Positions 1 through 64,000 of a stretch of 64,000 bases of DNA are shown piece by piece. The stretch is from Cryomorphaceae bacterium 1068 (GTDB taxonomy: Bacteria; Bacteroidota; Bacteroidia; Flavobacteriales_D; Cryomorphaceae): assembly GCA_027214385.1 (NCBI GenBank), contig JAPVXR010000001.1:62001-126000 (forward strand), given 5' to 3'. Each line of letters opens with the position of its first letter. Position 1 is the stretch's first letter. The notes beneath the pieces are model-generated. The model saw only the letters and a list, made by a program, of their open reading frames with translations. It was not told where the DNA came from and ran no database searches. The position numbers were made by a program, and so were the translations under genes.

Positions 1-68
1 GTGTTCTGGGCCCAGCTGAATGATGCCACAAGGAGCAACATCGCTGATAGTAATGATCTAATTTTCAT
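1..68 (-). CDS. Secreted protein, N-terminal fragment (paralogue of next gene)
   Basis: The reading frame starts at the ATG complementary to 66-68 and runs off the left edge, so only about 22 codons are visible. They encode a Sec signal peptide, MKIRSLLSAMLLLVASFSWA, then QN. It is almost identical to the leader of the gene at 411-3023 (MKIKSLLSAMLLLVAAISWA). The non-coding DNA upstream is also alike in both genes, so this is most likely a tandem paralogue of that T9SS-secreted, carbohydrate-binding-module protein. Nothing can be said about the rest of the protein. The start is well supported; the function is inferred from the neighbour only. Confidence 0.7.
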   Translation of the reverse strand, partial: MKIRSLLSAMLLLVASFSWAQN

Positions 69-410
69 GAGATTTGATTTTAAAAGATTGATTGGATTTA
101 ATTATTTATTTCACTGGCTGTTCTTTTTGAACAATAGTTCTTGGGGAGAATTCTATTGTGTCTTAATTGTTTCTGCTGCTTTGTCTAATACATGTTTACG
201 AGAAATTACTCGTTCACTCATTGGACTATTTTCGCTGATGACAGTATCTGTAGGGTTTAACTCAAAGTCAATAACAGCAATCAGACAATTTTTACCGTCT
301 GATGATCACACTAAATTTAGTTAAAATAGGAGTGATATAGGAAAACCTACATCACTCCTTTTCAAACCAAAAAAATGATTAGCGACATGCACTAACCCTC
401 TCTTTTACTA
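69..410. other. Intergenic gap with leader resembling that of the next gene
   Basis: This gap separates two tandem paralogues on the minus strand. The part next to the partial gene, about 69-160, resembles the leader of the downstream paralogue at 3024-3115: both contain a GATTGATTGGA block, a CA(C/T)TGGCTGT block and TTTGAACA(A)TAGTTCT(T/C)GGGGA at the same relative places. Near the other gene lies a strong terminator (322-362). The region 170-320 shows no convincing gene or signal. Confidence 0.55.
322..362 (-). terminator. Intrinsic terminator after the 411-3023 gene
   Basis: A 14-bp stem (arms 328-341 and 346-359, one G-T type mismatch pair) encloses the loop AAAA. Read on the minus strand, the hairpin is followed by ATTTTAA. 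It lies about 50 bases beyond the stop codon at 411 and would end the transcript of that gene before the paralogue begins. Confidence 0.8.
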
Positions 411-3023
411 CTACTGCACTAAAAGTCTTACTGACTCGCGGCTTTCACCTTTTAGAACTTCTACCACGTAGATTCCGTTTCCAAGTTCATTCAAGTTAAG
501 GTTAACATTGTTCAGACCTTCATTGAAAGTAACTACTCTTTCTAAGGCTAGTTTTCCTTGAGCATCGAATACTTGGATCAATCCTGTTCCTTCTTCCAAA
601 GAGTTGTAAGACAAGTTTACATTGTCTTGTGCAGGATTTGGAGCTACACGTACCCAAGATTCAGAAGTTTTCATCGCGAATAGATCGCCGATTGCGTCTG
701 AACTAAGATTCGTATTGTTCCATTGTGCATCACCCTGTACTTGAGAAAGTGGAGTGTCAGCATATGCTTCTCCCGTTTCCTCAGTGATTCCCGGAGGAAA
801 GTAGAATACCGGTGCAAATGCCGTGTAGGCTCCTGCGATAATCGGGCTTTGCTGACAACCACATCTTACTCTGAAGTTATAAGTAGTAAATGGAACCAAT
901 TGGCCCACAGGCGCTGTAAATGAACTTGCGTTTGCACCCCCTACAACTTTAGTTGCTTGTTGAGGTCCGTCACCTACGACGATATTAATCTGACATCCGA
1001 TTTGTCCTGCGATAGGCTCCCACTCAAATCTGAGTTTTCCGTTGGGAAGAATAACACCATTCAAGCTATTGAAGTCAACCTGTGGATAAGGATTTTGACA
1101 TGGAGCTATAACACTTCCAAATGCGATGTCATCCCAAAGATAAGTCTGCTCAGGAGCAGGATTCACTTGATCAACGTCAAAGTTGAAGAAAAGGCTCACA
1201 ACATTGTAATCTGCATTTACATCAACGGCGACCAAAGCATCAACACTGAAGTCGAATTCGATCGTTTCCCATTGTCCTGAGGTAGTAGTAGCTATTTCTT
1301 TTTCAGCTACTAACCCGGGAGTGTTCGTTGATTCAAGTTTCATGCGCACAGGCACTCCTACTTCAGGAGACCAAACTCTCACACTCATAGTAGTACTTCC
1401 TGCTTCAAATGGAATGCGGTCAGTCAATCCACCGGCTGGAACTGTTGTTCCGGCAAAGAAGTCAGCTCCTTCCGTTCGTACTGATTGTACGACGTTGTTT
1501 CCGGCATCTTCCGGATCAGGAATGATAGTAGAAACGTTTCCACCAAAATCGATCAAACCAAAAGTCACATCAGGTGTATCAAAATCAATAGGAAGTTCAA
1601 CAGGAATAAATCCTCCGACACCTGGAGCAAAGTCTATGTCATCGAAGAAGTAAGTCTGCTCAGGTGTGGTACCCGGGTCTGCTCCGAAGTTGAAGAAGAT
1701 AGTAACTAAATTGTAATCAAGATCTAAGTTCAATCCACCTGCTACAGGAGTAGCAAAATTAAATTCCAAAGTTTCCCAAGCGCCACTAGTCGATGTAAGT
1801 ACATCTTGTTCTACAAAGATTCCCGGATTTCCAACTTGCTCTACTTTGAGTTTCACGATAACACCTGCTTCAGGAGACCATACTCTGGCTTTCATTCCTG
1901 TATTGTCGAAGTCAAATGGAATAGGCTCTTCAAGCCCCAAAGGCTGGCCAACTGTCGTTCCCGCAAAAACTGCAGCACCTGCTGTTCTGATTGTTTGAAC
2001 TACGGTGTTTCCTGCATCTTCCGGATCAGCAACGATCGAAGAGACAGTTCCTCCGAAATCAGTCAAACCGTAATCCAATGTTTCACTTTCGAAGTCAATC
2101 GGAAGAGTAACCTGGGGAGTAACCATTCCACCCATTACGAGTTCGATGTCATCATATTGGAAAGTAAAGTTCGCAGATCCATCACCAACTACACCAAGAT
2201 CCCAGATCAATACGATTCTTGAATACTCGTTAGCAACGTTGATTCCATTGTAGTCAAACTCAAGTGTTTCCCAAGCATTCGCAACCGTAGAGGTATCTTC
2301 TTTTTCAAAAAAGATTCCAGGGTTACCGGCATTCTCAACTTTAAGCAGAACTCGAGCCCCTACGCGAGGAGAACGTACTTTCATTCTAAAGAGCTTGTTT
2401 TCGGAAAAATCAATTGGGTCATCCAGTACAAGTACACTTCCACCAAAAACTTCTCCTGTTTCTTTTACCATTTCGGCTACAGTAGCACTTGTGTTTTCAC
2501 CTGATACATCAGGGTTAGGAATTACCGTTGATACCCCACCTGCGAAGTTTTCAAAAGCATAGTCTACTGCTGAATTTTCGAAATCAATGGGCAATGCCAA
2601 TGGCTGAGGTGGCTCTATACCGCAGTTATCTCCCACGATGTAAGTAATGGTATCACCTCTCGAAAATCCTCCCGCAAAATTGAACTGAATTCTCATTCTG
2701 AATTCATCTCCATTGCTGAATCCTGAGAATGTCTCAGTCATAATCTGTGTTCCAGGTTCAGGAAACACAGGTCCTACTTCAACAAAGTCCGGGTTGAGAG
2801 TCTGATAAAAACCAACCAGGCCAACAGCCGGATCAAGCAATTCAAATGTGGCAGTTACTTCATCTCCTACCGTAAAGAAACTGTAGGTGTATCCATTAAC
2901 AAATGGAGTACCTCCGTCCATTTCGATATTGTCGGTAAGAGTACCGTTGCAGTTATCGTTCTGCGCCCAGCTTATAGCTGCTACAAGAAGCAGCATCGCT
3001 GATAATAGTGATTTAATTTTCAT
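411..3023 (-). CDS. T9SS type A secreted protein with three CBM-like modules
   Basis: This 870-residue protein has a Sec signal peptide (1-20), an N-terminal domain (about 23-135) and three related modules at about 143-297, 307-466 and 476-637. Each module carries the pattern LPIDFE, then VWSPxxG, a strand with K(V/L)E, W-ETLEFDF and finally a DDI motif, as in jelly-roll carbohydrate-binding modules. A fibronectin-III-like stretch (about 642-742) and a T9SS type A sorting domain (790-870, ending in a GIYVVEV and RLLVQ pattern) follow. The protein should cross the outer membrane by T9SS and sit on the surface. It lies 100 bases after the GH3 gene in a beta-glucan locus, so binding of beta-1,3-glucan is a reasonable inference. 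No catalytic domain is recognised. Confidence 0.85.
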   Translation of the reverse strand: MKIKSLLSAMLLLVAAISWAQNDNCNGTLTDNIEMDGGTPFVNGYTYSFFTVGDEVTATFELLDPAVGLVGFYQTLNPDFVEVGPVFPEPGTQIMTETFSGFSNGDEFRMRIQFNFAGGFSRGDTITYIVGDNCGIEPPQPLALPIDFENSAVDYAFENFAGGVSTVIPNPDVSGENTSATVAEMVKETGEVFGGSVLVLDDPIDFSENKLFRMKVRSPRVGARVLLKVENAGNPGIFFEKEDTSTVANAWETLEFDYNGINVANEYSRIVLIWDLGVVGDGSANFTFQYDDIELVMGGMVTPQVTLPIDFESETLDYGLTDFGGTVSSIVADPEDAGNTVVQTIRTAGAAVFAGTTVGQPLGLEEPIPFDFDNTGMKARVWSPEAGVIVKLKVEQVGNPGIFVEQDVLTSTSGAWETLEFNFATPVAGGLNLDLDYNLVTIFFNFGADPGTTPEQTYFFDDIDFAPGVGGFIPVELPIDFDTPDVTFGLIDFGGNVSTIIPDPEDAGNNVVQSVRTEGADFFAGTTVPAGGLTDRIPFEAGSTTMSVRVWSPEVGVPVRMKLESTNTPGLVAEKEIATTTSGQWETIEFDFSVDALVAVDVNADYNVVSLFFNFDVDQVNPAPEQTYLWDDIAFGSVIAPCQNPYPQVDFNSLNGVILPNGKLRFEWEPIAGQIGCQINIVVGDGPQQATKVVGGANASSFTAPVGQLVPFTTYNFRVRCGCQQSPIIAGAYTAFAPVFYFPPGITEETGEAYADTPLSQVQGDAQWNNTNLSSDAIGDLFAMKTSESWVRVAPNPAQDNVNLSYNSLEEGTGLIQVFDAQGKLALERVVTFNEGLNNVNLNLNELGNGIYVVEVLKGESRESVRLLVQ

Positions 3024-3123
3024 AATAATTGATTTTGTTTGTGTTAAAATTGATTGGAAAAAGCTTTAATTCATTGGCTGTGTGGTTTGAACATAGTTCT
3101 CGGGGAAAGCTCTGTTCAGTACC

Positions 3124-5406
3124 TTATGTTTTTTCATTGGCCTCTTTGAGGAAAAAGGTCTTTTCTAGTTCGTTTATGCTAACCTTGAATAATCCAGGCT
3201 CTGTTATCCATTCGTTTTGGTTGTTCACAAAGCCCAAATCTTCTTTGGTTAATTTGAAAGTTACTACTTGAGATTGACCGATATCCAGGTAAATCTTCTC
3301 AAATCCCTTAAGCTGCTTTACTTTCGGAACGACAGATGCCGTTAAGTCCGATGAATAAAGCTCAACTGTCTCTTTACCTGCTCTGCTTCCAATATTGGTT
3401 ACAGTAACCGAAAAATTCAGCGTGTCATTTATCAATAAGGTGTCCGACTCGAGAGTCAGTGATGAATATTCAAAATTGGTATAGCTCAATCCATGACCGA
3501 AAGAGTACTGAGGATCATAAGCTTCAAAGCCAAAACCCTTATCACGGGCATCGGCTTTTACATGGTCATATGACCAAATGGCTCCTGAATACTTCGGATA
3601 TGTAAAAGGCAGTTTTCCACTGGGGTTTTCATCTCCAAAAAGGACATCCGCTATAGCCACGCCCCCTTCGTTGCCCGGCAGATAAGCCAATACAATAGAC
3701 TCCACAAGCGGTTCCATTTCACGAATAAGCCTTGGTCGACCTTCGAGCAAAACCAACGTAATTGGTTTGCCCTTCTTGGCCAATTCTTTCACTAAGTTGA
3801 CCTGAGCTTCAGGAAAACTAAGTTCATCAATGTCACTTGGTTTTTCCGTTGCAGGTAATTCCGCTAAAACGACAACGATTTGGTTTGCCCGACTTGCCAA
3901 GTTTACAGCCTGTTTGGTACTTATATCCTGATCATAGGTAGTCCCCTCTGCCCAGAGAACGCGATCTTTTCCGATCTCTTTCTCCATGGCTTCCTTGAGC
4001 GTAAGCTTTTCTTTATCGTTGAAAGTGGTATCCTGTCCGCTCCACGTTCTAGACCATGCCCCATTCAGGTAATTGATGGAATGGCTTCCAACTCCTGTCA
4101 GTAAAACCGTATTTGTCTTAGAAAGTGGTAAATGACCATTTTCATTTTTGAGCAAGGTCATCGATTCTACTGCGGCTTGTCTGCCCTTTTCGGCGAAAGC
4201 CTCTGAACCATACAGAGGATATAAGTCGGGATCACTTTGAAGTTGGTCAAACAACCCGATTTTATGCTTGACGAAAAGTATTCTTCTTACGGCATCATTA
4301 ATTCTTTCAATGGAGACTTCTCCATCATTGACTAAGTCAATTAAGTGTTCTGAAAAACTCGCGTCGTAAGGCTCCATGCACATGTCGAGACCTGCATTCA
4401 CCGAAATTTTAACGGCCTCTCTTTCATCTGCTGCAACCTGATGCGTTGAGACCAAATTGTCGATGTCATTCCAGTCAGAAATGACGAATCCTTTAAAACC
4501 GAGTTCTTTTTTAAGAAGGTCGGTCAATAAGGCTTTGTCTGCATGCGACGCAATTCCATTCATTGAATTCGAGCTAGCCATTACAGTCAAAGCTCCTGCT
4601 TCAATAGCTTTTGCAAACGGTGGTAAATAGTCTTGACGCATGATGCGCCGGGGCATGTAAACCGCTGATCGATCTTTTCCGTTATGAGGGGCGCCATAAC
4701 CGATGAAATGCTTCAAACAAGCTAAGCTCGAGTATGGTGAACTCAAGCTGTCAGAGCCTCCTCCCTTAATCATGGCAACACCTAGCTCACTGGCTATGTA
4801 GGTGTCCTCTCCAAAAGTTTCGAAAGTGCGACCCCAAAGCGGTTTTTTCGTGACGTCCAGTACGGGCGCATAATTCCAAGGAATACCCGAAGCACGCATT
4901 TCGTAAGTCGTGATCCTTCCCATCTCTTCAGCCACTGATCTGCTGCGAGCTGCGGCCAAATTGATTTGGTGGGGGAGGAGTGTCGATCCTGCCGAATAGT
5001 TGGCACCATGCACGGCATCTATTCCATACAAAACGGGGATGGCATGTTCGGTATTATTCGCAACGTACTCTTGGATGAGTTGAATATTTTGCCTCCATTC
5101 ATTTGGAGGAAAAGGGTAAGTACCTAAGTTTTGAATCGATCCAACTTTGTGCTTGTCGAGGTAGAGCCTCATTTTTGCGGTATCGAGAATCACTGTGTCC
5201 CGACGATCCCAAAATTCACCTTTGGCCAAAGCCATCAAGCTGAGGTTGGTCATTTGACCTACTTTCTCTTCCAAGCTCATCAATGCTAACAATGAATCAG
5301 CAAAAAGGATGGATTCATCTTCGCTTGAATTATTGTTTGTAGAAGTGCTCCCACAGCTTACAAGCCAAGGCAAAACGATCAGCGCTATGTAAGCTCTTGT
5401 TTTCAA
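3124..5406 (-). CDS. bglX: Glycoside hydrolase family 3 beta-glucosidase, lipoprotein
   Basis: A 760-residue GH3 enzyme. It starts with a lipoprotein signal (LPWLVSC, lipobox Cys18), then the N-terminal barrel domain (about 40-375) with KHFIGYG at 232-238 and the catalytic nucleophile in SDW (Asp311). The C-terminal alpha/beta domain lies at about 400-620 and a fibronectin-like domain near 680-755. The order and length are typical of BglX-type exo-beta-glucosidases, which split oligosaccharides to glucose in the periplasm. The start codon is TTG, overlapping the TGA stop of the GH16 gene as TTGA; no ATG gives the lipoprotein leader, so I accept TTG. The overlap points to translational coupling with the GH16 gene. 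Confidence 0.93.
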   Translation of the reverse strand: MKTRAYIALIVLPWLVSCGSTSTNNNSSEDESILFADSLLALMSLEEKVGQMTNLSLMALAKGEFWDRRDTVILDTAKMRLYLDKHKVGSIQNLGTYPFPPNEWRQNIQLIQEYVANNTEHAIPVLYGIDAVHGANYSAGSTLLPHQINLAAARSRSVAEEMGRITTYEMRASGIPWNYAPVLDVTKKPLWGRTFETFGEDTYIASELGVAMIKGGGSDSLSSPYSSLACLKHFIGYGAPHNGKDRSAVYMPRRIMRQDYLPPFAKAIEAGALTVMASSNSMNGIASHADKALLTDLLKKELGFKGFVISDWNDIDNLVSTHQVAADEREAVKISVNAGLDMCMEPYDASFSEHLIDLVNDGEVSIERINDAVRRILFVKHKIGLFDQLQSDPDLYPLYGSEAFAEKGRQAAVESMTLLKNENGHLPLSKTNTVLLTGVGSHSINYLNGAWSRTWSGQDTTFNDKEKLTLKEAMEKEIGKDRVLWAEGTTYDQDISTKQAVNLASRANQIVVVLAELPATEKPSDIDELSFPEAQVNLVKELAKKGKPITLVLLEGRPRLIREMEPLVESIVLAYLPGNEGGVAIADVLFGDENPSGKLPFTYPKYSGAIWSYDHVKADARDKGFGFEAYDPQYSFGHGLSYTNFEYSSLTLESDTLLINDTLNFSVTVTNIGSRAGKETVELYSSDLTASVVPKVKQLKGFEKIYLDIGQSQVVTFKLTKEDLGFVNNQNEWITEPGLFKVSINELEKTFFLKEANEKT

Positions 5407-6689
5407 TTTGTTTTTTGATACACCCTAACGTAGTCGATTACCATCTGCTGCTTGGTCACGCTTTCATCCATTCCTTCAAGGCCTCCCCAGCCGCCACCCA
5501 TGGTGAGGTTTAGAATAAGGTTTTGAGCTTGACCAAATGGCCATGAAAGTTCAGAAGACGTATCGTCGTAAGTAAAGTATTCTACATCATCAACATAGGC
5601 AGTAATTCCATCAGGAGTCCAGACTACACCATAGGTATGAAACTCACTATTCATGTTTTCGACGGATGTGGTCCCTGTCGGCTGGTTTCCAAGTTTGAAA
5701 TAGTAAGCTCCGCAATGCGCAGAAGCGTGAGCTGTGCCATTTCCGGTCTCATTGTCCATTTGATAACCTACACTTTCGAGGATGTCAATTTCACCGCAAT
5801 ATGGCCATGACAATTCATCGACGTATTTGTCTCCGAGAGTCCAGCCCGCTGACCAATTTCCTTTTTCGGCGGGCACCTTTGCACGAAATTCCAGCTTTCC
5901 ATACAGAAATGAAGTCTTTCCTCTGGTCGTCAAGCGGGCGGAAGTCCATGGGTAACCTAAGTCATTTTTATGCGCTTCAATAATGAGATTTCCATTTTCT
6001 TGGCGAGCATTTTCAGGTCTGTTGACCGTATAGTATTGGAGCTCGCCATTTCCCCATCCCCAGTTTCCTATATCGTAGGTCCATTTTGTGGTATCTGCAA
6101 TACCATCTCCATCGAACTCATCGGCCCATACGATCTCCCAGCTATCACCTTCCATATTTTGGGTCAGTGTTAATGGGGTTTCTTCGTGCTTGCGCAAAAG
6201 CTCAAAATCTACCGAATGGATCTCAACGCCGTTCACCAAATGCAGGCGAATGTCATGTTTACCTTCTCTAAGTGGACTACCGTCTCGAGAGATTATTTGC
6301 ACCTTATCCGATTTGGCGATAGCCATATTACTCGTGATGTTGTAGGTGCGATCATCTGTATTGTGAACGTGATCTTCAATCCATACCATCGATGAATCAG
6401 ACATCCCTTTAACCGAAAGACTCACCCTGTAACGTCCCGAAAGAGGAACGTTAACCGAATATTCAAGCCAGCAATTATCGGCACAAGAAAGTACGGAATC
6501 AACTGCAGCTATTTCTCCTTCAGATGATGTGAAATCGCCCAGCTGCAATGAAAAATCATTCAGAATTTCAGTAAGTGCTTCCGCTTCTTTCTTTTCTTCT
6601 TTAGCCGGTGCATCAGCTTCACAAGCCATCAGGATGGCTCCAGCGAGAAAAAGCGTGCAAATTCTAATTATATGGGGTCTTACCTTCAT
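5403..6689 (-). CDS. GH16 endo-beta-1,3-glucanase (laminarinase-like), lipoprotein
   Basis: A 428-residue lipoprotein (lipobox MAC, Cys23). Residues 45-165 form a beta-rich domain that looks like a carbohydrate-binding module. The GH16 catalytic domain follows (about 185-427), with the signature EIDILE at 300-305: Glu300 should be the nucleophile and Glu305 the acid/base. WADEFDG at 188-194 and WGWGNGELQYYT further on are typical of laminarinases. The family cuts beta-1,3 or mixed beta-1,3/1,4-glucans. The gene starts at ATG 6689, sharing one base with the stop of the MFS gene (TAATG), and ends in TTGA with the GH3 gene. The three genes form one tightly coupled unit of transporter, endo- and exo-enzyme. 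Confidence 0.92.
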   Translation of the reverse strand: MKVRPHIIRICTLFLAGAILMACEADAPAKEEKKEAEALTEILNDFSLQLGDFTSSEGEIAAVDSVLSCADNCWLEYSVNVPLSGRYRVSLSVKGMSDSSMVWIEDHVHNTDDRTYNITSNMAIAKSDKVQIISRDGSPLREGKHDIRLHLVNGVEIHSVDFELLRKHEETPLTLTQNMEGDSWEIVWADEFDGDGIADTTKWTYDIGNWGWGNGELQYYTVNRPENARQENGNLIIEAHKNDLGYPWTSARLTTRGKTSFLYGKLEFRAKVPAEKGNWSAGWTLGDKYVDELSWPYCGEIDILESVGYQMDNETGNGTAHASAHCGAYYFKLGNQPTGTTSVENMNSEFHTYGVVWTPDGITAYVDDVEYFTYDDTSSELSWPFGQAQNLILNLTMGGGWGGLEGMDESVTKQQMVIDYVRVYQKTN

Positions 6690-8254
6690 TACTTTACCAA
6701 TATTGCTTCCAGTTCTTCCAGTGATTTCCCTTTGGTTTCAGGGACTTTTAAAACAATAAATATCAAGCCCAAGACGGCAAAGAATCCGTATAAAAAGAAG
6801 GTGGTGGCACTTCCCAGCACTTCTAATTCCCATGGGAATATCACTTGAACCAAGAAACTGATTGCGGAGTTGATCAAACCCACAAAAGAAATCGCGACGC
6901 CACGTATCCAATTCGGGAAAAGCTCCGAAAAGAGCACCCACATGACGGGGCCGATTGAAACCGCAAATGAGGCGACAAAACCGAGAATTCCCACTAGAAT
7001 TAAAACCGCGTTCATGTCCACAGCAGCCGTTAAAAACTGGGATTCATATTTCTTGAACTCCAATTCTCCAATAGCTTCGCTCATGTCGGCCTTGAAGGAT
7101 AGATCATCCTCGTATACTTTTCCTATGTATGGGGTTACCAAAGATTGGTCGATTTCGACAGAGAGCTTACTTACCGATTCATCAGTCAATTCATAGGTTG
7201 CCGAACTAAATCCGTAGGCCAAGATGAATAGGGCGATCGCCATTCCCGACACACCGAATACCAGAAGGGGCTTTCTGCCCAATCTGTCGATAAGCGATAT
7301 CGCAAGAACAGTGAAGGCAAGATTAATTAACCCGACTAAGATGGCTTGAGAAAATGATGCATCCGTTCCGATTCCCGATTGCTCGAATATCATTGGAGCA
7401 TAGAAGAAAACGGAATTGATACCCGTAATTTGTTGCAAGATTCCTATCACCAGACCAATAACTAAGACCAACCTTAGTGATGGATGAAATAATCTGGAGA
7501 CTGAGGTGACCTCTTCCTCATCCTCATTCTTTTTGTTGTTGATGCTGTCTCTTACATCGTCAATAATTTTTTTCGCCTCAGATTCATCCAAAGCTCGGCA
7601 CATGATTGTCATGGCTTCGTCGTATTTGCCCTTCATGGCAAGCCATCTAGGGCTCCTTGGTACTAAGAAAAGAGCAAAAAAGTAAAGTATGGCGGGAAGA
7701 GCTTCCAGCCCGAGCATCCAGCGCCAATTGTATTCCCCAAATTTCAGATCTTGAGCCCACTGAGCTTCAGAATCTCCGAGCTGCAAAATCAAATAATTGG
7801 TGAAAAAAGCTACTGATATACCCAATACGATGTTTAGCTGATTGAAGGACACCATTCTCCCTCTCATCCCCGGAGGTGATATCTCAGCAATGTACATGGG
7901 GGCAATAATCAATGAAATACCTACCCCGATTCCACCAAGCATTCTGGCAGCAACAAGAAAAGTGAAACTGGGTGCAAGAGCAGAACAGACTGCAGAAACA
8001 GTGTAAAGTAAAGCTGCAATGGTTAGGACTTTTTTTCGACCAACCCTGTCACTCCAAGGACCTGCAACCATCATTGCAAGTGTGGCCGTTAAGGTAAGTG
8101 AGCCCACAGCCCAGCCGAGTTGGAGCTTAGTAAGCTCAAATTCCAATTCGATAAACTTATTTACCCCTGAAATAACGGAGGCATCAAATCCCATAAGAAA
8201 TCCTCCAAGCGCTACAATGAGCGCTACCATTACGATAAATCTGGTCTTATTCAT
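6689..8254 (-). CDS. MFS sugar porter (sugar:proton symporter family)
   Basis: A 521-residue inner-membrane protein of the sugar porter family with 12 predicted helices. Family motifs are visible: DRVGRKK at 69-75, PRSPRWL at 199-205, QQITGINSVFFYAP at 274-287, DRLGRKP at 323-329 and PETKGKSLEELE at 505-516. An extended polar loop of about 60 residues (350-412) sits between helices 9 and 10, as in other Bacteroidota members. It is the first gene of a unit with GH16 and GH3 genes and most likely takes up the glucose or small gluco-oligosaccharides they release. A clean gap of about 110 bases upstream, after a terminator, should hold its promoter; I saw no copy of the locus operator there. Confidence 0.93.
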   Translation of the reverse strand: MNKTRFIVMVALIVALGGFLMGFDASVISGVNKFIELEFELTKLQLGWAVGSLTLTATLAMMVAGPWSDRVGRKKVLTIAALLYTVSAVCSALAPSFTFLVAARMLGGIGVGISLIIAPMYIAEISPPGMRGRMVSFNQLNIVLGISVAFFTNYLILQLGDSEAQWAQDLKFGEYNWRWMLGLEALPAILYFFALFLVPRSPRWLAMKGKYDEAMTIMCRALDESEAKKIIDDVRDSINNKKNEDEEEVTSVSRLFHPSLRLVLVIGLVIGILQQITGINSVFFYAPMIFEQSGIGTDASFSQAILVGLINLAFTVLAISLIDRLGRKPLLVFGVSGMAIALFILAYGFSSATYELTDESVSKLSVEIDQSLVTPYIGKVYEDDLSFKADMSEAIGELEFKKYESQFLTAAVDMNAVLILVGILGFVASFAVSIGPVMWVLFSELFPNWIRGVAISFVGLINSAISFLVQVIFPWELEVLGSATTFFLYGFFAVLGLIFIVLKVPETKGKSLEELEAILVK

Positions 8255-8365
8255 AGTAATGGCGTGTTTGGATTGAGGGAAATAGGAGACTCTAGCAGTG
8301 AGCCTACTATTCTCAGTTGGCTGAAAAGCAATCGGTTAAAATTCATGATGGTTGGTTAATGGGGG

Positions 8366-8398
8366 AAAAAAGTCCCGTGCGCTTTGCACGAGACTTTT
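8366..8398 (-). terminator. Intrinsic terminator after the 8406-9734 gene
   Basis: On the minus strand AAAAGTCTCGTGC pairs with GCACGGGACTTTT around a short loop (arms 8368-8380 and 8386-8398), and a T run follows. It lies just beyond the stop at 8406 and separates that operon from the MFS operon. Confidence 0.85.
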
Positions 8399-8405
8399 AA
8401 ATGGT

Positions 8406-9734
8406 TTAGTTATTCACTACAATTTTACCCGTGTGGTTCTGACCTGAAACACTCACATTGTACAAGTAAATACCAGCAGCATAATTATTGGTATTAAACT
8501 CTACACGGAAGTTTCCGTTGGGTTGATTGTCGAATATCTTGTTTTCAACTATTCTTCCCGTAATATCAGTAAGTGTAATATTCACGTCACCTTGCTTTTC
8601 GAGGTTGTACTCGATGGTAACAAAATCAGTTGACGGATTTGGATATGCAGTAAGACCTGAAACAAATTCAGTGTCTTCTGCTGAAGTCAAACCGGGAATG
8701 CTAATGTTGTCGAAGTAATATGTGTCAGTTGTTGTCGATCCCGGATCAATCAAAACCACAAACTGCTCGATATCGGTAGATCCAATTACATCCGGAGCAA
8801 TATCGAAGGTCAAAGTTTCCCAAGTACTTGAAACTGAAGTTTCAGCTACCATCTCTTGAATCAATTCATTTGTTGATGTCTGGAGAGAGAAAATAACCGT
8901 GCTGGGTGCGTTAGGATCCCAAATATCCATGGTAACCTGACTTGAATTATCATTCAGCATAAGCGCTCCGTCCGTTCTTGCGATGAAATTATCGTCAGTG
9001 GCACCACTACGAACATACGTTCCTACGTATTCCGATGGATTAGTAGACATGTCAGGATTAACAACACGACGCAATGCAGGAGCATTCGAAGCAGCGATGT
9101 AATTCACATTCTGCTGACATTCAAAATCGTTCAAAATTGATTCGTTAGTCTCTACGTCTGCACAAGGATCACTTACCAATTCAGGTCCGTTCAAATTATC
9201 CCAGTAATAAGTTTCATTCGTGGTAGCCCCTGGGTTAAAAAGGAGTGCCAAACGATCAACGCTATTGCTTGGAACACTTGCATCAGGCTGCTCGAAATAT
9301 GAGAAAGTAAGAGTTTCCCAAGCATTCGAAGTCTGAGTAGAAGTCAGATATACTGAATGTCTCCCCGTTGGAAAATTTTCCGGTAGCGCAAGTGTCGAGT
9401 TCTCAAGGGTAATCTGAACTGTTGTTCCCGCAGCCGGACTCCAAACGTCGATACTCATTTGCTTCGCTCCGGTAATATAGTCCGTCACATTAAGCATGGG
9501 GTTATCAATAACAATCACATCGAAGGGTGCGCCCGGATCGCGGATGTATTGTGCTGCTACAATGCTGGTGTTTACACCTGATTGATCAGGATTTAATTGG
9601 TAAGGGATAAAAACACCGTTTTCAAAGAAGTATTCGCACTTTCGTACATCTTCGAAGTTCTCCCAAAGCGTTTGGGCCTGCAAGCCCATGCTGAGCGCTG
9701 CAGTCAAAAGTAATGTTGAGTAAATTTTTTTCAT
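8406..9734 (-). CDS. T9SS type A secreted protein with two CBM-like modules
   Basis: The start is taken at the ATG complementary to 9732-9734, which gives a proper Sec signal peptide (MKKIYSTLLLTAALSMGLQAQ region); a longer frame upstream would overlap the GH16 gene. The 442-residue protein has two related jelly-roll-like modules (about 22-185 and 190-345), each with a D(V/I)W(S/D)P motif, an NAWETLTF or STWETLTF motif and YY(W/F)DN, matching the modules of the 411-3023 protein. A T9SS type A domain (about 360-442) ends in a typical basic C terminus. The gene follows the GH16 gene by 40 bases and is closed by a terminator. A role as surface glucan-binding protein is inferred. Confidence 0.85.
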   Translation of the reverse strand: MKKIYSTLLLTAALSMGLQAQTLWENFEDVRKCEYFFENGVFIPYQLNPDQSGVNTSIVAAQYIRDPGAPFDVIVIDNPMLNVTDYITGAKQMSIDVWSPAAGTTVQITLENSTLALPENFPTGRHSVYLTSTQTSNAWETLTFSYFEQPDASVPSNSVDRLALLFNPGATTNETYYWDNLNGPELVSDPCADVETNESILNDFECQQNVNYIAASNAPALRRVVNPDMSTNPSEYVGTYVRSGATDDNFIARTDGALMLNDNSSQVTMDIWDPNAPSTVIFSLQTSTNELIQEMVAETSVSSTWETLTFDIAPDVIGSTDIEQFVVLIDPGSTTTDTYYFDNISIPGLTSAEDTEFVSGLTAYPNPSTDFVTIEYNLEKQGDVNITLTDITGRIVENKIFDNQPNGNFRVEFNTNNYAAGIYLYNVSVSGQNHTGKIVVNN

Positions 9735-9774
9735 GATAATAGGGTTTAAGTGGTTTGAAATTAAATGGTTTGAA

Positions 9775-10644
9775 TTATTGATAAACTCTGACGTAATCAA
9801 CTTCCATTGTTTGTGGAAACTGAGTAGAAAAATCGGGATTTCCGGGAAGATTTCCTCCAACGGCTACATTTAGAATAACATGAAATTCTTGATCAAAAGG
9901 CCATGTGGTTGGCAGCACTGAAGATCGTGTATTAGGCACTCCAACGTCTATACCGTCCACCTGAAAGAGAATGCAGTCTTCAGTCCATAGAACTGAGTAA
10001 GTGTGAAAATCTTCAGAAAAATCTACGGTATCTACGGGTAAATACTGAGTATCGTACCGCCAAAAGTCGTGACCGTAATGTATGGTGCCGAATATGCTAT
10101 TCGTTTCACTACCAATATTTTCCATAATGTCGATTTCTCCGCTGGCAGGCCAGATGCCGTAGACAGTATCTGTGGGAAGCATCCAAATCGCAGGCCATAG
10201 TCCTTGACCTTTAGGAAGCTTGGCGCGTACATCAACTCGGCCGTATTTGAAATCAACTTTATTTCTGGTCACCATGCGGGCGGAGGTATATTGCCTTCCT
10301 TGATAGAAAGGGATTTCTTTTTTGGCAGTAATGATCAATTTTCCATCTTCCACTCGAGCATTCTCTTCTCGCATGGTGTAGTACTGAAGCTCATTGTTTC
10401 CCCAACCACATAAGGTTCCGTTGACAGTATCAAGTTGACATCCGTCTGCAGTGTCGTAGCCCCAGTATTGAGTGTTGATAATGTCGCCGTCAAATTCATC
10501 TGCCCACGTCAAGGTCATATTTTCCTTGGCTGGAAACTGACATCCCCCGACTTCTGTAACAGGTTTGGTGCAAGAGGATAGTGCTAAAGCAATTATTGAT
10601 AAAACAGCAATAGAATGAGAAATTCTTAAAATTCTAATGTTCAT
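9775..10644 (-). CDS. GH16 endo-beta-1,3-glucanase (laminarinase), lipoprotein
   Basis: Start chosen at ATG 10644, which gives a lipoprotein leader (LALSSC, Cys25 of 289 residues). The GH16 domain fills the rest: WADEFDG near 47-53, WGNNELQYYT at 81-90 and the catalytic EIDIMENIG at 170-178 (Glu170 nucleophile, Glu175 acid/base, Asp172 between). This is the compact laminarinase form without an extra domain, unlike the 428-residue GH16 nearby. The gene is the first of a two-gene unit with the T9SS protein at 8406-9734. Its promoter region contains the operator shared with the 15436 operon and a TATGTTTG element, so induction by the divergent regulator is likely. Confidence 0.93.
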   Translation of the reverse strand: MNIRILRISHSIAVLSIIALALSSCTKPVTEVGGCQFPAKENMTLTWADEFDGDIINTQYWGYDTADGCQLDTVNGTLCGWGNNELQYYTMREENARVEDGKLIITAKKEIPFYQGRQYTSARMVTRNKVDFKYGRVDVRAKLPKGQGLWPAIWMLPTDTVYGIWPASGEIDIMENIGSETNSIFGTIHYGHDFWRYDTQYLPVDTVDFSEDFHTYSVLWTEDCILFQVDGIDVGVPNTRSSVLPTTWPFDQEFHVILNVAVGGNLPGNPDFSTQFPQTMEVDYVRVYQ

Positions 10645-10668
10645 TTCGATTGGATTGTACATTATACA

Positions 10669-10761
10669 CAAACATAACTCAGAGCAAGGTGGTTGTCACC
10701 TTTTAATATACATCTTGCCTACATCGATTATTGAGGCTTCCTCAACAAGACTACATCATTA
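10669..10761 (-). promoter_or_regulatory. Predicted activator-dependent promoter and operator of GH16 gene
   Basis: Read on the minus strand towards the GH16 gene: TAATGATGTAGT (10761-10750), 24 bases, GATGTAGGCAAGATGTA (10725-10709), 32 bases, then TATGTTTG (10676-10669), a perfect match to the Bacteroidota -7 element TAnnTTTG. No -33 TTTG is visible, which fits a promoter that needs an activator. The same blocks with nearly the same spacing occur before the outer-membrane operon at 15436. A small inverted repeat, TTGAGG-CTT-CCTCAA (10731-10745), lies between the two operator parts. The divergent regulator gene starts about 90 bases away. Confidence 0.65.
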
Positions 10762-10847
10762 GGCTGATTTGCGAAATATATAATGACATAAAAAGCTTGT
10801 AATCAAATTGTAACGGCATTTAGGTATTTTGAATAAAATTCATCATC

Positions 10848-13775
10848 TTGCGCATTGTGAAAAAACAAACGTCCCAATTCAAAATCAGGGCACTTTTCGC
10901 CCAATTGTGTCTGATTTACATATTCAGTCTTGTTCATACTTTCGAAAGTAAGGGGCAAATGCAAACCCCTCTGATTTCTAATTACGGAAAGGAAGTTCAC
11001 CGTGGAGGCACACAGAATTGGTCTATAACTGCTCATAAAGATGGAGTCATTTATTTCGGTAATAATAGCGGTGTGCTAGTTTTCGATGGGCATGAATGGA
11101 CAGTGGTTCCCTTGCCAAACCGCACATTTGTGCGATCACTGCTTCAAAAAGACTCAGGTCAATTATATGTGGGTGGTCAAAATGAATTTGGATATTTCTC
11201 AAACGGAAGGTTATCAGTCGAAAACTACCATAGCCTGAAACATTTGGTCCCTGAAGAGTACGCTGATTTTGAAGATGTTTGGGAAATATTTGACACTGGC
11301 GAGTCAACCTATTTTTGTACAGAAAAGGCTGTTTTTATAATCAGTAATGGCAATTGTGAGGTGCTATTACCTAAGGATGAGCGATTTGAGAATTTTTTTC
11401 TTTTTGATAATCAACTCTGTGTTCAAGAGATCGGAACGGGGCTACTTCTTTTTGATGGTAACAAGCTCGTCCCTTTTTTAAGTGATCCAATAATTGTTGG
11501 TCAAAGGATTGCTTCGATGCTGAGCATATCGGATGGTGATCATCTCCTTTTCACGCAAGAAGGAGCAATTTTTCGCTTCGATGGATCCGTGTTAGAGCCT
11601 TTTGGCGGCGAAGCTGAAAATTTTACCAAAGAATTCAAACAATATGTTTCTATCCGATTAAAAAATGGATCAATAGCCATAGGTTCTACCCAAAATGGAT
11701 TGATAATTATCAATGAGTCGGGTGAGGTCTTGGAGCATTACAATTCCGATTCGGGGCTGGCCAACAATACCTTGCTCTCTCTCTACCAAGATCGTTCAGA
11801 AAACATCTGGATGGGACTGGATAATGGAATAGCTTACTTAGAAATTAACTCTCCCTTCAGTCAGATCAATCAGATCAATGGCCTCGAAGGAACAGGCTAC
11901 GCTGCGTTGCTGCATAAGGAGTCATATTACTTTGGGACCAACTTGGGATTGTACCGCGCGAAAAGCGGGGAGGATAACTTCGAGCTTGTTGACAATACAA
12001 AGGGGCAGATCTGGAGCTTACAGACCCTTCATGACGGTTTTATCATCAACGCAGATGGTGGAGCCCTCTATTTCGAGAATGATGTGATTACAAGAATTTC
12101 TGATGTCAGAAGCTCTTGGAAATTCTATGAGCTTGCCGGATCAGATGGCCTCTTTCTTCAAGGATCGTATGGGGGTCTTTATCTCTATCAAAAATCCGAT
12201 AGGGACGCAGTACCATTGAAGTTCCTTGGAAAACTGGACGGATTTGACGAGTCTTCACGAATCTTTGAGGAAGATGAGGATGGCTACATCTGGGTGGCCC
12301 ATGCTTATCGCGGGCTATTCCGGTTGAAACCCGATTATAAAAACTTGCGATTTGAAGAAGTGAGGCAATTTGGAGTAGCAGAAGGACTGCCGGAAGATTT
12401 GTACATAACCGTTTCTAAGATTCGAAACGAAATGGTTTTTGCGACAATGAAAGGGATATTCCGTTTTGATAGATCTACTGAGAAATTTGAAGTGCATGAG
12501 GAGCTCACTACATTGCTGGGTAAAGAGAGGAGCGTACAAAGACTTGTAGAGGATAAGCTTGGGAATATCTGGTTTTCGACGGATAGAGAATTCGGGCTTG
12601 TGGAAATTTTGGAAACCGGTCTATACAACGATGTCGAAGTGCTCTATTTTAACCAGATTCAAGATGAATTGGTAGATGGCTTCGAAGATGTTTTTACTCT
12701 ATCAGATGCCGCCGCCTTTATACCCGTTGAAAGCGGATTCTACAAATACAAATTAAGATGGTCCGCACAGCCTCCTGAATTTGAATACCCACTGAGGATT
12801 ACGGAAATTTACCTGACAAGTACCTCCGATTCATTAATTTCCGACTACTACTCTTCCGATACTATTGCTGAAACCAAATTGCCACCGAAGGAAGGTGATA
12901 TTCGTTTTCACTTTAATCTGCCCACTTTCGGAAAGCTAAATCAGGTAGTCTATCAGTATACCTTATCAGATGAAGATAACGGTTGGTCTGACTGGACCAC
13001 CGAGACAAAAAAAGAATACAGCAACCTTACTCATGGAGACTATACCTTCCAAGTAAGAGCTAAGAATGCATTTGGCCGTATTTCTGAGCCGGTTTCATTT
13101 GGTTTTTCTGTAATGCCTCCATGGTACAAGACTACTGCTGCGCAGGTTGGCTTTGTCGTTCTGGGCTTCCTGGTTCTTCTTACTGTCGTAAGATTTGTTG
13201 CCATTCGAGAGGCTAAAAAGACGGAAGAGGTAAAGCAGCAGTCCATCCTAACCATTCGTGAAAAAGAGGAAGAGCACCAGCGTGAAAAGGAGCAGTCGGA
13301 AAATGAGATTATTCGTCTTCGAAATGAAAAACTCCGTGCAGAAGTGAGTCACAAAAACGCGGAACTGGCCTCCACGACAATGCACCTTGTGCAAAAAAGC
13401 GAGATGTTGCAAAACATCAAAAAAGATCTGAGTGACCTGTCTACGGATGGGGATGAATCCGTCAAAAAAAGAGTTAAACAGATTCAGCGATTGATTACAG
13501 ATGATGTGAGGCTTGACAAGAACTGGGAGCGGTTTGAGACGCACTTCGATCAGGTTCACGCCAACTTCTTCAAGAACTTACGCGCTAAGTATCCGGAGCT
13601 TACGCCCAAGGATCAAAAGTTATGCGCTTATTTAAGAATGAACTTGGCCACTAAAGAAATCGCACCGCTTCTCAATATCTCCGTGCGCGGGGTTGAAATC
13701 AGTCGATACCGACTTAGGAAAAAACTGAACCTCGATTCAGATACCAACTTGGTCTCCTTTATCATGGAAATTTAA
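10848..13775 (+). CDS. Membrane-spanning propeller/Y_Y_Y regulator with LuxR-like HTH
   Basis: A 975-residue one-component sensor-regulator. After a leader (about 5-36) come beta-propeller repeats (about 50-600) with blades such as ENIWMGLDNGIAYL, then a Y_Y_Y domain (about 690-758) with the YQYTLSDEDNGWSDW pattern, one transmembrane helix (about 763-785), a charged coiled coil (786-860) and a C-terminal LuxR-type helix-turn-helix (about 915-970; TPKDQKLCAYLRMNLATKEIA). It resembles the sensor half of hybrid two-component systems of Bacteroidota but lacks histidine kinase and receiver domains, so a periplasmic signal must reach DNA binding directly. The start is uncertain: TTG 10848 or GTG 10857. 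It likely controls the glucan genes on both sides. Confidence 0.87.
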   Translation: MRIVKKQTSQFKIRALFAQLCLIYIFSLVHTFESKGQMQTPLISNYGKEVHRGGTQNWSITAHKDGVIYFGNNSGVLVFDGHEWTVVPLPNRTFVRSLLQKDSGQLYVGGQNEFGYFSNGRLSVENYHSLKHLVPEEYADFEDVWEIFDTGESTYFCTEKAVFIISNGNCEVLLPKDERFENFFLFDNQLCVQEIGTGLLLFDGNKLVPFLSDPIIVGQRIASMLSISDGDHLLFTQEGAIFRFDGSVLEPFGGEAENFTKEFKQYVSIRLKNGSIAIGSTQNGLIIINESGEVLEHYNSDSGLANNTLLSLYQDRSENIWMGLDNGIAYLEINSPFSQINQINGLEGTGYAALLHKESYYFGTNLGLYRAKSGEDNFELVDNTKGQIWSLQTLHDGFIINADGGALYFENDVITRISDVRSSWKFYELAGSDGLFLQGSYGGLYLYQKSDRDAVPLKFLGKLDGFDESSRIFEEDEDGYIWVAHAYRGLFRLKPDYKNLRFEEVRQFGVAEGLPEDLYITVSKIRNEMVFATMKGIFRFDRSTEKFEVHEELTTLLGKERSVQRLVEDKLGNIWFSTDREFGLVEILETGLYNDVEVLYFNQIQDELVDGFEDVFTLSDAAAFIPVESGFYKYKLRWSAQPPEFEYPLRITEIYLTSTSDSLISDYYSSDTIAETKLPPKEGDIRFHFNLPTFGKLNQVVYQYTLSDEDNGWSDWTTETKKEYSNLTHGDYTFQVRAKNAFGRISEPVSFGFSVMPPWYKTTAAQVGFVVLGFLVLLTVVRFVAIREAKKTEEVKQQSILTIREKEEEHQREKEQSENEIIRLRNEKLRAEVSHKNAELASTTMHLVQKSEMLQNIKKDLSDLSTDGDESVKKRVKQIQRLITDDVRLDKNWERFETHFDQVHANFFKNLRAKYPELTPKDQKLCAYLRMNLATKEIAPLLNISVRGVEISRYRLRKKLNLDSDTNLVSFIMEI

Positions 13776-13852
13776 TCACCTATCGATGCAAGGATTTCAG
13801 GTGTTGTGGTGATTGGCGGTTTAATAAAAAGTCTGCAGCACAGGGCTGATGC

Positions 13853-13889
13853 AAAAAAAAACCAGCCCTGAAGTCACTCCGGAGCCGGT
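13853..13889 (-). terminator. Intrinsic terminator after the GH-A enzyme gene
   Basis: On the minus strand ACCGGCTC (13889-13882) pairs with GGGCTGGT (13868-13861), with two wobble pairs, and a run of nine T follows (13861-13853). It lies 27 bases beyond the stop at 13916. Part of it can also pair differently on the plus strand (13841-13848 with 13863-13870), but without a T run. Confidence 0.6.
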
Positions 13890-13915
13890 TGCAAATGAAT
13901 TTTTGAGGTAGAATC

Positions 13916-15205
13916 TTAAAGCTCTCCGCCACTGTAGAAAGGAAAGTTGGCTGTAGCGGCATTTCCATTTCCATCATAGACGTAAAGAAACAATCGATAA
14001 GGCCCTTCCTTCGTCGGGGCGCGAAAGCTAATCTCCCCATTTTTCGGTTCGCCCTCTACTTTCATGTCGATGGCTTCAGGCTTGGACTCTTTGTCTCCAC
14101 CCACTTTAATATCAGTACTTTCAGGAAGAATTTCCCAGCGGTAAGTCAATTGATCACCCTCGGCGTCCGTTGCTTCCACTTTAGCCGTAGCTACCTTTCC
14201 GCTTTCGAGGTAAACTCCGTCAAATCTGGTTTTACCATTGAGTAGATAATTTTCAATTTGAGGAGATCTGTTGTCCGGGTATTTGCCTGACCACCCCTTC
14301 TGCAATTCGTCCATTACTCCGGTTTCCTTTCCGTCTTCCAAGAAAAGGCCGTACCAAGTAGGAGTGGTCTCTTGCTTTTGTCCCCAAAGGAAAACATACG
14401 AACCTATACACATGTCGGGATCGCGCAGGATTCCTTGCTCATAGCGCAATTTGTACGATGCTGCCTTCTCAGTACTCGTCTGCTCAATCGGTGCTCCCCA
14501 TGGTGCTTTAGCTACTTCCCAGTGACCGTCAGGCCCCCATTCCGTGATTACGTAAGGCTTATCCCATCCAAAGGCGCGGAGCATATTGTCAATTCCGATA
14601 ATCTCACCGTAGGTATTAATGCCATATACATCAATTGCAGGAGCTCGTTCCTTGACCAGCTGCACTTCGGCAACATCCAGACCCGCCGTAACGGTCATCG
14701 TCGGATGGTTCGGATCTATCTCATGAATCATTTCGGCTATGTCGTTAATGGCATCCCAAACCTTAAAGTCAGAATAAAATAAATCCGTTTCGTTGCCGAT
14801 TCCCCACATAAGAATAGCCGGATGATCCTTGTACTCTTGAACGACTTCCGTGAAGCGGGCAAGTTGAGCTTCTACGGCTCGGGAGTCATCGTAGTCAAAA
14901 CCTTGACGCTCGCAACCAACCCAAAGGCCAAATAGAACAGTCATTCCTTTCTCGTGGGCTTCGTCTAAAACGGCTATCGCCTCATGTGCTCCCCATGTTC
15001 TCACTGAATTAGCTCCGTAAGCTTTCGCCCGATCCATTTCGGTTTGACCGCCTACGCCTTTGATGTAATAAGGTTTTCCGTCTCTCAACAATTCCCATTT
15101 GCCGTCCTTTTCTACCACTTCTACTTTTATGACTTGCGCATAACCTGAAACCGTGAATAAAAAAATTAGTGCAAATGCGGCCAACGAGGATTTTAACATT
15201 TTCAT
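13916..15205 (-). CDS. Secreted clan GH-A TIM-barrel glycoside hydrolase (GH2-like)
   Basis: A 429-residue protein with a Sec leader (1-23, cleavage after GYA). Residues about 30-310 form a TIM barrel of the GH2/GH5/GH17 clan: the acid/base Glu139 is in GIGNET and the likely nucleophile Glu222 is in VITEWGPDG. A beta-sandwich domain (about 315-425) with an EATDAEGDQLTYRWEI stretch follows. The GH2 TIM-barrel family description fits best, but the N-terminal GH2 sandwich domains are absent; beta-1,3-glucanase or glucanosyltransferase activity is inferred only from its neighbours. It lies between the regulator and the outer-membrane operon and shares the 15206-15435 promoter region with the latter. 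It carries no T9SS domain or lipobox, so it should be periplasmic. Confidence 0.75.
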   Translation of the reverse strand: MKMLKSSLAAFALIFLFTVSGYAQVIKVEVVEKDGKWELLRDGKPYYIKGVGGQTEMDRAKAYGANSVRTWGAHEAIAVLDEAHEKGMTVLFGLWVGCERQGFDYDDSRAVEAQLARFTEVVQEYKDHPAILMWGIGNETDLFYSDFKVWDAINDIAEMIHEIDPNHPTMTVTAGLDVAEVQLVKERAPAIDVYGINTYGEIIGIDNMLRAFGWDKPYVITEWGPDGHWEVAKAPWGAPIEQTSTEKAASYKLRYEQGILRDPDMCIGSYVFLWGQKQETTPTWYGLFLEDGKETGVMDELQKGWSGKYPDNRSPQIENYLLNGKTRFDGVYLESGKVATAKVEATDAEGDQLTYRWEILPESTDIKVGGDKESKPEAIDMKVEGEPKNGEISFRAPTKEGPYRLFLYVYDGNGNAATANFPFYSGGEL

Positions 15206-15278
15206 CTGGATCTTATTTAAGGTGTTAATTTACACATCTCGTTAGGTATATAGACTTTTTAATGAAGTAATGTTGTGT

Positions 15279-15360
15279 TAATGATGTAGTGTTAATCGAC
15301 AAGATGTAGGCTTGATGTAAGAGACAAAAGTTTTTTTAGTCAAAGAATTATTTAACATTG
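15279..15360 (+). promoter_or_regulatory. Predicted activator-dependent promoter and operator of OM operon
   Basis: Read towards the gene at 15436: TAATGATGTAGT (15279-15290, identical to the block at 10750-10761 on the other strand), 12 bases, GATGTAGGCTTGATGTA (15303-15319, 15 of 17 identical), 33 bases, then TAACATTGTGTAT (15353-15365), which matches TATGTTTGTGTAT before the GH16 gene in 10 of 13 positions. The -7-like element is TAACATTG, one base off TAnnTTTG. The gap between the two operator parts is 12 bases shorter than in the other copy, about one helical turn. The divergent GH-A enzyme gene starts at 15205 and could share control. Confidence 0.65.
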
Positions 15361-15435
15361 TGTATTCATCACACCAATATAATTCTTGCTCGTAAGAATG
15401 GTTGTGTGTGGGAGCAATAACCAATAAAATGTAAG

Positions 15436-17472
15436 ATGCCCAATCACTTCTCTTTTATGAGATGTACATTGATTCTCTTGATTGGTCTTTTTAGCCTAAC
15501 GGCAAAAGGCCAAGATAGAACTGCAGCCGATTCCTCGGCTTTGGCCAATGAGGCAATAAGAAGTTTTGAGGATCAATTTTTAAAGCAGTCTGCAGGGATT
15601 CAATACGACTCTCTCTTTGTGGATAAAAAGCTTCGTGAGCGACCACAAAAACTTACAGCCTTTGGATACTATAGGCTATTCGCTTATCAACGAAACATTA
15701 CAGAACCTTATCCCGGTTTGGCTCCTTTTGAAAAAGCCTTGAGTATAGGTGATGGATACCGAGAGCCTATGCTGTCTCTATCCGTAGTAGCCCGACCGAA
15801 TGGAAAGGCCAGTTTCGGAACGGAACTGTTCATATTTACTCCTTATGATGGCAGTATAGAAGGAAATGTGTTCTCTACCAACTTGGGTTTGAATTTTTAC
15901 GGAAACTTTAGAACTCAACACGGGAATTTTGGTGTAAGAGCAGGGGGTATACACTGGTACAATTTGAGCCCTTTTACAATGGGCGTTTTCCAGATTTTGG
16001 ACCGCTTCACCATATTTGACAGGACACCTTGGGAAGGCGTCAACAATACTGAGAAATACGATAACTACTATAAGTCGGGACTCACCAGCGCAGGAGATTT
16101 AAGATGGAATAATCAAGCTTTTCAAGGGCTTATTATTAATGGAGGGCGTTTACCCGGCGATTGGGCCTTTGACCTGATGTGGGGAAAAACTCAAGTCAAC
16201 GGAGGATTAGCAGGTGGCTTGAACCCAAACAATGAAAGCTACTTTCCTCCCACACTGGATGCAGGAAATATTCCAACTTATGGCGGTTTTGCAGGGACAG
16301 ATCGTCAGTTACCTTCCATTATTCAAGGGGGTAAGATTGCCAAATCCTTTGACGGAGGCAGACAGACGCTCTCCTACAATGGTTTTGTGAGTCAAACCGC
16401 TCTTGATAGTATAGATCAAGATCTGGTTAGACAGTATCAAGTTCATACCCTTGCTTTAGACCTTAAAGTAATGGATGTAACTGTGACGGGTGAGCTCGGC
16501 GCAGGCTCCTACAAGAGTCCGACATACTCAGAAAAATGGGGCGAGGCTTTAATGCTTCGTTTTTTAATTCCTAAAAAGTACACCTTCATTCCGATTGACT
16601 TCCAGGTGTACAGAATATCCAAGAATTTCTTCAATGAAAATGGAGAAATTGCAACAAATTCAAATCCTGAAATCCTAGCGGATCGTGGTCTAACAGTGAA
16701 CGCCAATGGGGCAGGAGGGCAGATGGCGCTCGTAAACCAGTTGGTGCACAATAGGCAAGGGGTAAACATCAACACGGAACTTGAATACGGAAAGCTGACC
16801 CTTGCCGGTGGTATAGGATGGTCAGCTGAAATAGATACAGAAGCCCAAGCATTGAGTTTCGTACACAGAATCAACGGGTTGGCACTTTCACGTGTTTACA
16901 ATCCATTTCCTGAAGGCGCAACGGGACCTACGGTTTTCGGTCCATACGGTCGAAAGTTTTCCTTCTTTAGAGGTGTATCAGAAGTAGTTCAGACGACTGA
17001 TTTGGATCCCGAAACGGCCTTGGCGCAGAACCGCAAATTCTTTAAGGCTGTAGATATTCAAGCCAAGTACAAGACAACACTGTTCGATCGTGATTTATTC
17101 CTCAACTATATCGGTTCGTTTAATTCCGTCTCAACAAAGCTGGGGGCTGTGCCGGTATACAACGATGAGGCATACTTATATGCACAATATCACGAAGTGG
17201 ATCTTTACTACGAAGTGATTCCAAAATTCATTGCCACCGCATATTTCGGTCTTGAAAATATTCGAGGTGGAAACGATACGCAGTGGGATGAGGTAACACA
17301 GCTTCCGCTTGATCAATTGGGCACCGCTATCGGTATTGGCTTTGACTGGCAAATAGCCGAAAACTCAGGACTCTATGTTCGCCATAGATGGATGAGCCTT
17401 GAAGACCGAAGTTTTCAGGATGATAAATTCCGAGGAACAGAACTAACCGTTGAACTCAAAACCTTTTTCTAA
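15436..17472 (+). CDS. Predicted outer-membrane beta-barrel protein, first of glucan operon
   Basis: A 678-residue protein with a Sec leader (about 8-25, LTAKGQ). A short helical, charged segment (26-70) is followed by a long run of alternating hydrophobic/polar strands rich in Tyr, Phe and Gly, ending in TVELKTFF with a terminal Phe, as expected for an outer-membrane barrel. There is no TonB box, carboxypeptidase-like domain or plug, so it is not a SusC-type transporter. I do not recognise the exact family. ATG 15436 or the Met at residue 8 may be the start. It overlaps the next gene by one base (TAATG) and heads a four-gene operon behind the locus operator, so a role in glucan uptake is inferred. 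Confidence 0.75.
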   Translation: MPNHFSFMRCTLILLIGLFSLTAKGQDRTAADSSALANEAIRSFEDQFLKQSAGIQYDSLFVDKKLRERPQKLTAFGYYRLFAYQRNITEPYPGLAPFEKALSIGDGYREPMLSLSVVARPNGKASFGTELFIFTPYDGSIEGNVFSTNLGLNFYGNFRTQHGNFGVRAGGIHWYNLSPFTMGVFQILDRFTIFDRTPWEGVNNTEKYDNYYKSGLTSAGDLRWNNQAFQGLIINGGRLPGDWAFDLMWGKTQVNGGLAGGLNPNNESYFPPTLDAGNIPTYGGFAGTDRQLPSIIQGGKIAKSFDGGRQTLSYNGFVSQTALDSIDQDLVRQYQVHTLALDLKVMDVTVTGELGAGSYKSPTYSEKWGEALMLRFLIPKKYTFIPIDFQVYRISKNFFNENGEIATNSNPEILADRGLTVNANGAGGQMALVNQLVHNRQGVNINTELEYGKLTLAGGIGWSAEIDTEAQALSFVHRINGLALSRVYNPFPEGATGPTVFGPYGRKFSFFRGVSEVVQTTDLDPETALAQNRKFFKAVDIQAKYKTTLFDRDLFLNYIGSFNSVSTKLGAVPVYNDEAYLYAQYHEVDLYYEVIPKFIATAYFGLENIRGGNDTQWDEVTQLPLDQLGTAIGIGFDWQIAENSGLYVRHRWMSLEDRSFQDDKFRGTELTVELKTFF

Positions 17473-19268
17473 TGTTGGGTATGAAGAATTCTATACTATT
17501 AAAATACCTTTTGGCAGTAGCCGTTTTCTTTTCGATAGCTATCGAAGGACAAGCGCAGGTCGAAGGAGCCTTATCTGATGAAGAGGCAGAAACTTTTCTT
17601 AAAGGCGTCAACTTTAATGGTCTTGGCCGGGTATACCTGCGCCAAACGGATATTGAAGGTGATGTACTGGAAAATGACTCGCTAACACCGAGAAGACTTA
17701 CGGATGGTGAGTTTTTGCTCGATCTTAAAATCAACGCTACTCCCAATGAGAAGACGGAAGTTCAATCGATTCTTCGTCTTAGAAATGAGTTTGGAGGGTT
17801 TTTTGGAGCAGGTCAGGCAGTCGAAGTACGTGAACTATGGGCTAGAGGAATTATAGCCAATCGAATAGAGTATCGCGTAGGAGATATGGACATAGAGATG
17901 TCTCCTTTTACATTCTATATGCCTACTGAAGAAGGAGTGATCAATCAGCCTTCTGCCTTTGAATTGCAAAGAGATGTGATCTATTACGAGCAGTTTTATA
18001 CCAATGAAAATTCGCGAAGGATGCAAGGTGCCGACCTGAACTTCGGACTAAAGTTTTCGCAAGTACTAAAGGATGCCGACCTCCGTGGTTTTATTGCACG
18101 GGTTAGAGGTACTGACTTTTTGACGATACCCACCCGCTGGTCATCAGGAGGGGAATTGAAACTGCGAACCAGAAAGCTGGTGGATAAAACCGGAACGCAC
18201 GCCGATTTAGGTTTTAATATCGCCTACACATTCGACGACCTCCAATCGGGTGACGCCAATTCAGGTATCAGAAACACGGTGTACACATTCGAATACAATG
18301 TAATAGGTTACGAGACCGATAAGATGGAATACTCTCTTTTTGGTGAAATGGGTAGAAGTGTGCTGACTTCAAAAAATGATTCAGCCACCTTCTTTACAAC
18401 CGATGACGTTTTCGCAACGGTAAATGCAGGAGCTCGTTTTAAAGAAAAAGACCTTTTCGTTCATGCCGGTTTTTCTGACGTAGGTCCCGACTTCTTCAGT
18501 ATTGGTGCGCAAAGCAAAAGAGTAGATTTCGATGCCACTAAATCATTTTACAATAGAACGGGTGCGGATCAAGATGTGAGAAATACGACTCTCTTCGACC
18601 TTAGCCGTGATGTGGCCATCTATACCTACCAACTTTCAGATAGGTTGATGACTTATGACCCTCGTTTTTCGAATACCTTCCCTTATGGCCCCGCCACTCC
18701 AAACCGACGTGGTTTGAATTATGGAGCCGATTACGAGAACTCAAAGGTTCAAGCCAGCTTAAATGGTGCTGTAATGTCTGAAATTCGCGGGCAGGGAACA
18801 GAAGAGCTCAAAGACTTCTTCTTGATTCAAGCAAAGGCAAGTGTGAATGTGAACAAATTCCTGAAATGGGAAAACAACATTAACGTGACTTTCGGTTACC
18901 AATATGAGAGTACAAACAGAGGCGGGATTGAAGTCGAGCAAGTTGACTTGAACTCGAATCTCTTCGAAGCGGGTCTGGAACTTGAGCTTTTTGAAGATTT
19001 TGAAGTACTGTTAGGAGCTAAGATTTTGGATGCAGTAGGAAGCGACTACATCCCGCGAATCGACGAATTTAACGATGTAAGAGATTTTCCCGGTAGAACT
19101 GAGTATGATGACACTGAAACGCTCCTTGCGGGAGGGGTCAAGTACACGTTCAAAGAAGGGATTTATCTAACACTCCAGTACCAATCATTTGATGCAACGG
19201 GACGCTCTGACTCGTTCAGAGATTATACCCTGAATCAAATCTTTGTTTTATACACCATGAAATTTTAA
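17472..19268 (+). CDS. Predicted outer-membrane beta-barrel (porin-like) protein
   Basis: A 598-residue protein with a Sec leader (IAIEGQA, cleavage near residue 29). The rest is a chain of amphipathic beta strands (for example GLGRVYLRQTDIEGD, VQSILRLRNEFGGFF, EYRVGDMDIEMSPF) ending with LNQIFVLYTMKF, a terminal Phe typical of outer-membrane barrels. No plug or TonB box is present. Its start overlaps the stop of the preceding barrel gene, so both are made together. The family is not recognised by name; together with its partner it is the best candidate in the locus for an outer-membrane channel. A 16-bp perfect palindrome lies in its leader codons (17531-17546). Confidence 0.72.
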   Translation: MLGMKNSILLKYLLAVAVFFSIAIEGQAQVEGALSDEEAETFLKGVNFNGLGRVYLRQTDIEGDVLENDSLTPRRLTDGEFLLDLKINATPNEKTEVQSILRLRNEFGGFFGAGQAVEVRELWARGIIANRIEYRVGDMDIEMSPFTFYMPTEEGVINQPSAFELQRDVIYYEQFYTNENSRRMQGADLNFGLKFSQVLKDADLRGFIARVRGTDFLTIPTRWSSGGELKLRTRKLVDKTGTHADLGFNIAYTFDDLQSGDANSGIRNTVYTFEYNVIGYETDKMEYSLFGEMGRSVLTSKNDSATFFTTDDVFATVNAGARFKEKDLFVHAGFSDVGPDFFSIGAQSKRVDFDATKSFYNRTGADQDVRNTTLFDLSRDVAIYTYQLSDRLMTYDPRFSNTFPYGPATPNRRGLNYGADYENSKVQASLNGAVMSEIRGQGTEELKDFFLIQAKASVNVNKFLKWENNINVTFGYQYESTNRGGIEVEQVDLNSNLFEAGLELELFEDFEVLLGAKILDAVGSDYIPRIDEFNDVRDFPGRTEYDDTETLLAGGVKYTFKEGIYLTLQYQSFDATGRSDSFRDYTLNQIFVLYTMKF

Positions 19269-19271
19269 GTA

Positions 19272-20312
19272 ATGGAAACGACTAGGAACAACACAATGAA
19301 AAATAAATTTGGATTAAAGAGAATACTGCCATTGGCTTTTATTCTCGTTTTGTTGGCTGCTTGTGATCACGACACCGAACCTGAAACCCCATCTTTGTTT
19401 GATCGATTTGCACCACTTGAGCTCATAGACTCTTTGCAAGCCAGCAGCGTTCAAGTAGATTTCAGTGCAGGCGAGTCTATTTCTTTCACTGCCGAGTTCA
19501 ATAAGAATATTGATTGGGTAGTTGAGATTACGGGGCAAGTCAGTGGAGGAATCCAACGTATCGAAGGATTTGATCGTTTTGTAGAGCCTGCCAATGCCAC
19601 ATGGAGTGGGAATACTACTGAACTTCCTCTCTTCAGAACAGAACCTTGCACGGTCGTGCTTAAGGTTCCTGAAGAACCTGATTTTGGTGACACCCTTATG
19701 GTGGAAATTGTGGGTACTCTGAACTACGAAGGAACCTTGGTCACGGACTTTGAAGACAATCCCGGCGCATGTATTCAACTCGGAGATTTTGAATTTGAAT
19801 TGGCCAATTCAGGAAGAAGAGATGATATCATCACCGCCGCTCAAGGGGATTTCTTTTACCGTTTGGCAGGAACAGATAATGAGACCGGTGGACCCACCGA
19901 CAACTTCTTCGTTGGTCTTGCCCGAATTTTTGCCTGTATCACCGGAGAGACCTATATTCAAGTGCCGACTACCGTGCCCGAAAACCTTTACCTCAACTTA
20001 TTCGTCGAGGGTCGTGCAACACCCTATACCAGGGTGGTTTTGGGTTTAATTATCGATTCTAACGATAGTGGTGATTTTGAAGAAGGGCCTGATGCTATAC
20101 GGTCCTTGGAATTTGACCCTACATACACAGGCTGGCGATTGCAATCCTTCACCGGTGCTGATTTTGGTGTCACTCAGGAAGAGCTGCAAAAAGTCGTAGG
20201 AATAGAACTTGTTCTGATCTCGTTGAATAATTTGCAGCCCTCGCCAAGAGAGGAGGTCGGATTTGAAACTGATTACATTATTTTCACTCAGAACGGACCG
20301 CTTGAGTTATAA
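19272..20312 (+). CDS. Hypothetical lipoprotein of the glucan operon
   Basis: A 346-residue protein with a lipoprotein signal (LLAACDHD, Cys31). The start may be ATG 19272 or the Met nine codons later, which gives a more usual leader length. Residues 45-150 look like an Ig-like sandwich (SAGESISFTAEFNKNIDWVVEITG), and residues about 165-345 resemble a jelly roll ending in VGFETDYIIF, like the final strand of the binding modules in this locus. It follows the barrel gene by three bases. The position, between an outer-membrane barrel gene and a binding-module lipoprotein gene, suggests a surface or periplasmic binding role; no enzyme motif is visible. Confidence 0.7.
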   Translation: METTRNNTMKNKFGLKRILPLAFILVLLAACDHDTEPETPSLFDRFAPLELIDSLQASSVQVDFSAGESISFTAEFNKNIDWVVEITGQVSGGIQRIEGFDRFVEPANATWSGNTTELPLFRTEPCTVVLKVPEEPDFGDTLMVEIVGTLNYEGTLVTDFEDNPGACIQLGDFEFELANSGRRDDIITAAQGDFFYRLAGTDNETGGPTDNFFVGLARIFACITGETYIQVPTTVPENLYLNLFVEGRATPYTRVVLGLIIDSNDSGDFEEGPDAIRSLEFDPTYTGWRLQSFTGADFGVTQEELQKVVGIELVLISLNNLQPSPREEVGFETDYIIFTQNGPLEL

Positions 20313-20323
20313 TCATTAGGCAA

Positions 20324-21535
20324 ATGGAGAACTTTAAGAAAACAACATTTATTGGTTTTTTCGGCATTGCGCTTCTCTTAAGTGGCTGTGTAGAGTTTAA
20401 AGAAATTACGCTCTACGACGGTGTGAAGCCCGCTCCCGAAATGAAAAAACCTGAAATGATCAGTAAGGTTGTTGAACCCGTGGTGTACGACGATAATCCA
20501 TCTGATATGTGGGGTATTGAAGATGAAATCTGCAAACGTGCGGAGTATACTTCGGATGTGGTTTACTCCGGAACACAGGCGATTAAAATCTCTTGGGACC
20601 GAAATGAGGAGGGATGCATCTTTGCCGGTTTTGGAATCGGATGGGATGGTTGGGCAGGTAAAGACTTGACAGCCATCATGGATCATGCCGCCTTTCGCTT
20701 TTACGTTCGCACTACTGAGGGACGTGCCTTTGGTTTACCTATCGTTCTGACACTCGAAGATTATAGCGGTGGTATGGGCTTTTGTTATACCGCCAACAAG
20801 TATTTTGAAAGAACCTTTATCGATACCCTTTGGCAGAAAATAGAAGTGCCTCTGGCTGACTTTGACTTGGATACCGAAAACCTGGATATCACGAACGTTA
20901 AACAGCTGCAGTTTGAACTTCAACAAGCGGGAAGTGTCTATATCGATGATATTGATTTGGTTTTCTACACACCACCCGTGGTAGAGCCATGGCTGGAAGA
21001 AGAAGTTCTTCCCGATCCTTTAGCGATGCCCGTAACCATCTTTGATGATGCCTTTATCAATAATAATGGCTGGGGAATGATGGATTACAATTGCCGCACA
21101 GTAGAAATTACTGATGAGCTGGCTTTTAAAGGGTCTAAAGCAATCAGTGCGAAGTGGAATGACACCGGCGATTGCGATGTCATGTTTATCGCAGCCAGCT
21201 GGAACAAGTGGAACCCCATTGACTTTACGAAAGGGAATTACGAAGACTTTGCATTTGAATTCTATATCTATAATCGAGGGGAGGCCTCATCTGACCTTAA
21301 CTTGAAGTTTGGGTTAACAGATTACAATGGCAATTACATTGCTACTGAAGTTACCGCAAAATATGCCGACAAGGACCTATTCAACCAGTCCTGGACAAGA
21401 GTTTACATTCCCATTACTGACCTGACAGGTTTAGCCATAGATTACACCAATATCAAGCAGCTTGGTTTCCAATTGAACAAATCGGGAGATTTGCTGATAG
21501 ATGAAATCAGAATGGTTCGAAGAAACGTGAACTAA
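20324..21535 (+). CDS. Lipoprotein with two carbohydrate-binding-like modules
   Basis: A 403-residue lipoprotein (LLLSGC, Cys22). It contains two homologous modules, about 35-218 and 225-400. Both share a VYSGTQAIKISW or AFKGSKAISAKW strand, a W-KW or W-GW region followed by AFRFYVRT or AFEFYIYN, a segment W-(K/R)(I/V)-(V/I)P(L/I)-(A/T)D, and a final strand (V/L)(Y/L)IDDI or (L)LIDEI. This is the pattern of CBM11/CIA30-like jelly rolls. It is the last gene of the four-gene operon and ends before a convergent gene. It is the likely cell-surface or periplasmic glycan-binding lipoprotein, in the place where SusD or SusE proteins are found in classical loci; that role is an inference. Confidence 0.78.
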   Translation: MENFKKTTFIGFFGIALLLSGCVEFKEITLYDGVKPAPEMKKPEMISKVVEPVVYDDNPSDMWGIEDEICKRAEYTSDVVYSGTQAIKISWDRNEEGCIFAGFGIGWDGWAGKDLTAIMDHAAFRFYVRTTEGRAFGLPIVLTLEDYSGGMGFCYTANKYFERTFIDTLWQKIEVPLADFDLDTENLDITNVKQLQFELQQAGSVYIDDIDLVFYTPPVVEPWLEEEVLPDPLAMPVTIFDDAFINNNGWGMMDYNCRTVEITDELAFKGSKAISAKWNDTGDCDVMFIAASWNKWNPIDFTKGNYEDFAFEFYIYNRGEASSDLNLKFGLTDYNGNYIATEVTAKYADKDLFNQSWTRVYIPITDLTGLAIDYTNIKQLGFQLNKSGDLLIDEIRMVRRNVN

Positions 21536-21577
21536 GTTGTTTAGCCGGCAACCTGTTCATCCAAGGTAATTTCTTTC

Positions 21578-23161
21578 CTAGGGATTGACAAATATTTTAG
21601 CCGTACCACATTGATCTGTTCGAATGAAATAGAATCCTTTATTCCAGTCAGCCACAGAGATGGGTTGCCCATCATAAATGCCCTGTTCAACGAGCTTTCC
21701 GTGAACGTCAAAAACTCGATAGAGCGTATTCTCGCAACCTTCAATTAAGAATTCACTATCGGTTGGGTTCGGATAGGTTCTGAGTACCGGTTTTTCTAGG
21801 TCAGAGTTCAATCCGATTGTTTCTTGGCATTCAATTACTTCTTCCCAATTGAGCTCGTCGTTGGTGAATGAGGGCTCCGTTTCAGCGCTCTCATCTATTT
21901 CACTCATCCCTCCTTCTTCGAAATCAAATCCGGGTGAGCTCATCACCACTTCATTGCTCTCCAAACATGCACCGAAAATGGTTCCCCTAAATCGATAGGT
22001 GTCGATGTTTTCGGTGTCGACAAAATTTGTAAGTCCTGTAGTAATCACTCCGGGTAAGTCCAAAGGAACGTTTACTTCTATTCCAAATAGTTCACCGTCT
22101 TCGATACCTGATCCTACGAGCCGAAAGTTCACTGCTCCCTCACCTGTGGCATTCAGCCATACCAAGAAAGGACGCATGAGGTTGTTTTCATCAAAACTTC
22201 CCGTCTTCCCAACAAGCACCATATTGTTGGGAGCAAATGCTGAATACTCATCAATATCGTTGGACGTTTCAAATCCGTTTCCACCGGCAGTCATGTCGTT
22301 AATGAGTGTGCCATCCGAATCAAAAACGGCGGCATAGACGTCTCTATCTCCCGCACCTGCGGCGTCTGTCCAGCCACCAACGTAAATGTTGTCTTCAAAG
22401 TCGATGTCCATAGATGTTGCGGCCGTTGCTCCCTCATCACTACCAAAGCCACGCAACCAAATGAGAGTGCCATCAGCATCGATTTTTAACAAGGCCAAAT
22501 TGGTAAATCCCGGCCCCACACTGCCGATATTTCCCGCTATAATGTGCGAACCATCTGACAAAGTCTCTACTCCCCATCCATTTTCATTGCCGCTGCCTCC
22601 GTATCGATTTCTCCAAAGTACTTCACCATCTGCATTTAGTTTCACGACCAAGATGTCATTCACACCCATCGTGAGCGTATTGGTATGTCCTGTCACGATG
22701 AGGTCGCCATCGGCAGTTTCTTTGAGATCTCGACCTCGCTCGATGCCTGAACCGCCAATTGCTTTAGTCCATTCTATGGTTCCATCGGATTCGCATTTGA
22801 CCACCAATAGATCATCCGATCCATTCGCCGTAGTCCATCCGGTAAACGCAAAACCACCGTCAGAAGTGAAAATAATTCTGTGGCCGAATTCACTGCCGGA
22901 GCTGTCATAATTGCGAATCCATTCAGTTACTCCGATGCCATCTTCCTTTTTCACAATAATATCGGCAGTCCCGGCGACCACCCCATACCCGATATAAAGA
23001 GAAGAAGTGTTGGCACCGAGCACATCAATGGCCACATCGTAGTATTGTTCAGCGTTTTGGGTTCCTTGGATAACCGATTCGGTGGGAACCAATTGTGCTT
23101 GTAAAAGAAAAGGAGCGAAAAAGATTAATATCGAAAAGCAGTGAGCATATAGATTTTTCAT
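21578..23161 (-). CDS. T9SS type A secreted protein with SBBP/delta-60-like repeats
   Basis: The start is set at ATG 23161, giving a Sec leader (FFAPFLLQAQ) and 527 residues. Residues about 40-400 carry repeated blades of the form DGGFAFTGWT, DGDLIVTGHTN, DGSHIIAGN and ILVVKLNADGEVLWRNRYGG, typical of SBBP/delta-60 beta-propeller repeats. A T9SS type A domain (about 450-527) begins at LRTYPNPTDSEF. The protein should be displayed or released outside the cell; its ligand is unknown. It is transcribed towards the glucan operon and seems a separate unit. Confidence 0.82.
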   Translation of the reverse strand: MKNLYAHCFSILIFFAPFLLQAQLVPTESVIQGTQNAEQYYDVAIDVLGANTSSLYIGYGVVAGTADIIVKKEDGIGVTEWIRNYDSSGSEFGHRIIFTSDGGFAFTGWTTANGSDDLLVVKCESDGTIEWTKAIGGSGIERGRDLKETADGDLIVTGHTNTLTMGVNDILVVKLNADGEVLWRNRYGGSGNENGWGVETLSDGSHIIAGNIGSVGPGFTNLALLKIDADGTLIWLRGFGSDEGATAATSMDIDFEDNIYVGGWTDAAGAGDRDVYAAVFDSDGTLINDMTAGGNGFETSNDIDEYSAFAPNNMVLVGKTGSFDENNLMRPFLVWLNATGEGAVNFRLVGSGIEDGELFGIEVNVPLDLPGVITTGLTNFVDTENIDTYRFRGTIFGACLESNEVVMSSPGFDFEEGGMSEIDESAETEPSFTNDELNWEEVIECQETIGLNSDLEKPVLRTYPNPTDSEFLIEGCENTLYRVFDVHGKLVEQGIYDGQPISVADWNKGFYFIRTDQCGTAKIFVNP

Positions 23162-23196
23162 GAGACATGTGGTTAGGTTAAAATAGAGCAACTGAC

Positions 23197-23634
23197 TTAT
23201 CTGGATTCTACGTAGGTTTTAAAAGCCTTCATATACTTTAAGGTCTGTTTTTTGAAAAGTCCGGGAGCGAGCTTACCCATCATCTTCATACCGAAATTTC
23301 TGAAAATGAATTCTTGCTTGCTCAAGTAGCGCGTTCGATTCTCGTCTATTTTCTGAAAGGTAATCGTCATGTTATTCGTCACCGCACCCATCACATACGA
23401 AGTCGAAAATGCTTCGGGAAGACTGTTCTCCCAAATGGTCTCTACCATGGAGAAACTGCGGTTTTTTGACTGGAAGTTCATCCTGGTTTTGGCTCCTTTC
23501 TTTCCTTCTTCCCCCTCCAGAAGCTCGGTCGATTCCAAGTCTTCCATCCACTCGTAAATTCCCTTAGGATCCATAAAAGCTTTCGATACCTTCTCGACAG
23601 GAGCGTCGATGGTCACTTCGCATTCGTAGTTCAT
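23197..23634 (-). CDS. SRPBCC-fold (polyketide cyclase/START-like) protein
   Basis: A 145-residue cytoplasmic protein with the start chosen at ATG 23634 (MNYECEVTIDAPVEKV). The opening strand with the IDAPVEKV motif, the MxDP helix and the C-terminal long helix are typical of the SRPBCC superfamily, which binds hydrophobic ligands. A longer frame reaches back through a dispersed repeat but its residues (RPRRHSG-like) look like chance translation. It lies 35 bases before the T9SS gene. No substrate can be named. Confidence 0.75.
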   Translation of the reverse strand: MNYECEVTIDAPVEKVSKAFMDPKGIYEWMEDLESTELLEGEEGKKGAKTRMNFQSKNRSFSMVETIWENSLPEAFSTSYVMGAVTNNMTITFQKIDENRTRYLSKQEFIFRNFGMKMMGKLAPGLFKKQTLKYMKAFKTYVESR

Positions 23635-23689
23635 GGTTGATAGATTTAGGTTCTTCAAGATAGAAAAATCCTGAAATACACTCTTCGCC

Positions 23690-23880
23690 GTGCCGCTGTG
23701 CCGCCGTGGTTCCATCAAGTGGTCAGTGAGCGCAGCCGAACTGAAGCGAACCCTCGTCCCTCCATTCGTGTTCATTCGTGTCCATCCGTGGATAAAGCCT
23801 AACGAGCTCTAGCGAGTCTACGCCTTACTCTCCATACCACAGTGTCGCCGTGGTTCCACCCTACGAGCCTGCGAGCAAAT
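23690..23880. repeat. Dispersed intergenic repeat cluster
   Basis: The gap holds short elements that recur in other gaps of this window. CATTCGTGTTCATTCGTGTCC (23763-23783) and the following CATCCGTGGA resemble 26900-26929. GTGGTTCCATCAAGTG (23706-23721), followed by GAAGCGAACC, resembles 30829-30856. GAGCTCTAGCGAGTCT (23804-23819) resembles GAGCTTTAGCGAAC at 26861 and 30662. No open frame here looks real. Confidence 0.6.
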
Positions 23881-24966
23881 CTACTTCTTCGCGATATTCA
23901 CCACCGCCGATTCACCCTTCACCGTAACTTTCCGACTAGGGTGGGGCGCCTTCCAAAATCCTTCCATTTGGCGTTCGTCGCCGATTTGCTCATCCCGTTT
24001 CAATGTAACCAGCTCGGGCACCGATGAAAATGTTTCCCCATCTGTGAGGTAAACGGAGAAGTTGAATGGAGTGGATTCATCGATGATCAAAGTCACGTCA
24101 CTCTTCTTCAGTCTCAAATCAACGCCAACAAAATTTGGATCCATTGAACTGACTCTCAAATCGCCGTAATCCTGCTCGATATTTAAGTTCTTTGTCAAGA
24201 CATCTACCCGCGTTTTGGTAAACCTGAAATCACCACCCAATTCTCCGACTTTCTCGATGTGAATCTCGTCGTTCTGTGAGTGGAAAAACAACTTCCCTGC
24301 TTCTTCAAATTCTATTTCGCTGTTCTTTGACTTGATCGTCAGGTCTTGGGCTAACTTGGAATCAATCTCACCAAAGTAAATCTCCACGCGACCCTTTCCC
24401 CATTCATCCACGATCATCTTGCCGTAGGAAACGCTCACCTTCTCGGGAAAGGCGATCCTGCGACTTCTCAAGTCACCGTGCGATAAGTCAATATCCAGCC
24501 TTCCCTCGTGGTCGCCGATGTAAACATCTCCAAACTTATTGGTGATGCGCATGTCCAGATAAGAAGGAGCTTCGATGAGGTAATTCACTTCCACCGATCG
24601 ATCGCCGTCAAAAACTCCCTTTATCCCTTCCAAGCTCTTCGTGAAGAAGGAAGCATTTTTGCCCCAATGAGTCTTGGCCACAATGAAAGAACCATTCTTG
24701 TTGATTTCCACATTTACGAAATCCTTCAACTCCGAAATAGCTTTTTCACTCCCTCCGCTCAGGGTCACCTCCACGCGAATCTTCAATTCATCTCCTTCCG
24801 AAGTTTCAATAATTACATCCCCGTATTTATTCTCCACCTCCAGTCGGTCTCTTTCTCCAACCGGATAGGTCCGATTGATCAACTGATTCGTTGTCATCGA
24901 ATCTTGGCCGCTTGCTGCCATTGACAGGCTAAAGAGGCACCACAACAATATCTTCATCTTCGCCAT
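23881..24966 (-). CDS. DUF4097-like secreted adhesin-type protein
   Basis: A 361-residue protein with a Sec leader (LFSLSMAASGQ). ATG 24966 or the Met three codons later can be the start. After the leader the sequence consists of short beta strands with the phrase VENKYGDVIIETSEGDELKIRVEVTLSGG and later ITNKFGDVYIGDHEGRLDIDLSHGDL, the pattern of DUF4097/GIN-like right-handed beta folds. Its start overlaps the end of the anti-sigma gene by 38 bases, so it is the third gene of an ECF sigma operon. A surface or periplasmic envelope protein controlled by that sigma factor is likely; its function is unknown. Confidence 0.72.
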   Translation of the reverse strand: MAKMKILLWCLFSLSMAASGQDSMTTNQLINRTYPVGERDRLEVENKYGDVIIETSEGDELKIRVEVTLSGGSEKAISELKDFVNVEINKNGSFIVAKTHWGKNASFFTKSLEGIKGVFDGDRSVEVNYLIEAPSYLDMRITNKFGDVYIGDHEGRLDIDLSHGDLRSRRIAFPEKVSVSYGKMIVDEWGKGRVEIYFGEIDSKLAQDLTIKSKNSEIEFEEAGKLFFHSQNDEIHIEKVGELGGDFRFTKTRVDVLTKNLNIEQDYGDLRVSSMDPNFVGVDLRLKKSDVTLIIDESTPFNFSVYLTDGETFSSVPELVTLKRDEQIGDERQMEGFWKAPHPSRKVTVKGESAVVNIAKK

Positions 24967-25498
24967 TTTGAGGTTCGTTTTTAAGTTGTTTGAGTAAATC
25001 TTGCATCAAGTCGAGCTTGAAGCGGTATATCTGAATCATCGCCTCCACCACCTGCTCGTCGTCGGGCTCACTTCCCAATGATTCGCGCAAAGCGTCAAGC
25101 TCATCTTCCAAAATCTTCATTGATTCGTAGTCTTCTTCATCAAGCGCATAGGCTTGGAGTTCTTCACCCGCAGCATCTATTTTCGTTTGATAGTAAATGC
25201 CCGCCTCTTCGAGCTCGGGATATTCATTCACCACTTGCTGAGTTGGGGTATTGCTCCGGCCCTCACTTGCCAGGTTGTCGGGATTGCTTTCTCGCAAAGA
25301 GAAAATCCACGCCGCACCAATTAAGATCGCCACTCCTGCTGCTACTTGCCATACTACGCGCAGTGGCACCATCTTCACTTCCTTCCGCTCTGCCGGAAGC
25401 TCATCTTCAATTTTCCCCCACAAATCAGGCGGCTGCGCATCGTCAAACTCCTCTCGGTGTCGATCGAAGTATGCCTTTATTTCATCCTTGTCTTTCAT
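24929..25498 (-). CDS. Membrane-anchored anti-sigma factor
   Basis: A 189-residue protein with a cytoplasmic N-terminal helical segment (1-45, with PPDLWGKIEDEL), one transmembrane helix (about 47-67, VVWQVAAGVAILIGAAWIF) and a periplasmic, acidic, helical C-terminal part with possible coiled coils (105-180). No zinc-binding HxxxCxxC motif is visible. Its ATG overlaps the TGA of the sigma gene (ATGA), the usual coupling of ECF sigma factors and their anti-sigma partners. It should hold the sigma factor inactive at the membrane. Confidence 0.82.
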   Translation of the reverse strand: MKDKDEIKAYFDRHREEFDDAQPPDLWGKIEDELPAERKEVKMVPLRVVWQVAAGVAILIGAAWIFSLRESNPDNLASEGRSNTPTQQVVNEYPELEEAGIYYQTKIDAAGEELQAYALDEEDYESMKILEDELDALRESLGSEPDDEQVVEAMIQIYRFKLDLMQDLLKQLKNEPQNGEDEDIVVVPL

Positions 25499-26037
25499 AT
25501 TGCCTGAGTTTCTACTAGTTCTCTTAATTTCCTTTTGGCTCTGCTCAACTGCGATTTTGAGGTGGCCTCACTTATTCCCAATTCGCTCGCAATTTCGCGG
25601 TGCGAATAGTCTTCAAACATGTACAGATTGAGTACCAATCTGTACCCTTCCGGTAAAAGGGATGCCGCCTTTTTCACATCCCTTATGTCGTACTCAAAAG
25701 GGGCTTCAGCCTCCTCCTCAACCATATCCGGAAAGTCCTCAGTGTCTTGGAACACCATCTTGGATTTCCTTAGATGATTGAGCGACTTGTTTACCACAAT
25801 TCGTTTAAACCAAGCTCCGAAAGAAGACTCCATCCGAAAAGATTCCAATTTGAGGAACATGTCCACGAAGCTCTCTTGCAGAATGTCACTCGCGTCATCG
25901 CCGTTTCCCAATATCCGGAGTGCAGTATTGTACATCGCTTTAGCGTACAATTCGTAGAGCGATTGTTGCGCCCGTCTTTCTCCCCGCTTGCAACGGGCGA
26001 TCAGGTCAAAGTGGATGTTGTATTCCTTTCCGGACAA
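25495..26037 (-). CDS. ECF RNA polymerase sigma factor
   Basis: A 180-residue sigma-70 family protein. Region 2 (about 18-85) shows YAKAMYNTALRILGNGDDASDILQE with the DAxDxxQE-type motif, and region 4 (about 118-170) shows LPEGYRLVLNLYMFEDYSHREIASELG followed by the recognition helix SEATSKSQLSRAKRKL. It lacks regions 1 and 3 and has the ECF length. It heads a three-gene operon with an overlapping anti-sigma gene and a DUF4097-like gene. Confidence 0.93.
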   Translation of the reverse strand: MSGKEYNIHFDLIARCKRGERRAQQSLYELYAKAMYNTALRILGNGDDASDILQESFVDMFLKLESFRMESSFGAWFKRIVVNKSLNHLRKSKMVFQDTEDFPDMVEEEAEAPFEYDIRDVKKAASLLPEGYRLVLNLYMFEDYSHREIASELGISEATSKSQLSRAKRKLRELVETQAI

Positions 26038-26136
26038 TGAAGTCTATTTTGCGATTGTCAATTTGGTCAAGAGGTATAATTACAGAGTTCAAGAACTAGC
26101 GTAAGGCAATTTTTGAGCTCTGCAGACTGACACCAA

Positions 26137-26793
26137 TTAGAACCAGCCAACTCTAATGCCCGCCCCGAAAGATAACCCGCTGAGGTCGCTGTCCTCAATA
26201 TTTCTCAAGTCACTTCCACTGACATATCGGTAAGAACCGCCCAACGTTAACTTCACATACTTCACCAAATTGACCTCCATATTGATGCCGGGCTCTAAGA
26301 CAAAGAAGATCGACTCGTCTACTAAGTAAACGTCATTCGGATAACTCCTATCGTAAGCGTCTGTGAGGTTAGACAGGCCTGCCCAGCCACCTCCGATCAG
26401 AACGGGTACGGAAAAGTGAACGACCTTTTGATCGAAGAAAACAGGCTCAATAAAAAAGCCTCCATATCCAAACTCCACGGATAGGTTGTCTCTATAAAAA
26501 TTGTCTTTGTCGTCGTAGTCAATTCTTGTAGGCATTCCGTATCCTGCTACACCAATATTGAGTGCGTGATTCAGTGTAAAAACCAATTCGCCACCTACCA
26601 TCACGGCAGCTTGATCCGTTACTTCCGTTCCCTTGACGTTTAATGAAAGGTGTCCTCCAAATCCGCCGTCCGACTTCATCAGTGTTTCCACCTCTCGGGG
26701 TTTCTTTGCATCTGTGTAGATGACTTCCGTTTCTTGTGCTTTGCTGTAGCCGAATGCCAATATGGCTAGGGCTGTAATGATGATAGTTTTCAT
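26137..26793 (-). CDS. Small outer-membrane beta-barrel protein
   Basis: A 218-residue protein with a Sec leader (LAFGYSKAQ) and then an N-terminal 25-residue linker followed by about eight amphipathic strands (GGHLSLNVKG, AAVMVGGELVFTL, FYRDNLSVEFGYGGFFIEP, VKLTLGGSYRYVSG) and a terminal Phe (GAGIRVGWF). This fits a small outer-membrane barrel. I cannot name the family. It stands alone between the sigma operon and a gap with dispersed repeats. Confidence 0.7.
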   Translation of the reverse strand: MKTIIITALAILAFGYSKAQETEVIYTDAKKPREVETLMKSDGGFGGHLSLNVKGTEVTDQAAVMVGGELVFTLNHALNIGVAGYGMPTRIDYDDKDNFYRDNLSVEFGYGGFFIEPVFFDQKVVHFSVPVLIGGGWAGLSNLTDAYDRSYPNDVYLVDESIFFVLEPGINMEVNLVKYVKLTLGGSYRYVSGSDLRNIEDSDLSGLSFGAGIRVGWF

Positions 26794-26860
26794 GATAGTG
26801 ATTTAAGTTTTTTAAGGTTGTTTATTCTATGCTTTGACAATTCTTTAATCAATTTACTCT

Positions 26861-27015
26861 GAGCTTTAGCGAACCTCACGCTCTACACTTCACCCCCTTC
26901 ATTCGTGTCTCTTCGTGTCCATTCGTGGACCACAAGTGAGCCTGCCGCCAGACAGGCTTCAGCGAGTCTCATGAAGAGCTATGGAAAAAGAAGCTAATCC
27001 CGATAGCGATCGGGA
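26861..27015. repeat. Dispersed repeat cluster with small palindromes
   Basis: The gap contains GAGCTTTAGCGAAC (26861-26874, also at 30662), a CATTCGTGTCTCTTCGTGTCC block (26900-26920) matching the cluster at 23763, a GCCTG-CAGGC hairpin (26940-26957) and TCCCGAT-AGCG-ATCGGGA (26998-27015), a 7-bp stem with a 4-base loop. Such short elements in several gaps suggest REP-like repeats. No gene is seen. Confidence 0.6.
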
Positions 27016-27048
27016 GAACCCGCAAACCCTTCTCGCAGCCCCACAGCT

Positions 27049-27750
27049 TTAGTTTATTTCGATGATCGCACCCGATCCATCAACACTGGAATCAATGGTC
27101 TCGGGATCACCCCAATACCTGATTACTCCACTTCCATCAATTCTTGCAAAGAGGCTATAACCCGCGTGAATGTCTATGCTCCCTGAGCCTTCTATTCGCG
27201 CCTCGGCTATATTGCTCTCGATGTTTGGCGACGTGATGAGTCCACTTCCATAAATAGCGCTTCGCACTTCTTCTGATTCCCCCAGGGCTTCAATTCTTCC
27301 CGATCCGTCAATAATCAACCGTAGAAGATCGCTTTTAGCAATGATGTCTGCCGATCCCGATCCGTCAATCTCTACTTCGAGATCAGCGGAGTAGATGGTG
27401 TCCTCGGCTATAATGATGCCCGATCCATTGAGTAAGATTCGATCCAAGAAATTCTCAGAAATCTCGACCAATACCCGATCGTGGTCAATGTCATTGTTTT
27501 TTTCGTTAATCACCAGTCTGCCGTTGGTCACATATGTTTCTATGTACCGCATCAAATTATCAGGAGCAGTGACTCTAATGTCAAAGTCGAAATCAGGGTT
27601 AATCCGAAATTCATGAGATCCGTCCAATTCTACTTCGCTGAATTGAGATGCTGTTCGTATTTCAGAAATGATAGGTCCCGCATCTTCTTTTTTATCACAT
27701 GCCCAGACTAAGGGTATGACCAGTAGGTAAATTAATATTGATTGTTTCAT
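27049..27750 (-). CDS. GIN-domain (DUF2807) lipoprotein
   Basis: A 233-residue lipoprotein (PLVWAC, Cys18). From about residue 33 it follows the head GIN domain pattern: FSEVELDGSHEFRI, IETYVTNGRLVIN, then repeating short strands with GSG (ILLNGSGIIIA, EIDGSGSADI, LIIDGSGRIEA, AIYGSGLI, IEGSGSIDI, DGSGVIRY). These form a right-handed beta helix in the family. It is likely attached to the outer membrane on the periplasmic side or the surface. The fold resembles that of the DUF4097-like protein in the sigma operon nearby, but I see no shared promoter. The function is unknown. Confidence 0.85.
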   Translation of the reverse strand: MKQSILIYLLVIPLVWACDKKEDAGPIISEIRTASQFSEVELDGSHEFRINPDFDFDIRVTAPDNLMRYIETYVTNGRLVINEKNNDIDHDRVLVEISENFLDRILLNGSGIIIAEDTIYSADLEVEIDGSGSADIIAKSDLLRLIIDGSGRIEALGESEEVRSAIYGSGLITSPNIESNIAEARIEGSGSIDIHAGYSLFARIDGSGVIRYWGDPETIDSSVDGSGAIIEIN

Positions 27751-27958
27751 GATAGGTTTGTTTTAGTGTTCAGCTTAAGGACAATGAAATTGCAAAAGGT
27801 TGCACGTAGCCACAAGAAAAAGTTGATGAACGGCTATTCAACCCTCTTAACAAACCTATCAGAGGAGCTATTTGGACAGGGATTCGAAGTTTTTATTTGG
27901 CTAATAGCTATTCAGAGCATCCGCAGAAATCCCATAGAATTGCTGGACAGCTAAGACC

Positions 27959-30547
27959 TTACCTGAGTATGGTCACGGATCCTTCGATTACTTGATCCGA
28001 AAAACCTGCATTCTCCAATATTCGAAATGTGATCAGATAGAAGTACAACCCTTCTGAGATATCCATCTCCGAAGATGACTCGCCATCCCATAATTCAGTC
28101 GAATCCGAAGACTCGAACACCACTTGTCCCCAACGATTGAAAATTTGAACTTCGATTAACTCGATGCACTCTCCCAATTCGATTTGGAAAAAGTCATTAA
28201 GTCCGTCGCCATTCGGAGTGAAAATATTGGGAGCCTTAATGGATTCCGAGAAATCAATGTCTTCTACTGACACCAAAACGGTGGCTGTCCCTGTACATTC
28301 CTCTATCGTTCCGTTTACGACATAGGTAGTAGTTTCACTCGGCGTAGCGATCGGATCGGGACAGTTCGCACAGCTTAAAGTACTATCCGGTGACCAGCTA
28401 TAGGTGAGCCCTCCACTCGCAAATAGTTGAGCGGATTGACAAGGAAGTATTTGCACATCCTCAGCAGTGATTAACGGAATGGGATTTACCATTAGACTAG
28501 CGATAACGAGACTATCACACCCATCAATACCGGTCAGAGTATCTGTGTATTGCCCTGATTCTGATCGGAAGGCACCCCCGATGAAGATGCTATCACCCGA
28601 GCAGATCGAAACACTTAGATTCTCTTCAATCGCTGCTACTACCGATAGGGTAGTAGATATGATACTATCACAACCTGCTTCATAAAACAAGGTGTCGGTG
28701 TAGACACCCGCAGAACTTTGAAAGCTCCCTTCTAAGAATATGCTGTCGCCATTACAAATGGAAAGGTCTCTGGAGAAATCAGCGAACGGGCTTAGCACGA
28801 GGTTGGTGGTTAATAAGCTATCACATCCTGATGTAGCTGTGAGCGTATCAGTGTACAGCCCCGGGGAATTTTGAAAGCTTCCACCCAAAAACGCACTATC
28901 GCCGTCACAAATGATTAGATCAGTCTCTGCAGCAACAGGTGTGAAAACATTGATAGTTATAGATTCGAAATAGTTGCATGCACCAAAACCCACTCCTGAA
29001 ACAGAATAGGTCGTTGTTTCCTCAGGACAAACCGTAGGGTTAAACGTATTGTCTTCTGATAACCCGGGTGCTTCTTCCCAAAAAGCGCTAAAGGCACCTG
29101 TCACCAATAGCACGGTGCAATTGCCCGCACAAATATTGGTGTTTCCTTCTATTTCAATATTTGTTTCAGCCGGAACTGTCCCTTCTACTAATGAAAAGGA
29201 AGTGAGGATAGTGCCGTCCAAACCGGAAACTGCTCCGTAAGAATCGCCTTGACAGGCTGATTGTGGATTTACCGTAAGGCCGGACTCACCGCCTGTTATC
29301 GCGTTCAAGGTATTCGTAGGAATAGTTGCGGAGGTATAGGCTATCGCACCACCTCCGCCACCACCACCCGGCCCGTGGCATTGTGCCCCCGTTTGTCCTC
29401 CGGAAAAGTTGTTATTGACACTACCTCCTTCACCACCCTTTACGGAGACATCCACTTCATCTTGAAAATTACCTACATCTAAGACGATAGTGCCACCACC
29501 GCCAGCGCCACCAGCTCCGTCAATGCCGGCTTCTGTATCAACGGATCGGCCATCGGCACTTATGCTAAAACCATTGGAGACCAAATCTGAAGCTTGGATA
29601 AAGACAATACCTCCGCCTCGTTGTCCGGGAGTGCCTGCCCCATCATTTTGATGACCACCGCCTCCACCTCCGCCTAGAAACAGGCGATCTGAAAAATCAA
29701 GTGCTTTTCCTCCTCTTCCGCCTACTGCTGCCCCTGTGCATCCGCTCCATTCGTTTCCTCCCGTTCCACCTGCTCCGAAATTGGAGCCACCACCACCTCC
29801 GGCGTTCAGGTTGTTTCCACCTCCACCGCCATTGGCAGGAGCACCTCTGCCTGTGAAACCATTCTGAGGCAATAGGGCTATACTTTCTCCCTTGGAACCT
29901 CCTCTTTCAGGGTTGTTTGGAAAGAAATAATTTTGTGAAGCACAGAAGTCTTCTACAAAATAATTCTCTGATTCTTCACCACCACGAAAACCCTGGCCAC
30001 TGCAATTTATCAGGGCTTCCATGCTCAATGTTCCTTCCACTTCCAATGCTAAAACACCTCCCGTCTCGCCATTCCATTGAGGAGCAAAGAGAAAGCTCGT
30101 TACCGTTGCGTTGTCGAATTGTGGAACGAGGACAAGCTGTAACTTTCCGTCTACATCGTATTCGTTTACCAATTGATTTTCCAGATTGATAGTGTTCTGA
30201 ATGGCTGTAATCAAAGAAATCGTCCCAAACTCATAAAATCCCGCCGATGCGATATCAGTGATTTCTCCAAAAGAATCGCCGTTGGTAAGGTCAATCTCTG
30301 CGCCTTGCATCTGGATCAAGAGTACCCTATCGCCAACTGAAAAAGCGGATATACTCTCTACCTCAATTTGATTGCTACACGGACCGCCTACTTGAGTAAC
30401 AGGAGTATAAGAGTTTATTACTCCTCCGATATTCGTATTCTGACTCAGGCATAAAGTCGGCAACGCAATAACAAGCAGGACGATCAGGCTAGTATTCGCC
30501 AAAAATTTCGCGAACACATCTTTAATTAAGTCAGATTGGTCTTTCAT
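27959..30547 (-). CDS. T9SS type B (CHU_C) surface protein with glycine-rich domain
   Basis: An 862-residue protein with a long N-terminal leader (hydrophobic 19-35). Residues about 40-235 form a beta-rich domain, and 235-400 a Gly-rich stretch with (G)5-8 runs and NxxAGGGGGS repeats. Three 51-residue repeats at about 546-690 share (I/V)SICxGDSxFxGG(S/A)FxSxxGxYTDTL, then GCDSL. An Ig-like part (690-765) and a gliding-motility-associated type B sorting domain (770-862: NIFTPNGDGLNDFF, IFNRWGQVVFESS, LWDG, GLYFYLI) follow. It should be exported by T9SS and attached to the cell surface. The conserved Cys residues of the repeats could form disulfides. Its ligand is unknown. Confidence 0.85.
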   Translation of the reverse strand: MKDQSDLIKDVFAKFLANTSLIVLLVIALPTLCLSQNTNIGGVINSYTPVTQVGGPCSNQIEVESISAFSVGDRVLLIQMQGAEIDLTNGDSFGEITDIASAGFYEFGTISLITAIQNTINLENQLVNEYDVDGKLQLVLVPQFDNATVTSFLFAPQWNGETGGVLALEVEGTLSMEALINCSGQGFRGGEESENYFVEDFCASQNYFFPNNPERGGSKGESIALLPQNGFTGRGAPANGGGGGNNLNAGGGGGSNFGAGGTGGNEWSGCTGAAVGGRGGKALDFSDRLFLGGGGGGGHQNDGAGTPGQRGGGIVFIQASDLVSNGFSISADGRSVDTEAGIDGAGGAGGGGTIVLDVGNFQDEVDVSVKGGEGGSVNNNFSGGQTGAQCHGPGGGGGGGAIAYTSATIPTNTLNAITGGESGLTVNPQSACQGDSYGAVSGLDGTILTSFSLVEGTVPAETNIEIEGNTNICAGNCTVLLVTGAFSAFWEEAPGLSEDNTFNPTVCPEETTTYSVSGVGFGACNYFESITINVFTPVAAETDLIICDGDSAFLGGSFQNSPGLYTDTLTATSGCDSLLTTNLVLSPFADFSRDLSICNGDSIFLEGSFQSSAGVYTDTLFYEAGCDSIISTTLSVVAAIEENLSVSICSGDSIFIGGAFRSESGQYTDTLTGIDGCDSLVIASLMVNPIPLITAEDVQILPCQSAQLFASGGLTYSWSPDSTLSCANCPDPIATPSETTTYVVNGTIEECTGTATVLVSVEDIDFSESIKAPNIFTPNGDGLNDFFQIELGECIELIEVQIFNRWGQVVFESSDSTELWDGESSSEMDISEGLYFYLITFRILENAGFSDQVIEGSVTILR

Positions 30548-30855
30548 CCGTCTGCAATTGGTCAGTTAAAGTTAGGATTTCTTCAGAATTGGTTCCTACA
30601 GTTTTCTTGCCAAATTGGTCATGACGCCGTGCAGTTGTGCCGCCCTGATTAAACCCCTAGTGAGCTTTAGCGAACGATTACCGTCCACAGCCTGTGCGTT
30701 CCACTCAGCTGAAAAAGCTTCGTCGGGTGCAAAAAGGGTACCACCGCTCAGTCTCAATTTCAGTTTTTCGTTTAAGTTAACAAAGATGAGCTTCATACAT
30801 CTTTTTTGCTGTGTCACCTCCTCAATGTGGTCCTATCAAGTGAGAGAAGCGAAGC

Positions 30856-30888
30856 CAAAAAAAAAGATCCCACACGGGATCTTCTTTT
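30856..30888 (-). terminator. Bidirectional intrinsic terminator
   Basis: AAGATCCC (30863-30870) pairs with GGGATCTT (30875-30882) around ACAC. A runs precede and T runs follow on the plus strand, so the hairpin can end transcripts from both sides. On the minus strand nine T follow directly, the better case. Confidence 0.85.
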
Positions 30889-30908
30889 TAACCTTTTAAA
30901 TTTATTCT

Positions 30909-30948
30909 GAAAAAGAAGGAATGGAAAGACATTGAAGCCTTCCATTCC
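30909..30948 (-). terminator. Second terminator-like hairpin on the minus strand
   Basis: GGAATGGAA and TTCCATTCC (arms 30918-30926 and 30940-30948) form a 9-bp stem around a 13-base loop. On the minus strand TTCTTTTTC follows. It stands 27 bases before the stronger terminator, so transcripts read towards lower coordinates would be stopped twice. Confidence 0.65.
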
Positions 30949-31282
30949 AATTTCATGTCGTTCAGCTATTACTAACACCAAATTAGTGCTGAATGACGCT
31001 TAAAAATTCGGACCATAAGGACTTTCCTCACCTCGCCCGACTGTTTCGCGAAAAACATTGTTCCTTCAAATCTATTTATTAAGTGTTGATCAACAAATGA
31101 TTACACAGTATTTAACCTGCGTACACTATGTCCGTGCGAAAACGTACAAATCGATGATGGGAAATTTGCCGCTCCTGCCACCTTTGTCTGCTCCTAACTT
31201 CACTTTTTACTACACTACTGCCAATGCATATTTTAACATCGTTCTAAGATCGATACGCTAAACACATTTTTGGAAGTAGTTT

Positions 31283-32158
31283 TTATTTCAGGTCAATTGG
31301 TGTTACGGTATACCCGAGTTCCTCTAGTTGGTTGATTAATCCGCACTCATACTTTAAGTGGCTAAGCCCAACGGCAATAAAGCAGCTACTTGATTCCAGC
31401 ATTTCCGTAATACTACCCACCCATTTATTGTTTCTGTCGGTTAGCATTAGAGAATTTCTGCAAGGCTCATCGAATTTGTAGTCTATTTCCATGGTGGAAT
31501 ACCAATCTGTTTCTTCACAGTACTTTGAATTTTCGCTACAAATTTTATCAATAATAGCGGCAAGACGTTTCCTATGTCTTTTTCGAGGCATCCCCTCTAC
31601 ATCTTTATTGATGAAGACGATTTGCTCTTCCGTTGTTTCAAGACCACGGACTTGTATGTTCTCTTCTTTTGCCCTTGAGCTGATATAGCCATCTAAAGAA
31701 AGAGAGGTGTCACTTGAACTTTTGTTCAAACATACTTTTTGTTTGAAATGTCTTTGTAGAAATACATACATCTCTGTTGGTGTTATCTTATTGAAATCAG
31801 TCGGACTTGTAGAAAAGAGGTTTTTAATAAAGGCTAGGTCTTTTTTACTCAAATATTGTTTCCATTCGGTTTTAGCGGTTCTCTGATTAATAATATCCTC
31901 TGCCGTTCTTCCTGAAATAATTGCACTTTCTAAGATCAACAAATCACAAGACTCCAGAGCTTGGTTCGCACTGGTTAAGGTATCAAAGAATGCTTTTCCG
32001 AAAGCGTGATGGGTTCCGAAAAGGTAGGATGTCATAGTCGAATCTTGACCGAATATTTTGAAAAGAATGGTTTTATCCCGTGGCGTATTATTTCCCTCTT
32101 GACCAATCATATAAGTAAAAGCGAATACTAGTAAAATGGCAATGCTGGTTTTTCTCAT
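31283..32158 (-). CDS. TraB/GumN family protein
   Basis: A 291-residue protein with a Sec leader (1-19, TYMIGQ). It shows the family hallmarks: an early strand with SYLFGTHHAFGKAF (about 43-56), an ILESA segment and a C-terminal SCFIAVGLSHLKYECGLINQLEELGYTVTPI block. The family has metal-dependent peptidase-like folds (TIKI/GumN/TraB), but its role in bacteria is mostly unknown. It lies eight bases after the hypothetical gene at 32167-33075 and may be cotranscribed with it. Confidence 0.85.
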   Translation of the reverse strand: MRKTSIAILLVFAFTYMIGQEGNNTPRDKTILFKIFGQDSTMTSYLFGTHHAFGKAFFDTLTSANQALESCDLLILESAIISGRTAEDIINQRTAKTEWKQYLSKKDLAFIKNLFSTSPTDFNKITPTEMYVFLQRHFKQKVCLNKSSSDTSLSLDGYISSRAKEENIQVRGLETTEEQIVFINKDVEGMPRKRHRKRLAAIIDKICSENSKYCEETDWYSTMEIDYKFDEPCRNSLMLTDRNNKWVGSITEMLESSSCFIAVGLSHLKYECGLINQLEELGYTVTPIDLK

Positions 32159-32166
32159 GGTCTTTC

Positions 32167-33075
32167 CTATTCAGGAAGCTCCTCCCAAATGATTGTTTTC
32201 TCGCCCCCCGGAGTGATGAGAAAGAACTGTGGACGCGGATTTTTTCCTGCTAAAATTGATGACGAGAAAAGTAAATATCCTTTTTCACAAAATGCGATCC
32301 AATGAGGCGCAAAAGGCTCCCGAATACTGAGCAAGATAGACTTCTCTCCTGTTGGATCAATTCGTTCAAATGTGCGCTTCCCCCAATAGGCGTAAATCAA
32401 GTTTCCATCGTTATAATCCGCTGCAAAAAGTGTATTTCTTCCTAAAGGGGGATCGTCTATCTCCTCTTGAATCAAGTGCTCCCATTTGCTGAGTATCTCA
32501 CCGTTTTCGTTTACGAGCAAGCAACCTGTTTCGGTATTTAAAATAAACCCCACCGATGGGATACGCTTCATTCGGGAGACTTCTTCTTCGGTTTTAAAAT
32601 GCTTTTCAACTGATTGATTCTTGCCCATCCGATATATTTCGGGGTATCTCACAAAGACTATTGAGTGTTCAGACTCCACCGAAAAACCACCCTCACCTAC
32701 GTGCCATTTGTCTTCGGCCCAGTCCCACCAAAGCTCGACTTCGCCTCCTTCCTGATACCTCAGAATTCTGAATTCAAACTTATTAGCCGACCGGATAAAT
32801 CTTCGCTCTAAGAGGTAGAGAAGATCACGGTCAGCGTAGAGCATAAAGTCACTGGCAGAATAATCAGATGTGAAGAAAACCCGGGTTTGTCCCGACTCAT
32901 CGTGCACCATTACACAGGAATGATGCTCCTTATTATCGATTGGATGGACATATGGCCAATAGATATCTCCCTTGTAAAGGGCGATATTTCCAGTGGGATG
33001 TGCTACAAGAGGAGATGTTTTAGCCAACAGGCTAATGAGAAGAAGCGATAAATAAAGGACTCCGTTTGTCTTCAT
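32167..33075 (-). CDS. Hypothetical secreted beta-propeller-like protein
   Basis: The start is set at ATG 33075 (MKTNGVLYLSLLLISLLAKT), giving 302 residues with a Sec leader ending in LVAHP. The rest is made of beta strands with aromatic residues and hydrophobic turns (ALYKGDIYWPYVHP, FMLYADRDLLYLLERR, GNLIYAYWGKRTFERIDPTGEK, GYLLFSSSILAGKNPRPQFFLITPGGE), which suggests a propeller. I recognise no named family. The next gene, TraB/GumN, follows within eight bases. Confidence 0.6.
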   Translation of the reverse strand: MKTNGVLYLSLLLISLLAKTSPLVAHPTGNIALYKGDIYWPYVHPIDNKEHHSCVMVHDESGQTRVFFTSDYSASDFMLYADRDLLYLLERRFIRSANKFEFRILRYQEGGEVELWWDWAEDKWHVGEGGFSVESEHSIVFVRYPEIYRMGKNQSVEKHFKTEEEVSRMKRIPSVGFILNTETGCLLVNENGEILSKWEHLIQEEIDDPPLGRNTLFAADYNDGNLIYAYWGKRTFERIDPTGEKSILLSIREPFAPHWIAFCEKGYLLFSSSILAGKNPRPQFFLITPGGEKTIIWEELPE

Positions 33076-33211
33076 TTGGTACTGTGACTTAACAGTCAAC
33101 CTCATTCCACTTAAGTATCGGTTATTGCATTTGTGGTGCGAAATCCCGCATTTTTTTGGATTGCTACTTCAAGAGTACCCTCTACAGGCTAGCAGCTTGA
33201 AGCCAACAAAA

Positions 33212-35626
33212 TCATTCATATCTCAAAGCAATGACCGGGTCAATTCGATTAATCCTACCGATGTGAAATAAGATGATCACTCCGGAAAGCAGAAGCGCCA
33301 ATAGGAGGCTGAGTCCCGCCAACAAAGGACTGATATCCGCCTTGTAAGCAAAGTCGCTCAACCACTCGTTCATCAAGTAAATATTGACAGGCGTGGCAAC
33401 GAAGAAGGCAATCACCAAGACCAGCACAAAGTCGCGCAGGAGCGTCCAGGCAATGCGCATCGATCCCGCTCCCAATATTTTGCGAATCCCGATTTCCCTG
33501 ATTTTTGACTGGACCGAAAAGCTGATCAAGGCAAACAATCCCATCGCCGCAATTACAATCGAGACGATCGCAAAAAACCCGAAAATCGAAAAGAGGTTCT
33601 TCTCTTCGCTGTAGTTGGCGCTTATCGATTCGTCCAAAAAGTTGAGGTCAATCGGATGATTCGGCGCCAAAGCCGCCCACTTTTCTTCCACTTCGTCCAG
33701 AACTTGTGTGTAATCTCCCTTTTTGAATTTGATGCTTATTGTCGTCCCTGCATTCGGGTTGTAACACAAAGCTAAGGGCTCCAGTGGGCTATGTAAGCTC
33801 ATAAAGTGAAAATCATTGACGATACCGACAACGTTCCCATCATTGGCTGCGCCTCCATTTGGCAGCAATCCCCATTGCATGCGTTTATTCAAAGCTTCAT
33901 CACCCCAACCAAAAGTCTTGGCCGCCGTCTCATTGATTACAAATGCTGTCTGCGCATCCGTCGGGCGGTCTTGCGAAAAATTCCGCCCCTCGAGCAATTC
34001 CAATTCGAGCACTTCCAAAAAGCGATCGTCCACGAAAAGTACGCGAATAGGTTGCTCTTTGAGCTCGCCTGCATTGCTTTCTATGCGGAACATCAATTCT
34101 CCCGTTTGGCCCGTAGGCATAGAAGTATTGGAGACGGCTTTAACCCGCTCATCCGCTTTTAGCTGATCGAGAATGGGATTGAGACGCTTCGTCACCACGG
34201 TATCTCGAGGTAAATTAATGGTCACAACATTTTCCTGATCGAATCCCAAATTCTTCTCGTGTATGTAGTTGAGCTGTCGATTGATAAACAGCGTTCCTGT
34301 GATCATAAAAATTGAGAAGACAAACTGCGTCAACATCAATCCCTTTCTCAAGACTCCGATTCCTCCGCCATTTGGTATATAGCCCCGCAAAACCCGCAAG
34401 GGCTGAAAACTGGCCAACACAAAAGCAGGATAGCTTCCCGCTAAAATGCCCACCCCAATCAAAATGGAAAATAAAATGACGGGCGTATTTCCTTCAAAAA
34501 CATTCGCCAAGGTGAAGTCCTTTCCACTGATACTATTGAAATGACCAATGGTGAGCTCGGTAATGGCCAGACCAAGAATCAACGCCAATAGAGTGATGAT
34601 AAGCGACTCCCCCAAGAATTGGACGGCAATCTGATTTTTATCTGCCCCCAAGGTCTTTCGAATGCCCACTTCCTTTGCGCGTTTGCTGCTCTGAGCCAAG
34701 GATAGATTGATAAAGTTAATGGCCGCTATCAGCAATATGAAAATGGCAAGGAGGCTGAATACTGCAATGTAGTTCATGTTCCCTTTCGGTAAATCGTAAT
34801 CGAATCCATCGGCAAAATGCAGTTCATCCAGTGGAGTCATCGAAAAGTCTACTGTGGCATCAACTCCGTTGGCTTCTGCCCAAGGTTTCACGTATTTGTC
34901 CGTCACAGCTGCGAGCTTCTCGTCAAATGCTGCTTCGTCGATTTCTGACTTGAATTTCACGAATGTGTACAGACCGATTCTGAACCAATCACTATTGAAG
35001 TCAGCCAAAACTTGCTCTGGAAGAGTCGATAACGACAGAAACCCAGAAGCTGCGATTTCACTGTTTTTTGGAATGTCCTCAATCACTGCTTCAATTTCGC
35101 AAAGGCTGCTATTGACTTTGATCTGCTCTCCGATGGCATCTGCCGGATTGACAAAAAACTTCCGCGCCAAAGATCGCGTTAGCACAACCGTTTTCGGTGT
35201 TCGTAAGAGCCCCTCCTCCTTTCCATGCAAAATCTTGTAAGTAAAGACTTCATTAAAAGTGGAATCGGTCAACATCAGACTGCCTTCTTTCAACACCACA
35301 TCTTCCCGACTCATCTCAGTACCAACACCCATAGACATAAAACGAGTGTAGGACTCTACCTCGGGATAATCCTCCAAAAGGGTAGGGCCCAAGGCCATAT
35401 TCGAAAGAGCCGCGTTGATCTCTCCACTCATATTGAGCAAAGACTGAATGCGATAAATCCGGTCGTCATCCTTGTGGTAACTGTCGTAACTCAGCTCGTC
35501 CGATACGTAAAGGGTAATCAGTATGGTGCAGGCAATACCAAAGGCCAAACCCACGATGCTTACAAAGGCATACACCTTATTCTTGACGAGGTGTCGAAAT
35601 GCGATTTTGATGTAGTTCAATAACAT
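33212..35626 (-). CDS. ABC transporter permease, MacB/FtsX type (two-domain)
   Basis: Start at ATG 35626 (MLLNYIKIAFRHLVKNK), 804 residues. It has two FtsX-like halves. The first has a transmembrane helix at about 20-42, a periplasmic MacB-type domain (45-265) and three helices (about 265-415). The second begins with RKGLMLTQFVFSIFMI (about 425-450), followed by a second periplasmic domain and three helices (about 670-795). Conserved LAxSSKRAKEVGIRKTLGA and SKIREIGIRKILGA segments precede the helices. It works with the ATPase encoded 10 bases upstream and with the HlyD-like adaptor to export or extract envelope substrates. No outer-membrane factor gene lies in the window. Confidence 0.9.
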   Translation of the reverse strand: MLLNYIKIAFRHLVKNKVYAFVSIVGLAFGIACTILITLYVSDELSYDSYHKDDDRIYRIQSLLNMSGEINAALSNMALGPTLLEDYPEVESYTRFMSMGVGTEMSREDVVLKEGSLMLTDSTFNEVFTYKILHGKEEGLLRTPKTVVLTRSLARKFFVNPADAIGEQIKVNSSLCEIEAVIEDIPKNSEIAASGFLSLSTLPEQVLADFNSDWFRIGLYTFVKFKSEIDEAAFDEKLAAVTDKYVKPWAEANGVDATVDFSMTPLDELHFADGFDYDLPKGNMNYIAVFSLLAIFILLIAAINFINLSLAQSSKRAKEVGIRKTLGADKNQIAVQFLGESLIITLLALILGLAITELTIGHFNSISGKDFTLANVFEGNTPVILFSILIGVGILAGSYPAFVLASFQPLRVLRGYIPNGGGIGVLRKGLMLTQFVFSIFMITGTLFINRQLNYIHEKNLGFDQENVVTINLPRDTVVTKRLNPILDQLKADERVKAVSNTSMPTGQTGELMFRIESNAGELKEQPIRVLFVDDRFLEVLELELLEGRNFSQDRPTDAQTAFVINETAAKTFGWGDEALNKRMQWGLLPNGGAANDGNVVGIVNDFHFMSLHSPLEPLALCYNPNAGTTISIKFKKGDYTQVLDEVEEKWAALAPNHPIDLNFLDESISANYSEEKNLFSIFGFFAIVSIVIAAMGLFALISFSVQSKIREIGIRKILGAGSMRIAWTLLRDFVLVLVIAFFVATPVNIYLMNEWLSDFAYKADISPLLAGLSLLLALLLSGVIILFHIGRINRIDPVIALRYE

Positions 35627-35636
35627 AGAGTAGGTC

Positions 35637-36323
35637 TTAAAGTATGGAAATGCGCTCCCCTTGGCTCTCCGAAACCACTGAGCCATCTAAGAGTTGAACC
35701 GTCCGCTGAGAATAAGATGCATCGTGAGATGAGTGCGTAACCATGATGATGGTACTCCCCTGATCGTGCAATAAACTGAGTAACTCCATCACATCATTTC
35801 CGTTTGCGCTATCGAGGTTTCCCGTGGGCTCATCGGCCAATATCACCTTTGGTGCAGTTACCATGGCTCGCGCAACCGCCACTCGCTGCTGCTGCCCTCC
35901 CGAAAGTTGAGTCGGGTAGTGCTTTCCGCGATGTGCAATCCCGATCTTCTCCAATATGTTCTCGACTTTTTCCTTGCGCTCCGTCTTTCCCTCCTTTAAG
36001 TAAACTAAAGGAAGCTCGACGTTTTCGAATACACTCAATTCTTCAATCAAATTGAAGTTTTGAAAGATGAAACCGATATTGGCCTTTCGAATGGCTGCTC
36101 GATCGCGCTCCTTTGACATTTCCTTTCCGTCAAAAAGGTATTCCCCTTCCGAAAAAGAATCCAACAGGCCGATGATATTCAGCAAAGTGGATTTACCGCA
36201 TCCCGACGGACCCATGATGGAGATAAATTCACCTTCTTTTACCTCTAAGTTGATCTTGTTGAGCGCGATGGTTTCGAGCTCATCCGTGCGGTAGATTTTG
36301 ACTAAGTCTTTGATTTTGATCAT
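35637..36323 (-). CDS. ABC transporter ATP-binding protein, LolD/MacB type
   Basis: A 228-residue ATPase. Walker A is GPSGCGKST (38-46), the signature is LSGGQQQR near 143-150, Walker B is [12 protein letters not shown] near 162-173, and the H-loop is MVTHS near 195. The family drives MacB/FtsX-type permeases. Its start ATG (36321-36323, ATGATC) lies in the copy of the adaptor 3' end described at 36334-36691, so adaptor and ATPase genes may once have been adjacent. Confidence 0.95.
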
Positions 36324-36333
36324 TTCATTTTGC

Positions 36334-36691
36334 TTTAATTTTTATCGTTTCCGAATCGCCGTGAAGCATGATTTTTTTCAAATTTTCAACATCCAATTTG
36401 CAATTGACATTCTTATTAAATTCTCCTTAATGAATATGAGAAGTGATACCGTGCGTTAGGAGTCCGAAAGTTAGTGTGAACCTGAGTTTTTCGTTGTGGG
36501 GCAGCGTAGGTCTTGCGCCAAAAAACGACGGTTGGAACTTTCGGCGTCTTTTGGCTCCACCTTTTGACGTCAAAAGGTGGAAAACCAGAAGTATACTAAT
36601 GGATGGATCTACTTTATTCATCTTCAGTGTTGTATGATTACATATTCATCGTGGCTTAAGATCATTTTATTTTTATCGTTTCCGAATCACC
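36334..36691. repeat. Insertion-like segment flanked by 27-bp direct repeats
   Basis: The 3' end of the HlyD-like gene (36665-36691) occurs a second time at 36334-36360, 25 of 27 bases identical, with an exact 20-mer ATTTTTATCGTTTCCGAATC at 36338 and 36669. On the minus strand the extra copy could encode GDSETIKIK, the end of the adaptor. Between the copies lies about 304 bases without a gene, containing a 9-bp inverted repeat (36464-36472 with 36536-36544) and a 24-bp perfect palindrome (36557-36580). Confidence 0.8.
36557..36580. repeat. 24-bp perfect palindrome
   Basis: CCACCTTTTGAC is followed directly by its reverse complement GTCAAAAGGTGG. It lies in the non-coding segment between adaptor and ATPase genes. 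It could form a cruciform or, as RNA, a 10-bp hairpin with a tight turn, but no T run follows, so it is not a standard terminator. A REP-type mobile repeat is possible. Confidence 0.85.
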
Positions 36692-37912
36692 AAAACTCTC
36701 GTAACTACTCAATATGACTTGCTCCCCCTCTTCGAGTCCTCGCAGGACTTTGTAGAATTCAGGGTTCTGAGCTCCCAATTCAATTTCCCTTTTTTGGGCC
36801 AAGCCCTCATCGGTGAGCACATAGACAAATCTACCACCCGTGCTGCCGTAAAATCCTCCCTTGGGAATTCTTAACGCCTCTTCGGTGGCACTCAAACTCA
36901 ACCGCACACGGACATTTTGCCCCCTCCGCGGATTGGGAATCTTCGCTTCCGTAAACCGCAAGTGAACCTCAAACTGTCCGTTTTCCACCGCGGGAAAAAT
37001 CTTATAAACCTCCAGTTCATATCCGACTCCGTTCAAGTCGGCAATGGCCTCTTGACCGATACTTACTCGATTGAGGTAAAACTGATCGACAGGCGCCGAA
37101 ACCAGAAATGAGTCGAGGACGTCAATCCTACCCAGGCTTTCACCCTTCTGTTTCGTTTCACCGATTTCATGCGAAAACTGACTCATCTGACCCGAAATCG
37201 GAGCCCTGATGACCAAATCGTCCAAACTTCTTCGTATTGCTTCTAAATTTCGCTCCATCAACTCAATGGATTGGTCGATCCTTCCCAACTGCATCCTTCG
37301 GTATGCCTCGTCCGTTTCCAATCTCTCCCGCGTCAAATCGATCAAGCCCTTGAGGTAAATCAGTTCATTTGCCGATGCATCGAGATCTCCTTTAGGAATG
37401 GCTCCTTGCTTATAGAGGCTCGAATCAATCGCAAAGGTTCGCACTCGTTCTTGATATCGGTACTGCACATCCAGCAGTTGCTCTTGTACCTGTCGCTTGT
37501 TCTGATCAAGCTGTATCCGCGTGCTCCGTAAATTGTTGATCTGCTCCACAATCTGTGTTTCCCTGTTCATAAAATCCAAAGCCAAATCACTATTGGCCAA
37601 GTACATCAAGTCCTCACCCGCCTCAACAAAGGCTCCGTCTTCCACCAATATTTCCTCAACACGCCCCCCTTGGAGCGCCGTGATATGCACCGTTCTGCCT
37701 GGTTCTAACACCCCGTTTAGCGATACCACATCTTGAAACTCCCCGAAACTTACCGTTCCCACTTTAATGGAATTGGAATCTACGCGAAAGACTTTTTCAT
37801 TTCCCGCACGCGCCATAAAATAGAGTACGGGAATCAGTACCACCACAGGGAGCCATCGCAGCAACTTCTTGCGCTTTATTTTGGAAGGAGAAATCTGTCT
37901 ATCCATACTCAT
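36662..37912 (-). CDS. HlyD-like membrane fusion protein (efflux adaptor)
   Basis: A 416-residue periplasmic adaptor with an N-terminal membrane anchor (about 18-35, LLRWLPVVVLIPVLYFMARA). The lipoyl-like domain opens with GRVEEILVEDGAFVEAGEDL (about 83-103), a long coiled coil spans about 110-235, and the second lipoyl half (LDDLVIRAPISGQMSQF) leads to beta-barrel and membrane-proximal domains. Its place before an ABC ATPase and FtsX-type permease is typical of MacA-like adaptors. A possible sigma-54 promoter lies directly before its start (37924-37939), and the sigma-54 activator gene is divergent. ATG 37912 or 37906 may be the start. Confidence 0.9.
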   Translation of the reverse strand: MSMDRQISPSKIKRKKLLRWLPVVVLIPVLYFMARAGNEKVFRVDSNSIKVGTVSFGEFQDVVSLNGVLEPGRTVHITALQGGRVEEILVEDGAFVEAGEDLMYLANSDLALDFMNRETQIVEQINNLRSTRIQLDQNKRQVQEQLLDVQYRYQERVRTFAIDSSLYKQGAIPKGDLDASANELIYLKGLIDLTRERLETDEAYRRMQLGRIDQSIELMERNLEAIRRSLDDLVIRAPISGQMSQFSHEIGETKQKGESLGRIDVLDSFLVSAPVDQFYLNRVSIGQEAIADLNGVGYELEVYKIFPAVENGQFEVHLRFTEAKIPNPRRGQNVRVRLSLSATEEALRIPKGGFYGSTGGRFVYVLTDEGLAQKREIELGAQNPEFYKVLRGLEEGEQVILSSYESFGDSETIKIK

Positions 37913-37923
37913 GGCTCTTTAAG

Positions 37924-37939
37924 AGTGATTTCCGTGCCA
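37924..37939 (-). promoter_or_regulatory. Possible sigma-54 promoter of the efflux genes
   Basis: On the minus strand TGGCACG (37939-37933) is a perfect -24 element, and the -12 element TCACT stands at the right distance but has AC instead of GC. The next gene downstream starts 11 bases further, which would leave almost no leader. The divergent genes encode a sigma-54 activator and its kinase, which makes the site plausible. Confidence 0.35.
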
Positions 37940-38067
37940 CAAAATACAAGATATTGAAAATCAGGATCTATAAGGTGGTTGGCTTCTGCGAATTCCTGTT
38001 AAAACTGTTCGGTTTTGATACAGTAAATCGTTCGTTTTCGTACATTATTGACCGTTAATTTTGACTC

Positions 38068-39453
38068 ATGAATAAAATTGAAGGAGGCCTGCTTATTATT
38101 GATGATGACCAAGATGTCGTACTCTCTGCCGAGATCTTTCTTAAAAATCATTTCCAACGGGTTTTTACTGCCGATAGACCCACAAATGTGATTCCTCTTA
38201 TTCACGAGCACGACATTGACGTGGTGCTCCTCGATATGAACTTCCGCATCGGAGAGAATTCCGGGCAAGAGGGAATCAATTGGCTCAGCCGAATCAAAGC
38301 CGAATATCCCGCGGTCGAGGTTATCACCATGACGGCATATGGCGATATCGACCTGGCGGTAAAGTCCATGAAGTATGGTGCAGCCGAATTTGTCACCAAA
38401 CCCTGGGATAATAATAAACTTCTTTCCACTGTCCAGTCAGTGCTCCAACTTCGCATCAGCCGTCGAGAGATTGCCAAGCTCCGCCAAACCCGCTCCTTCC
38501 TCAATAAACCCAAAAAGGAAGAATCGACGGAAATCCAAGGACGAAGCAAGGAAGTTAGACAAGTGAAGGAATTGGTTAAAAAGGTCGCGATTACCGAAGC
38601 CAATGTCCTCATCCTTGGTGAAAATGGCTCGGGAAAAGACGTCGTGGCCCGAATGATTCACGAAGCGTCCAACCGCGCCAATGAACCTTTTATCATCGTA
38701 GACTGTGGCGCCATCACCGAGACGCTCTTTGAAAGCGAAATGTTTGGCGCTGTAAAAGGCGCTTATACTGACCTCAATTATGACAAGAAAGGCAGATTTG
38801 AAATGGCAAACGGTGGAACTCTCTTCCTCGATGAAATCGGAAACCTCACTCCCCCCATGCAGTCAAAACTCCTCACGGCGCTGCAAAACAGGAAAATCCT
38901 TCCCGTGGGTAGTTCCAAGGAAGTCTTCGTAGATATCCGATTGATCTCGGCTACCAATATGCCGCTTTCGCGAATGGTCGATAATCAGGAGTTCCGTACT
39001 GACCTTCTCTACCGAATCAATACAGTGGAGGTGAATGTGCCGGCGTTGCGTCACCGCCCCGAGGACATCATCCCTCTCGTCAACCACTTCATCGAACACT
39101 ATTCGAAAAAATACCAAACAAGCACCAAATGGCTCAACGAGAAAGCCATGGAAGATCTCATCGAATACCAATGGCCAGGAAATGTCCGCGAATTGCAACA
39201 CGCCGTGGAGCGAGCTGTGATCCTCAACGAAAACTCCGCCCTTACGGCTGAGAATATTCTGCCCAATGCCAAGCGCACTAAGCAGAAGAACAACGTCTCT
39301 GCTCAGAAGGAATACAACCTCGAAAATATGGAACGCCGCCTCATCGTGGAAGCACTCGAGGCCTGCCACGGCAATATGACCAAAACAGCCAAGGAACTCG
39401 GTATTACCCGCACCTCCCTTTACCGCAGATTGGATAAATACGATCTTTCCTAA
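38068..39453 (+). CDS. Sigma-54-dependent response regulator (NtrC family)
   Basis: A 461-residue protein with a receiver domain (7-125; Asp11-13 acidic pocket, phosphoacceptor Asp56, Lys111), an AAA+ domain (about 155-390; Walker A GENGSGKD 184-191, Walker B in GGTLFLDEIG 249-258, arginine finger region RTDLLYRIN) and a Fis-type helix-turn-helix (about 425-460, GNMTKTAKELGITRTSLYRRL). The sigma-54 contact loop reads GAYTDL (231-236) instead of GAFTGA, a form I know from other Bacteroidota regulators. It is followed directly by its likely kinase gene and is divergent from the efflux genes it probably controls. Confidence 0.95.
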   Translation: MNKIEGGLLIIDDDQDVVLSAEIFLKNHFQRVFTADRPTNVIPLIHEHDIDVVLLDMNFRIGENSGQEGINWLSRIKAEYPAVEVITMTAYGDIDLAVKSMKYGAAEFVTKPWDNNKLLSTVQSVLQLRISRREIAKLRQTRSFLNKPKKEESTEIQGRSKEVRQVKELVKKVAITEANVLILGENGSGKDVVARMIHEASNRANEPFIIVDCGAITETLFESEMFGAVKGAYTDLNYDKKGRFEMANGGTLFLDEIGNLTPPMQSKLLTALQNRKILPVGSSKEVFVDIRLISATNMPLSRMVDNQEFRTDLLYRINTVEVNVPALRHRPEDIIPLVNHFIEHYSKKYQTSTKWLNEKAMEDLIEYQWPGNVRELQHAVERAVILNENSALTAENILPNAKRTKQKNNVSAQKEYNLENMERRLIVEALEACHGNMTKTAKELGITRTSLYRRLDKYDLS

Positions 39454-40788
39454 ATGTTTCGCAGCATATACTTAAGGCTTTTTCTGCTTATCCTGACCAC
39501 CGCCTTGGCCATGGCAGCCTCATTCGTGCTGTTTTATTTCCAATTCTATTTCTCGGGATCGGTGGCTTTTGTGATGGCTCTGTCCGCGTTTATCACCACC
39601 ACCCGATACGCTAAAAAAGGCTTTCGCGAACTCAATCACTTCCTCGAAGCACTGAGCTACCGCGATACTTCCATAGCTCCGCATACCTCCAAACACCCCG
39701 ACTCGTTGCGCCAACTCTTTTCCACCATGCGCTCCATCCGCAAGGATTACCAAGACTTGGTAAAAGACACCGAGGAAAGCCTCGTTATCCTCAAGTCGAT
39801 CGTCGAAGAAGTGCCTATCGGAATTATCGCCATTCGTCAATCGGGCGATATCGCACTTTTTAATCGAGAGGGAGCGCATCTCCTCGGCACCGGGAAAGTC
39901 ACTCATGCAAGAAGACTTGAGAAAATTCGCCCCGTTTTTTTCAAGCGCGTTCAGGCTATTCTCTATGGAGGTTCTGCTGTTTTTGCATACGCGAAAGACG
40001 GACAAGAAACCAAGCTCTTTATCCGTAAAGCCTCCATTTCCATTCGCAATGAGGAGGTGGAAACCTTCATATTCCACGAGATGGACGCCGAGTACGGGCG
40101 ACTTGAAATGAGAAGTTGGGACAAGTTGCTGGGTATTCTCACTCACGAGATTGCCAATTCGATTACCGCGATCAGTTCCCTCTCGCAATCGGCTTTGAGC
40201 ATTGCTGAGTTAGAGCCCGACCTCTCACCCGATCTGAATACCGCCCTCGATGGTATCCGCCGTCGATCCGATAAGCTCTTTGGCTTTGTAAGCGACTACC
40301 GCAAACTCGCCGAACTTCCCCAACCACAAGTGGAAGCCGTCGAACTGCGCTTTCTTATGCAAACGATGGCCGAGGAATGGAACCTCCAAGAACCGAAAAT
40401 CAAGGTGGAAGTGTCCTGCCCGGGAAACATGGTTATCATGGCCGATGAAGGTCAGCTTATCCATTGCTTCGAAAACTTCTACCTCAATTCTGCTCACGCG
40501 CTCAAAAACACCGAGAACCCTATGATTCGATTCTCCGCTGAATTAATTAATGATCGGTGGGTAGAAATCCGTTTTCGCGATAACGGCATCGGCATGGAGG
40601 GAGACACCGATCGCGCCGTTATCCCTTTCTTCACCACCCGCAAAGAAGGGAAGGGAGTGGGATTAGCGCTGGCTCGTCAAATCATCCGCGCCCACGGAGG
40701 TACGCTGAGTGCCGGTAATGCATTGCCTGGCTTTGAGGTTGTGATTAAAATGCCTATTCAAGATACGGCGAAAGATGTGGAAGGGTAG
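39454..40788 (+). CDS. Sensor histidine kinase
   Basis: A 444-residue membrane kinase. Two helices at about 8-50 form the membrane part with hardly any periplasmic loop, so it may sense a signal in or near the membrane, or through the transporter. A PAS-like segment (about 108-210) follows. The phosphoacceptor His231 lies in THEIANSITAISSLS. The ATP-binding part has the N box near 320-345, G boxes DNGIGMEGD and FFTTRKEGKGVGLALARQIIRAHGG near 395-420. It follows the regulator gene with no gap (stop at 39453, start at 39454), so the pair is cotranscribed. Confidence 0.93.
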   Translation: MFRSIYLRLFLLILTTALAMAASFVLFYFQFYFSGSVAFVMALSAFITTTRYAKKGFRELNHFLEALSYRDTSIAPHTSKHPDSLRQLFSTMRSIRKDYQDLVKDTEESLVILKSIVEEVPIGIIAIRQSGDIALFNREGAHLLGTGKVTHARRLEKIRPVFFKRVQAILYGGSAVFAYAKDGQETKLFIRKASISIRNEEVETFIFHEMDAEYGRLEMRSWDKLLGILTHEIANSITAISSLSQSALSIAELEPDLSPDLNTALDGIRRRSDKLFGFVSDYRKLAELPQPQVEAVELRFLMQTMAEEWNLQEPKIKVEVSCPGNMVIMADEGQLIHCFENFYLNSAHALKNTENPMIRFSAELINDRWVEIRFRDNGIGMEGDTDRAVIPFFTTRKEGKGVGLALARQIIRAHGGTLSAGNALPGFEVVIKMPIQDTAKDVEG

Positions 40789-40848
40789 AACGTGTTAGGT
40801 TCGCTCCGCTCACTTTTTTGAACCACGCCTCACAACCACCCTCCGTGG

Positions 40849-43800
40849 CTACCTCGCCACCACCAACCGAAAGACCTCCTCCTGGTTCTTAAAAGAAAAC
40901 TTAAAGAGATACATCCCCTCGCTCCAGCCTATCAGTGGATAATCCACCGTGTTTAACCCCTCCTTCAATTCGAGGACAAACGATTCAATCAACCGACCAT
41001 CAGCCCCCGTGATCTCCACATTCAGCGGACCATCTTCGGGCATTACGAACGTCAACTTTACCTCGTCCGTCGCAGGGTTGGGGTAGGGCGCTGCGAAAGT
41101 CGCCCGCTGTCGGTTCAAGCCCACACACAAATAATTATTCGTGGTGTCCGTCTCCATCGCTCCGTTCGGGTTGGAGATCCGCATACACGTATACGGCAAG
41201 TCCCTTCCGGGAATGTACCCGATATCAGATCCCAGTGGATAATCAACCACCTCTCCGGGAGGGATCGTAAACTCCGATTCTATCGTAAAATCAATATCTC
41301 GACCCACCTGTATCTCCGTATCGAAGGTCTCTACAGTAACATTCCCGTTATTCCCAATAATGGAGTTGAGCACCAGCTTATTCCCCTGCGACTGATACTG
41401 CAAGTCGATCAAGGCAAGATCGTATTCGGGAACGATTACCGTGTAGAGGGCCGTGGCCGTATCGTTGCAATTTAAGTCATTTGTAGCCACGAGCTCCACC
41501 GTGTAATCTCCCGCCGCATCAAAAGTCAAGTCGGGCTCAAACTCAGAAGACACAAAAGCGCCGTTGATCAACCACTCGAAGTTGATTCCATCTTCCGATA
41601 GATTGGTGGGCATGCTGGTAAAAGGCGGATCGATGGACGGCAATTCCAAATCAAAATCCGCCGTTGGGATGGCCTGTACCAAGAAACTCCCATTGGCCGT
41701 AGCCGCGCATCCGGCAGCTGTCTCCAATTCCAGCGATACGTCAAACGTACCCGCCGCCTCGGGGACAAACACCTGCGCTGAGTCGCTGCCGATCACTCCT
41801 TCCTGCGTTCCCGTCGGACCATCGGTAATCGACCAAGTGCGAACCGTCACGGGGTCCACTACGCCCTCAATACTATTCCATTCAGAAACATCTACTAAAT
41901 CCGTTGTGGCGCCTATGCAAGCATCTGCCGTGGTAATCTCCGCCGTCGGGGGCTCATAAATTCGGATCTCCTTTGTCACTTCGTCCACACAACCGTTCAC
42001 CCCTATATTGTTTCCGGTAGCCCTTAGCGTCACCTCATATACCCCCGGCTGGGCGTACTCATGCGAGGTATTCGGAAAATTGGAAAAGAACCCATCCCCG
42101 AATTGCCAATTGTAAAAAACAGGTCCCGAAACGGAGGTGTCTACATTTTCATCAAATACCACCGTCTCTCCGAGGCAGGCGTCCTCCACGTCAAAGTCGA
42201 CGATGGGGCTGCCCAATACCTCTACATTCCGCACCAAGCTATCCACACAGGCACTCTCCGTGGTTACGATATGCGTCACGGTATTAAATCCCAACACTTC
42301 AAAAGTGGTTGATCCAATCGATCCCGCATCTGTGGTACCATTGCCAAACGACCATTCCCTCAGAGAGATGGTGCCACCACCCGGCACTACCGACTGACTC
42401 TCAAAAAACACCTCATTCCCCGCGCAAACGATGGGGGCGGAGAAGTTGACCAGCGGCAGCGGGTTCACAAATAGCGTATCCCGAGTCGTTCCCGTGCATC
42501 CATTGTCCAAGGTCACTGTTAGCTCTACGGGATATTCTCCCGTAGCGGGATAAAAGATTTCGGGGTTCTCATCAGTCGATGAACCGGCATCATTGTTCTC
42601 AAAAGTCCAATCCCACTCGGTAATCATACCCCCGTCAGGAACGGTCTGATCGTCAAATACCACATCGTTCTCCTCACATGGCGGACTAAACCCAAACTCC
42701 ACTTCCGGAGCAATCCCAACTATATCTACTTCCACCGTATCTCTCCCCACGCATCCATTAACATTGGTAGCTTCTACCCAATACTCCCCACTCTCTTGCG
42801 GTTGGATAAAGGGGGTGACTTCATCGGTGTTCCAGAGATACGTTTCCGCTTCTTCAAATCCTGAGGAGAGGAAGATGTCGTTGCCGAGGCAGAAATTTGG
42901 GTTTTCATCGAGTTCAACAGTCTCAGAGTAAGTATCGTTCAGGGTTGTTATTGTTTCTGTAGAGGCAGAGCAGCCTTCAGGATGAAAAATTTGGGCGGAT
43001 AGTGACTCTCCTGGTTCTAAGTAATTAAGAATTTCTGAAGACCCATCACTCCATAGAACATCAAAGCCAGGGGCAAGATTTAGGTCCCACAACAAAGAAT
43101 CATAAGAACAAACCACATTCAAATTGTCAATTGATGAATAATCAAAGAATGTCCTAACCGTGTCACTGTATAGAAAACCTAACGTATCTCTACAAGTTAA
43201 AAAGATAGTGTCCGTCCCGAAAACCGTCACGGAATTAGATTCCGAACCTGTGGACCATTCATATGAGAGATAAATATCAGGGACGGAAAATGTATTTTCA
43301 CAAGGCAAAGAAGGAGCGATCAATACGTCTTCTCCTAAGTCGATTGGATAATTACCATATTGATTTCCGAGATAGAGATCTAATGCATTTTGCTCCCCAT
43401 TAGATAAAGCTCGATCCAGACAAGCAAAAAACTGTAATTCACCTGGGAAAGAAAAGCCCGAGGAGTATGCTCCGATCTGCATAGATGAAAAATTAGTTGA
43501 TGAATATTCCTCGGATATTGTGATTGAACTCATCAAAGTACCGTTGAAATATAGCCGAGCCTCAGCATCCTCTCTGTCAAGTTCTATTTTTACATAAGTG
43601 TATTTGCCAATTTCAATGTTTGGCCCAGCCAAAGTTCTCGTAACTGAATTTTCAGTCCAGATGACACGATAATTTGCGTTAAACGGGAAAATGCCAAACG
43701 TGCCTTCTCCAGGTGAAGCCGCGAAAGAGGCACCTCTGGTAAAAAGACCGTGTGTTAATGCATCTGTCTTATAGATCATTATAAACGTTCTGTCACCTGA

Positions 43801-44157
43801 AAGAATATCCAAACCCTGATTATTGATAAGATGTTCAAAGTTACCTGGCCTATTAAAAACTACGACATTCTGGTCATTTAATCCGCCAGCTTCTAAACTT
43901 GGAAACCTGATCTCAAATATTTGATTAAAGAATTCAGAATTTGATAGGCCATTCCATTGATTAATATTGGAACCCACGTCATCAGAAATTGTATTGGCTT
44001 CAAGCCAAAATATGCTCGAGTTGATAAGGTCGTCAATATCCTGAGCACTCAATAGTAATGGAGAGATCAGCCCGGCAAAAAACAGAAATGTGCACTTGGA
44101 AATCGCACTAAATATTTTGGCTCGGGCTATGGTAAAACGCATGAAGTTTCTGATCAT
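40849..44157 (-). CDS. T9SS type A surface protein with LamG-like and PKD domains
   Basis: A 1102-residue protein with an N-terminal leader (hydrophobic 23-37, LLSAQ). Residues about 40-270 look like a LamG/concanavalin-type sandwich (FWLEANTISDDVGS, FMIYKTDALTHG, QIGAYSSGF). Ig-like parts follow to about 480, then three or four PKD domains (about 485-850, with ITEWDWTFENND, FYNWQFGDGFF and similar), a CARDB-like domain (about 895-985) and a T9SS type A domain (about 1015-1102). It is likely a surface adhesin. Base composition differs strongly between the N-terminal 420 codons (AT-rich) and the rest (GC-rich). Confidence 0.85.
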   Translation of the reverse strand: MIRNFMRFTIARAKIFSAISKCTFLFFAGLISPLLLSAQDIDDLINSSIFWLEANTISDDVGSNINQWNGLSNSEFFNQIFEIRFPSLEAGGLNDQNVVVFNRPGNFEHLINNQGLDILSGDRTFIMIYKTDALTHGLFTRGASFAASPGEGTFGIFPFNANYRVIWTENSVTRTLAGPNIEIGKYTYVKIELDREDAEARLYFNGTLMSSITISEEYSSTNFSSMQIGAYSSGFSFPGELQFFACLDRALSNGEQNALDLYLGNQYGNYPIDLGEDVLIAPSLPCENTFSVPDIYLSYEWSTGSESNSVTVFGTDTIFLTCRDTLGFLYSDTVRTFFDYSSIDNLNVVCSYDSLLWDLNLAPGFDVLWSDGSSEILNYLEPGESLSAQIFHPEGCSASTETITTLNDTYSETVELDENPNFCLGNDIFLSSGFEEAETYLWNTDEVTPFIQPQESGEYWVEATNVNGCVGRDTVEVDIVGIAPEVEFGFSPPCEENDVVFDDQTVPDGGMITEWDWTFENNDAGSSTDENPEIFYPATGEYPVELTVTLDNGCTGTTRDTLFVNPLPLVNFSAPIVCAGNEVFFESQSVVPGGGTISLREWSFGNGTTDAGSIGSTTFEVLGFNTVTHIVTTESACVDSLVRNVEVLGSPIVDFDVEDACLGETVVFDENVDTSVSGPVFYNWQFGDGFFSNFPNTSHEYAQPGVYEVTLRATGNNIGVNGCVDEVTKEIRIYEPPTAEITTADACIGATTDLVDVSEWNSIEGVVDPVTVRTWSITDGPTGTQEGVIGSDSAQVFVPEAAGTFDVSLELETAAGCAATANGSFLVQAIPTADFDLELPSIDPPFTSMPTNLSEDGINFEWLINGAFVSSEFEPDLTFDAAGDYTVELVATNDLNCNDTATALYTVIVPEYDLALIDLQYQSQGNKLVLNSIIGNNGNVTVETFDTEIQVGRDIDFTIESEFTIPPGEVVDYPLGSDIGYIPGRDLPYTCMRISNPNGAMETDTTNNYLCVGLNRQRATFAAPYPNPATDEVKLTFVMPEDGPLNVEITGADGRLIESFVLELKEGLNTVDYPLIGWSEGMYLFKFSFKNQEEVFRLVVAR

Positions 44158-44273
44158 TAAATTGTGAAAGTACTACACTCTTAAATTAACGAGCCTTCTT
44201 GTCTGGATACTTTATAACATATGACTTCTAATATATCATTCCGTTGTCTTTTCTTTGACACTTCATTTTGGTT

Positions 44274-44291
44274 TTTTTACTTCAGTAAAAA
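44274..44291. promoter_or_regulatory. Inverted repeat before the polysaccharide exporter genes
   Basis: TTTTTACT and AGTAAAAA flank TC, giving an 8-bp inverted repeat that ends 16 bases before the wzm start. It lies in the 150-base divergent gap between the T9SS gene and the exporter operon. It could be an operator or a chance palindrome in AT-rich DNA. Confidence 0.3.
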
Positions 44292-44307
44292 CTAGATTTT
44301 GAATGGA

Positions 44308-45162
44308 ATGAAAAATAATTTAAACGAAACCATATATCAAGCAGGTGGTGTAAGAAGTGCTATTTGGTTTCAGATCATCTTCGCTATTAAAGCTTTATTT
44401 TCTTCCCATGAGTTAGCCTTTCAACTTGCAAAACGTGACATACAAGCTACATATAGGCAGAGTTTTCTGGGCATACTTTGGGCCTTTATTATCCCTTTAA
44501 TGACTACTCTGGTGTGGTTGATTTTAAACGGTTCCGGATTTATAAATACGCAATCTACAGGTATTTCATATCCGGCTTACCTTCTTTCGGGTACCATGAT
44601 ATGGGCCATATTTGCTGATAGCTTTAATGCCCCATTGGATAAGACAATACTCAACAAAGCTATTATTACAAAAGTGAATTTCCCAAGAGAGGGAATAATC
44701 TTAAGCGGCGTGTATCACTCTTTTTTTAATGGGCTAATCAAACTTGTTATTCTCATTCCTGCTCTTTTGTTTTTAGATATTTCGCCTAGTGCAAGTTTAT
44801 TGTTGGTCCCCATTGGATTGTTCTGTTTGGTTTTGACAGGCACTGCACTCGGCATGATCATAACACCAATAGGTGTTTTATACAGCGATATTGGAAAGGC
44901 GCTTCCACTATTACTTCAATTTCTTATGTATTCGGTTCCTGTGGTTTATGTCTATCCCACAAAAGGAGTGCTGTCTAGAATTGTTGACTTGAACCCATTA
45001 ACGCCATTGATAGTACAGACAAGATATTGGCTGACAGGTCAGAGCCTGAGTATTGACTCAAGTTTCTTAGTTTCTGTTTTACTTGGTTTTTCAATTCTCA
45101 TTTTAGGCCTTGTAGCTTTTCGTATAGCTTTGCCCAAACTTATCGAACGTATCGGCTCTTAG
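44308..45162 (+). CDS. wzm: ABC-2 type polysaccharide export permease (Wzm)
   Basis: A 284-residue inner-membrane protein with six predicted helices. It matches the O-antigen/teichoic acid export permease family: the AFQLAKRDIQATYRQSFLGILWAF segment at the N terminus, a hydrophobic core with GTALGMIITPIGVLYSDIGK and the C-terminal LNPLTPLIVQTRYWLTG motif. Start at ATG 44308; a TTG three codons upstream is less likely. It is followed after four bases by the ATPase gene. Together they should export a lipid-linked glycan made by the enzymes encoded downstream, in place of a Wzx/Wzy system, which is absent here. Confidence 0.92.
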   Translation: MKNNLNETIYQAGGVRSAIWFQIIFAIKALFSSHELAFQLAKRDIQATYRQSFLGILWAFIIPLMTTLVWLILNGSGFINTQSTGISYPAYLLSGTMIWAIFADSFNAPLDKTILNKAIITKVNFPREGIILSGVYHSFFNGLIKLVILIPALLFLDISPSASLLLVPIGLFCLVLTGTALGMIITPIGVLYSDIGKALPLLLQFLMYSVPVVYVYPTKGVLSRIVDLNPLTPLIVQTRYWLTGQSLSIDSSFLVSVLLGFSILILGLVAFRIALPKLIERIGS

Positions 45163-45166
45163 TTAA

Positions 45167-46423
45167 ATGGAGGAATTAGTCAGAGTAGAAGGGGTATCTA
45201 AAAAATTCTGTAGAGATTTAAAAACCAGTCTTTGGTACGGGGTGAAAGATATTTCTTCAGAATTAGTTGGAATAAAGGGGAAACATCATGAGCATTTACG
45301 AAAGCATGAGTTTTGGGCTGTTGACAATGTGAGTTTCAGCCTGAATAGAGGAGATTGTCTCGGATTAATTGGGCACAATGGCGCAGGTAAAAGCACCCTG
45401 CTCAAAATGTTAAATGGTCTGATAACTCCTGACAAAGGTTTAATCAAAATTAGAGGCAGAGTTGCCGCCATCATTGAGTTAGGGGCAGGGTTTAACCCAA
45501 TTCTTACCGGCAGAGAGAATATCTACAATAACGGTGTCGTTTTGGGAATTCGGAAAAGAGAGATCGATGATGCCCTTGATGCCATTATTGAGTTTTCAGG
45601 ACTAAAGGATTTTATTGACACGCCCGTGCAATATTATAGTTCGGGAATGAAGGTTAGGCTAGGTTTTTCAGTGGCTGTTCACCTTAAACCAGATGTACTG
45701 ATTTTGGACGAAGTACTGGCGGTAGGTGATGCTGGCTTCAGAATAAAATCCTTTAACAAGATTAGTGAAATGATGCGAAATGCCGCAGTTATATTCGTAA
45801 GCCATTCAATGCCTTCTGTTGCGCGAATTTGTAATCACGGTTCTTACATGAGTCATGGTATTCAAAAGTACCAGGGAAACAGTGTTCAAACTGCAATCGG
45901 TCAATATTTCGCAGATTTTGAGGGAGAAAAAGCCATTGTAGAATATGACAGCGGAGCAACAATTGATAAAGTGTTTTTAAATGGTGGTGAATCAAAGGCA
46001 CAAGTAAGATATGGGGAAGACTTAAAAATTGATTTAGAAATTAACCTTAAGCAGAGCGCAGATAATTTTTATGTCATGGTTCAAATTACCGATAAGGACA
46101 TGAAAATTGTAGGTCAATATTTTAGCAATCTGTTCCATGATAATTTTGAGCCCTTAGAAAAAAGCCAAATAACTTTTGAGCTGAAGGATATTAACTTTAT
46201 AGATGGAGATTATGCCATTACCTATTTCATTGCAGAGGAAAAGGAGAATGGGAACTACGAGTTTTTAGCCACTTATCGCTATTTATCTACATTCCGCATG
46301 ATGGGTCTGAGTGATACACTATTTGCGAGTGTGCATCTTTTTGGCAAGGTTTATCAGAATGGGAAAATTTTGATTGAGAAAAATCAAAGGAGAAATGAAA
46401 AAGGTCTTAATAACGGGGGCTGA
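45167..46423 (+). CDS. wzt: Polysaccharide export ATPase (Wzt)
   Basis: A 418-residue ATPase. Walker A is GHNGAGKST (69-77), the signature YSSGMKVRLGF lies at 157-167, and Walker B LILDEV at 178-183 is followed by VSHS. Beyond residue 250 comes a C-terminal beta-sandwich domain (about 255-405) like the Wzt glycan-recognition domain that reads the chain end in ABC-dependent O-antigen export. This suggests that the glycan carries a terminal modification before export. The gene overlaps legB by 29 bases. Confidence 0.93.
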   Translation: MEELVRVEGVSKKFCRDLKTSLWYGVKDISSELVGIKGKHHEHLRKHEFWAVDNVSFSLNRGDCLGLIGHNGAGKSTLLKMLNGLITPDKGLIKIRGRVAAIIELGAGFNPILTGRENIYNNGVVLGIRKREIDDALDAIIEFSGLKDFIDTPVQYYSSGMKVRLGFSVAVHLKPDVLILDEVLAVGDAGFRIKSFNKISEMMRNAAVIFVSHSMPSVARICNHGSYMSHGIQKYQGNSVQTAIGQYFADFEGEKAIVEYDSGATIDKVFLNGGESKAQVRYGEDLKIDLEINLKQSADNFYVMVQITDKDMKIVGQYFSNLFHDNFEPLEKSQITFELKDINFIDGDYAITYFIAEEKENGNYEFLATYRYLSTFRMMGLSDTLFASVHLFGKVYQNGKILIEKNQRRNEKGLNNGG

Positions 46424-47381
46424 CGGCTTCATTGGCAGCCATTTGGTAGAGATGCTGCTGGAACTTGGTTTTGATGTCAGGGCTTTTGTCTACTACAATT
46501 CATTCAATAGCTGGGGGTGGCTGGACACCCTGCCCAAAGAGAAACTAGAACAAATCGAAATCTTTTCGGGCGATATCAGAGACCCCAACGGGGTAAGAAC
46601 CGCTATGGAAGGAGTGGACATTGTCTATCATCTCGCCGCTTTAATCGCCATTCCCTTTAGTTATCACTCACCCGATTCTTATATTGATACCAACGTGAAA
46701 GGAACCCTCAATATTCTGCAGGCGGCCAGGGATTATAATGTCGAAAGAGTTTTGATTACTTCCACTTCAGAAGTCTACGGCACCGCGCAATTTGTACCAA
46801 TTACAGAGGAGCATCCCAAGCAGGCGCAATCGCCTTATTCCGCTTCGAAGATTGGTGCGGATGCCATAGCCGATTCATTTTGCCGAAGTTTTAACCTCCC
46901 CATTACCGTCGTTAGGCCCTTCAATACGTATGGGCCAAGACAGTCAGCCAGAGCAGTGATTCCAACCATAATAACCCAATTGCTCAATCAAGCGTCGGAG
47001 GTGAAATTAGGAGATATCACTCCAACCAGAGATTTACTTTTTGTTAAGGATACCGCAAGTGCTTTTCTTGCAATTGCTGAATGCGCGGATCTAATTGGAC
47101 AGGAAGTCAATATTGCCACCGAATCTGAAATTAGCATTGGCGATTTGGCGCAAATCCTAATTAATTTGATAAATCCATCTGCAAGCATTGTATCCGATGC
47201 TCAAAGAATCCGACCCGAGAAATCTGAAGTCTTCAGATTGTTTGGAAGTAGGCAAAAACTTACGGAACTCACAGGGTGGCAACCGCAATACACATTGGAA
47301 AAAGGACTTCAAGAAACCATCGAATGGTTCAGCAATAGCCGTAATTTGACAAAATACAAGGCAGACATCTACAATGTTTAA
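46395..47381 (+). CDS. legB: NDP-sugar 4,6-dehydratase of legionaminate pathway (LegB)
   Basis: A 328-residue SDR enzyme starting MKKVLITGADGFIGSH, with the NAD motif at 7-15, the TSTSEVYG strand near 125-132 and the YSASK catalytic pair near 155-159. In the family it removes water from NDP-GlcNAc to make the 4-keto-6-deoxy sugar, the first committed step. The ATG at 46395 has a good Shine-Dalgarno (AAAGGAGA, 46387-46394), which decides the start against a longer frame. It overlaps wzt by 29 bases and the aminotransferase gene by eight. Confidence 0.9.
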   Translation: MKKVLITGADGFIGSHLVEMLLELGFDVRAFVYYNSFNSWGWLDTLPKEKLEQIEIFSGDIRDPNGVRTAMEGVDIVYHLAALIAIPFSYHSPDSYIDTNVKGTLNILQAARDYNVERVLITSTSEVYGTAQFVPITEEHPKQAQSPYSASKIGADAIADSFCRSFNLPITVVRPFNTYGPRQSARAVIPTIITQLLNQASEVKLGDITPTRDLLFVKDTASAFLAIAECADLIGQEVNIATESEISIGDLAQILINLINPSASIVSDAQRIRPEKSEVFRLFGSRQKLTELTGWQPQYTLEKGLQETIEWFSNSRNLTKYKADIYNV

Positions 47382-48519
47382 GGAGATTACGGACTTCATC
47401 AGGGCACATTATGGTCATGTGGAGGGATTTATCCCGCTCCATGAGCCAAGATTTTTGGGCAATGAGAAGAAATACCTCAATGATGTCATTGACTCCACTT
47501 TTGTTTCATCGGTTGGGCAGTACGTGAACCGTTTTGAGCAAATGATCTGCGATATTACAGGTGCCAAGTATGCCGTGGCCACCATGAATGGTACGGCAGC
47601 CCTTCATGTTGCGCTAATTTTGGCAGGAGTGACGCGAGATGATGAGGTCATTACTCAACCGCTTTCATTCATTGCTACCGCCAATGCGATAAGCTATACG
47701 GGTGCTCGAATGGTTTTTGTTGACGTGGACCGCGATACCTTGGGCTTGTCGCCCGAGCATCTCGAGTATTTTTTAAAGAACAATACCACGGTCAATTCAG
47801 ATGGAGACTGCATCAATTCAAGCACTGGCAAACGAATTGCTGCAGTAGTTCCTATGCATACTTTCGGATTTCCATGCAGAATTGAGGAAATCGTATCTGT
47901 TTGTTCTGAATATCAGGTATCCGTTGTAGAAGATGCAGCTGAATCATTGGGAAGTACTTACAATGACCGGCATACCGGTACCTTCGGACTCGCGGGTACT
48001 TTTAGTTTTAATGGCAATAAATTGGTCACTAGTGGCGGTGGCGGATGCGTCCTAACCAATGATGAAAAATTAGCCCGACTTGCAAAGCACATCACAACGA
48101 CCGCCAAGACCCCCCATCGTTGGGAGTACATGCATGATATGGTCGGATACAATTACCGGCTCACGAACCTGAGTGCTGCCTTGGCATGCGCGCAATTGGA
48201 ACAGCTTGGTACTTTTATAGCAAACAAAAGAGAAACCGCCTTGAGCTACCGATCTTTTTTATCTGACAAATTCCCGACGGTAAATGAATTACCCGAGGCA
48301 CATGCAAACTACTGGCTCAATGCCATCATAATGAGAGACAAGTCGGAGCGAGATGCCTTTCTTAAATTTTCCAATGATCAAAATATTGGATGCAGGCCTA
48401 TATGGCAGTTGCTGAACAGAGCCCCTATGTTTCAAAATATGCAATCGGCTGATCTTTCAAACGCAGAATGGCTCGAAGAGAGAGTTGTAAATTTACCGAG
48501 CAGTGTCACGGAAAGGTAA
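47374..48519 (+). CDS. legC: LegC-type PLP aminotransferase
   Basis: A 381-residue DegT/DnrJ/EryC1 family aminotransferase. The N terminus IPLHEPRFLGNEKKYL is typical of the LegC subgroup, the PLP-binding Lys216 lies in SFNGNK, and GTFGLAGTFSFNGNK and SGGGG precede and follow. It transfers an amino group to C4 of the 4-keto sugar. It overlaps legB and the neuD-like gene (17 bases), so the cassette is translated as a coupled unit. Confidence 0.92.
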   Translation: MFKEITDFIRAHYGHVEGFIPLHEPRFLGNEKKYLNDVIDSTFVSSVGQYVNRFEQMICDITGAKYAVATMNGTAALHVALILAGVTRDDEVITQPLSFIATANAISYTGARMVFVDVDRDTLGLSPEHLEYFLKNNTTVNSDGDCINSSTGKRIAAVVPMHTFGFPCRIEEIVSVCSEYQVSVVEDAAESLGSTYNDRHTGTFGLAGTFSFNGNKLVTSGGGGCVLTNDEKLARLAKHITTTAKTPHRWEYMHDMVGYNYRLTNLSAALACAQLEQLGTFIANKRETALSYRSFLSDKFPTVNELPEAHANYWLNAIIMRDKSERDAFLKFSNDQNIGCRPIWQLLNRAPMFQNMQSADLSNAEWLEERVVNLPSSVTER

Positions 48520-49132
48520 ACTCTACATATTTGGATACTCAGGACATGCCTACGTCGTGCTCGATACAGCTCTGGCTCTTAAACTTTCCCCGGAAGGATA
48601 TTTTGAGCAAGTAGAAAAGAAGAAGAATCCATACGCCTTAAAATATATGGGGCAGGAAACGCAATTTGATTTTACCCGGTTGGACGATCACGATGTCTTC
48701 TTTCCAGCTCTTGGAAAGTCTGAATTGAGAAAGAGATTGGTGGAAATAGCGGAGGATAAGAATTTATCGCTTAGCACTTTGCTACATCCCGCAGCGATTA
48801 TCTCATCAAACTCACTTATTAAGTATGGGACACTTGTTGCCCCTGGTGCAATTGTTAATAGTGGAGTACACATTGGGAAGGGATGTATTATAAATACAGG
48901 TGCCATAGTCGAACATGAATGTTCTATTGGCGATTATTCTCATATAGCTCCGGGCGCTGTGCTCGCTGGAAATGTTACTACTGGTAAGGAGTGTTTTATA
49001 GGGATGAATTCGAGTATAAAGGAAGGAGTACAAATTGGTGATCGAGTTATAGTAGGTGCAGGGGCAGTTGTTTTAAAAGATATACCTTCAGATGAAACAT
49101 GGGTAGGAAATCCTGCTTACAGGTTTAGATAA
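48503..49132 (+). CDS. legH: NeuD/LegH-type sugar N-acetyltransferase
   Basis: A 209-residue protein of the PglD/NeuD group: a short N-terminal Rossmann-like domain (GKLYIFGYSGHAYVV) and a left-handed beta helix of hexapeptide repeats from about 90 on (VAPGAIVNSGVHIGKGCIINTGAIVEHECSIGDYSHIAPGAVL motifs). It should acetylate the 4-amino group to give the 2,4-diacetamido sugar. The start codon is GTG at 48503, inside the end of legC. It ends with TAATG, overlapping the synthase gene by one base. Confidence 0.88.
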   Translation: MSRKGKLYIFGYSGHAYVVLDTALALKLSPEGYFEQVEKKKNPYALKYMGQETQFDFTRLDDHDVFFPALGKSELRKRLVEIAEDKNLSLSTLLHPAAIISSNSLIKYGTLVAPGAIVNSGVHIGKGCIINTGAIVEHECSIGDYSHIAPGAVLAGNVTTGKECFIGMNSSIKEGVQIGDRVIVGAGAVVLKDIPSDETWVGNPAYRFR

Positions 49133-50157
49133 TGATAGAAAAAGTATTGATTATTGCGGAAGCTGGTGTAAATCATAATGGTGATTTAGAAAAAGCCAAA
49201 ATGCTTATTGATGCTGCTGCTGAAGCTCGCGCTGACTTTGTGAAATTTCAAACATTTAGTGCAGAAAGAATTGTCAGCGGAGGTGCTAAAAAAGCAACTT
49301 ATCAAAAGAATAATCTGGGTGGTAATGATGAGAATCAATTTAATATGCTCAAGAAGTTAGAGCTGAGACCGGAGTACCACCAAATATTGATTGATTATTG
49401 CGTATCCCGCGGAATTAAATTCCTGTCCACTGGTTTTGACGAAAAGAGTATTGATTTTCTAGATAAACTTTTCACTCCACTGTTTAAAATCCCATCTGGG
49501 GAGATTACCAATAAACCTTACCTTGAACATATAGCATCGAAAGGCAAACCGGTGATATTGTCAACTGGTATGACCAAATTGCTGGAAATTGAGGATGCTT
49601 TGAAGATATTGACCGAAAAGGGTTTGGTAAAAGATCAGATTACAGTATTGCATTGCAATACAGAGTATCCGACTCCGATGAGCGACGTGAACCTTAAGGC
49701 TATGTTGCAAATCAAAGATGAGTTAGGAGTGCAAGTCGGATACTCGGATCACACCTTAGGTATTGAAGTACCCATTGCTGCAGTAGCTTTGGGTGCGAAA
49801 GTGATCGAAAAGCATTTTACGCTTGATCGCAGGATGCCTGGTCCAGACCATGCCGCGTCTCTCGAACCACACGAACTTAAAGCCATGGTAGCAGCCATTA
49901 GGAATATTGAAGCGGCGCTTTCAGGGGATGGAAAAAAGAAGCCTAGTCCTTCTGAACAAAAGAATATTACAGTTGTCCGGAAAAGCATTCATCTTAATAA
50001 ATCAATACATAAGGGCCATATTATTCATGAAGACGATTTAATAATGCTTCGACCTGGTGATGGTATATCTCCTATGAAAATTGATGCTGTGATTGGTAAG
50101 AGCGCTTCTTCTGATTTAAATAAATTTGACAAGCTCTCACTGGAAGATCTTTCATAA
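49132..50157 (+). CDS. legI: N,N'-diacetyllegionaminate synthase (NeuB/LegI family)
   Basis: A 341-residue NeuB-type enzyme: a TIM barrel (1-275; EAGVNHNGDLEKAKMLI at the start, VKFQTFSAE, LHCNTEYPTP, GYSDHTLG, EKHFTLDR) and a C-terminal SAF (antifreeze-like) domain (about 285-341, SIHKGHIIHEDDLIMLRPGDGI). It condenses the hydrolysed sugar with phosphoenolpyruvate to make the nonulosonic acid. The family also includes sialic acid synthases; neighbours LegB and LegC show that the product is a legionaminate-type sugar rather than Neu5Ac. Confidence 0.93.
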   Translation: MIEKVLIIAEAGVNHNGDLEKAKMLIDAAAEARADFVKFQTFSAERIVSGGAKKATYQKNNLGGNDENQFNMLKKLELRPEYHQILIDYCVSRGIKFLSTGFDEKSIDFLDKLFTPLFKIPSGEITNKPYLEHIASKGKPVILSTGMTKLLEIEDALKILTEKGLVKDQITVLHCNTEYPTPMSDVNLKAMLQIKDELGVQVGYSDHTLGIEVPIAAVALGAKVIEKHFTLDRRMPGPDHAASLEPHELKAMVAAIRNIEAALSGDGKKKPSPSEQKNITVVRKSIHLNKSIHKGHIIHEDDLIMLRPGDGISPMKIDAVIGKSASSDLNKFDKLSLEDLS

Positions 50158-50173
50158 AAGGCAAATTGGATAG

Positions 50174-51340
50174 ATGACAAATAACAAGCGGAAGATATGT
50201 GTAGTAACCGGAACACGCGCCGAATACGGACTTTTGTATTGGCTAATGAAGTATTTGAATGATGCACCTGATGTGCACTTTCAATTGGTGGTTACAGGGA
50301 TGCATCTTTCTGCTGAATTTGGGTTAACCTATCAGCAAATTGAAAAAGACGGGTTTCGTATAGATAAGAAGGTGGAGATTCTGCTTTCCTCTGATTCAAC
50401 GATTGGGATTTCGAAATCAATGGGCCTTGCCATGATTTCAATGTCTGAGGCATTTCAGGAACTTCAACCTAATCTTGTAGTAGTACTTGGTGACCGTTTT
50501 GAAATGTTTGCTTGTGCATCAGTAGCAATGATTTGCAGAATTCCAATTGCACATATACATGGAGGTGAAGCAACAGAAGGATTGATAGATGAGCCTATTA
50601 GACATTCTATTACCAAGATGTCTCAGCTCCATTTTACTGCGACAGACGCCTATCGCAAGCGAGTGATCCAGCTTGGAGAACATCCTAATAGAGTATTTAA
50701 CTTTGGCTCACCGGGTATTGACAATGTATTCAAGCTTCCGCTTTTAACCAAAGCTGAATTAGAAGCTTCATTGAATTTCAATCTGGATCATCCTACCGCT
50801 TTGCTCACTTTTCATCCCGTAACTCTTGAAATAGGAACTTCAGCGGTACAGTTTGAGCAATTATTACAAGCGTTAGATACCTTCAAGGATCTAAAAATAA
50901 TTTTCACAAATCCAAACTCGGATACCGATGGACGAGTGATTATCAAGATGATTGATGATTACGTTAGAAGAAATCCTGAGAAGGCCTGTTCATTTATTTC
51001 GCTGGGTCAGTTGCGGTACCTTTCGGCCTTAAAGTATGTGAGCTTTGTAATTGGTAATTCTTCCAGTGGTTTGATAGAAGTACCTTCATTTGGCATACCT
51101 ACGATAGATATTGGAGATAGACAAAAAGGAAGAATAAGAGCTGAATCTGTGATTCATTGTGAGCCTCTCTTGGAAGACTTGATTCAGTCCATTAAAAAGG
51201 CATCAAGTTCTGAATTTAAGGAAGTAGCAAATAGAGCTATCAATCCATACGGAGGTGCTGGTGCTTCGTCAAAAATTGCGGACGCTTTGAAAAGTGTTGA
51301 TTTGACCGATATTCTGAAAAAATCATTTCACGACTTATGA
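50174..51340 (+). CDS. legG: UDP/GDP-sugar 2-epimerase, hydrolysing (LegG/NeuC family)
   Basis: A 388-residue epimerase of the NeuC/WecB family: VTGTRAEYGLLYWLM at the start, VVVLGDRFEMFACASVA, HIHGGEATEGLIDEPIRHSITKMS and the C-terminal GNSSSGLIEVPSFGIPTIDIGDRQKGR block. In the pathway it removes the nucleotide and inverts C2 to supply the substrate of the synthase. It lies 16 bases after legI and overlaps the formyltransferase gene as ATGA. Confidence 0.93.
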   Translation: MTNNKRKICVVTGTRAEYGLLYWLMKYLNDAPDVHFQLVVTGMHLSAEFGLTYQQIEKDGFRIDKKVEILLSSDSTIGISKSMGLAMISMSEAFQELQPNLVVVLGDRFEMFACASVAMICRIPIAHIHGGEATEGLIDEPIRHSITKMSQLHFTATDAYRKRVIQLGEHPNRVFNFGSPGIDNVFKLPLLTKAELEASLNFNLDHPTALLTFHPVTLEIGTSAVQFEQLLQALDTFKDLKIIFTNPNSDTDGRVIIKMIDDYVRRNPEKACSFISLGQLRYLSALKYVSFVIGNSSSGLIEVPSFGIPTIDIGDRQKGRIRAESVIHCEPLLEDLIQSIKKASSSEFKEVANRAINPYGGAGASSKIADALKSVDLTDILKKSFHDL

Positions 51341-52221
51341 GAATAGTGTTAATTGGGAATGTGATTTTCTCAGAGAGAATGCTCAATGTCCTGATTGAAA
51401 TGGACGAAGCTAAAGTTGTTGGAATAGTCACAAAACAATTTTCTAAATTCAACAGTGATCACCGTAACCTAGCTCCCATCGCTGAAAACTTCAATATACC
51501 ATATAAATATGTGAGGGATATTAATGCTGAACATAATTATGGGTGGATTGAATCAATGAAGCCTGATATAATTTTTTGCATGGGATGGTCGTCACTTTTA
51601 GGTAAAGAAGTTTTGGGCATTCCACCAAAAGGAGTGATCGGATTTCATCCATCGGCTTTACCAAGTAATAAAGGCAGACATCCCATTATTTGGGCACTTG
51701 TGCTTGGGCTTGAAAAGACAGCATCATCTTTTTTTAAGATGGTAGAGAAAGCAGATGCCGGTGACATAATAAGTCAAAATGAAATTCCAATTGATTTTGA
51801 CGACAACGCATCATCGCTTTATGATAAAATAATCCTGTCGGCTGAAAGTCAAATTAAAGAGATTGTCGAAAATTTGGGGAATGAGTCCTCGGAACCGGGT
51901 ATCAAGAGAAATGAAGAAGGGAACGAGTGGAGAAAGAGGTCGCGAAAAGATGGGCTCATTGATTTTAGAATGGCATCCTTGTCTATTTACAACTTAGTCA
52001 GGGCATTGGCACTACCTTATCCCAATGCTGAAGTAATTTTCAATGAAATGAGCTTTAAAGTAAATGCTGTTCGGATTGGCCATAACCATGAGACTAACAT
52101 AGAGCCGGGAAAAGTGCTACAGATAGACGAAAATGCGATAGAAGTGAAAACGGGTGATGGTTCAGTCTGGTTGACAGATCATAACATTTATCCTTTACCT
52201 AAAACTGGCTTATATTTCTGA
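51337..52221 (+). CDS. Formyltransferase family protein (sugar N-formylation)
   Basis: A 294-residue protein with the N-terminal formyltransferase Rossmann domain (1-190) and a C-terminal domain like methionyl-tRNA formyltransferase. The active-site region reads VIGFHPSALPSNKGRHP (100-116): the catalytic His104 is present and Asp140 lies in ADAGDI, but the usual Asn two places before the His is Gly102. Known relatives transfer a formyl group from N10-formyl-tetrahydrofolate to amino sugars. Placed between legG and a deacetylase gene, it probably modifies the nonulosonic acid or its precursor. Activity is uncertain because of the missing Asn. Confidence 0.82.
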   Translation: MRIVLIGNVIFSERMLNVLIEMDEAKVVGIVTKQFSKFNSDHRNLAPIAENFNIPYKYVRDINAEHNYGWIESMKPDIIFCMGWSSLLGKEVLGIPPKGVIGFHPSALPSNKGRHPIIWALVLGLEKTASSFFKMVEKADAGDIISQNEIPIDFDDNASSLYDKIILSAESQIKEIVENLGNESSEPGIKRNEEGNEWRKRSRKDGLIDFRMASLSIYNLVRALALPYPNAEVIFNEMSFKVNAVRIGHNHETNIEPGKVLQIDENAIEVKTGDGSVWLTDHNIYPLPKTGLYF

Positions 52222-52222
52222 A

Positions 52223-52894
52223 ATGAATAAAGTAATTGTTATATCGGCACATCCTGATGATGAAACGCTTGGCGTTGGGGGAACCTTGCTTAAACATGCA
52301 CGAAAGGACGATAAAATAACTTGGCTGATTGCAACCCGAATATTTGAAAGTCAAGGATTCACAAAGGATAGAATTGATTCGAGAGAAGCTGAGATCAAGC
52401 GGGTTTCTGAATTATTTGGATTTAACAAAGTCTATCAATTAGATTATCCAACAATGACATTGACGAGTTCCAGTCTACCGGATTTGGTGCCTGAAATTTC
52501 TGATATTTTCCATTTAGAAAAGCCGGAAATTATCTATTGTATAAATCGGTCTGATGCACACTCTGATCACAGACTCTTATTCGAGGCTGTGATGGCTTGC
52601 ACCAAATCATTTCGATATCCTTTTATAAAAAAGGTATTGCTGTATGAGTGTATTTCTGAAACTGAATTTGCCCCTGCCTTGCACGAAAAGGTTTTCATAC
52701 CAAACTATTTCGTAGATATCAGCGATCATTTGGATAAAAAACTAGAAATAATGAAAGTTTATGGATCAGAATTAGGACAGCATCCTTTTCCAAGATCCCT
52801 AGACCACATCAAAGCATTGGCAATTCACAGAGGGGCAATTGCCGGGGTTCAATATGCTGAGGCTTTTCAATTGATCAAATTTATCGATAAATGA
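52223..52894 (+). CDS. PIG-L family N-deacetylase
   Basis: A 223-residue zinc deacetylase with the metal motif AHPDDE (9-14) and the second motif HSDH (113-116). The family removes acetyl groups from amino sugars. It lies one base after the formyltransferase gene and overlaps the nucleotidyltransferase gene as ATGA. A simple model is that it frees an amino group that the formyltransferase then modifies, giving an N-formyl variant of legionaminic acid. Confidence 0.9.
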   Translation: MNKVIVISAHPDDETLGVGGTLLKHARKDDKITWLIATRIFESQGFTKDRIDSREAEIKRVSELFGFNKVYQLDYPTMTLTSSSLPDLVPEISDIFHLEKPEIIYCINRSDAHSDHRLLFEAVMACTKSFRYPFIKKVLLYECISETEFAPALHEKVFIPNYFVDISDHLDKKLEIMKVYGSELGQHPFPRSLDHIKALAIHRGAIAGVQYAEAFQLIKFIDK

Positions 52895-53937
52895 TTCCTT
52901 ATCAAAAGCATCTGGTCAGAGAAGACTTTACTGTTAAAGACGTTTTAAAGGTATTAGATGAGCTTGCTGCAGATGCCATAGTGTTTCTGGTGGATGAAGA
53001 TGATAGATTAATCGGTTCCATTACTGATGGCGACTTTCGTAGAGGTTTTATTCGCGGACTGGGGTTTGAAAACCCATTGAGTGATTTTATTCAGCCCGAC
53101 CCAAAGTTTATACAAAAGGCCAACTTTGAATTAAGTGAGATCATTGCTTTCAGAGAGAAGAACTTCAAAATTCTTCCTATTGTCGATAAAGATCATCGTA
53201 TTGTGAATGTTGTAAACTTCCGTTCTCAAAAGTCATACTTACCTGTAGATGCATTGATTATGGCAGGAGGTCGTGGGGCTCGATTGAAACCCCTCACTGA
53301 TCACACACCGAAGCCCATGCTGAAGGTAGGAGATAAGCCCATTCTTGAGCGCAATATTGATCGATTGAAAAATTATGGCATTGATGATATATGGATTTCC
53401 GTGCGCTATTTAGGCGATCAGATCAAATCGTATTTTGGCGATGGTTCCGAACGCTCTTTAAGTATTCAATACGCTGAAGAGACAGAAGCACTCGGAACGG
53501 CTGGTGCATTGGCACTGATGGATAATGTAGAGCACGACACGGTGCTTTTAATGAACTCAGATTTGCTGACCAATATTGATTTTGAAGCATTTTACCTGTT
53601 CTATCGAGAAACCAAAGCTGATCTTGCCGTTGCCTGTATTCCATACCACGTAAACGTACCCTATGCAGTGATGGAAACGGATGGGAATAAAGTAACCGGG
53701 TTTAAAGAAAAACCCACATACACCCATTTCAGCAATGCAGGAATTTATTTGTTGAACAAGGAAGTAGTAGAGGGCATACCACGTAACAAAGCATTAAATG
53801 CTACGGATTTGATGGAAGAGCTAATAAGGGAAGGTAAATCCGTGGTTAGTTACCCACATGCAGGTTATTGGCTTGATATCGGCAAGCATGAAGACTATTT
53901 GAAAGCCTCAGAAGACATTAAGAGATTAAAGCTATGA
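52891..53937 (+). CDS. ptmE: CBS-domain sugar nucleotidyltransferase (PtmE/LegE-like)
   Basis: A 348-residue two-part protein: two CBS motifs (about 1-118; VFLVDEDDRLIGSITDGDFRR) and an NTP-transferase domain (about 120-348; MAGGRGARLKPLTDHTPKPMLKV with the GGRGxRLxPxT signature). This is the PtmE/LegE arrangement, which in Campylobacter makes GDP-glucosamine from glucosamine-1-phosphate for the legionaminate path. This suggests a GDP-sugar rather than UDP-sugar route here too. It is coupled to both neighbours by ATGA overlaps. Confidence 0.9.
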   Translation: MIPYQKHLVREDFTVKDVLKVLDELAADAIVFLVDEDDRLIGSITDGDFRRGFIRGLGFENPLSDFIQPDPKFIQKANFELSEIIAFREKNFKILPIVDKDHRIVNVVNFRSQKSYLPVDALIMAGGRGARLKPLTDHTPKPMLKVGDKPILERNIDRLKNYGIDDIWISVRYLGDQIKSYFGDGSERSLSIQYAEETEALGTAGALALMDNVEHDTVLLMNSDLLTNIDFEAFYLFYRETKADLAVACIPYHVNVPYAVMETDGNKVTGFKEKPTYTHFSNAGIYLLNKEVVEGIPRNKALNATDLMEELIREGKSVVSYPHAGYWLDIGKHEDYLKASEDIKRLKL

Positions 53938-54632
53938 CGTTCTTGGTCATCATACCCGCAAGAGCGGGCTCCAAAGGATTGCCTGGGAAGAATATAAAGC
54001 CCTTAAACGGCAAGTCATTGATCGCCTATACCATTGAAGCAGCGCTTGAGGTATTTCCTCAGGAATCGGTTTGTGTTTCTACTGACAGTGAGGAAATTGC
54101 CGCTTGTGCCCGAATCTTCGGAGCCGTGACACCTTTTTTTAGACCAAAAGATTTAGCTACAGATACTGCATCTACCGAACAAGTGCTCATTCATGCGATT
54201 GATTTCTTCCAATCCCAGGGCTCTGAGTTTAAAACAGTCATCCTTCTTCAGCCAACAAGTCCTTTTCGAAGAACTGAGGACATTAAAAAAGCAATAGAAT
54301 TATTTGATGATAGCTTGGATATGGTGGTTTCTGTTTGTGAAACGAAATCCAATCCTTACTACGTGCTCTTCGAAGAAAACGAAGAGGGGTTTCTTGAAAA
54401 ATCCAAAACGGGAAAATTCACCCGTCGCCAAGATTGCCCCAAGGTTTATGAATTTAATGGATCGATATACGTTATCAACGTGAAAAGCTTGAGGGAAAAA
54501 GGAATGGCACAATTCAACAAAATCAAAAAATTGGAGATGCCAAAAATATACTCTGTTGATATTGATGATGAAGTGGATTGGAATTATGCCGAGTTCTTAG
54601 TCAAGAAACTTCAAATAGATCAAAACTTATGA
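53934..54632 (+). CDS. legF: CMP-legionaminate synthetase (NeuA/LegF family)
   Basis: A 232-residue cytidylyltransferase with the signature IIPARAGSKGLPGKNIKPLNGKSLI (5-29; R-x-GSKGLPxKN), LQPTSPFRRTEDI and DID near the C terminus. It activates the finished nonulosonic acid with CTP for glycosyltransferases. It overlaps ptmE (ATGA) and the following transferase-like gene (ATGA), which closes the pathway enzymes. Confidence 0.93.
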   Translation: MTFLVIIPARAGSKGLPGKNIKPLNGKSLIAYTIEAALEVFPQESVCVSTDSEEIAACARIFGAVTPFFRPKDLATDTASTEQVLIHAIDFFQSQGSEFKTVILLQPTSPFRRTEDIKKAIELFDDSLDMVVSVCETKSNPYYVLFEENEEGFLEKSKTGKFTRRQDCPKVYEFNGSIYVINVKSLREKGMAQFNKIKKLEMPKIYSVDIDDEVDWNYAEFLVKKLQIDQNL

Positions 54633-55642
54633 GGCACGTGTTTTATTTGCACAGCCATATAACGGCAATTGTTTGCCAAGGTGTCATAGATCATTTAAAT
54701 CTGTCCGAACAACAAGTGCAATTGATCCTTCAGTCAAATTATGCGAATCAGCTCCCTTCTTTTTTTGATAAGTATGTAAAGAAGATATGCGGGGTACTTG
54801 TACATAAGAAATCAAAGACAGCTCGAATTGGAAGAAAGGTCAGGCCACTTTTAGAAAGTTTTTATCTCGACAGGCAAGCAAGAAAAATCACTCCGGTTGA
54901 AGATTATACCCTGTATTTGCCACAAGATAAGATAAGTCTGTTTCGGTATTTAATATTCCAACCCTATTGCGTTAAGTATTATTACATAGAGGAGGGCTTG
55001 TCCTGCTACGACAGTTCAAATTTTGGTGAACCAAAGGTGTTTCATCCCAAAAATGTTTTCACAAAAAATCTGCTTCCGCTAGGAGGAATGTATAAAGGGC
55101 AATATCTCTATAACCGCTTCCCAGGTAATACCGGAGCATATGCATTAGGGAAAGAGGCATTTCCTAATGAAATGAATGTATGCCCTATCACTGTGGAAAT
55201 TCCGGAGAATTATAAAGTTCAACTGGAGGCCGGTAATTTGTTCATTTTTGGAGCTTTGATGAGATACGGGATGATACCTAAGAGTATGGGTGATAAATAT
55301 TTTCAATGCGTTCTCTCAGTTCTTAAGAAGAAATCATTCTATGTTAAGTTTCATCCAAATCAGGAGGAAGAGGAGATTAAAGAAATTAAGTACCTTATGA
55401 AAATGGAAGGTATTCGATATCAGGAAATTCCAACTGATTGTGTTCTGGAATATGAATTAATGTCCAAAAGAATAAGTGTTTATGGCTTTGTGAGTTCTTT
55501 GCTGTTCTACAATCAAATATTGGGTAGCGGAGAATCATTCTCAGCAATGAATTCAGTATATGGGCTTTTAACACCTGAGAGCCAAAGAATAGTCGGAAGA
55601 ACAAAGGAAATATTTCTGAGAACCAGTGTAGAACTACTCTAG
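54629..55642 (+). CDS. Putative sialyltransferase-like (legionaminyl) transferase
   Basis: A 337-residue cytoplasmic protein; the start ATG 54629 overlaps the legF stop as ATGA. It resembles GT52/capsular polysialyltransferase-like enzymes: an N-terminal Rossmann part (MRHVFYLHSHITAIVCQG), a central YYYIEEGLSCYDSS segment and a C-terminal FYVKFHPNQEEEE, in which the HP motif is typical of CMP-sialic acid-using enzymes. Direct coupling to the CMP-sugar synthase gene supports transfer of legionaminic acid. The similarity is weak by eye, so the family is not certain. Confidence 0.6.
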   Translation: MRHVFYLHSHITAIVCQGVIDHLNLSEQQVQLILQSNYANQLPSFFDKYVKKICGVLVHKKSKTARIGRKVRPLLESFYLDRQARKITPVEDYTLYLPQDKISLFRYLIFQPYCVKYYYIEEGLSCYDSSNFGEPKVFHPKNVFTKNLLPLGGMYKGQYLYNRFPGNTGAYALGKEAFPNEMNVCPITVEIPENYKVQLEAGNLFIFGALMRYGMIPKSMGDKYFQCVLSVLKKKSFYVKFHPNQEEEEIKEIKYLMKMEGIRYQEIPTDCVLEYELMSKRISVYGFVSSLLFYNQILGSGESFSAMNSVYGLLTPESQRIVGRTKEIFLRTSVELL

Positions 55643-55974
55643 GTATGCTAATTATTTTGTCGATATTTTAAGAAGATGATAAATTGCTTTACTATGTCTA
55701 CTCAAGTCCAAATTATTTTCAGTCTTTCATCTAAGCAGCAACTATGCCCTGTTATAGAGAGATCGAATAAGCAGAGTTAGTGATAAAATATCGATGTACT
55801 TTCTTCTAATATTGATAGGCAGTTTTGTCAAGAGAAATGTTTCTTTGGATCAATCTTCAACTGTGATTTCTTTATGTAGATACCTCCACTCATGATTCGG
55901 CCCATCTTAAAGTTTTTTCTTTTATTGGCATTAAGTTTCTGATCAAGATGAATTATCTCGGTTAGCCACTGTTG
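55643..55974. other. 332-base AT-rich gap after the legionaminate cassette
   Basis: No gene is convincing. On the minus strand, a stretch of about 57 codons without a stop (from about 56010 down to a TGA near 55839) reads like an ordinary hydrophilic protein end (EHQQWLTEIIHLDQKLNANK), but has no start and no recognised homologue, so it may be the remnant of a gene. The rest holds no terminator or repeat that I can see; a promoter for the next gene is possible. Confidence 0.4.
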
Positions 55975-56802
55975 ATGCTCAGGACAATGATTATTTTGAT
56001 AAAAAAGTTTGTGCGCCCATTTTTAAGAGGATTTCTTTCGAGGACAAGGGGCCTGATGAGGTATCAATCATTTTACCAAACGTTGTTTGATATCGCTATT
56101 CGTGGGATGAATTTCGGTAGTGGAGATTATAGAACAAGTGGAGAGCTTGAGCTATTAAAAGTATTGAGATCTAGGCTCTCTTCCCAAAACGATAATGTAA
56201 TATTCGATGTTGGCTCCAATGTAGGTTCATATGCCCTGGAAATACATAACTCCTTTGAAGGATTTGAGCACAAGATTCACTGCTTTGAACCTGCTGGTCG
56301 GACTTTTTTGGCCTTAGAAAAGAATTTGGGACAAGGAAGCGAATATGTGCTTAATAATTTTGGGTTCAGCGATAAAGCGACTATTTCGAAGCTATATTCC
56401 TATGCAGGCAATTCAGTTCTTGCTTCTCTTTATGAGCGAGATTTGAAAGCACATAACTATGAGGTTGAGAGCACTGAAGATATTTCTTTGGACACCATCG
56501 ATGCATACTCTTTCAGACATGAAATATCATTTATTTTCTTTCTCAAAATAGATGTTGAGGGCAACGAATACCAAGTTCTAAACGGTGCCTCGAGAATGTT
56601 GTCTGAAAAAAGAATAAAGGTTATTCAATTTGAATTTGGTGAAGCTAATGTTGATTCCAGAATTTATATGCGGGACTTTTTCGAGCTTTTAAGTAATTAT
56701 GAAGTTTTCAGGGTAGTATTAAACGGATTAGTACCCTTAAAATCATATAATGAGTCTCTTGAGATTTTTAAAACAGCAAACTACGTCGCATTCTTAAAAT
56801 AG
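55975..56802 (+). CDS. FkbM family SAM-dependent methyltransferase
   Basis: A 275-residue protein with the FkbM/class I methyltransferase pattern: VIFDVGSNVGSYALEIHN (SAM motif I) near 77-94, IHCFEPAGRTFLALEKNL (motif with the acidic residue) and FFLKIDVEGNEYQVLNGA later. Enzymes of this group add O-methyl groups to sugars. ATG 55975 or 55987 may be the start. It is the first gene after the cassette and presumably modifies the exported glycan. Confidence 0.85.
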   Translation: MLRTMIILIKKFVRPFLRGFLSRTRGLMRYQSFYQTLFDIAIRGMNFGSGDYRTSGELELLKVLRSRLSSQNDNVIFDVGSNVGSYALEIHNSFEGFEHKIHCFEPAGRTFLALEKNLGQGSEYVLNNFGFSDKATISKLYSYAGNSVLASLYERDLKAHNYEVESTEDISLDTIDAYSFRHEISFIFFLKIDVEGNEYQVLNGASRMLSEKRIKVIQFEFGEANVDSRIYMRDFFELLSNYEVFRVVLNGLVPLKSYNESLEIFKTANYVAFLK

Positions 56803-56876
56803 ACTGTATTTCGCCACGCACAGAATATTTCGATTTAGAGCATGGTATATTTAAGAGGCAATAGTTGGAAAATCAG

Positions 56877-57890
56877 ATGATAGGTAAGATTATAGTCACG
56901 GGTGGAGCAGGTTTTATAGGTTCACATATATGTGCAGAGCTACTTAGCAAGGGTTTTAAGCCTGTAGTAATTGATGATTTGAGGAGTAGTTCGAAAAAGA
57001 ATATTCAAGTTCTTTTGAATCAATTTGGTGACAACATTTCTTTCTACGAATGTTCTTGTCAAAATCGAGGTGCATTGGAAGCCATGATGGCAATTGAGAA
57101 ACATATTGATGGTATTATTCATCTTGCAGCACTCAAATCAATTCCTGAATCACAACTTGAGCCAACGCGGTATTATGAAAACAATTTAGGATCGTTGAAC
57201 TCCATTATTGATTTTGCAATGGATTATGGGATAGAACGTTTTATTTTCTCTTCCTCTTGCGCTGTATATGGGTCTTCAATTAATGGGGAGGTAAACGAGA
57301 ATACAGTCTGTACAGACTTGTTAAATCCCTATGCGCTGACAAAGTCAATAGGTGAAACAATCCTTAGGCTTGCAGCTAAATCAGGGAGGCGGTTAAGCGC
57401 TATTTCTTTGAGATACTTTAATCCCATTGGTTGCCATCCTATGGTTATGATTGGTGAAGAGATTTCGGCTCAATCATTAAATTTGGTGCCAATGATGCTT
57501 AAAACAGCCCTGGGCAATAATACTCAATTAGAAGTCTTTGGTTATGATTTAAATACTCCCGACGGATCATGTGTCAGAGACTTTATACACGTTTGTGATG
57601 TGGCTAGTGCTCATGTTCATGCACTTCATCATTCCACAGTCTCTGGATATGAAACGTATAATATTGGGACGGGAAGAGGAACTTCTGTTTTTGAAATGAT
57701 ACAAAAGTTTGAAAGCATCACGGGAAAATCCTTACCTCTGAGAAAAACCAAAGCCAGAGAGCTTGAAATTCTTGAGATATATGCAAATGTGAACAAAGCT
57801 TCGACCGTTTTGGACTGGGAAGCTCAATATTCTGTTGATGAAGCATTAAAGCACGTTTGGACTCGTGAAACAGGTGGAGTGAAGGCATGA
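56877..57890 (+). CDS. galE: UDP-glucose 4-epimerase (GalE)
   Basis: A 337-residue SDR enzyme: VTGGAGFIGSH (7-17), IIHLAALKSIPES, FSSSCAVYGSS and the catalytic YALTK with Lys near 155. NIGTGRGTSVFEMI lies near the C terminus. It interconverts UDP-glucose and UDP-galactose or the N-acetyl forms. The start is set at ATG 56877; the TTG four codons earlier is less likely. Its end overlaps the next gene (ATGA), so it belongs to a unit of glycan genes. Confidence 0.93.
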   Translation: MIGKIIVTGGAGFIGSHICAELLSKGFKPVVIDDLRSSSKKNIQVLLNQFGDNISFYECSCQNRGALEAMMAIEKHIDGIIHLAALKSIPESQLEPTRYYENNLGSLNSIIDFAMDYGIERFIFSSSCAVYGSSINGEVNENTVCTDLLNPYALTKSIGETILRLAAKSGRRLSAISLRYFNPIGCHPMVMIGEEISAQSLNLVPMMLKTALGNNTQLEVFGYDLNTPDGSCVRDFIHVCDVASAHVHALHHSTVSGYETYNIGTGRGTSVFEMIQKFESITGKSLPLRKTKARELEILEIYANVNKASTVLDWEAQYSVDEALKHVWTRETGGVKA

Positions 57891-58816
57891 ATCGACTTCA
57901 GAGTATTGCGTTAATCATTCCGTATTTTGGTGTTTTCCCTGAATGGGCTCATTTATTTTTCGAAACAGTTCGAAGAAATTCTACAATTGATTTTCATATT
58001 TTCACCGATATAGCTCCTAGCTACAACTTACCCCCTAATGTATACGTGCATCACATGTCTTTTAGTGACTATATAGCACATGCAAACAAATTTGTGGACT
58101 TTGATTTTTCTCCTCCCAATGCTTACAAATTATGCGATTTGCGTCCGCTTTTCGGGGTTATTCACCTCGAAACGATTAGGGAATACGACTTTTATGGGTG
58201 GACTGACATGGACATTCTTTTCGGAGACATCAGGAGTTTTTACACCGAAGATATTCTGAACCGATACGAAATCCTTTCAACGCATGCTCATAGGATTTCG
58301 GGACATATGGCTTTATTCAAAAACATAAAAAAGCATCGTGAAAAATATTTGAAAATTTACCAATGGAAAGAGGCCCTTCAAAATCAGGAGTTTGTCGGAA
58401 TTGATGAACATGGCATTACAAACGCCTATTTGTATTCTTTCTGGGAGAAGGCATATTATAAATTTGGATTGCGTACCCCTAAGAAACTGCGGAACGCGAT
58501 TAAGCAGATTAAATCCAAGAAAATGTATCTCAAGGAGCAATTTACAACCCCTTTCTTGCCAAGGCCATGGCTAGATGGCACCATAAACTCCAGTCAACCC
58601 GATACCTGGTACTACGTGGATGGACAAATTTCAAATTCCAGAGATGGCAATCGAAATTTTATTTATTTGCATTTGATGAACTTTAAATCTAATAAATGGC
58701 GTCATGATGGAACTCCTGCTCCGTGGGCGAAACTGGATAAAATAGCGTGTGCTGAGGTGAAGGATATGATAACGGGCATTCAAATCGATAAAAACGGGAT
58801 AAATCCGATTGTATGA
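57887..58816 (+). CDS. DUF6625-like putative glycosyltransferase
   Basis: A 309-residue protein beginning with SIALIIPYFGVFPEWAHLFF and later FHIFTD and YGWTDMDILFGDI (a DxD motif), as in DUF6625 proteins that are found in polysaccharide clusters. The DxD and the position suggest a nucleotide-sugar transferase. Starts and ends overlap its neighbours by ATGA. The donor sugar is unknown. Confidence 0.75.
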   Translation: MNRLQSIALIIPYFGVFPEWAHLFFETVRRNSTIDFHIFTDIAPSYNLPPNVYVHHMSFSDYIAHANKFVDFDFSPPNAYKLCDLRPLFGVIHLETIREYDFYGWTDMDILFGDIRSFYTEDILNRYEILSTHAHRISGHMALFKNIKKHREKYLKIYQWKEALQNQEFVGIDEHGITNAYLYSFWEKAYYKFGLRTPKKLRNAIKQIKSKKMYLKEQFTTPFLPRPWLDGTINSSQPDTWYYVDGQISNSRDGNRNFIYLHLMNFKSNKWRHDGTPAPWAKLDKIACAEVKDMITGIQIDKNGINPIV

Positions 58817-60000
58817 GAAAGCTCAGGATTCTTCAAGTCATAAAGTCAATGAGCAAAGGTGGTGCTGAAAGATACGCTGCGGATTTAACAAAAGCGTTGA
58901 CGGAAGCAGGCCATGAAACAAAGCTAGTTAGTTTTTCTGAGGAAAATGAGTATGTAAATTTGACGAGTGAGATTGATTTTTGCATTTGCAAATCAGTTGT
59001 ACAGCCGTCGATTTCAGGTAAAAGCATAGTTCAAATTGACGAATATCGGACATTGGTAAAGAAATTTAATCCTGACGTTATTCATAGTCATCTCTTCAAA
59101 TCTGAAATGATTTCAAGGGAATACATTCATCCAAATACTGTCTATATTTCGACATGTCAAAACAATATGGAGGAACTAGATACCTTCTCAATCAGCGATG
59201 CATTTAGTAAAAGAAAATTTACCAATTTGTATGAAAAGAATTGGATGCTAAAGCGCTACAAAGCATGTAACAATCATTTCATTGCAATTTCTAGACATAC
59301 AGAGGCGTATTACAAAAAAGTTCTTCCCTCGTATTTGAATAACAGGATTCGCATGATCCATCATGCCATTGACTTCAGAAAATTCAATGTATACCAACAC
59401 GACCGAAGCCAAGACTTGGATGAAATTAAGTTAATCTATGTGGCTCGGTTCGCCCCTTATAAAAATCATAGATTTTTAATTCATATTCTTGAAGCTCTTC
59501 AAAACAGAACAAATAAATCCGTAAAACTGGAATTTGTGGGATCAGGAGTTGAAGAAGATAATGTCAGGCATCTGGCAGAGGAGAAAGGTCTGAGTGATTC
59601 AGTAATTTTTTCAGGATTAGTAAGTGATGTAGAGATGCGTCTGAAAGAAGCGAACTTTTACATCCATCCTGCAACCTATGAACCGTTTGGCTTGGTTATA
59701 ATTGAAGCTATGGCAACAGGTCTACCTGTAATTGCTCTCAATGGGAAGGGCAATAGGGACATCATCGAACATGGTGTAAATGGATATATGTTTGATGAGG
59801 AAAATGCAAAACTTTTCGCCAATCAGATTATAGAACTTTCTGAGAGTTCTGCACTGTATAAGACGATTTCTCAGAATGCAATAAACTATGCTGCCGGTTT
59901 TGACATGGTCATCCATGTACAACGTGTGTTGGATTATTATCATGAAATCATAAATGTTCGTGAAAGAAAAACTCCTCTTACTTCCTCTTCCCAATACTAG
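58813..60000 (+). CDS. GT4 family glycosyltransferase
   Basis: A 395-residue GT-B enzyme of family 4: KSMSKGGAERYAADL near the N terminus, VDVIHSHLF-like DVIHSHLF (about 93-100), VARFAPYKNHRFLI and the C-terminal EPFGLVIIEAMATGLPVIAL with the EX7E motif. It retains the anomeric configuration of the donor. It overlaps the preceding gene as ATGA and the following one by 47 bases. Confidence 0.92.
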   Translation: MRKLRILQVIKSMSKGGAERYAADLTKALTEAGHETKLVSFSEENEYVNLTSEIDFCICKSVVQPSISGKSIVQIDEYRTLVKKFNPDVIHSHLFKSEMISREYIHPNTVYISTCQNNMEELDTFSISDAFSKRKFTNLYEKNWMLKRYKACNNHFIAISRHTEAYYKKVLPSYLNNRIRMIHHAIDFRKFNVYQHDRSQDLDEIKLIYVARFAPYKNHRFLIHILEALQNRTNKSVKLEFVGSGVEEDNVRHLAEEKGLSDSVIFSGLVSDVEMRLKEANFYIHPATYEPFGLVIIEAMATGLPVIALNGKGNRDIIEHGVNGYMFDEENAKLFANQIIELSESSALYKTISQNAINYAAGFDMVIHVQRVLDYYHEIINVRERKTPLTSSSQY

Positions 60001-60946
60001 CTTTTCAAAAGGGGAAAGAGCAACTGACTACTGTTCTGATACAGTTGTTGTTCCCGGTGTAGACATTGATTTTAGTCAAAATATAAGATACCACCTAGAC
60101 CTTACTGAGACCATCATAGACTATCAAAATGGTCTTTACGGAGATTTTGATGAAAAGGGAGTTCCTTATTCTTTTTTCAACGGTCAAATGGTCTATAATC
60201 CAGTTACAATACTTCAATTCGGTTTGATTTGCATTGACCTCTATATTGGGTATGATCGATCGGAGTATTTGGATCGAGCCATCAATGTTCTCGACCGTCT
60301 CGAAATTGAACGCATTGAGTATCTTTCACTTCCAAACTGGGCTTACAATAGTTACAATGAAAAATATAGTATAGAGGCACCATATTATTCCGGTATGGCT
60401 GTTGGCGAGGCAATTTCATTTTACTCCCGAATGAGTAAGATCCTCGGCAATGAATCCTTAATGAATGTAGCTTCAGGGTGTTTTGATTTTCTTAAAATAC
60501 CTTTTGAAAAAGGTGGTGTTGCGAGAATTAAAGGAAAAAACTTCTATTGGATCGAAGAATACCCTACAAATGAGCCTTCTTTTGTGTTAAATGGATTTGT
60601 GTATAGCATATTCGGTATTTATGATTACTGGAAGTTCTCATCGAGCGAAGAGGCAAAATCAATGTTTGAATTAACAGTAAATACATTACTAAATTCTTTA
60701 GGAGAATACGACATTGGATACTGGTCTGTATATGACGTTTTAAAAAGAGAACTCGTTAAAAAGTACTATCAAAAAAATGTGCATGTACCCCAAATGATGG
60801 CTCTATATAATCTGACAGGAGAGCAGTCTTTTTTAGACTATGGTTTAAAATGGAAGAGACAAATCAGTACTCTGAATTTAATCCGTGTTGAGTTGATGTA
60901 CCGAATCAAGCCCCGAATAGATCAACGGAGTCTATTCTTGAGGTAG
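59954..60946 (+). CDS. D-glucuronyl C5-epimerase-like protein
   Basis: A 330-residue protein resembling the C-terminal domain of heparan-type glucuronyl C5-epimerases: a YNPVTILQFGL segment, YYSGMAVGEAISFYSRM and PSFVLNGFVYSIFGIYDYWK, all typical of this (alpha/alpha) barrel. No signal peptide is visible. It could convert a glucuronate residue of the glycan to iduronate, or act on another uronate. The start ATG 59954 lies within the GT4 gene, an overlap of 47 bases. The C-terminal 25 bases overlap a gene on the other strand. Confidence 0.75.
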   Translation: MFVKEKLLLLPLPNTSFSKGERATDYCSDTVVVPGVDIDFSQNIRYHLDLTETIIDYQNGLYGDFDEKGVPYSFFNGQMVYNPVTILQFGLICIDLYIGYDRSEYLDRAINVLDRLEIERIEYLSLPNWAYNSYNEKYSIEAPYYSGMAVGEAISFYSRMSKILGNESLMNVASGCFDFLKIPFEKGGVARIKGKNFYWIEEYPTNEPSFVLNGFVYSIFGIYDYWKFSSSEEAKSMFELTVNTLLNSLGEYDIGYWSVYDVLKRELVKKYYQKNVHVPQMMALYNLTGEQSFLDYGLKWKRQISTLNLIRVELMYRIKPRIDQRSLFLR

Positions 60947-62124
60947 TTTCTGAGCAGCCCTTTTGCAAACTGAGTATAATTCTGTTTGGCTCTGTATTCT
61001 CTATAATAGGTGTCAAAGGAGTTTTTGCGCATTTCCAACAATTCCTCGGAGGTTAACTTGCTGATATTTTGAAGGCAAAATTCAAAGCTTGCACTATCAG
61101 GCTTTGCAGGGAGAATATAACCGTTTTTTCCGTGTTCAATAATTTCTTTAACACCTCCTGTTTCAGTTCCGATACAAGGAATACCAAAGCTCATCGACTC
61201 CATCATTGAAACAGGAATTCCTTCAAAGTGAGAAACGTTTATTAGACAGACTTCTTCACGATGAGTGCTAAGGAAATTTATAATATTACTGTTTTTCATA
61301 TATCCTATAAACGTCTCACGACTGCATGTTTTTTGATAATCAGGCAGCTTTTCACCATCTCCAATGTGAATCCACTTAAAACCGAGGTTTTCAATGATAC
61401 CTCTGTTTTCTATCAAAAATTCGATATTCTTTACAGGAGATAGAAAACTTATACTCACCAATGTTTTAATTGAGCTTCCACTGAATTTTGTGCTCTCAGA
61501 ACTTTTAACACCTATTCGAGATAGTTCAATGTTCCCACCCCACTTCTTTTCCGCATAAACTCGTGCGTGATCCGATATGGAATAAATGACATCCAGTTTT
61601 TGACAAATAAATTTTCTCAGAGGCAAGTAAGGTGGGGAATGTCTTTCTTCGTAAACGTCCCAGCTGTGTATTCTGCTTGTCTTGAATATAATTGATGCGT
61701 CTAGAGCCAATCCTAAAGCATTTTCGTCATTCCAATAAGAATAGTATATTTTTGGCTGAACTTTTAGTTTTCTCAGCGCACAATTCAATCTTTCTTGCAT
61801 ACATAGTCCCCTCTTAAGGAAACTTAAGAGGGTTTTTACTTTTTTGAATTGAGTCATTATTGAGATAAATTCCAATAGAATTTCCTTGTTCCTTAATATG
61901 CTGATTAGTAATCGGATAATCCCGATACTTTTTAAAGGTTCAGTAAGAATCTTAACATTTGGAGGTAGTTCGAATTCAATATTTCTCTCGGTATTAGATG
62001 GGAGAATATAAATGGTTGAAAAAAAGGGAGCTATAACGTCAATTTCATTTTTCAAAAACACCTCTGATTTCCCATATGGAAAACGAGCCGTAAGGATTAA
62101 AATGTCAATTTTTTGTTCATTCAC
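60922..62124 (-). CDS. GT4 family glycosyltransferase on the opposite strand
   Basis: A 400-residue GT-B enzyme: KIDILILTARFPYGKSEVFLKNEI at the start, SIKTLVSISFLSPVKNIEFLI in the middle and SHFEGIPVSMMESMSFGIPCIGTETGGVKEII, with the EX7E motif, near the C terminus. It is the only minus-strand gene inside the island and ends 25 bases inside the convergent C5-epimerase-like gene. It starts 35 bases from the next plus-strand gene, so the short gap must hold divergent signals. Confidence 0.9.
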   Translation of the reverse strand: MNEQKIDILILTARFPYGKSEVFLKNEIDVIAPFFSTIYILPSNTERNIEFELPPNVKILTEPLKSIGIIRLLISILRNKEILLEFISIMTQFKKVKTLLSFLKRGLCMQERLNCALRKLKVQPKIYYSYWNDENALGLALDASIIFKTSRIHSWDVYEERHSPPYLPLRKFICQKLDVIYSISDHARVYAEKKWGGNIELSRIGVKSSESTKFSGSSIKTLVSISFLSPVKNIEFLIENRGIIENLGFKWIHIGDGEKLPDYQKTCSRETFIGYMKNSNIINFLSTHREEVCLINVSHFEGIPVSMMESMSFGIPCIGTETGGVKEIIEHGKNGYILPAKPDSASFEFCLQNISKLTSEELLEMRKNSFDTYYREYRAKQNYTQFAKGLLRNYLKNRLR

Positions 62125-62158
62125 AGCTACCTTCTCTTTGGGATGAAAATCTGCATAT

Positions 62159-63364
62159 TTGCAACAAACTTACTACCATTTGAATCATATACTCATACTT
62201 TGTTTTGACTATCCTCCTTACAAGACAGTAGGCGCACAGAGACCTAATCATTGGAAATTATTTTTTGAAAGCCAAGGTATAGAGGTAACAGTTGTCTCAA
62301 GAAATGATTTTGACGATCATCAGGAGACATTGAAAGCCGATTCACCATCATTATTACAAGTAATTCGGAGAAAAATTCGCTCGGCTTTAAGTTTATATTT
62401 TGCATACTTCTTACCTGTGTATGATCAAAAAAGACAACTATTAAAAACTGCATTTGAAGTATGTGCTACGAACTCTCCGGACATAATAGTTGCCACAGCT
62501 GAACCTTTTATTTTGTTCAAATATGCAAATACCTTATCCAAGAAATTTGACATACCTTGGATTGCAGATTACCGTGATAATTGGTCCAATGAACCCACTC
62601 TGGATTATTCCTATTTGCATGCTTTGTTATATCGCCAGTATTTCAGTGCTATTGAAAAGCGAATGGTATCAACAGCTTCTTATATAACTACTGTCGGTAT
62701 CCCAACAGCGCAAAGAATCCAACAGATTTTCCCTCAAAAAGATATCGCCTTGATACCAAATGGTCATGCCATTCCCACGAACTTTAAAAGTTCATTGGTT
62801 TCAAAGTCAAGGATCAAAATATCCTATTTTGGTAGACTTTACAAACATCGTAATCCTTCATTGTTCATATTGGGGGTAAAAAAATGGATAAGTGAAAATT
62901 CAGATTCCGACTTGAAGATATACTTTTATGGTCTTGGGGATTTTAAGGAGCAAGCAGATTATTTATTGGAACTATTTGATGGAGTTGAAGATAAAGTGGT
63001 CATAACTGAATCTCTTTCATACATGGATTTAGTTTCGGCTGCCTCCGATTCAAATGCTTTTCTAATGCTTTCCGACCGAAATTTGCCGCTGACCAATGGG
63101 AAAGTGTTTGATTATCTGGGCTTGAAACGCCCTATTCTTCTTTGCCCTAATGATCATTCGGTTTTTAATGAACTCCTGACTAACCAAAGCTGCGGATACA
63201 TCGCCGATTCAGTCGAAGATGTGGTTAGAATTCTAGACGAATTTTGGGAACATATTGGGCAAGATGAATACTTTACAACTCCAGTTCTGAGGCAAGAGTA
63301 TTCCAGAGATAAATCATCTGAAGAGCTTTTGAATCTGATTAAGGAGGTATGTGCGGAATCATAG
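62159..63364 (+). CDS. GT4-like glycosyltransferase
   Basis: A 401-residue protein with an N-terminal ILILCFDYPPYKTVGAQRP motif, IPWIADYRDNW (about 138-148), KISYFGRLYKHRNPSLFI and a C-terminal FDYLGLKRPILLCP. This is the pattern of GT4-type transferases of surface glycan clusters. No ATG begins the frame; TTG 62159 or TTG 62180 may be the start, and an ATG at 62142 is in another frame and short. It overlaps the asnB-like gene by 16 bases. Confidence 0.82.
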   Translation: MQQTYYHLNHILILCFDYPPYKTVGAQRPNHWKLFFESQGIEVTVVSRNDFDDHQETLKADSPSLLQVIRRKIRSALSLYFAYFLPVYDQKRQLLKTAFEVCATNSPDIIVATAEPFILFKYANTLSKKFDIPWIADYRDNWSNEPTLDYSYLHALLYRQYFSAIEKRMVSTASYITTVGIPTAQRIQQIFPQKDIALIPNGHAIPTNFKSSLVSKSRIKISYFGRLYKHRNPSLFILGVKKWISENSDSDLKIYFYGLGDFKEQADYLLELFDGVEDKVVITESLSYMDLVSAASDSNAFLMLSDRNLPLTNGKVFDYLGLKRPILLCPNDHSVFNELLTNQSCGYIADSVEDVVRILDEFWEHIGQDEYFTTPVLRQEYSRDKSSEELLNLIKEVCAES

Positions 63365-64000
63365 GCTCAGTTAGCGGGCGGTCATTGCTCAATAAGTCAA
63401 TTGTGGATACCCTTTTTCATCGTGGACCTGATTCCGGAAATCTCTGGCAAGATTCCAAGGGTAAAACAGTCTTTGGCCACCGTCGGCTTTCCATTATTGA
63501 TCTGGCCGAGGCAGCAAATCAACCTTTTTTTAGCATTAGCGGTCGTTACGTAATGGTCTACAACGGCGAGGTGTACAACTACCGCGACTTGGTTTCTAAA
63601 AACAGCCTCCGCCTTAAGACTCAATCCGATACCGAAGCACTTCTCGAGTTCTTGGTGCAGGAAGGCTTTGACCAAATAACCCAACTCAACGGCATGTTTG
63701 CCTTGGCCATCTACGACAAGGAAACCGATGAAATCCACCTTTTCCGCGACCGTTTGGGCATCAAACCCCTTTATTATTACCACGACGGAAACCGATTTGC
63801 CTTTGCCAGTGAACTACCGGCACTCAAAGAACTAATTGGTGACGTGGAGATCAATCAAGACGTCATACCTCTTTTTCTCCACCGTGGATATATTCCCGAA
63901 CCCTACACTTTCTACAAGAACATCTATAAATTTCCTGCTGGTGCATATGGGCTCTACAAAAACGGGAAACTCACCATTAAGAAATATTGGAGACCTGAGG
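63349..64000 (+). CDS. asnB: Asparagine synthase (glutamine-hydrolysing), N-terminal part
   Basis: The frame begins ATG TGC at 63349 and runs off the right edge after 217 codons. The N-terminal Cys2, needed for the glutaminase, is present (MCGIIGSVSG), with FHRGPDSG, HRRLSIIDL, VYNGEVYNYRDL and the DRLGIKPLYYY motif of this family. In glycan islands such enzymes often amidate uronic acids rather than make asparagine. It overlaps the GT gene by 16 bases and thus belongs to the same unit. Codons from about 63480 on are visibly GC-richer. Confidence 0.92.
   Translation, partial: MCGIIGSVSGRSLLNKSIVDTLFHRGPDSGNLWQDSKGKTVFGHRRLSIIDLAEAANQPFFSISGRYVMVYNGEVYNYRDLVSKNSLRLKTQSDTEALLEFLVQEGFDQITQLNGMFALAIYDKETDEIHLFRDRLGIKPLYYYHDGNRFAFASELPALKELIGDVEINQDVIPLFLHRGYIPEPYTFYKNIYKFPAGAYGLYKNGKLTIKKYWRPE

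Follow-up and report, generated by a model that had tools for sequence, protein, structure and literature searches.

How does a bacterium of the phylum Bacteroidota take up beta-1,3-glucan at a locus in which no SusC or SusD is found? SusC/SusD is usually taken as the route for this glycan, and the corresponding genes are the hallmark by which polysaccharide loci of Bacteroidota are found and the diets of marine communities are inferred; laminarin is a major marine carbon pool. The question is raised by a 64-kb stretch of DNA from Cryomorphaceae bacterium 1068 (the window; all coordinates are positions within it unless another contig or locus is named). Two outer-membrane barrels, B1 and B2, and two lipoproteins, LP1 and LP2, are encoded there next to glucanase genes, with no SusC or SusD among the Pfam matches of the locus. 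We consider it likely that, at a beta-1,3-glucan (laminarin-type) locus free of SusC/SusD, B1-B2-LP1-LP2 serves to capture the glycan and to take it up across the outer membrane.

The features of the locus are collected in Table 1. All four genes lie on one strand. Gaps between B1/B2, B2/LP1 and LP1/LP2 amount to –1, 3 and 11 bases by ORF coordinates, just as a sequence-only reading of this DNA had described them. Its assignment of two barrels and two lipoproteins is borne out by AlphaFold2 models of the former and by lipobox cysteines in both of the latter. GH158 is a family of endo-beta-1,3-glucanases. The product of the gene divergent from B1 is GH2-like in Pfam, and its residues 21–423 align to the GH158 entry 9oro (E 9e-109); from this identity the likely substrate is beta-1,3-glucan. 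Because GH158, two GH16 and one GH3 enzyme, an MFS carrier, type IX secreted proteins and a Y_Y_Y/LuxR-type regulator occur together, we read the locus, from its domain content, as a beta-1,3-glucan utilisation locus (PUL). Homologues of the 870-aa type IX secreted protein recur beside related loci, and in many relatives GH3 is followed by a gene of 276–281 aa (L119:18092-18934, L126:18068-18895) with at best a marginal GH16 match, possibly a divergent glycosidase.

Table 1. Features of the locus, with positions in the 64-kb window
Feature	Position	Strand	Remarks
Type IX secreted protein, 870 aa	411..3023	-	part similar to PDB 8qx6 (PKD domain-containing protein)
GH3 beta-glucosidase	3124..5406	-	Pfam
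GH16 glucanase, second	5403..6689	-	Pfam
MFS sugar transporter, predicted inner-membrane step	6689..8254	-	Pfam
Type IX secreted protein, no enzyme domain recognised	8406..9860	-	Pfam/NCBIfam
GH16 glucanase	9775..10671	-	domain match
Operator, second copy, 1 mismatch	10709..10725	-	upstream of GH16-CBM-MFS-GH16-GH3 genes and regulator
Regulator, Reg_prop/Y_Y_Y sensor with LuxR-type HTH	10848..13775	+	domain matches
GH158 endo-beta-1,3-glucanase	13916..15205	-	divergent from B1; 9oro E 9e-109; 6pal E 2e-75
Operator GATGTAN4TGATGTA	15303..15319	+	divergent GH158/B1 promoter region
B1, outer-membrane barrel, 678 aa	15436..17472	+	no plug domain; C-terminal Phe; position matches CHU_1276
B2, outer-membrane barrel, 598 aa	17472..19268	+	~22 strands; no plug domain; C-terminal Phe; position matches CHU_1277
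LP1, lipoprotein, 346 aa	19272..20312	+	acidic N terminus (C-DHDTE) resembling an export signal; predicted to bind glycan at the surface; position matches CHU_1278
LP2, lipoprotein, 403 aa	20324..21535	+	two CBM30/CBM11-like modules; conserved N-terminal motif; position matches CHU_1279

At no more than one mismatch, GATGTAN4TGATGTA occurs twice in the 64 kb, against 0.05 occurrences expected. The GH158-B1 intergenic region is conserved among relatives, and the motif (≤1 mismatch) stands between GH158 and B1 in 17/17 related loci, in agreement with the earlier claim that the four genes sit behind the locus operator. It is also present at the GH16/regulator junction in 10 of the 17, in two of these ten partly or wholly inside the predicted regulator ORF, and had no match elsewhere in the 17 loci; in the others this junction lay outside the stretch covered or gave no match. 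The operator of the relatives usually comprises two copies about 31 bases apart. Another candidate, GTGTTAAT, was weaker than GATGTAN4TGATGTA and was discarded. A common operator at both promoter regions makes it probable that the four genes are co-regulated with the glucanase genes, and the Y_Y_Y/LuxR-type regulator probably reads it.

Predicted singly with AlphaFold2, as the sequence-only reading had proposed, both B1 (mean pLDDT 79.8, pTM 0.79) and B2 (mean pLDDT 89.5, pTM 0.85, with DSSP listing about 22 strands) come out as barrels. In both models the first strand lies about 45–70 residues from the N terminus, leaving no plug-sized domain, and passage through such plugless barrels may be passive. 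Neither protein matched any specific family in Pfam or NCBIfam, and a PDB sequence search returned no related solved structure; among orthologues scanned singly (73 of B1, 69 of B2) weak generic barrel matches were seen in a few only. The remark that neither barrel family is recognisable thus stands, and in neither sequence nor fold searches did the barrels prove to be well-known, unrelated families. Fold searches with B1 and B2 gave many unrelated barrels tied at Z 13–16, with TM up to 0.46; the barrels returned included pilus ushers, AlgE, OprD-type porins, siderophore receptors and the barrel part of a SusC. Family assignment by structure was given up, since only generic, tied barrels were returned and no family could be named; with unrelated barrels tied, the direction of transport is not readable either.

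Pilus ushers, which appear among the neighbours of both barrels at Z of about 15, tied with porins, would suit a set that displays or secretes glucanases at the surface, its barrels serving as an export or anchoring platform and its lipoproteins holding enzyme and substrate. We regard this as unlikely: the proteins that the locus secretes have type IX sorting tails and therefore an export route of their own. AlgE is a neighbour as well, and AlgE exports alginate, so that the barrels might be thought to export beta-glucan made by the cell. That is scarcely credible for a locus which encodes a sugar importer, GH3 and endo-glucanases, with no glycosyltransferase or synthase among its Pfam-annotated genes, and whose paralogous sets adjoin catabolic genes such as NagB. 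The constant pairing of two different barrels suggests either a complex or a different step for each. The mirror-tree correlation between B1 and B2 is 0.94, a value of little weight as it ignores species phylogeny. A lone second B1-like gene, 26% identical, was seen near a complete set (L051:200-2017, minus strand), its own B2 being absent from the stretch read.

LP1 has no Pfam or NCBIfam family, a sub-threshold lipoprotein-site match apart. Acidic residues after the lipobox cysteine are a known surface export signal of Bacteroidota. At least two of them at +2 to +6 were counted in 70/86 LP1 orthologues, in 2/59 LP2 orthologues and in 35/89 other lipobox ORFs of these loci, which makes surface exposure of LP1 probable. 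LP2 has a conserved N terminus of its own (C-x-x-[FM]-K, then LYD) and scores 39.9 bits against Pfam CBM30 (curated cut-off 27, E 5e-10), most strongly on its first half. The second half repeats the CBM30-like sequence pattern, in keeping with the two binding-like modules noticed earlier; two CBM30 stretches are counted at a laxer threshold. A CBM30 match was obtained for all 15 LP2 orthologues scanned, from 15 species (E up to 0.01), and in six of them (L040, L041, L043, L044, L047, L048) a CBM9-like domain replaces the second CBM30-like module in the alignment, a swap of binding modules. Neither lipoprotein matched SusD, and a comparison of LP1 with LP2 gave no support for treating them as relatives. 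In Crocinitomicaceae-type loci (L043:13283-14527, L090, L098, L081 and others) the signal peptide of LP2 is a plain one, and its mature N terminus, e.g. DTLILDEVEVYGKK, is similar to the TonB-box region found in receptors of Bacteroidota; these are binding proteins with a TonB-box-like start and without plug or barrel.

Conservation around glucanase genes, a check which the sequence-only reading had also proposed, was found across relatives. B1 is present in 40/100 relatives, and 20 loci around B1 show B1-B2-LP1-LP2 in this order, together with GH158, GH16 and GH3. Loci with full flanks (at least 8 kb on each side of B1; n=26, from Flavobacteriales, Saprospiraceae and other Bacteroidota) contained B2 in 26 cases, LP1 in 25, LP2 in 26, GH158 in 25, GH16 in 19 and GH3 in 16. 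Gene order in one high-GC locus (L073/L240) was set aside, its reading frames having been misassigned by ORF calling. When 84,980 species genomes were scanned with B1 alone, blind to neighbours, 119 relatives were obtained; the best 80 of the 119, which were used and from which the 26 full-flank loci come, bear names of Flavobacteriales, Saprospiraceae, Lewinella, Rhodothermia and others. Under even sampling, B1 was detected in 48/396 Bacteroidia genomes, from 29/199 genera; outside Bacteroidia, three genomes of the phylum contain B2. Viral contigs yielded no relatives. B1-B2-LP1-LP2 is a conserved unit, and, its four genes being kept together across the phylum, their association is far beyond chance. 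In other families a sodium:solute symporter (SSF) replaces MFS and a NUDIX/AraR-type protein replaces the Y_Y_Y regulator, while the four genes and GH158 stay; varying partners around a constant core fit a machine with interchangeable partners. Because the set travels with beta-1,3-glucan-cutting enzymes across many Bacteroidota, an alternative to SusC/SusD uptake is probable.

Among the 26 full-flank loci SusC and SusD were each recorded in none, which, as single-sequence profiles were used, means 'not detected'. Uptake could proceed through a SusC/SusD pair encoded elsewhere, the set merely capturing or sensing glucan; the genome of the window does have two full-length SusC and one SusD, and SusD is commoner in B1 carriers (27/40, against 13/40 of the non-carriers sampled; mostly one copy), a count that also led us to reject a scarcity of SusD as a carrier trait. 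However, the sole SusD lies with one SusC beside a GH13 amylase on another contig, capture needs no two barrels, and SusD went undetected in 8/8 tested genomes of one small order that carry at least one such set. We think this explanation very improbable. The second full-length SusC is located on contig C4 (262958-266002), with no SusD detected.

The gene order itself has a precedent. In Cytophaga hutchinsonii, chu_1276-1280 has been described as an 'atypical PUL' for cellulose (Zhang et al. 2025, PMC12016534), made up of two outer-membrane proteins, two beta-sandwich binding proteins and one endoglucanase, with no SusC/SusD, and reported in three species, C. hutchinsonii, C. aurantiaca and Sporocytophaga myxococcoides (PMC12016534). 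The earlier phrase 'complex of unknown type' therefore holds in that no family can be named, and does not hold in that the gene order was already known. The precedent proteins are located in the outer membrane, and growth on the glycan requires them: mutants lacking CHU_1276, CHU_1277 or CHU_1279 use cellulose poorly or not at all (PMC12016534). The effect of losing CHU_1276 or CHU_1277 on cell-associated beta-glucosidase activity, which becomes lower (PMC5553014), speaks for the display of enzymes by the barrels. Against it, growth on 0.1% glucose is also impaired by loss of CHU_1276 or CHU_1279, and the CHU_1279 mutant loses growth on cellulose with endoglucanase and beta-glucosidase activities down by only about 25% (PMC12016534).

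Window B1, B2 and LP1 are homologous to those of a cellulose-type set (L170-L172), and window LP2 is weakly related to the CHU_1279-like protein of L170 (p 6e-4). This 380-aa protein has aromatic residues at 89, 92, 180, 256, 259 and 350, matching six positions of the 375-aa CHU_1279 (W89, F92, F180, Y253, F256 and F343; PMC12016534). Judging by gene order and these residue positions, C. hutchinsonii chu_1276-1279 is most likely the cellulose member of this group of systems.

Distant B1-B2-LP1 sets were also found beside genes for other glycans: GH18, NagB and an SSF carrier (chitin type; L163, L164, L166-L168, L233-L235), GH9 and once GH3 (cellulose type; L170-L172), and GH13 and GH97 (starch type; L169, L236). 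Further sets adjoin GH16/GH3 without GH158. B2 is homologous across the types, with 387–506 bits against the beta-glucan profile and about 27–39% identity between types, and tree building resolves the chitin, cellulose and starch types, all from one small order (ten genomes), as one fully supported clade each. We lean, by a modest degree, towards a reading in which Bacteroidota possess, across the phylum, a second machine for glycan uptake that needs neither SusC/SusD nor TonB. B1-B2-LP1 would be its core, divided into clades by substrate (beta-1,3-glucan, cellulose, chitin, starch), and the C. hutchinsonii cellulose cluster would be one of its members.

In the uptake scheme that we favour for the window, surface-exposed LP1 and LP2, with its CBM30-type modules, would bind glucan at the barrels, where GH158 and GH16 surface enzymes would cut it. 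Oligosaccharides would cross the outer membrane via B1 and/or B2, without SusC/SusD; GH3 would finish the degradation in the periplasm, and the MFS carrier (SSF in relatives) would import the sugar. The four proteins may form one physical complex, and the barrels would translocate the glycan. With other binding lipoproteins and enzymes, the same core may serve cellulose, chitin and starch in relatives.

The kind of system thus has a precedent, if a barely characterised one, and its spread is unexpectedly wide. New are barrel families unnamed in Pfam and NCBIfam, phylum-wide and tied to beta-1,3-glucan; no description of the set was found in the open-access papers searched. If so widespread a set replaces SusC/SusD, surveys based on SusC/SusD miss such loci, those for laminarin included. 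The puzzle posed by C. hutchinsonii, how cellulose fragments are taken up without SusC/SusD, would become testable through related machinery, with soluble substrates and in other hosts.

We compared the set with three known kinds of system. AlgE, OprD/OccK and chitoporin are beta-barrels without a plug, like the B1 and B2 models; B1 and B2 differ in being predicted to be larger (about 22 strands in B2), in having no sequence relation found to them, and in always being paired with a second barrel and lipoproteins. Co-localisation of glycoside hydrolases, predicted surface glycan-binding lipoproteins and a regulator is shared with the SusC/SusD-type PUL. With the GH158-bearing beta-1,3-glucan locus of gut Bacteroides (PMC7157763) the likeness extends to the class of substrate, to enzymes of GH158 and GH16/GH3, to an outer-membrane barrel and to lipoproteins that bind glycan at the surface; in the window set, two plugless barrels stand in place of a plugged TonB-dependent SusC and SusD. 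Closest is chu_1276-1280, whose succession of barrel, outer-membrane protein, beta-sandwich protein and bimodular CBM11-like binding protein is that of the window: two barrels and then two binding proteins on the same strand, without SusC/SusD, an order also seen in L170-L172, where it ends in GH9. The window set differs from it in its predicted substrate, beta-1,3-glucan, in having GH158 in place of the endoglucanase and in its regulator, and sets of the window type are spread far more widely than the three species reported for the C. hutchinsonii type.
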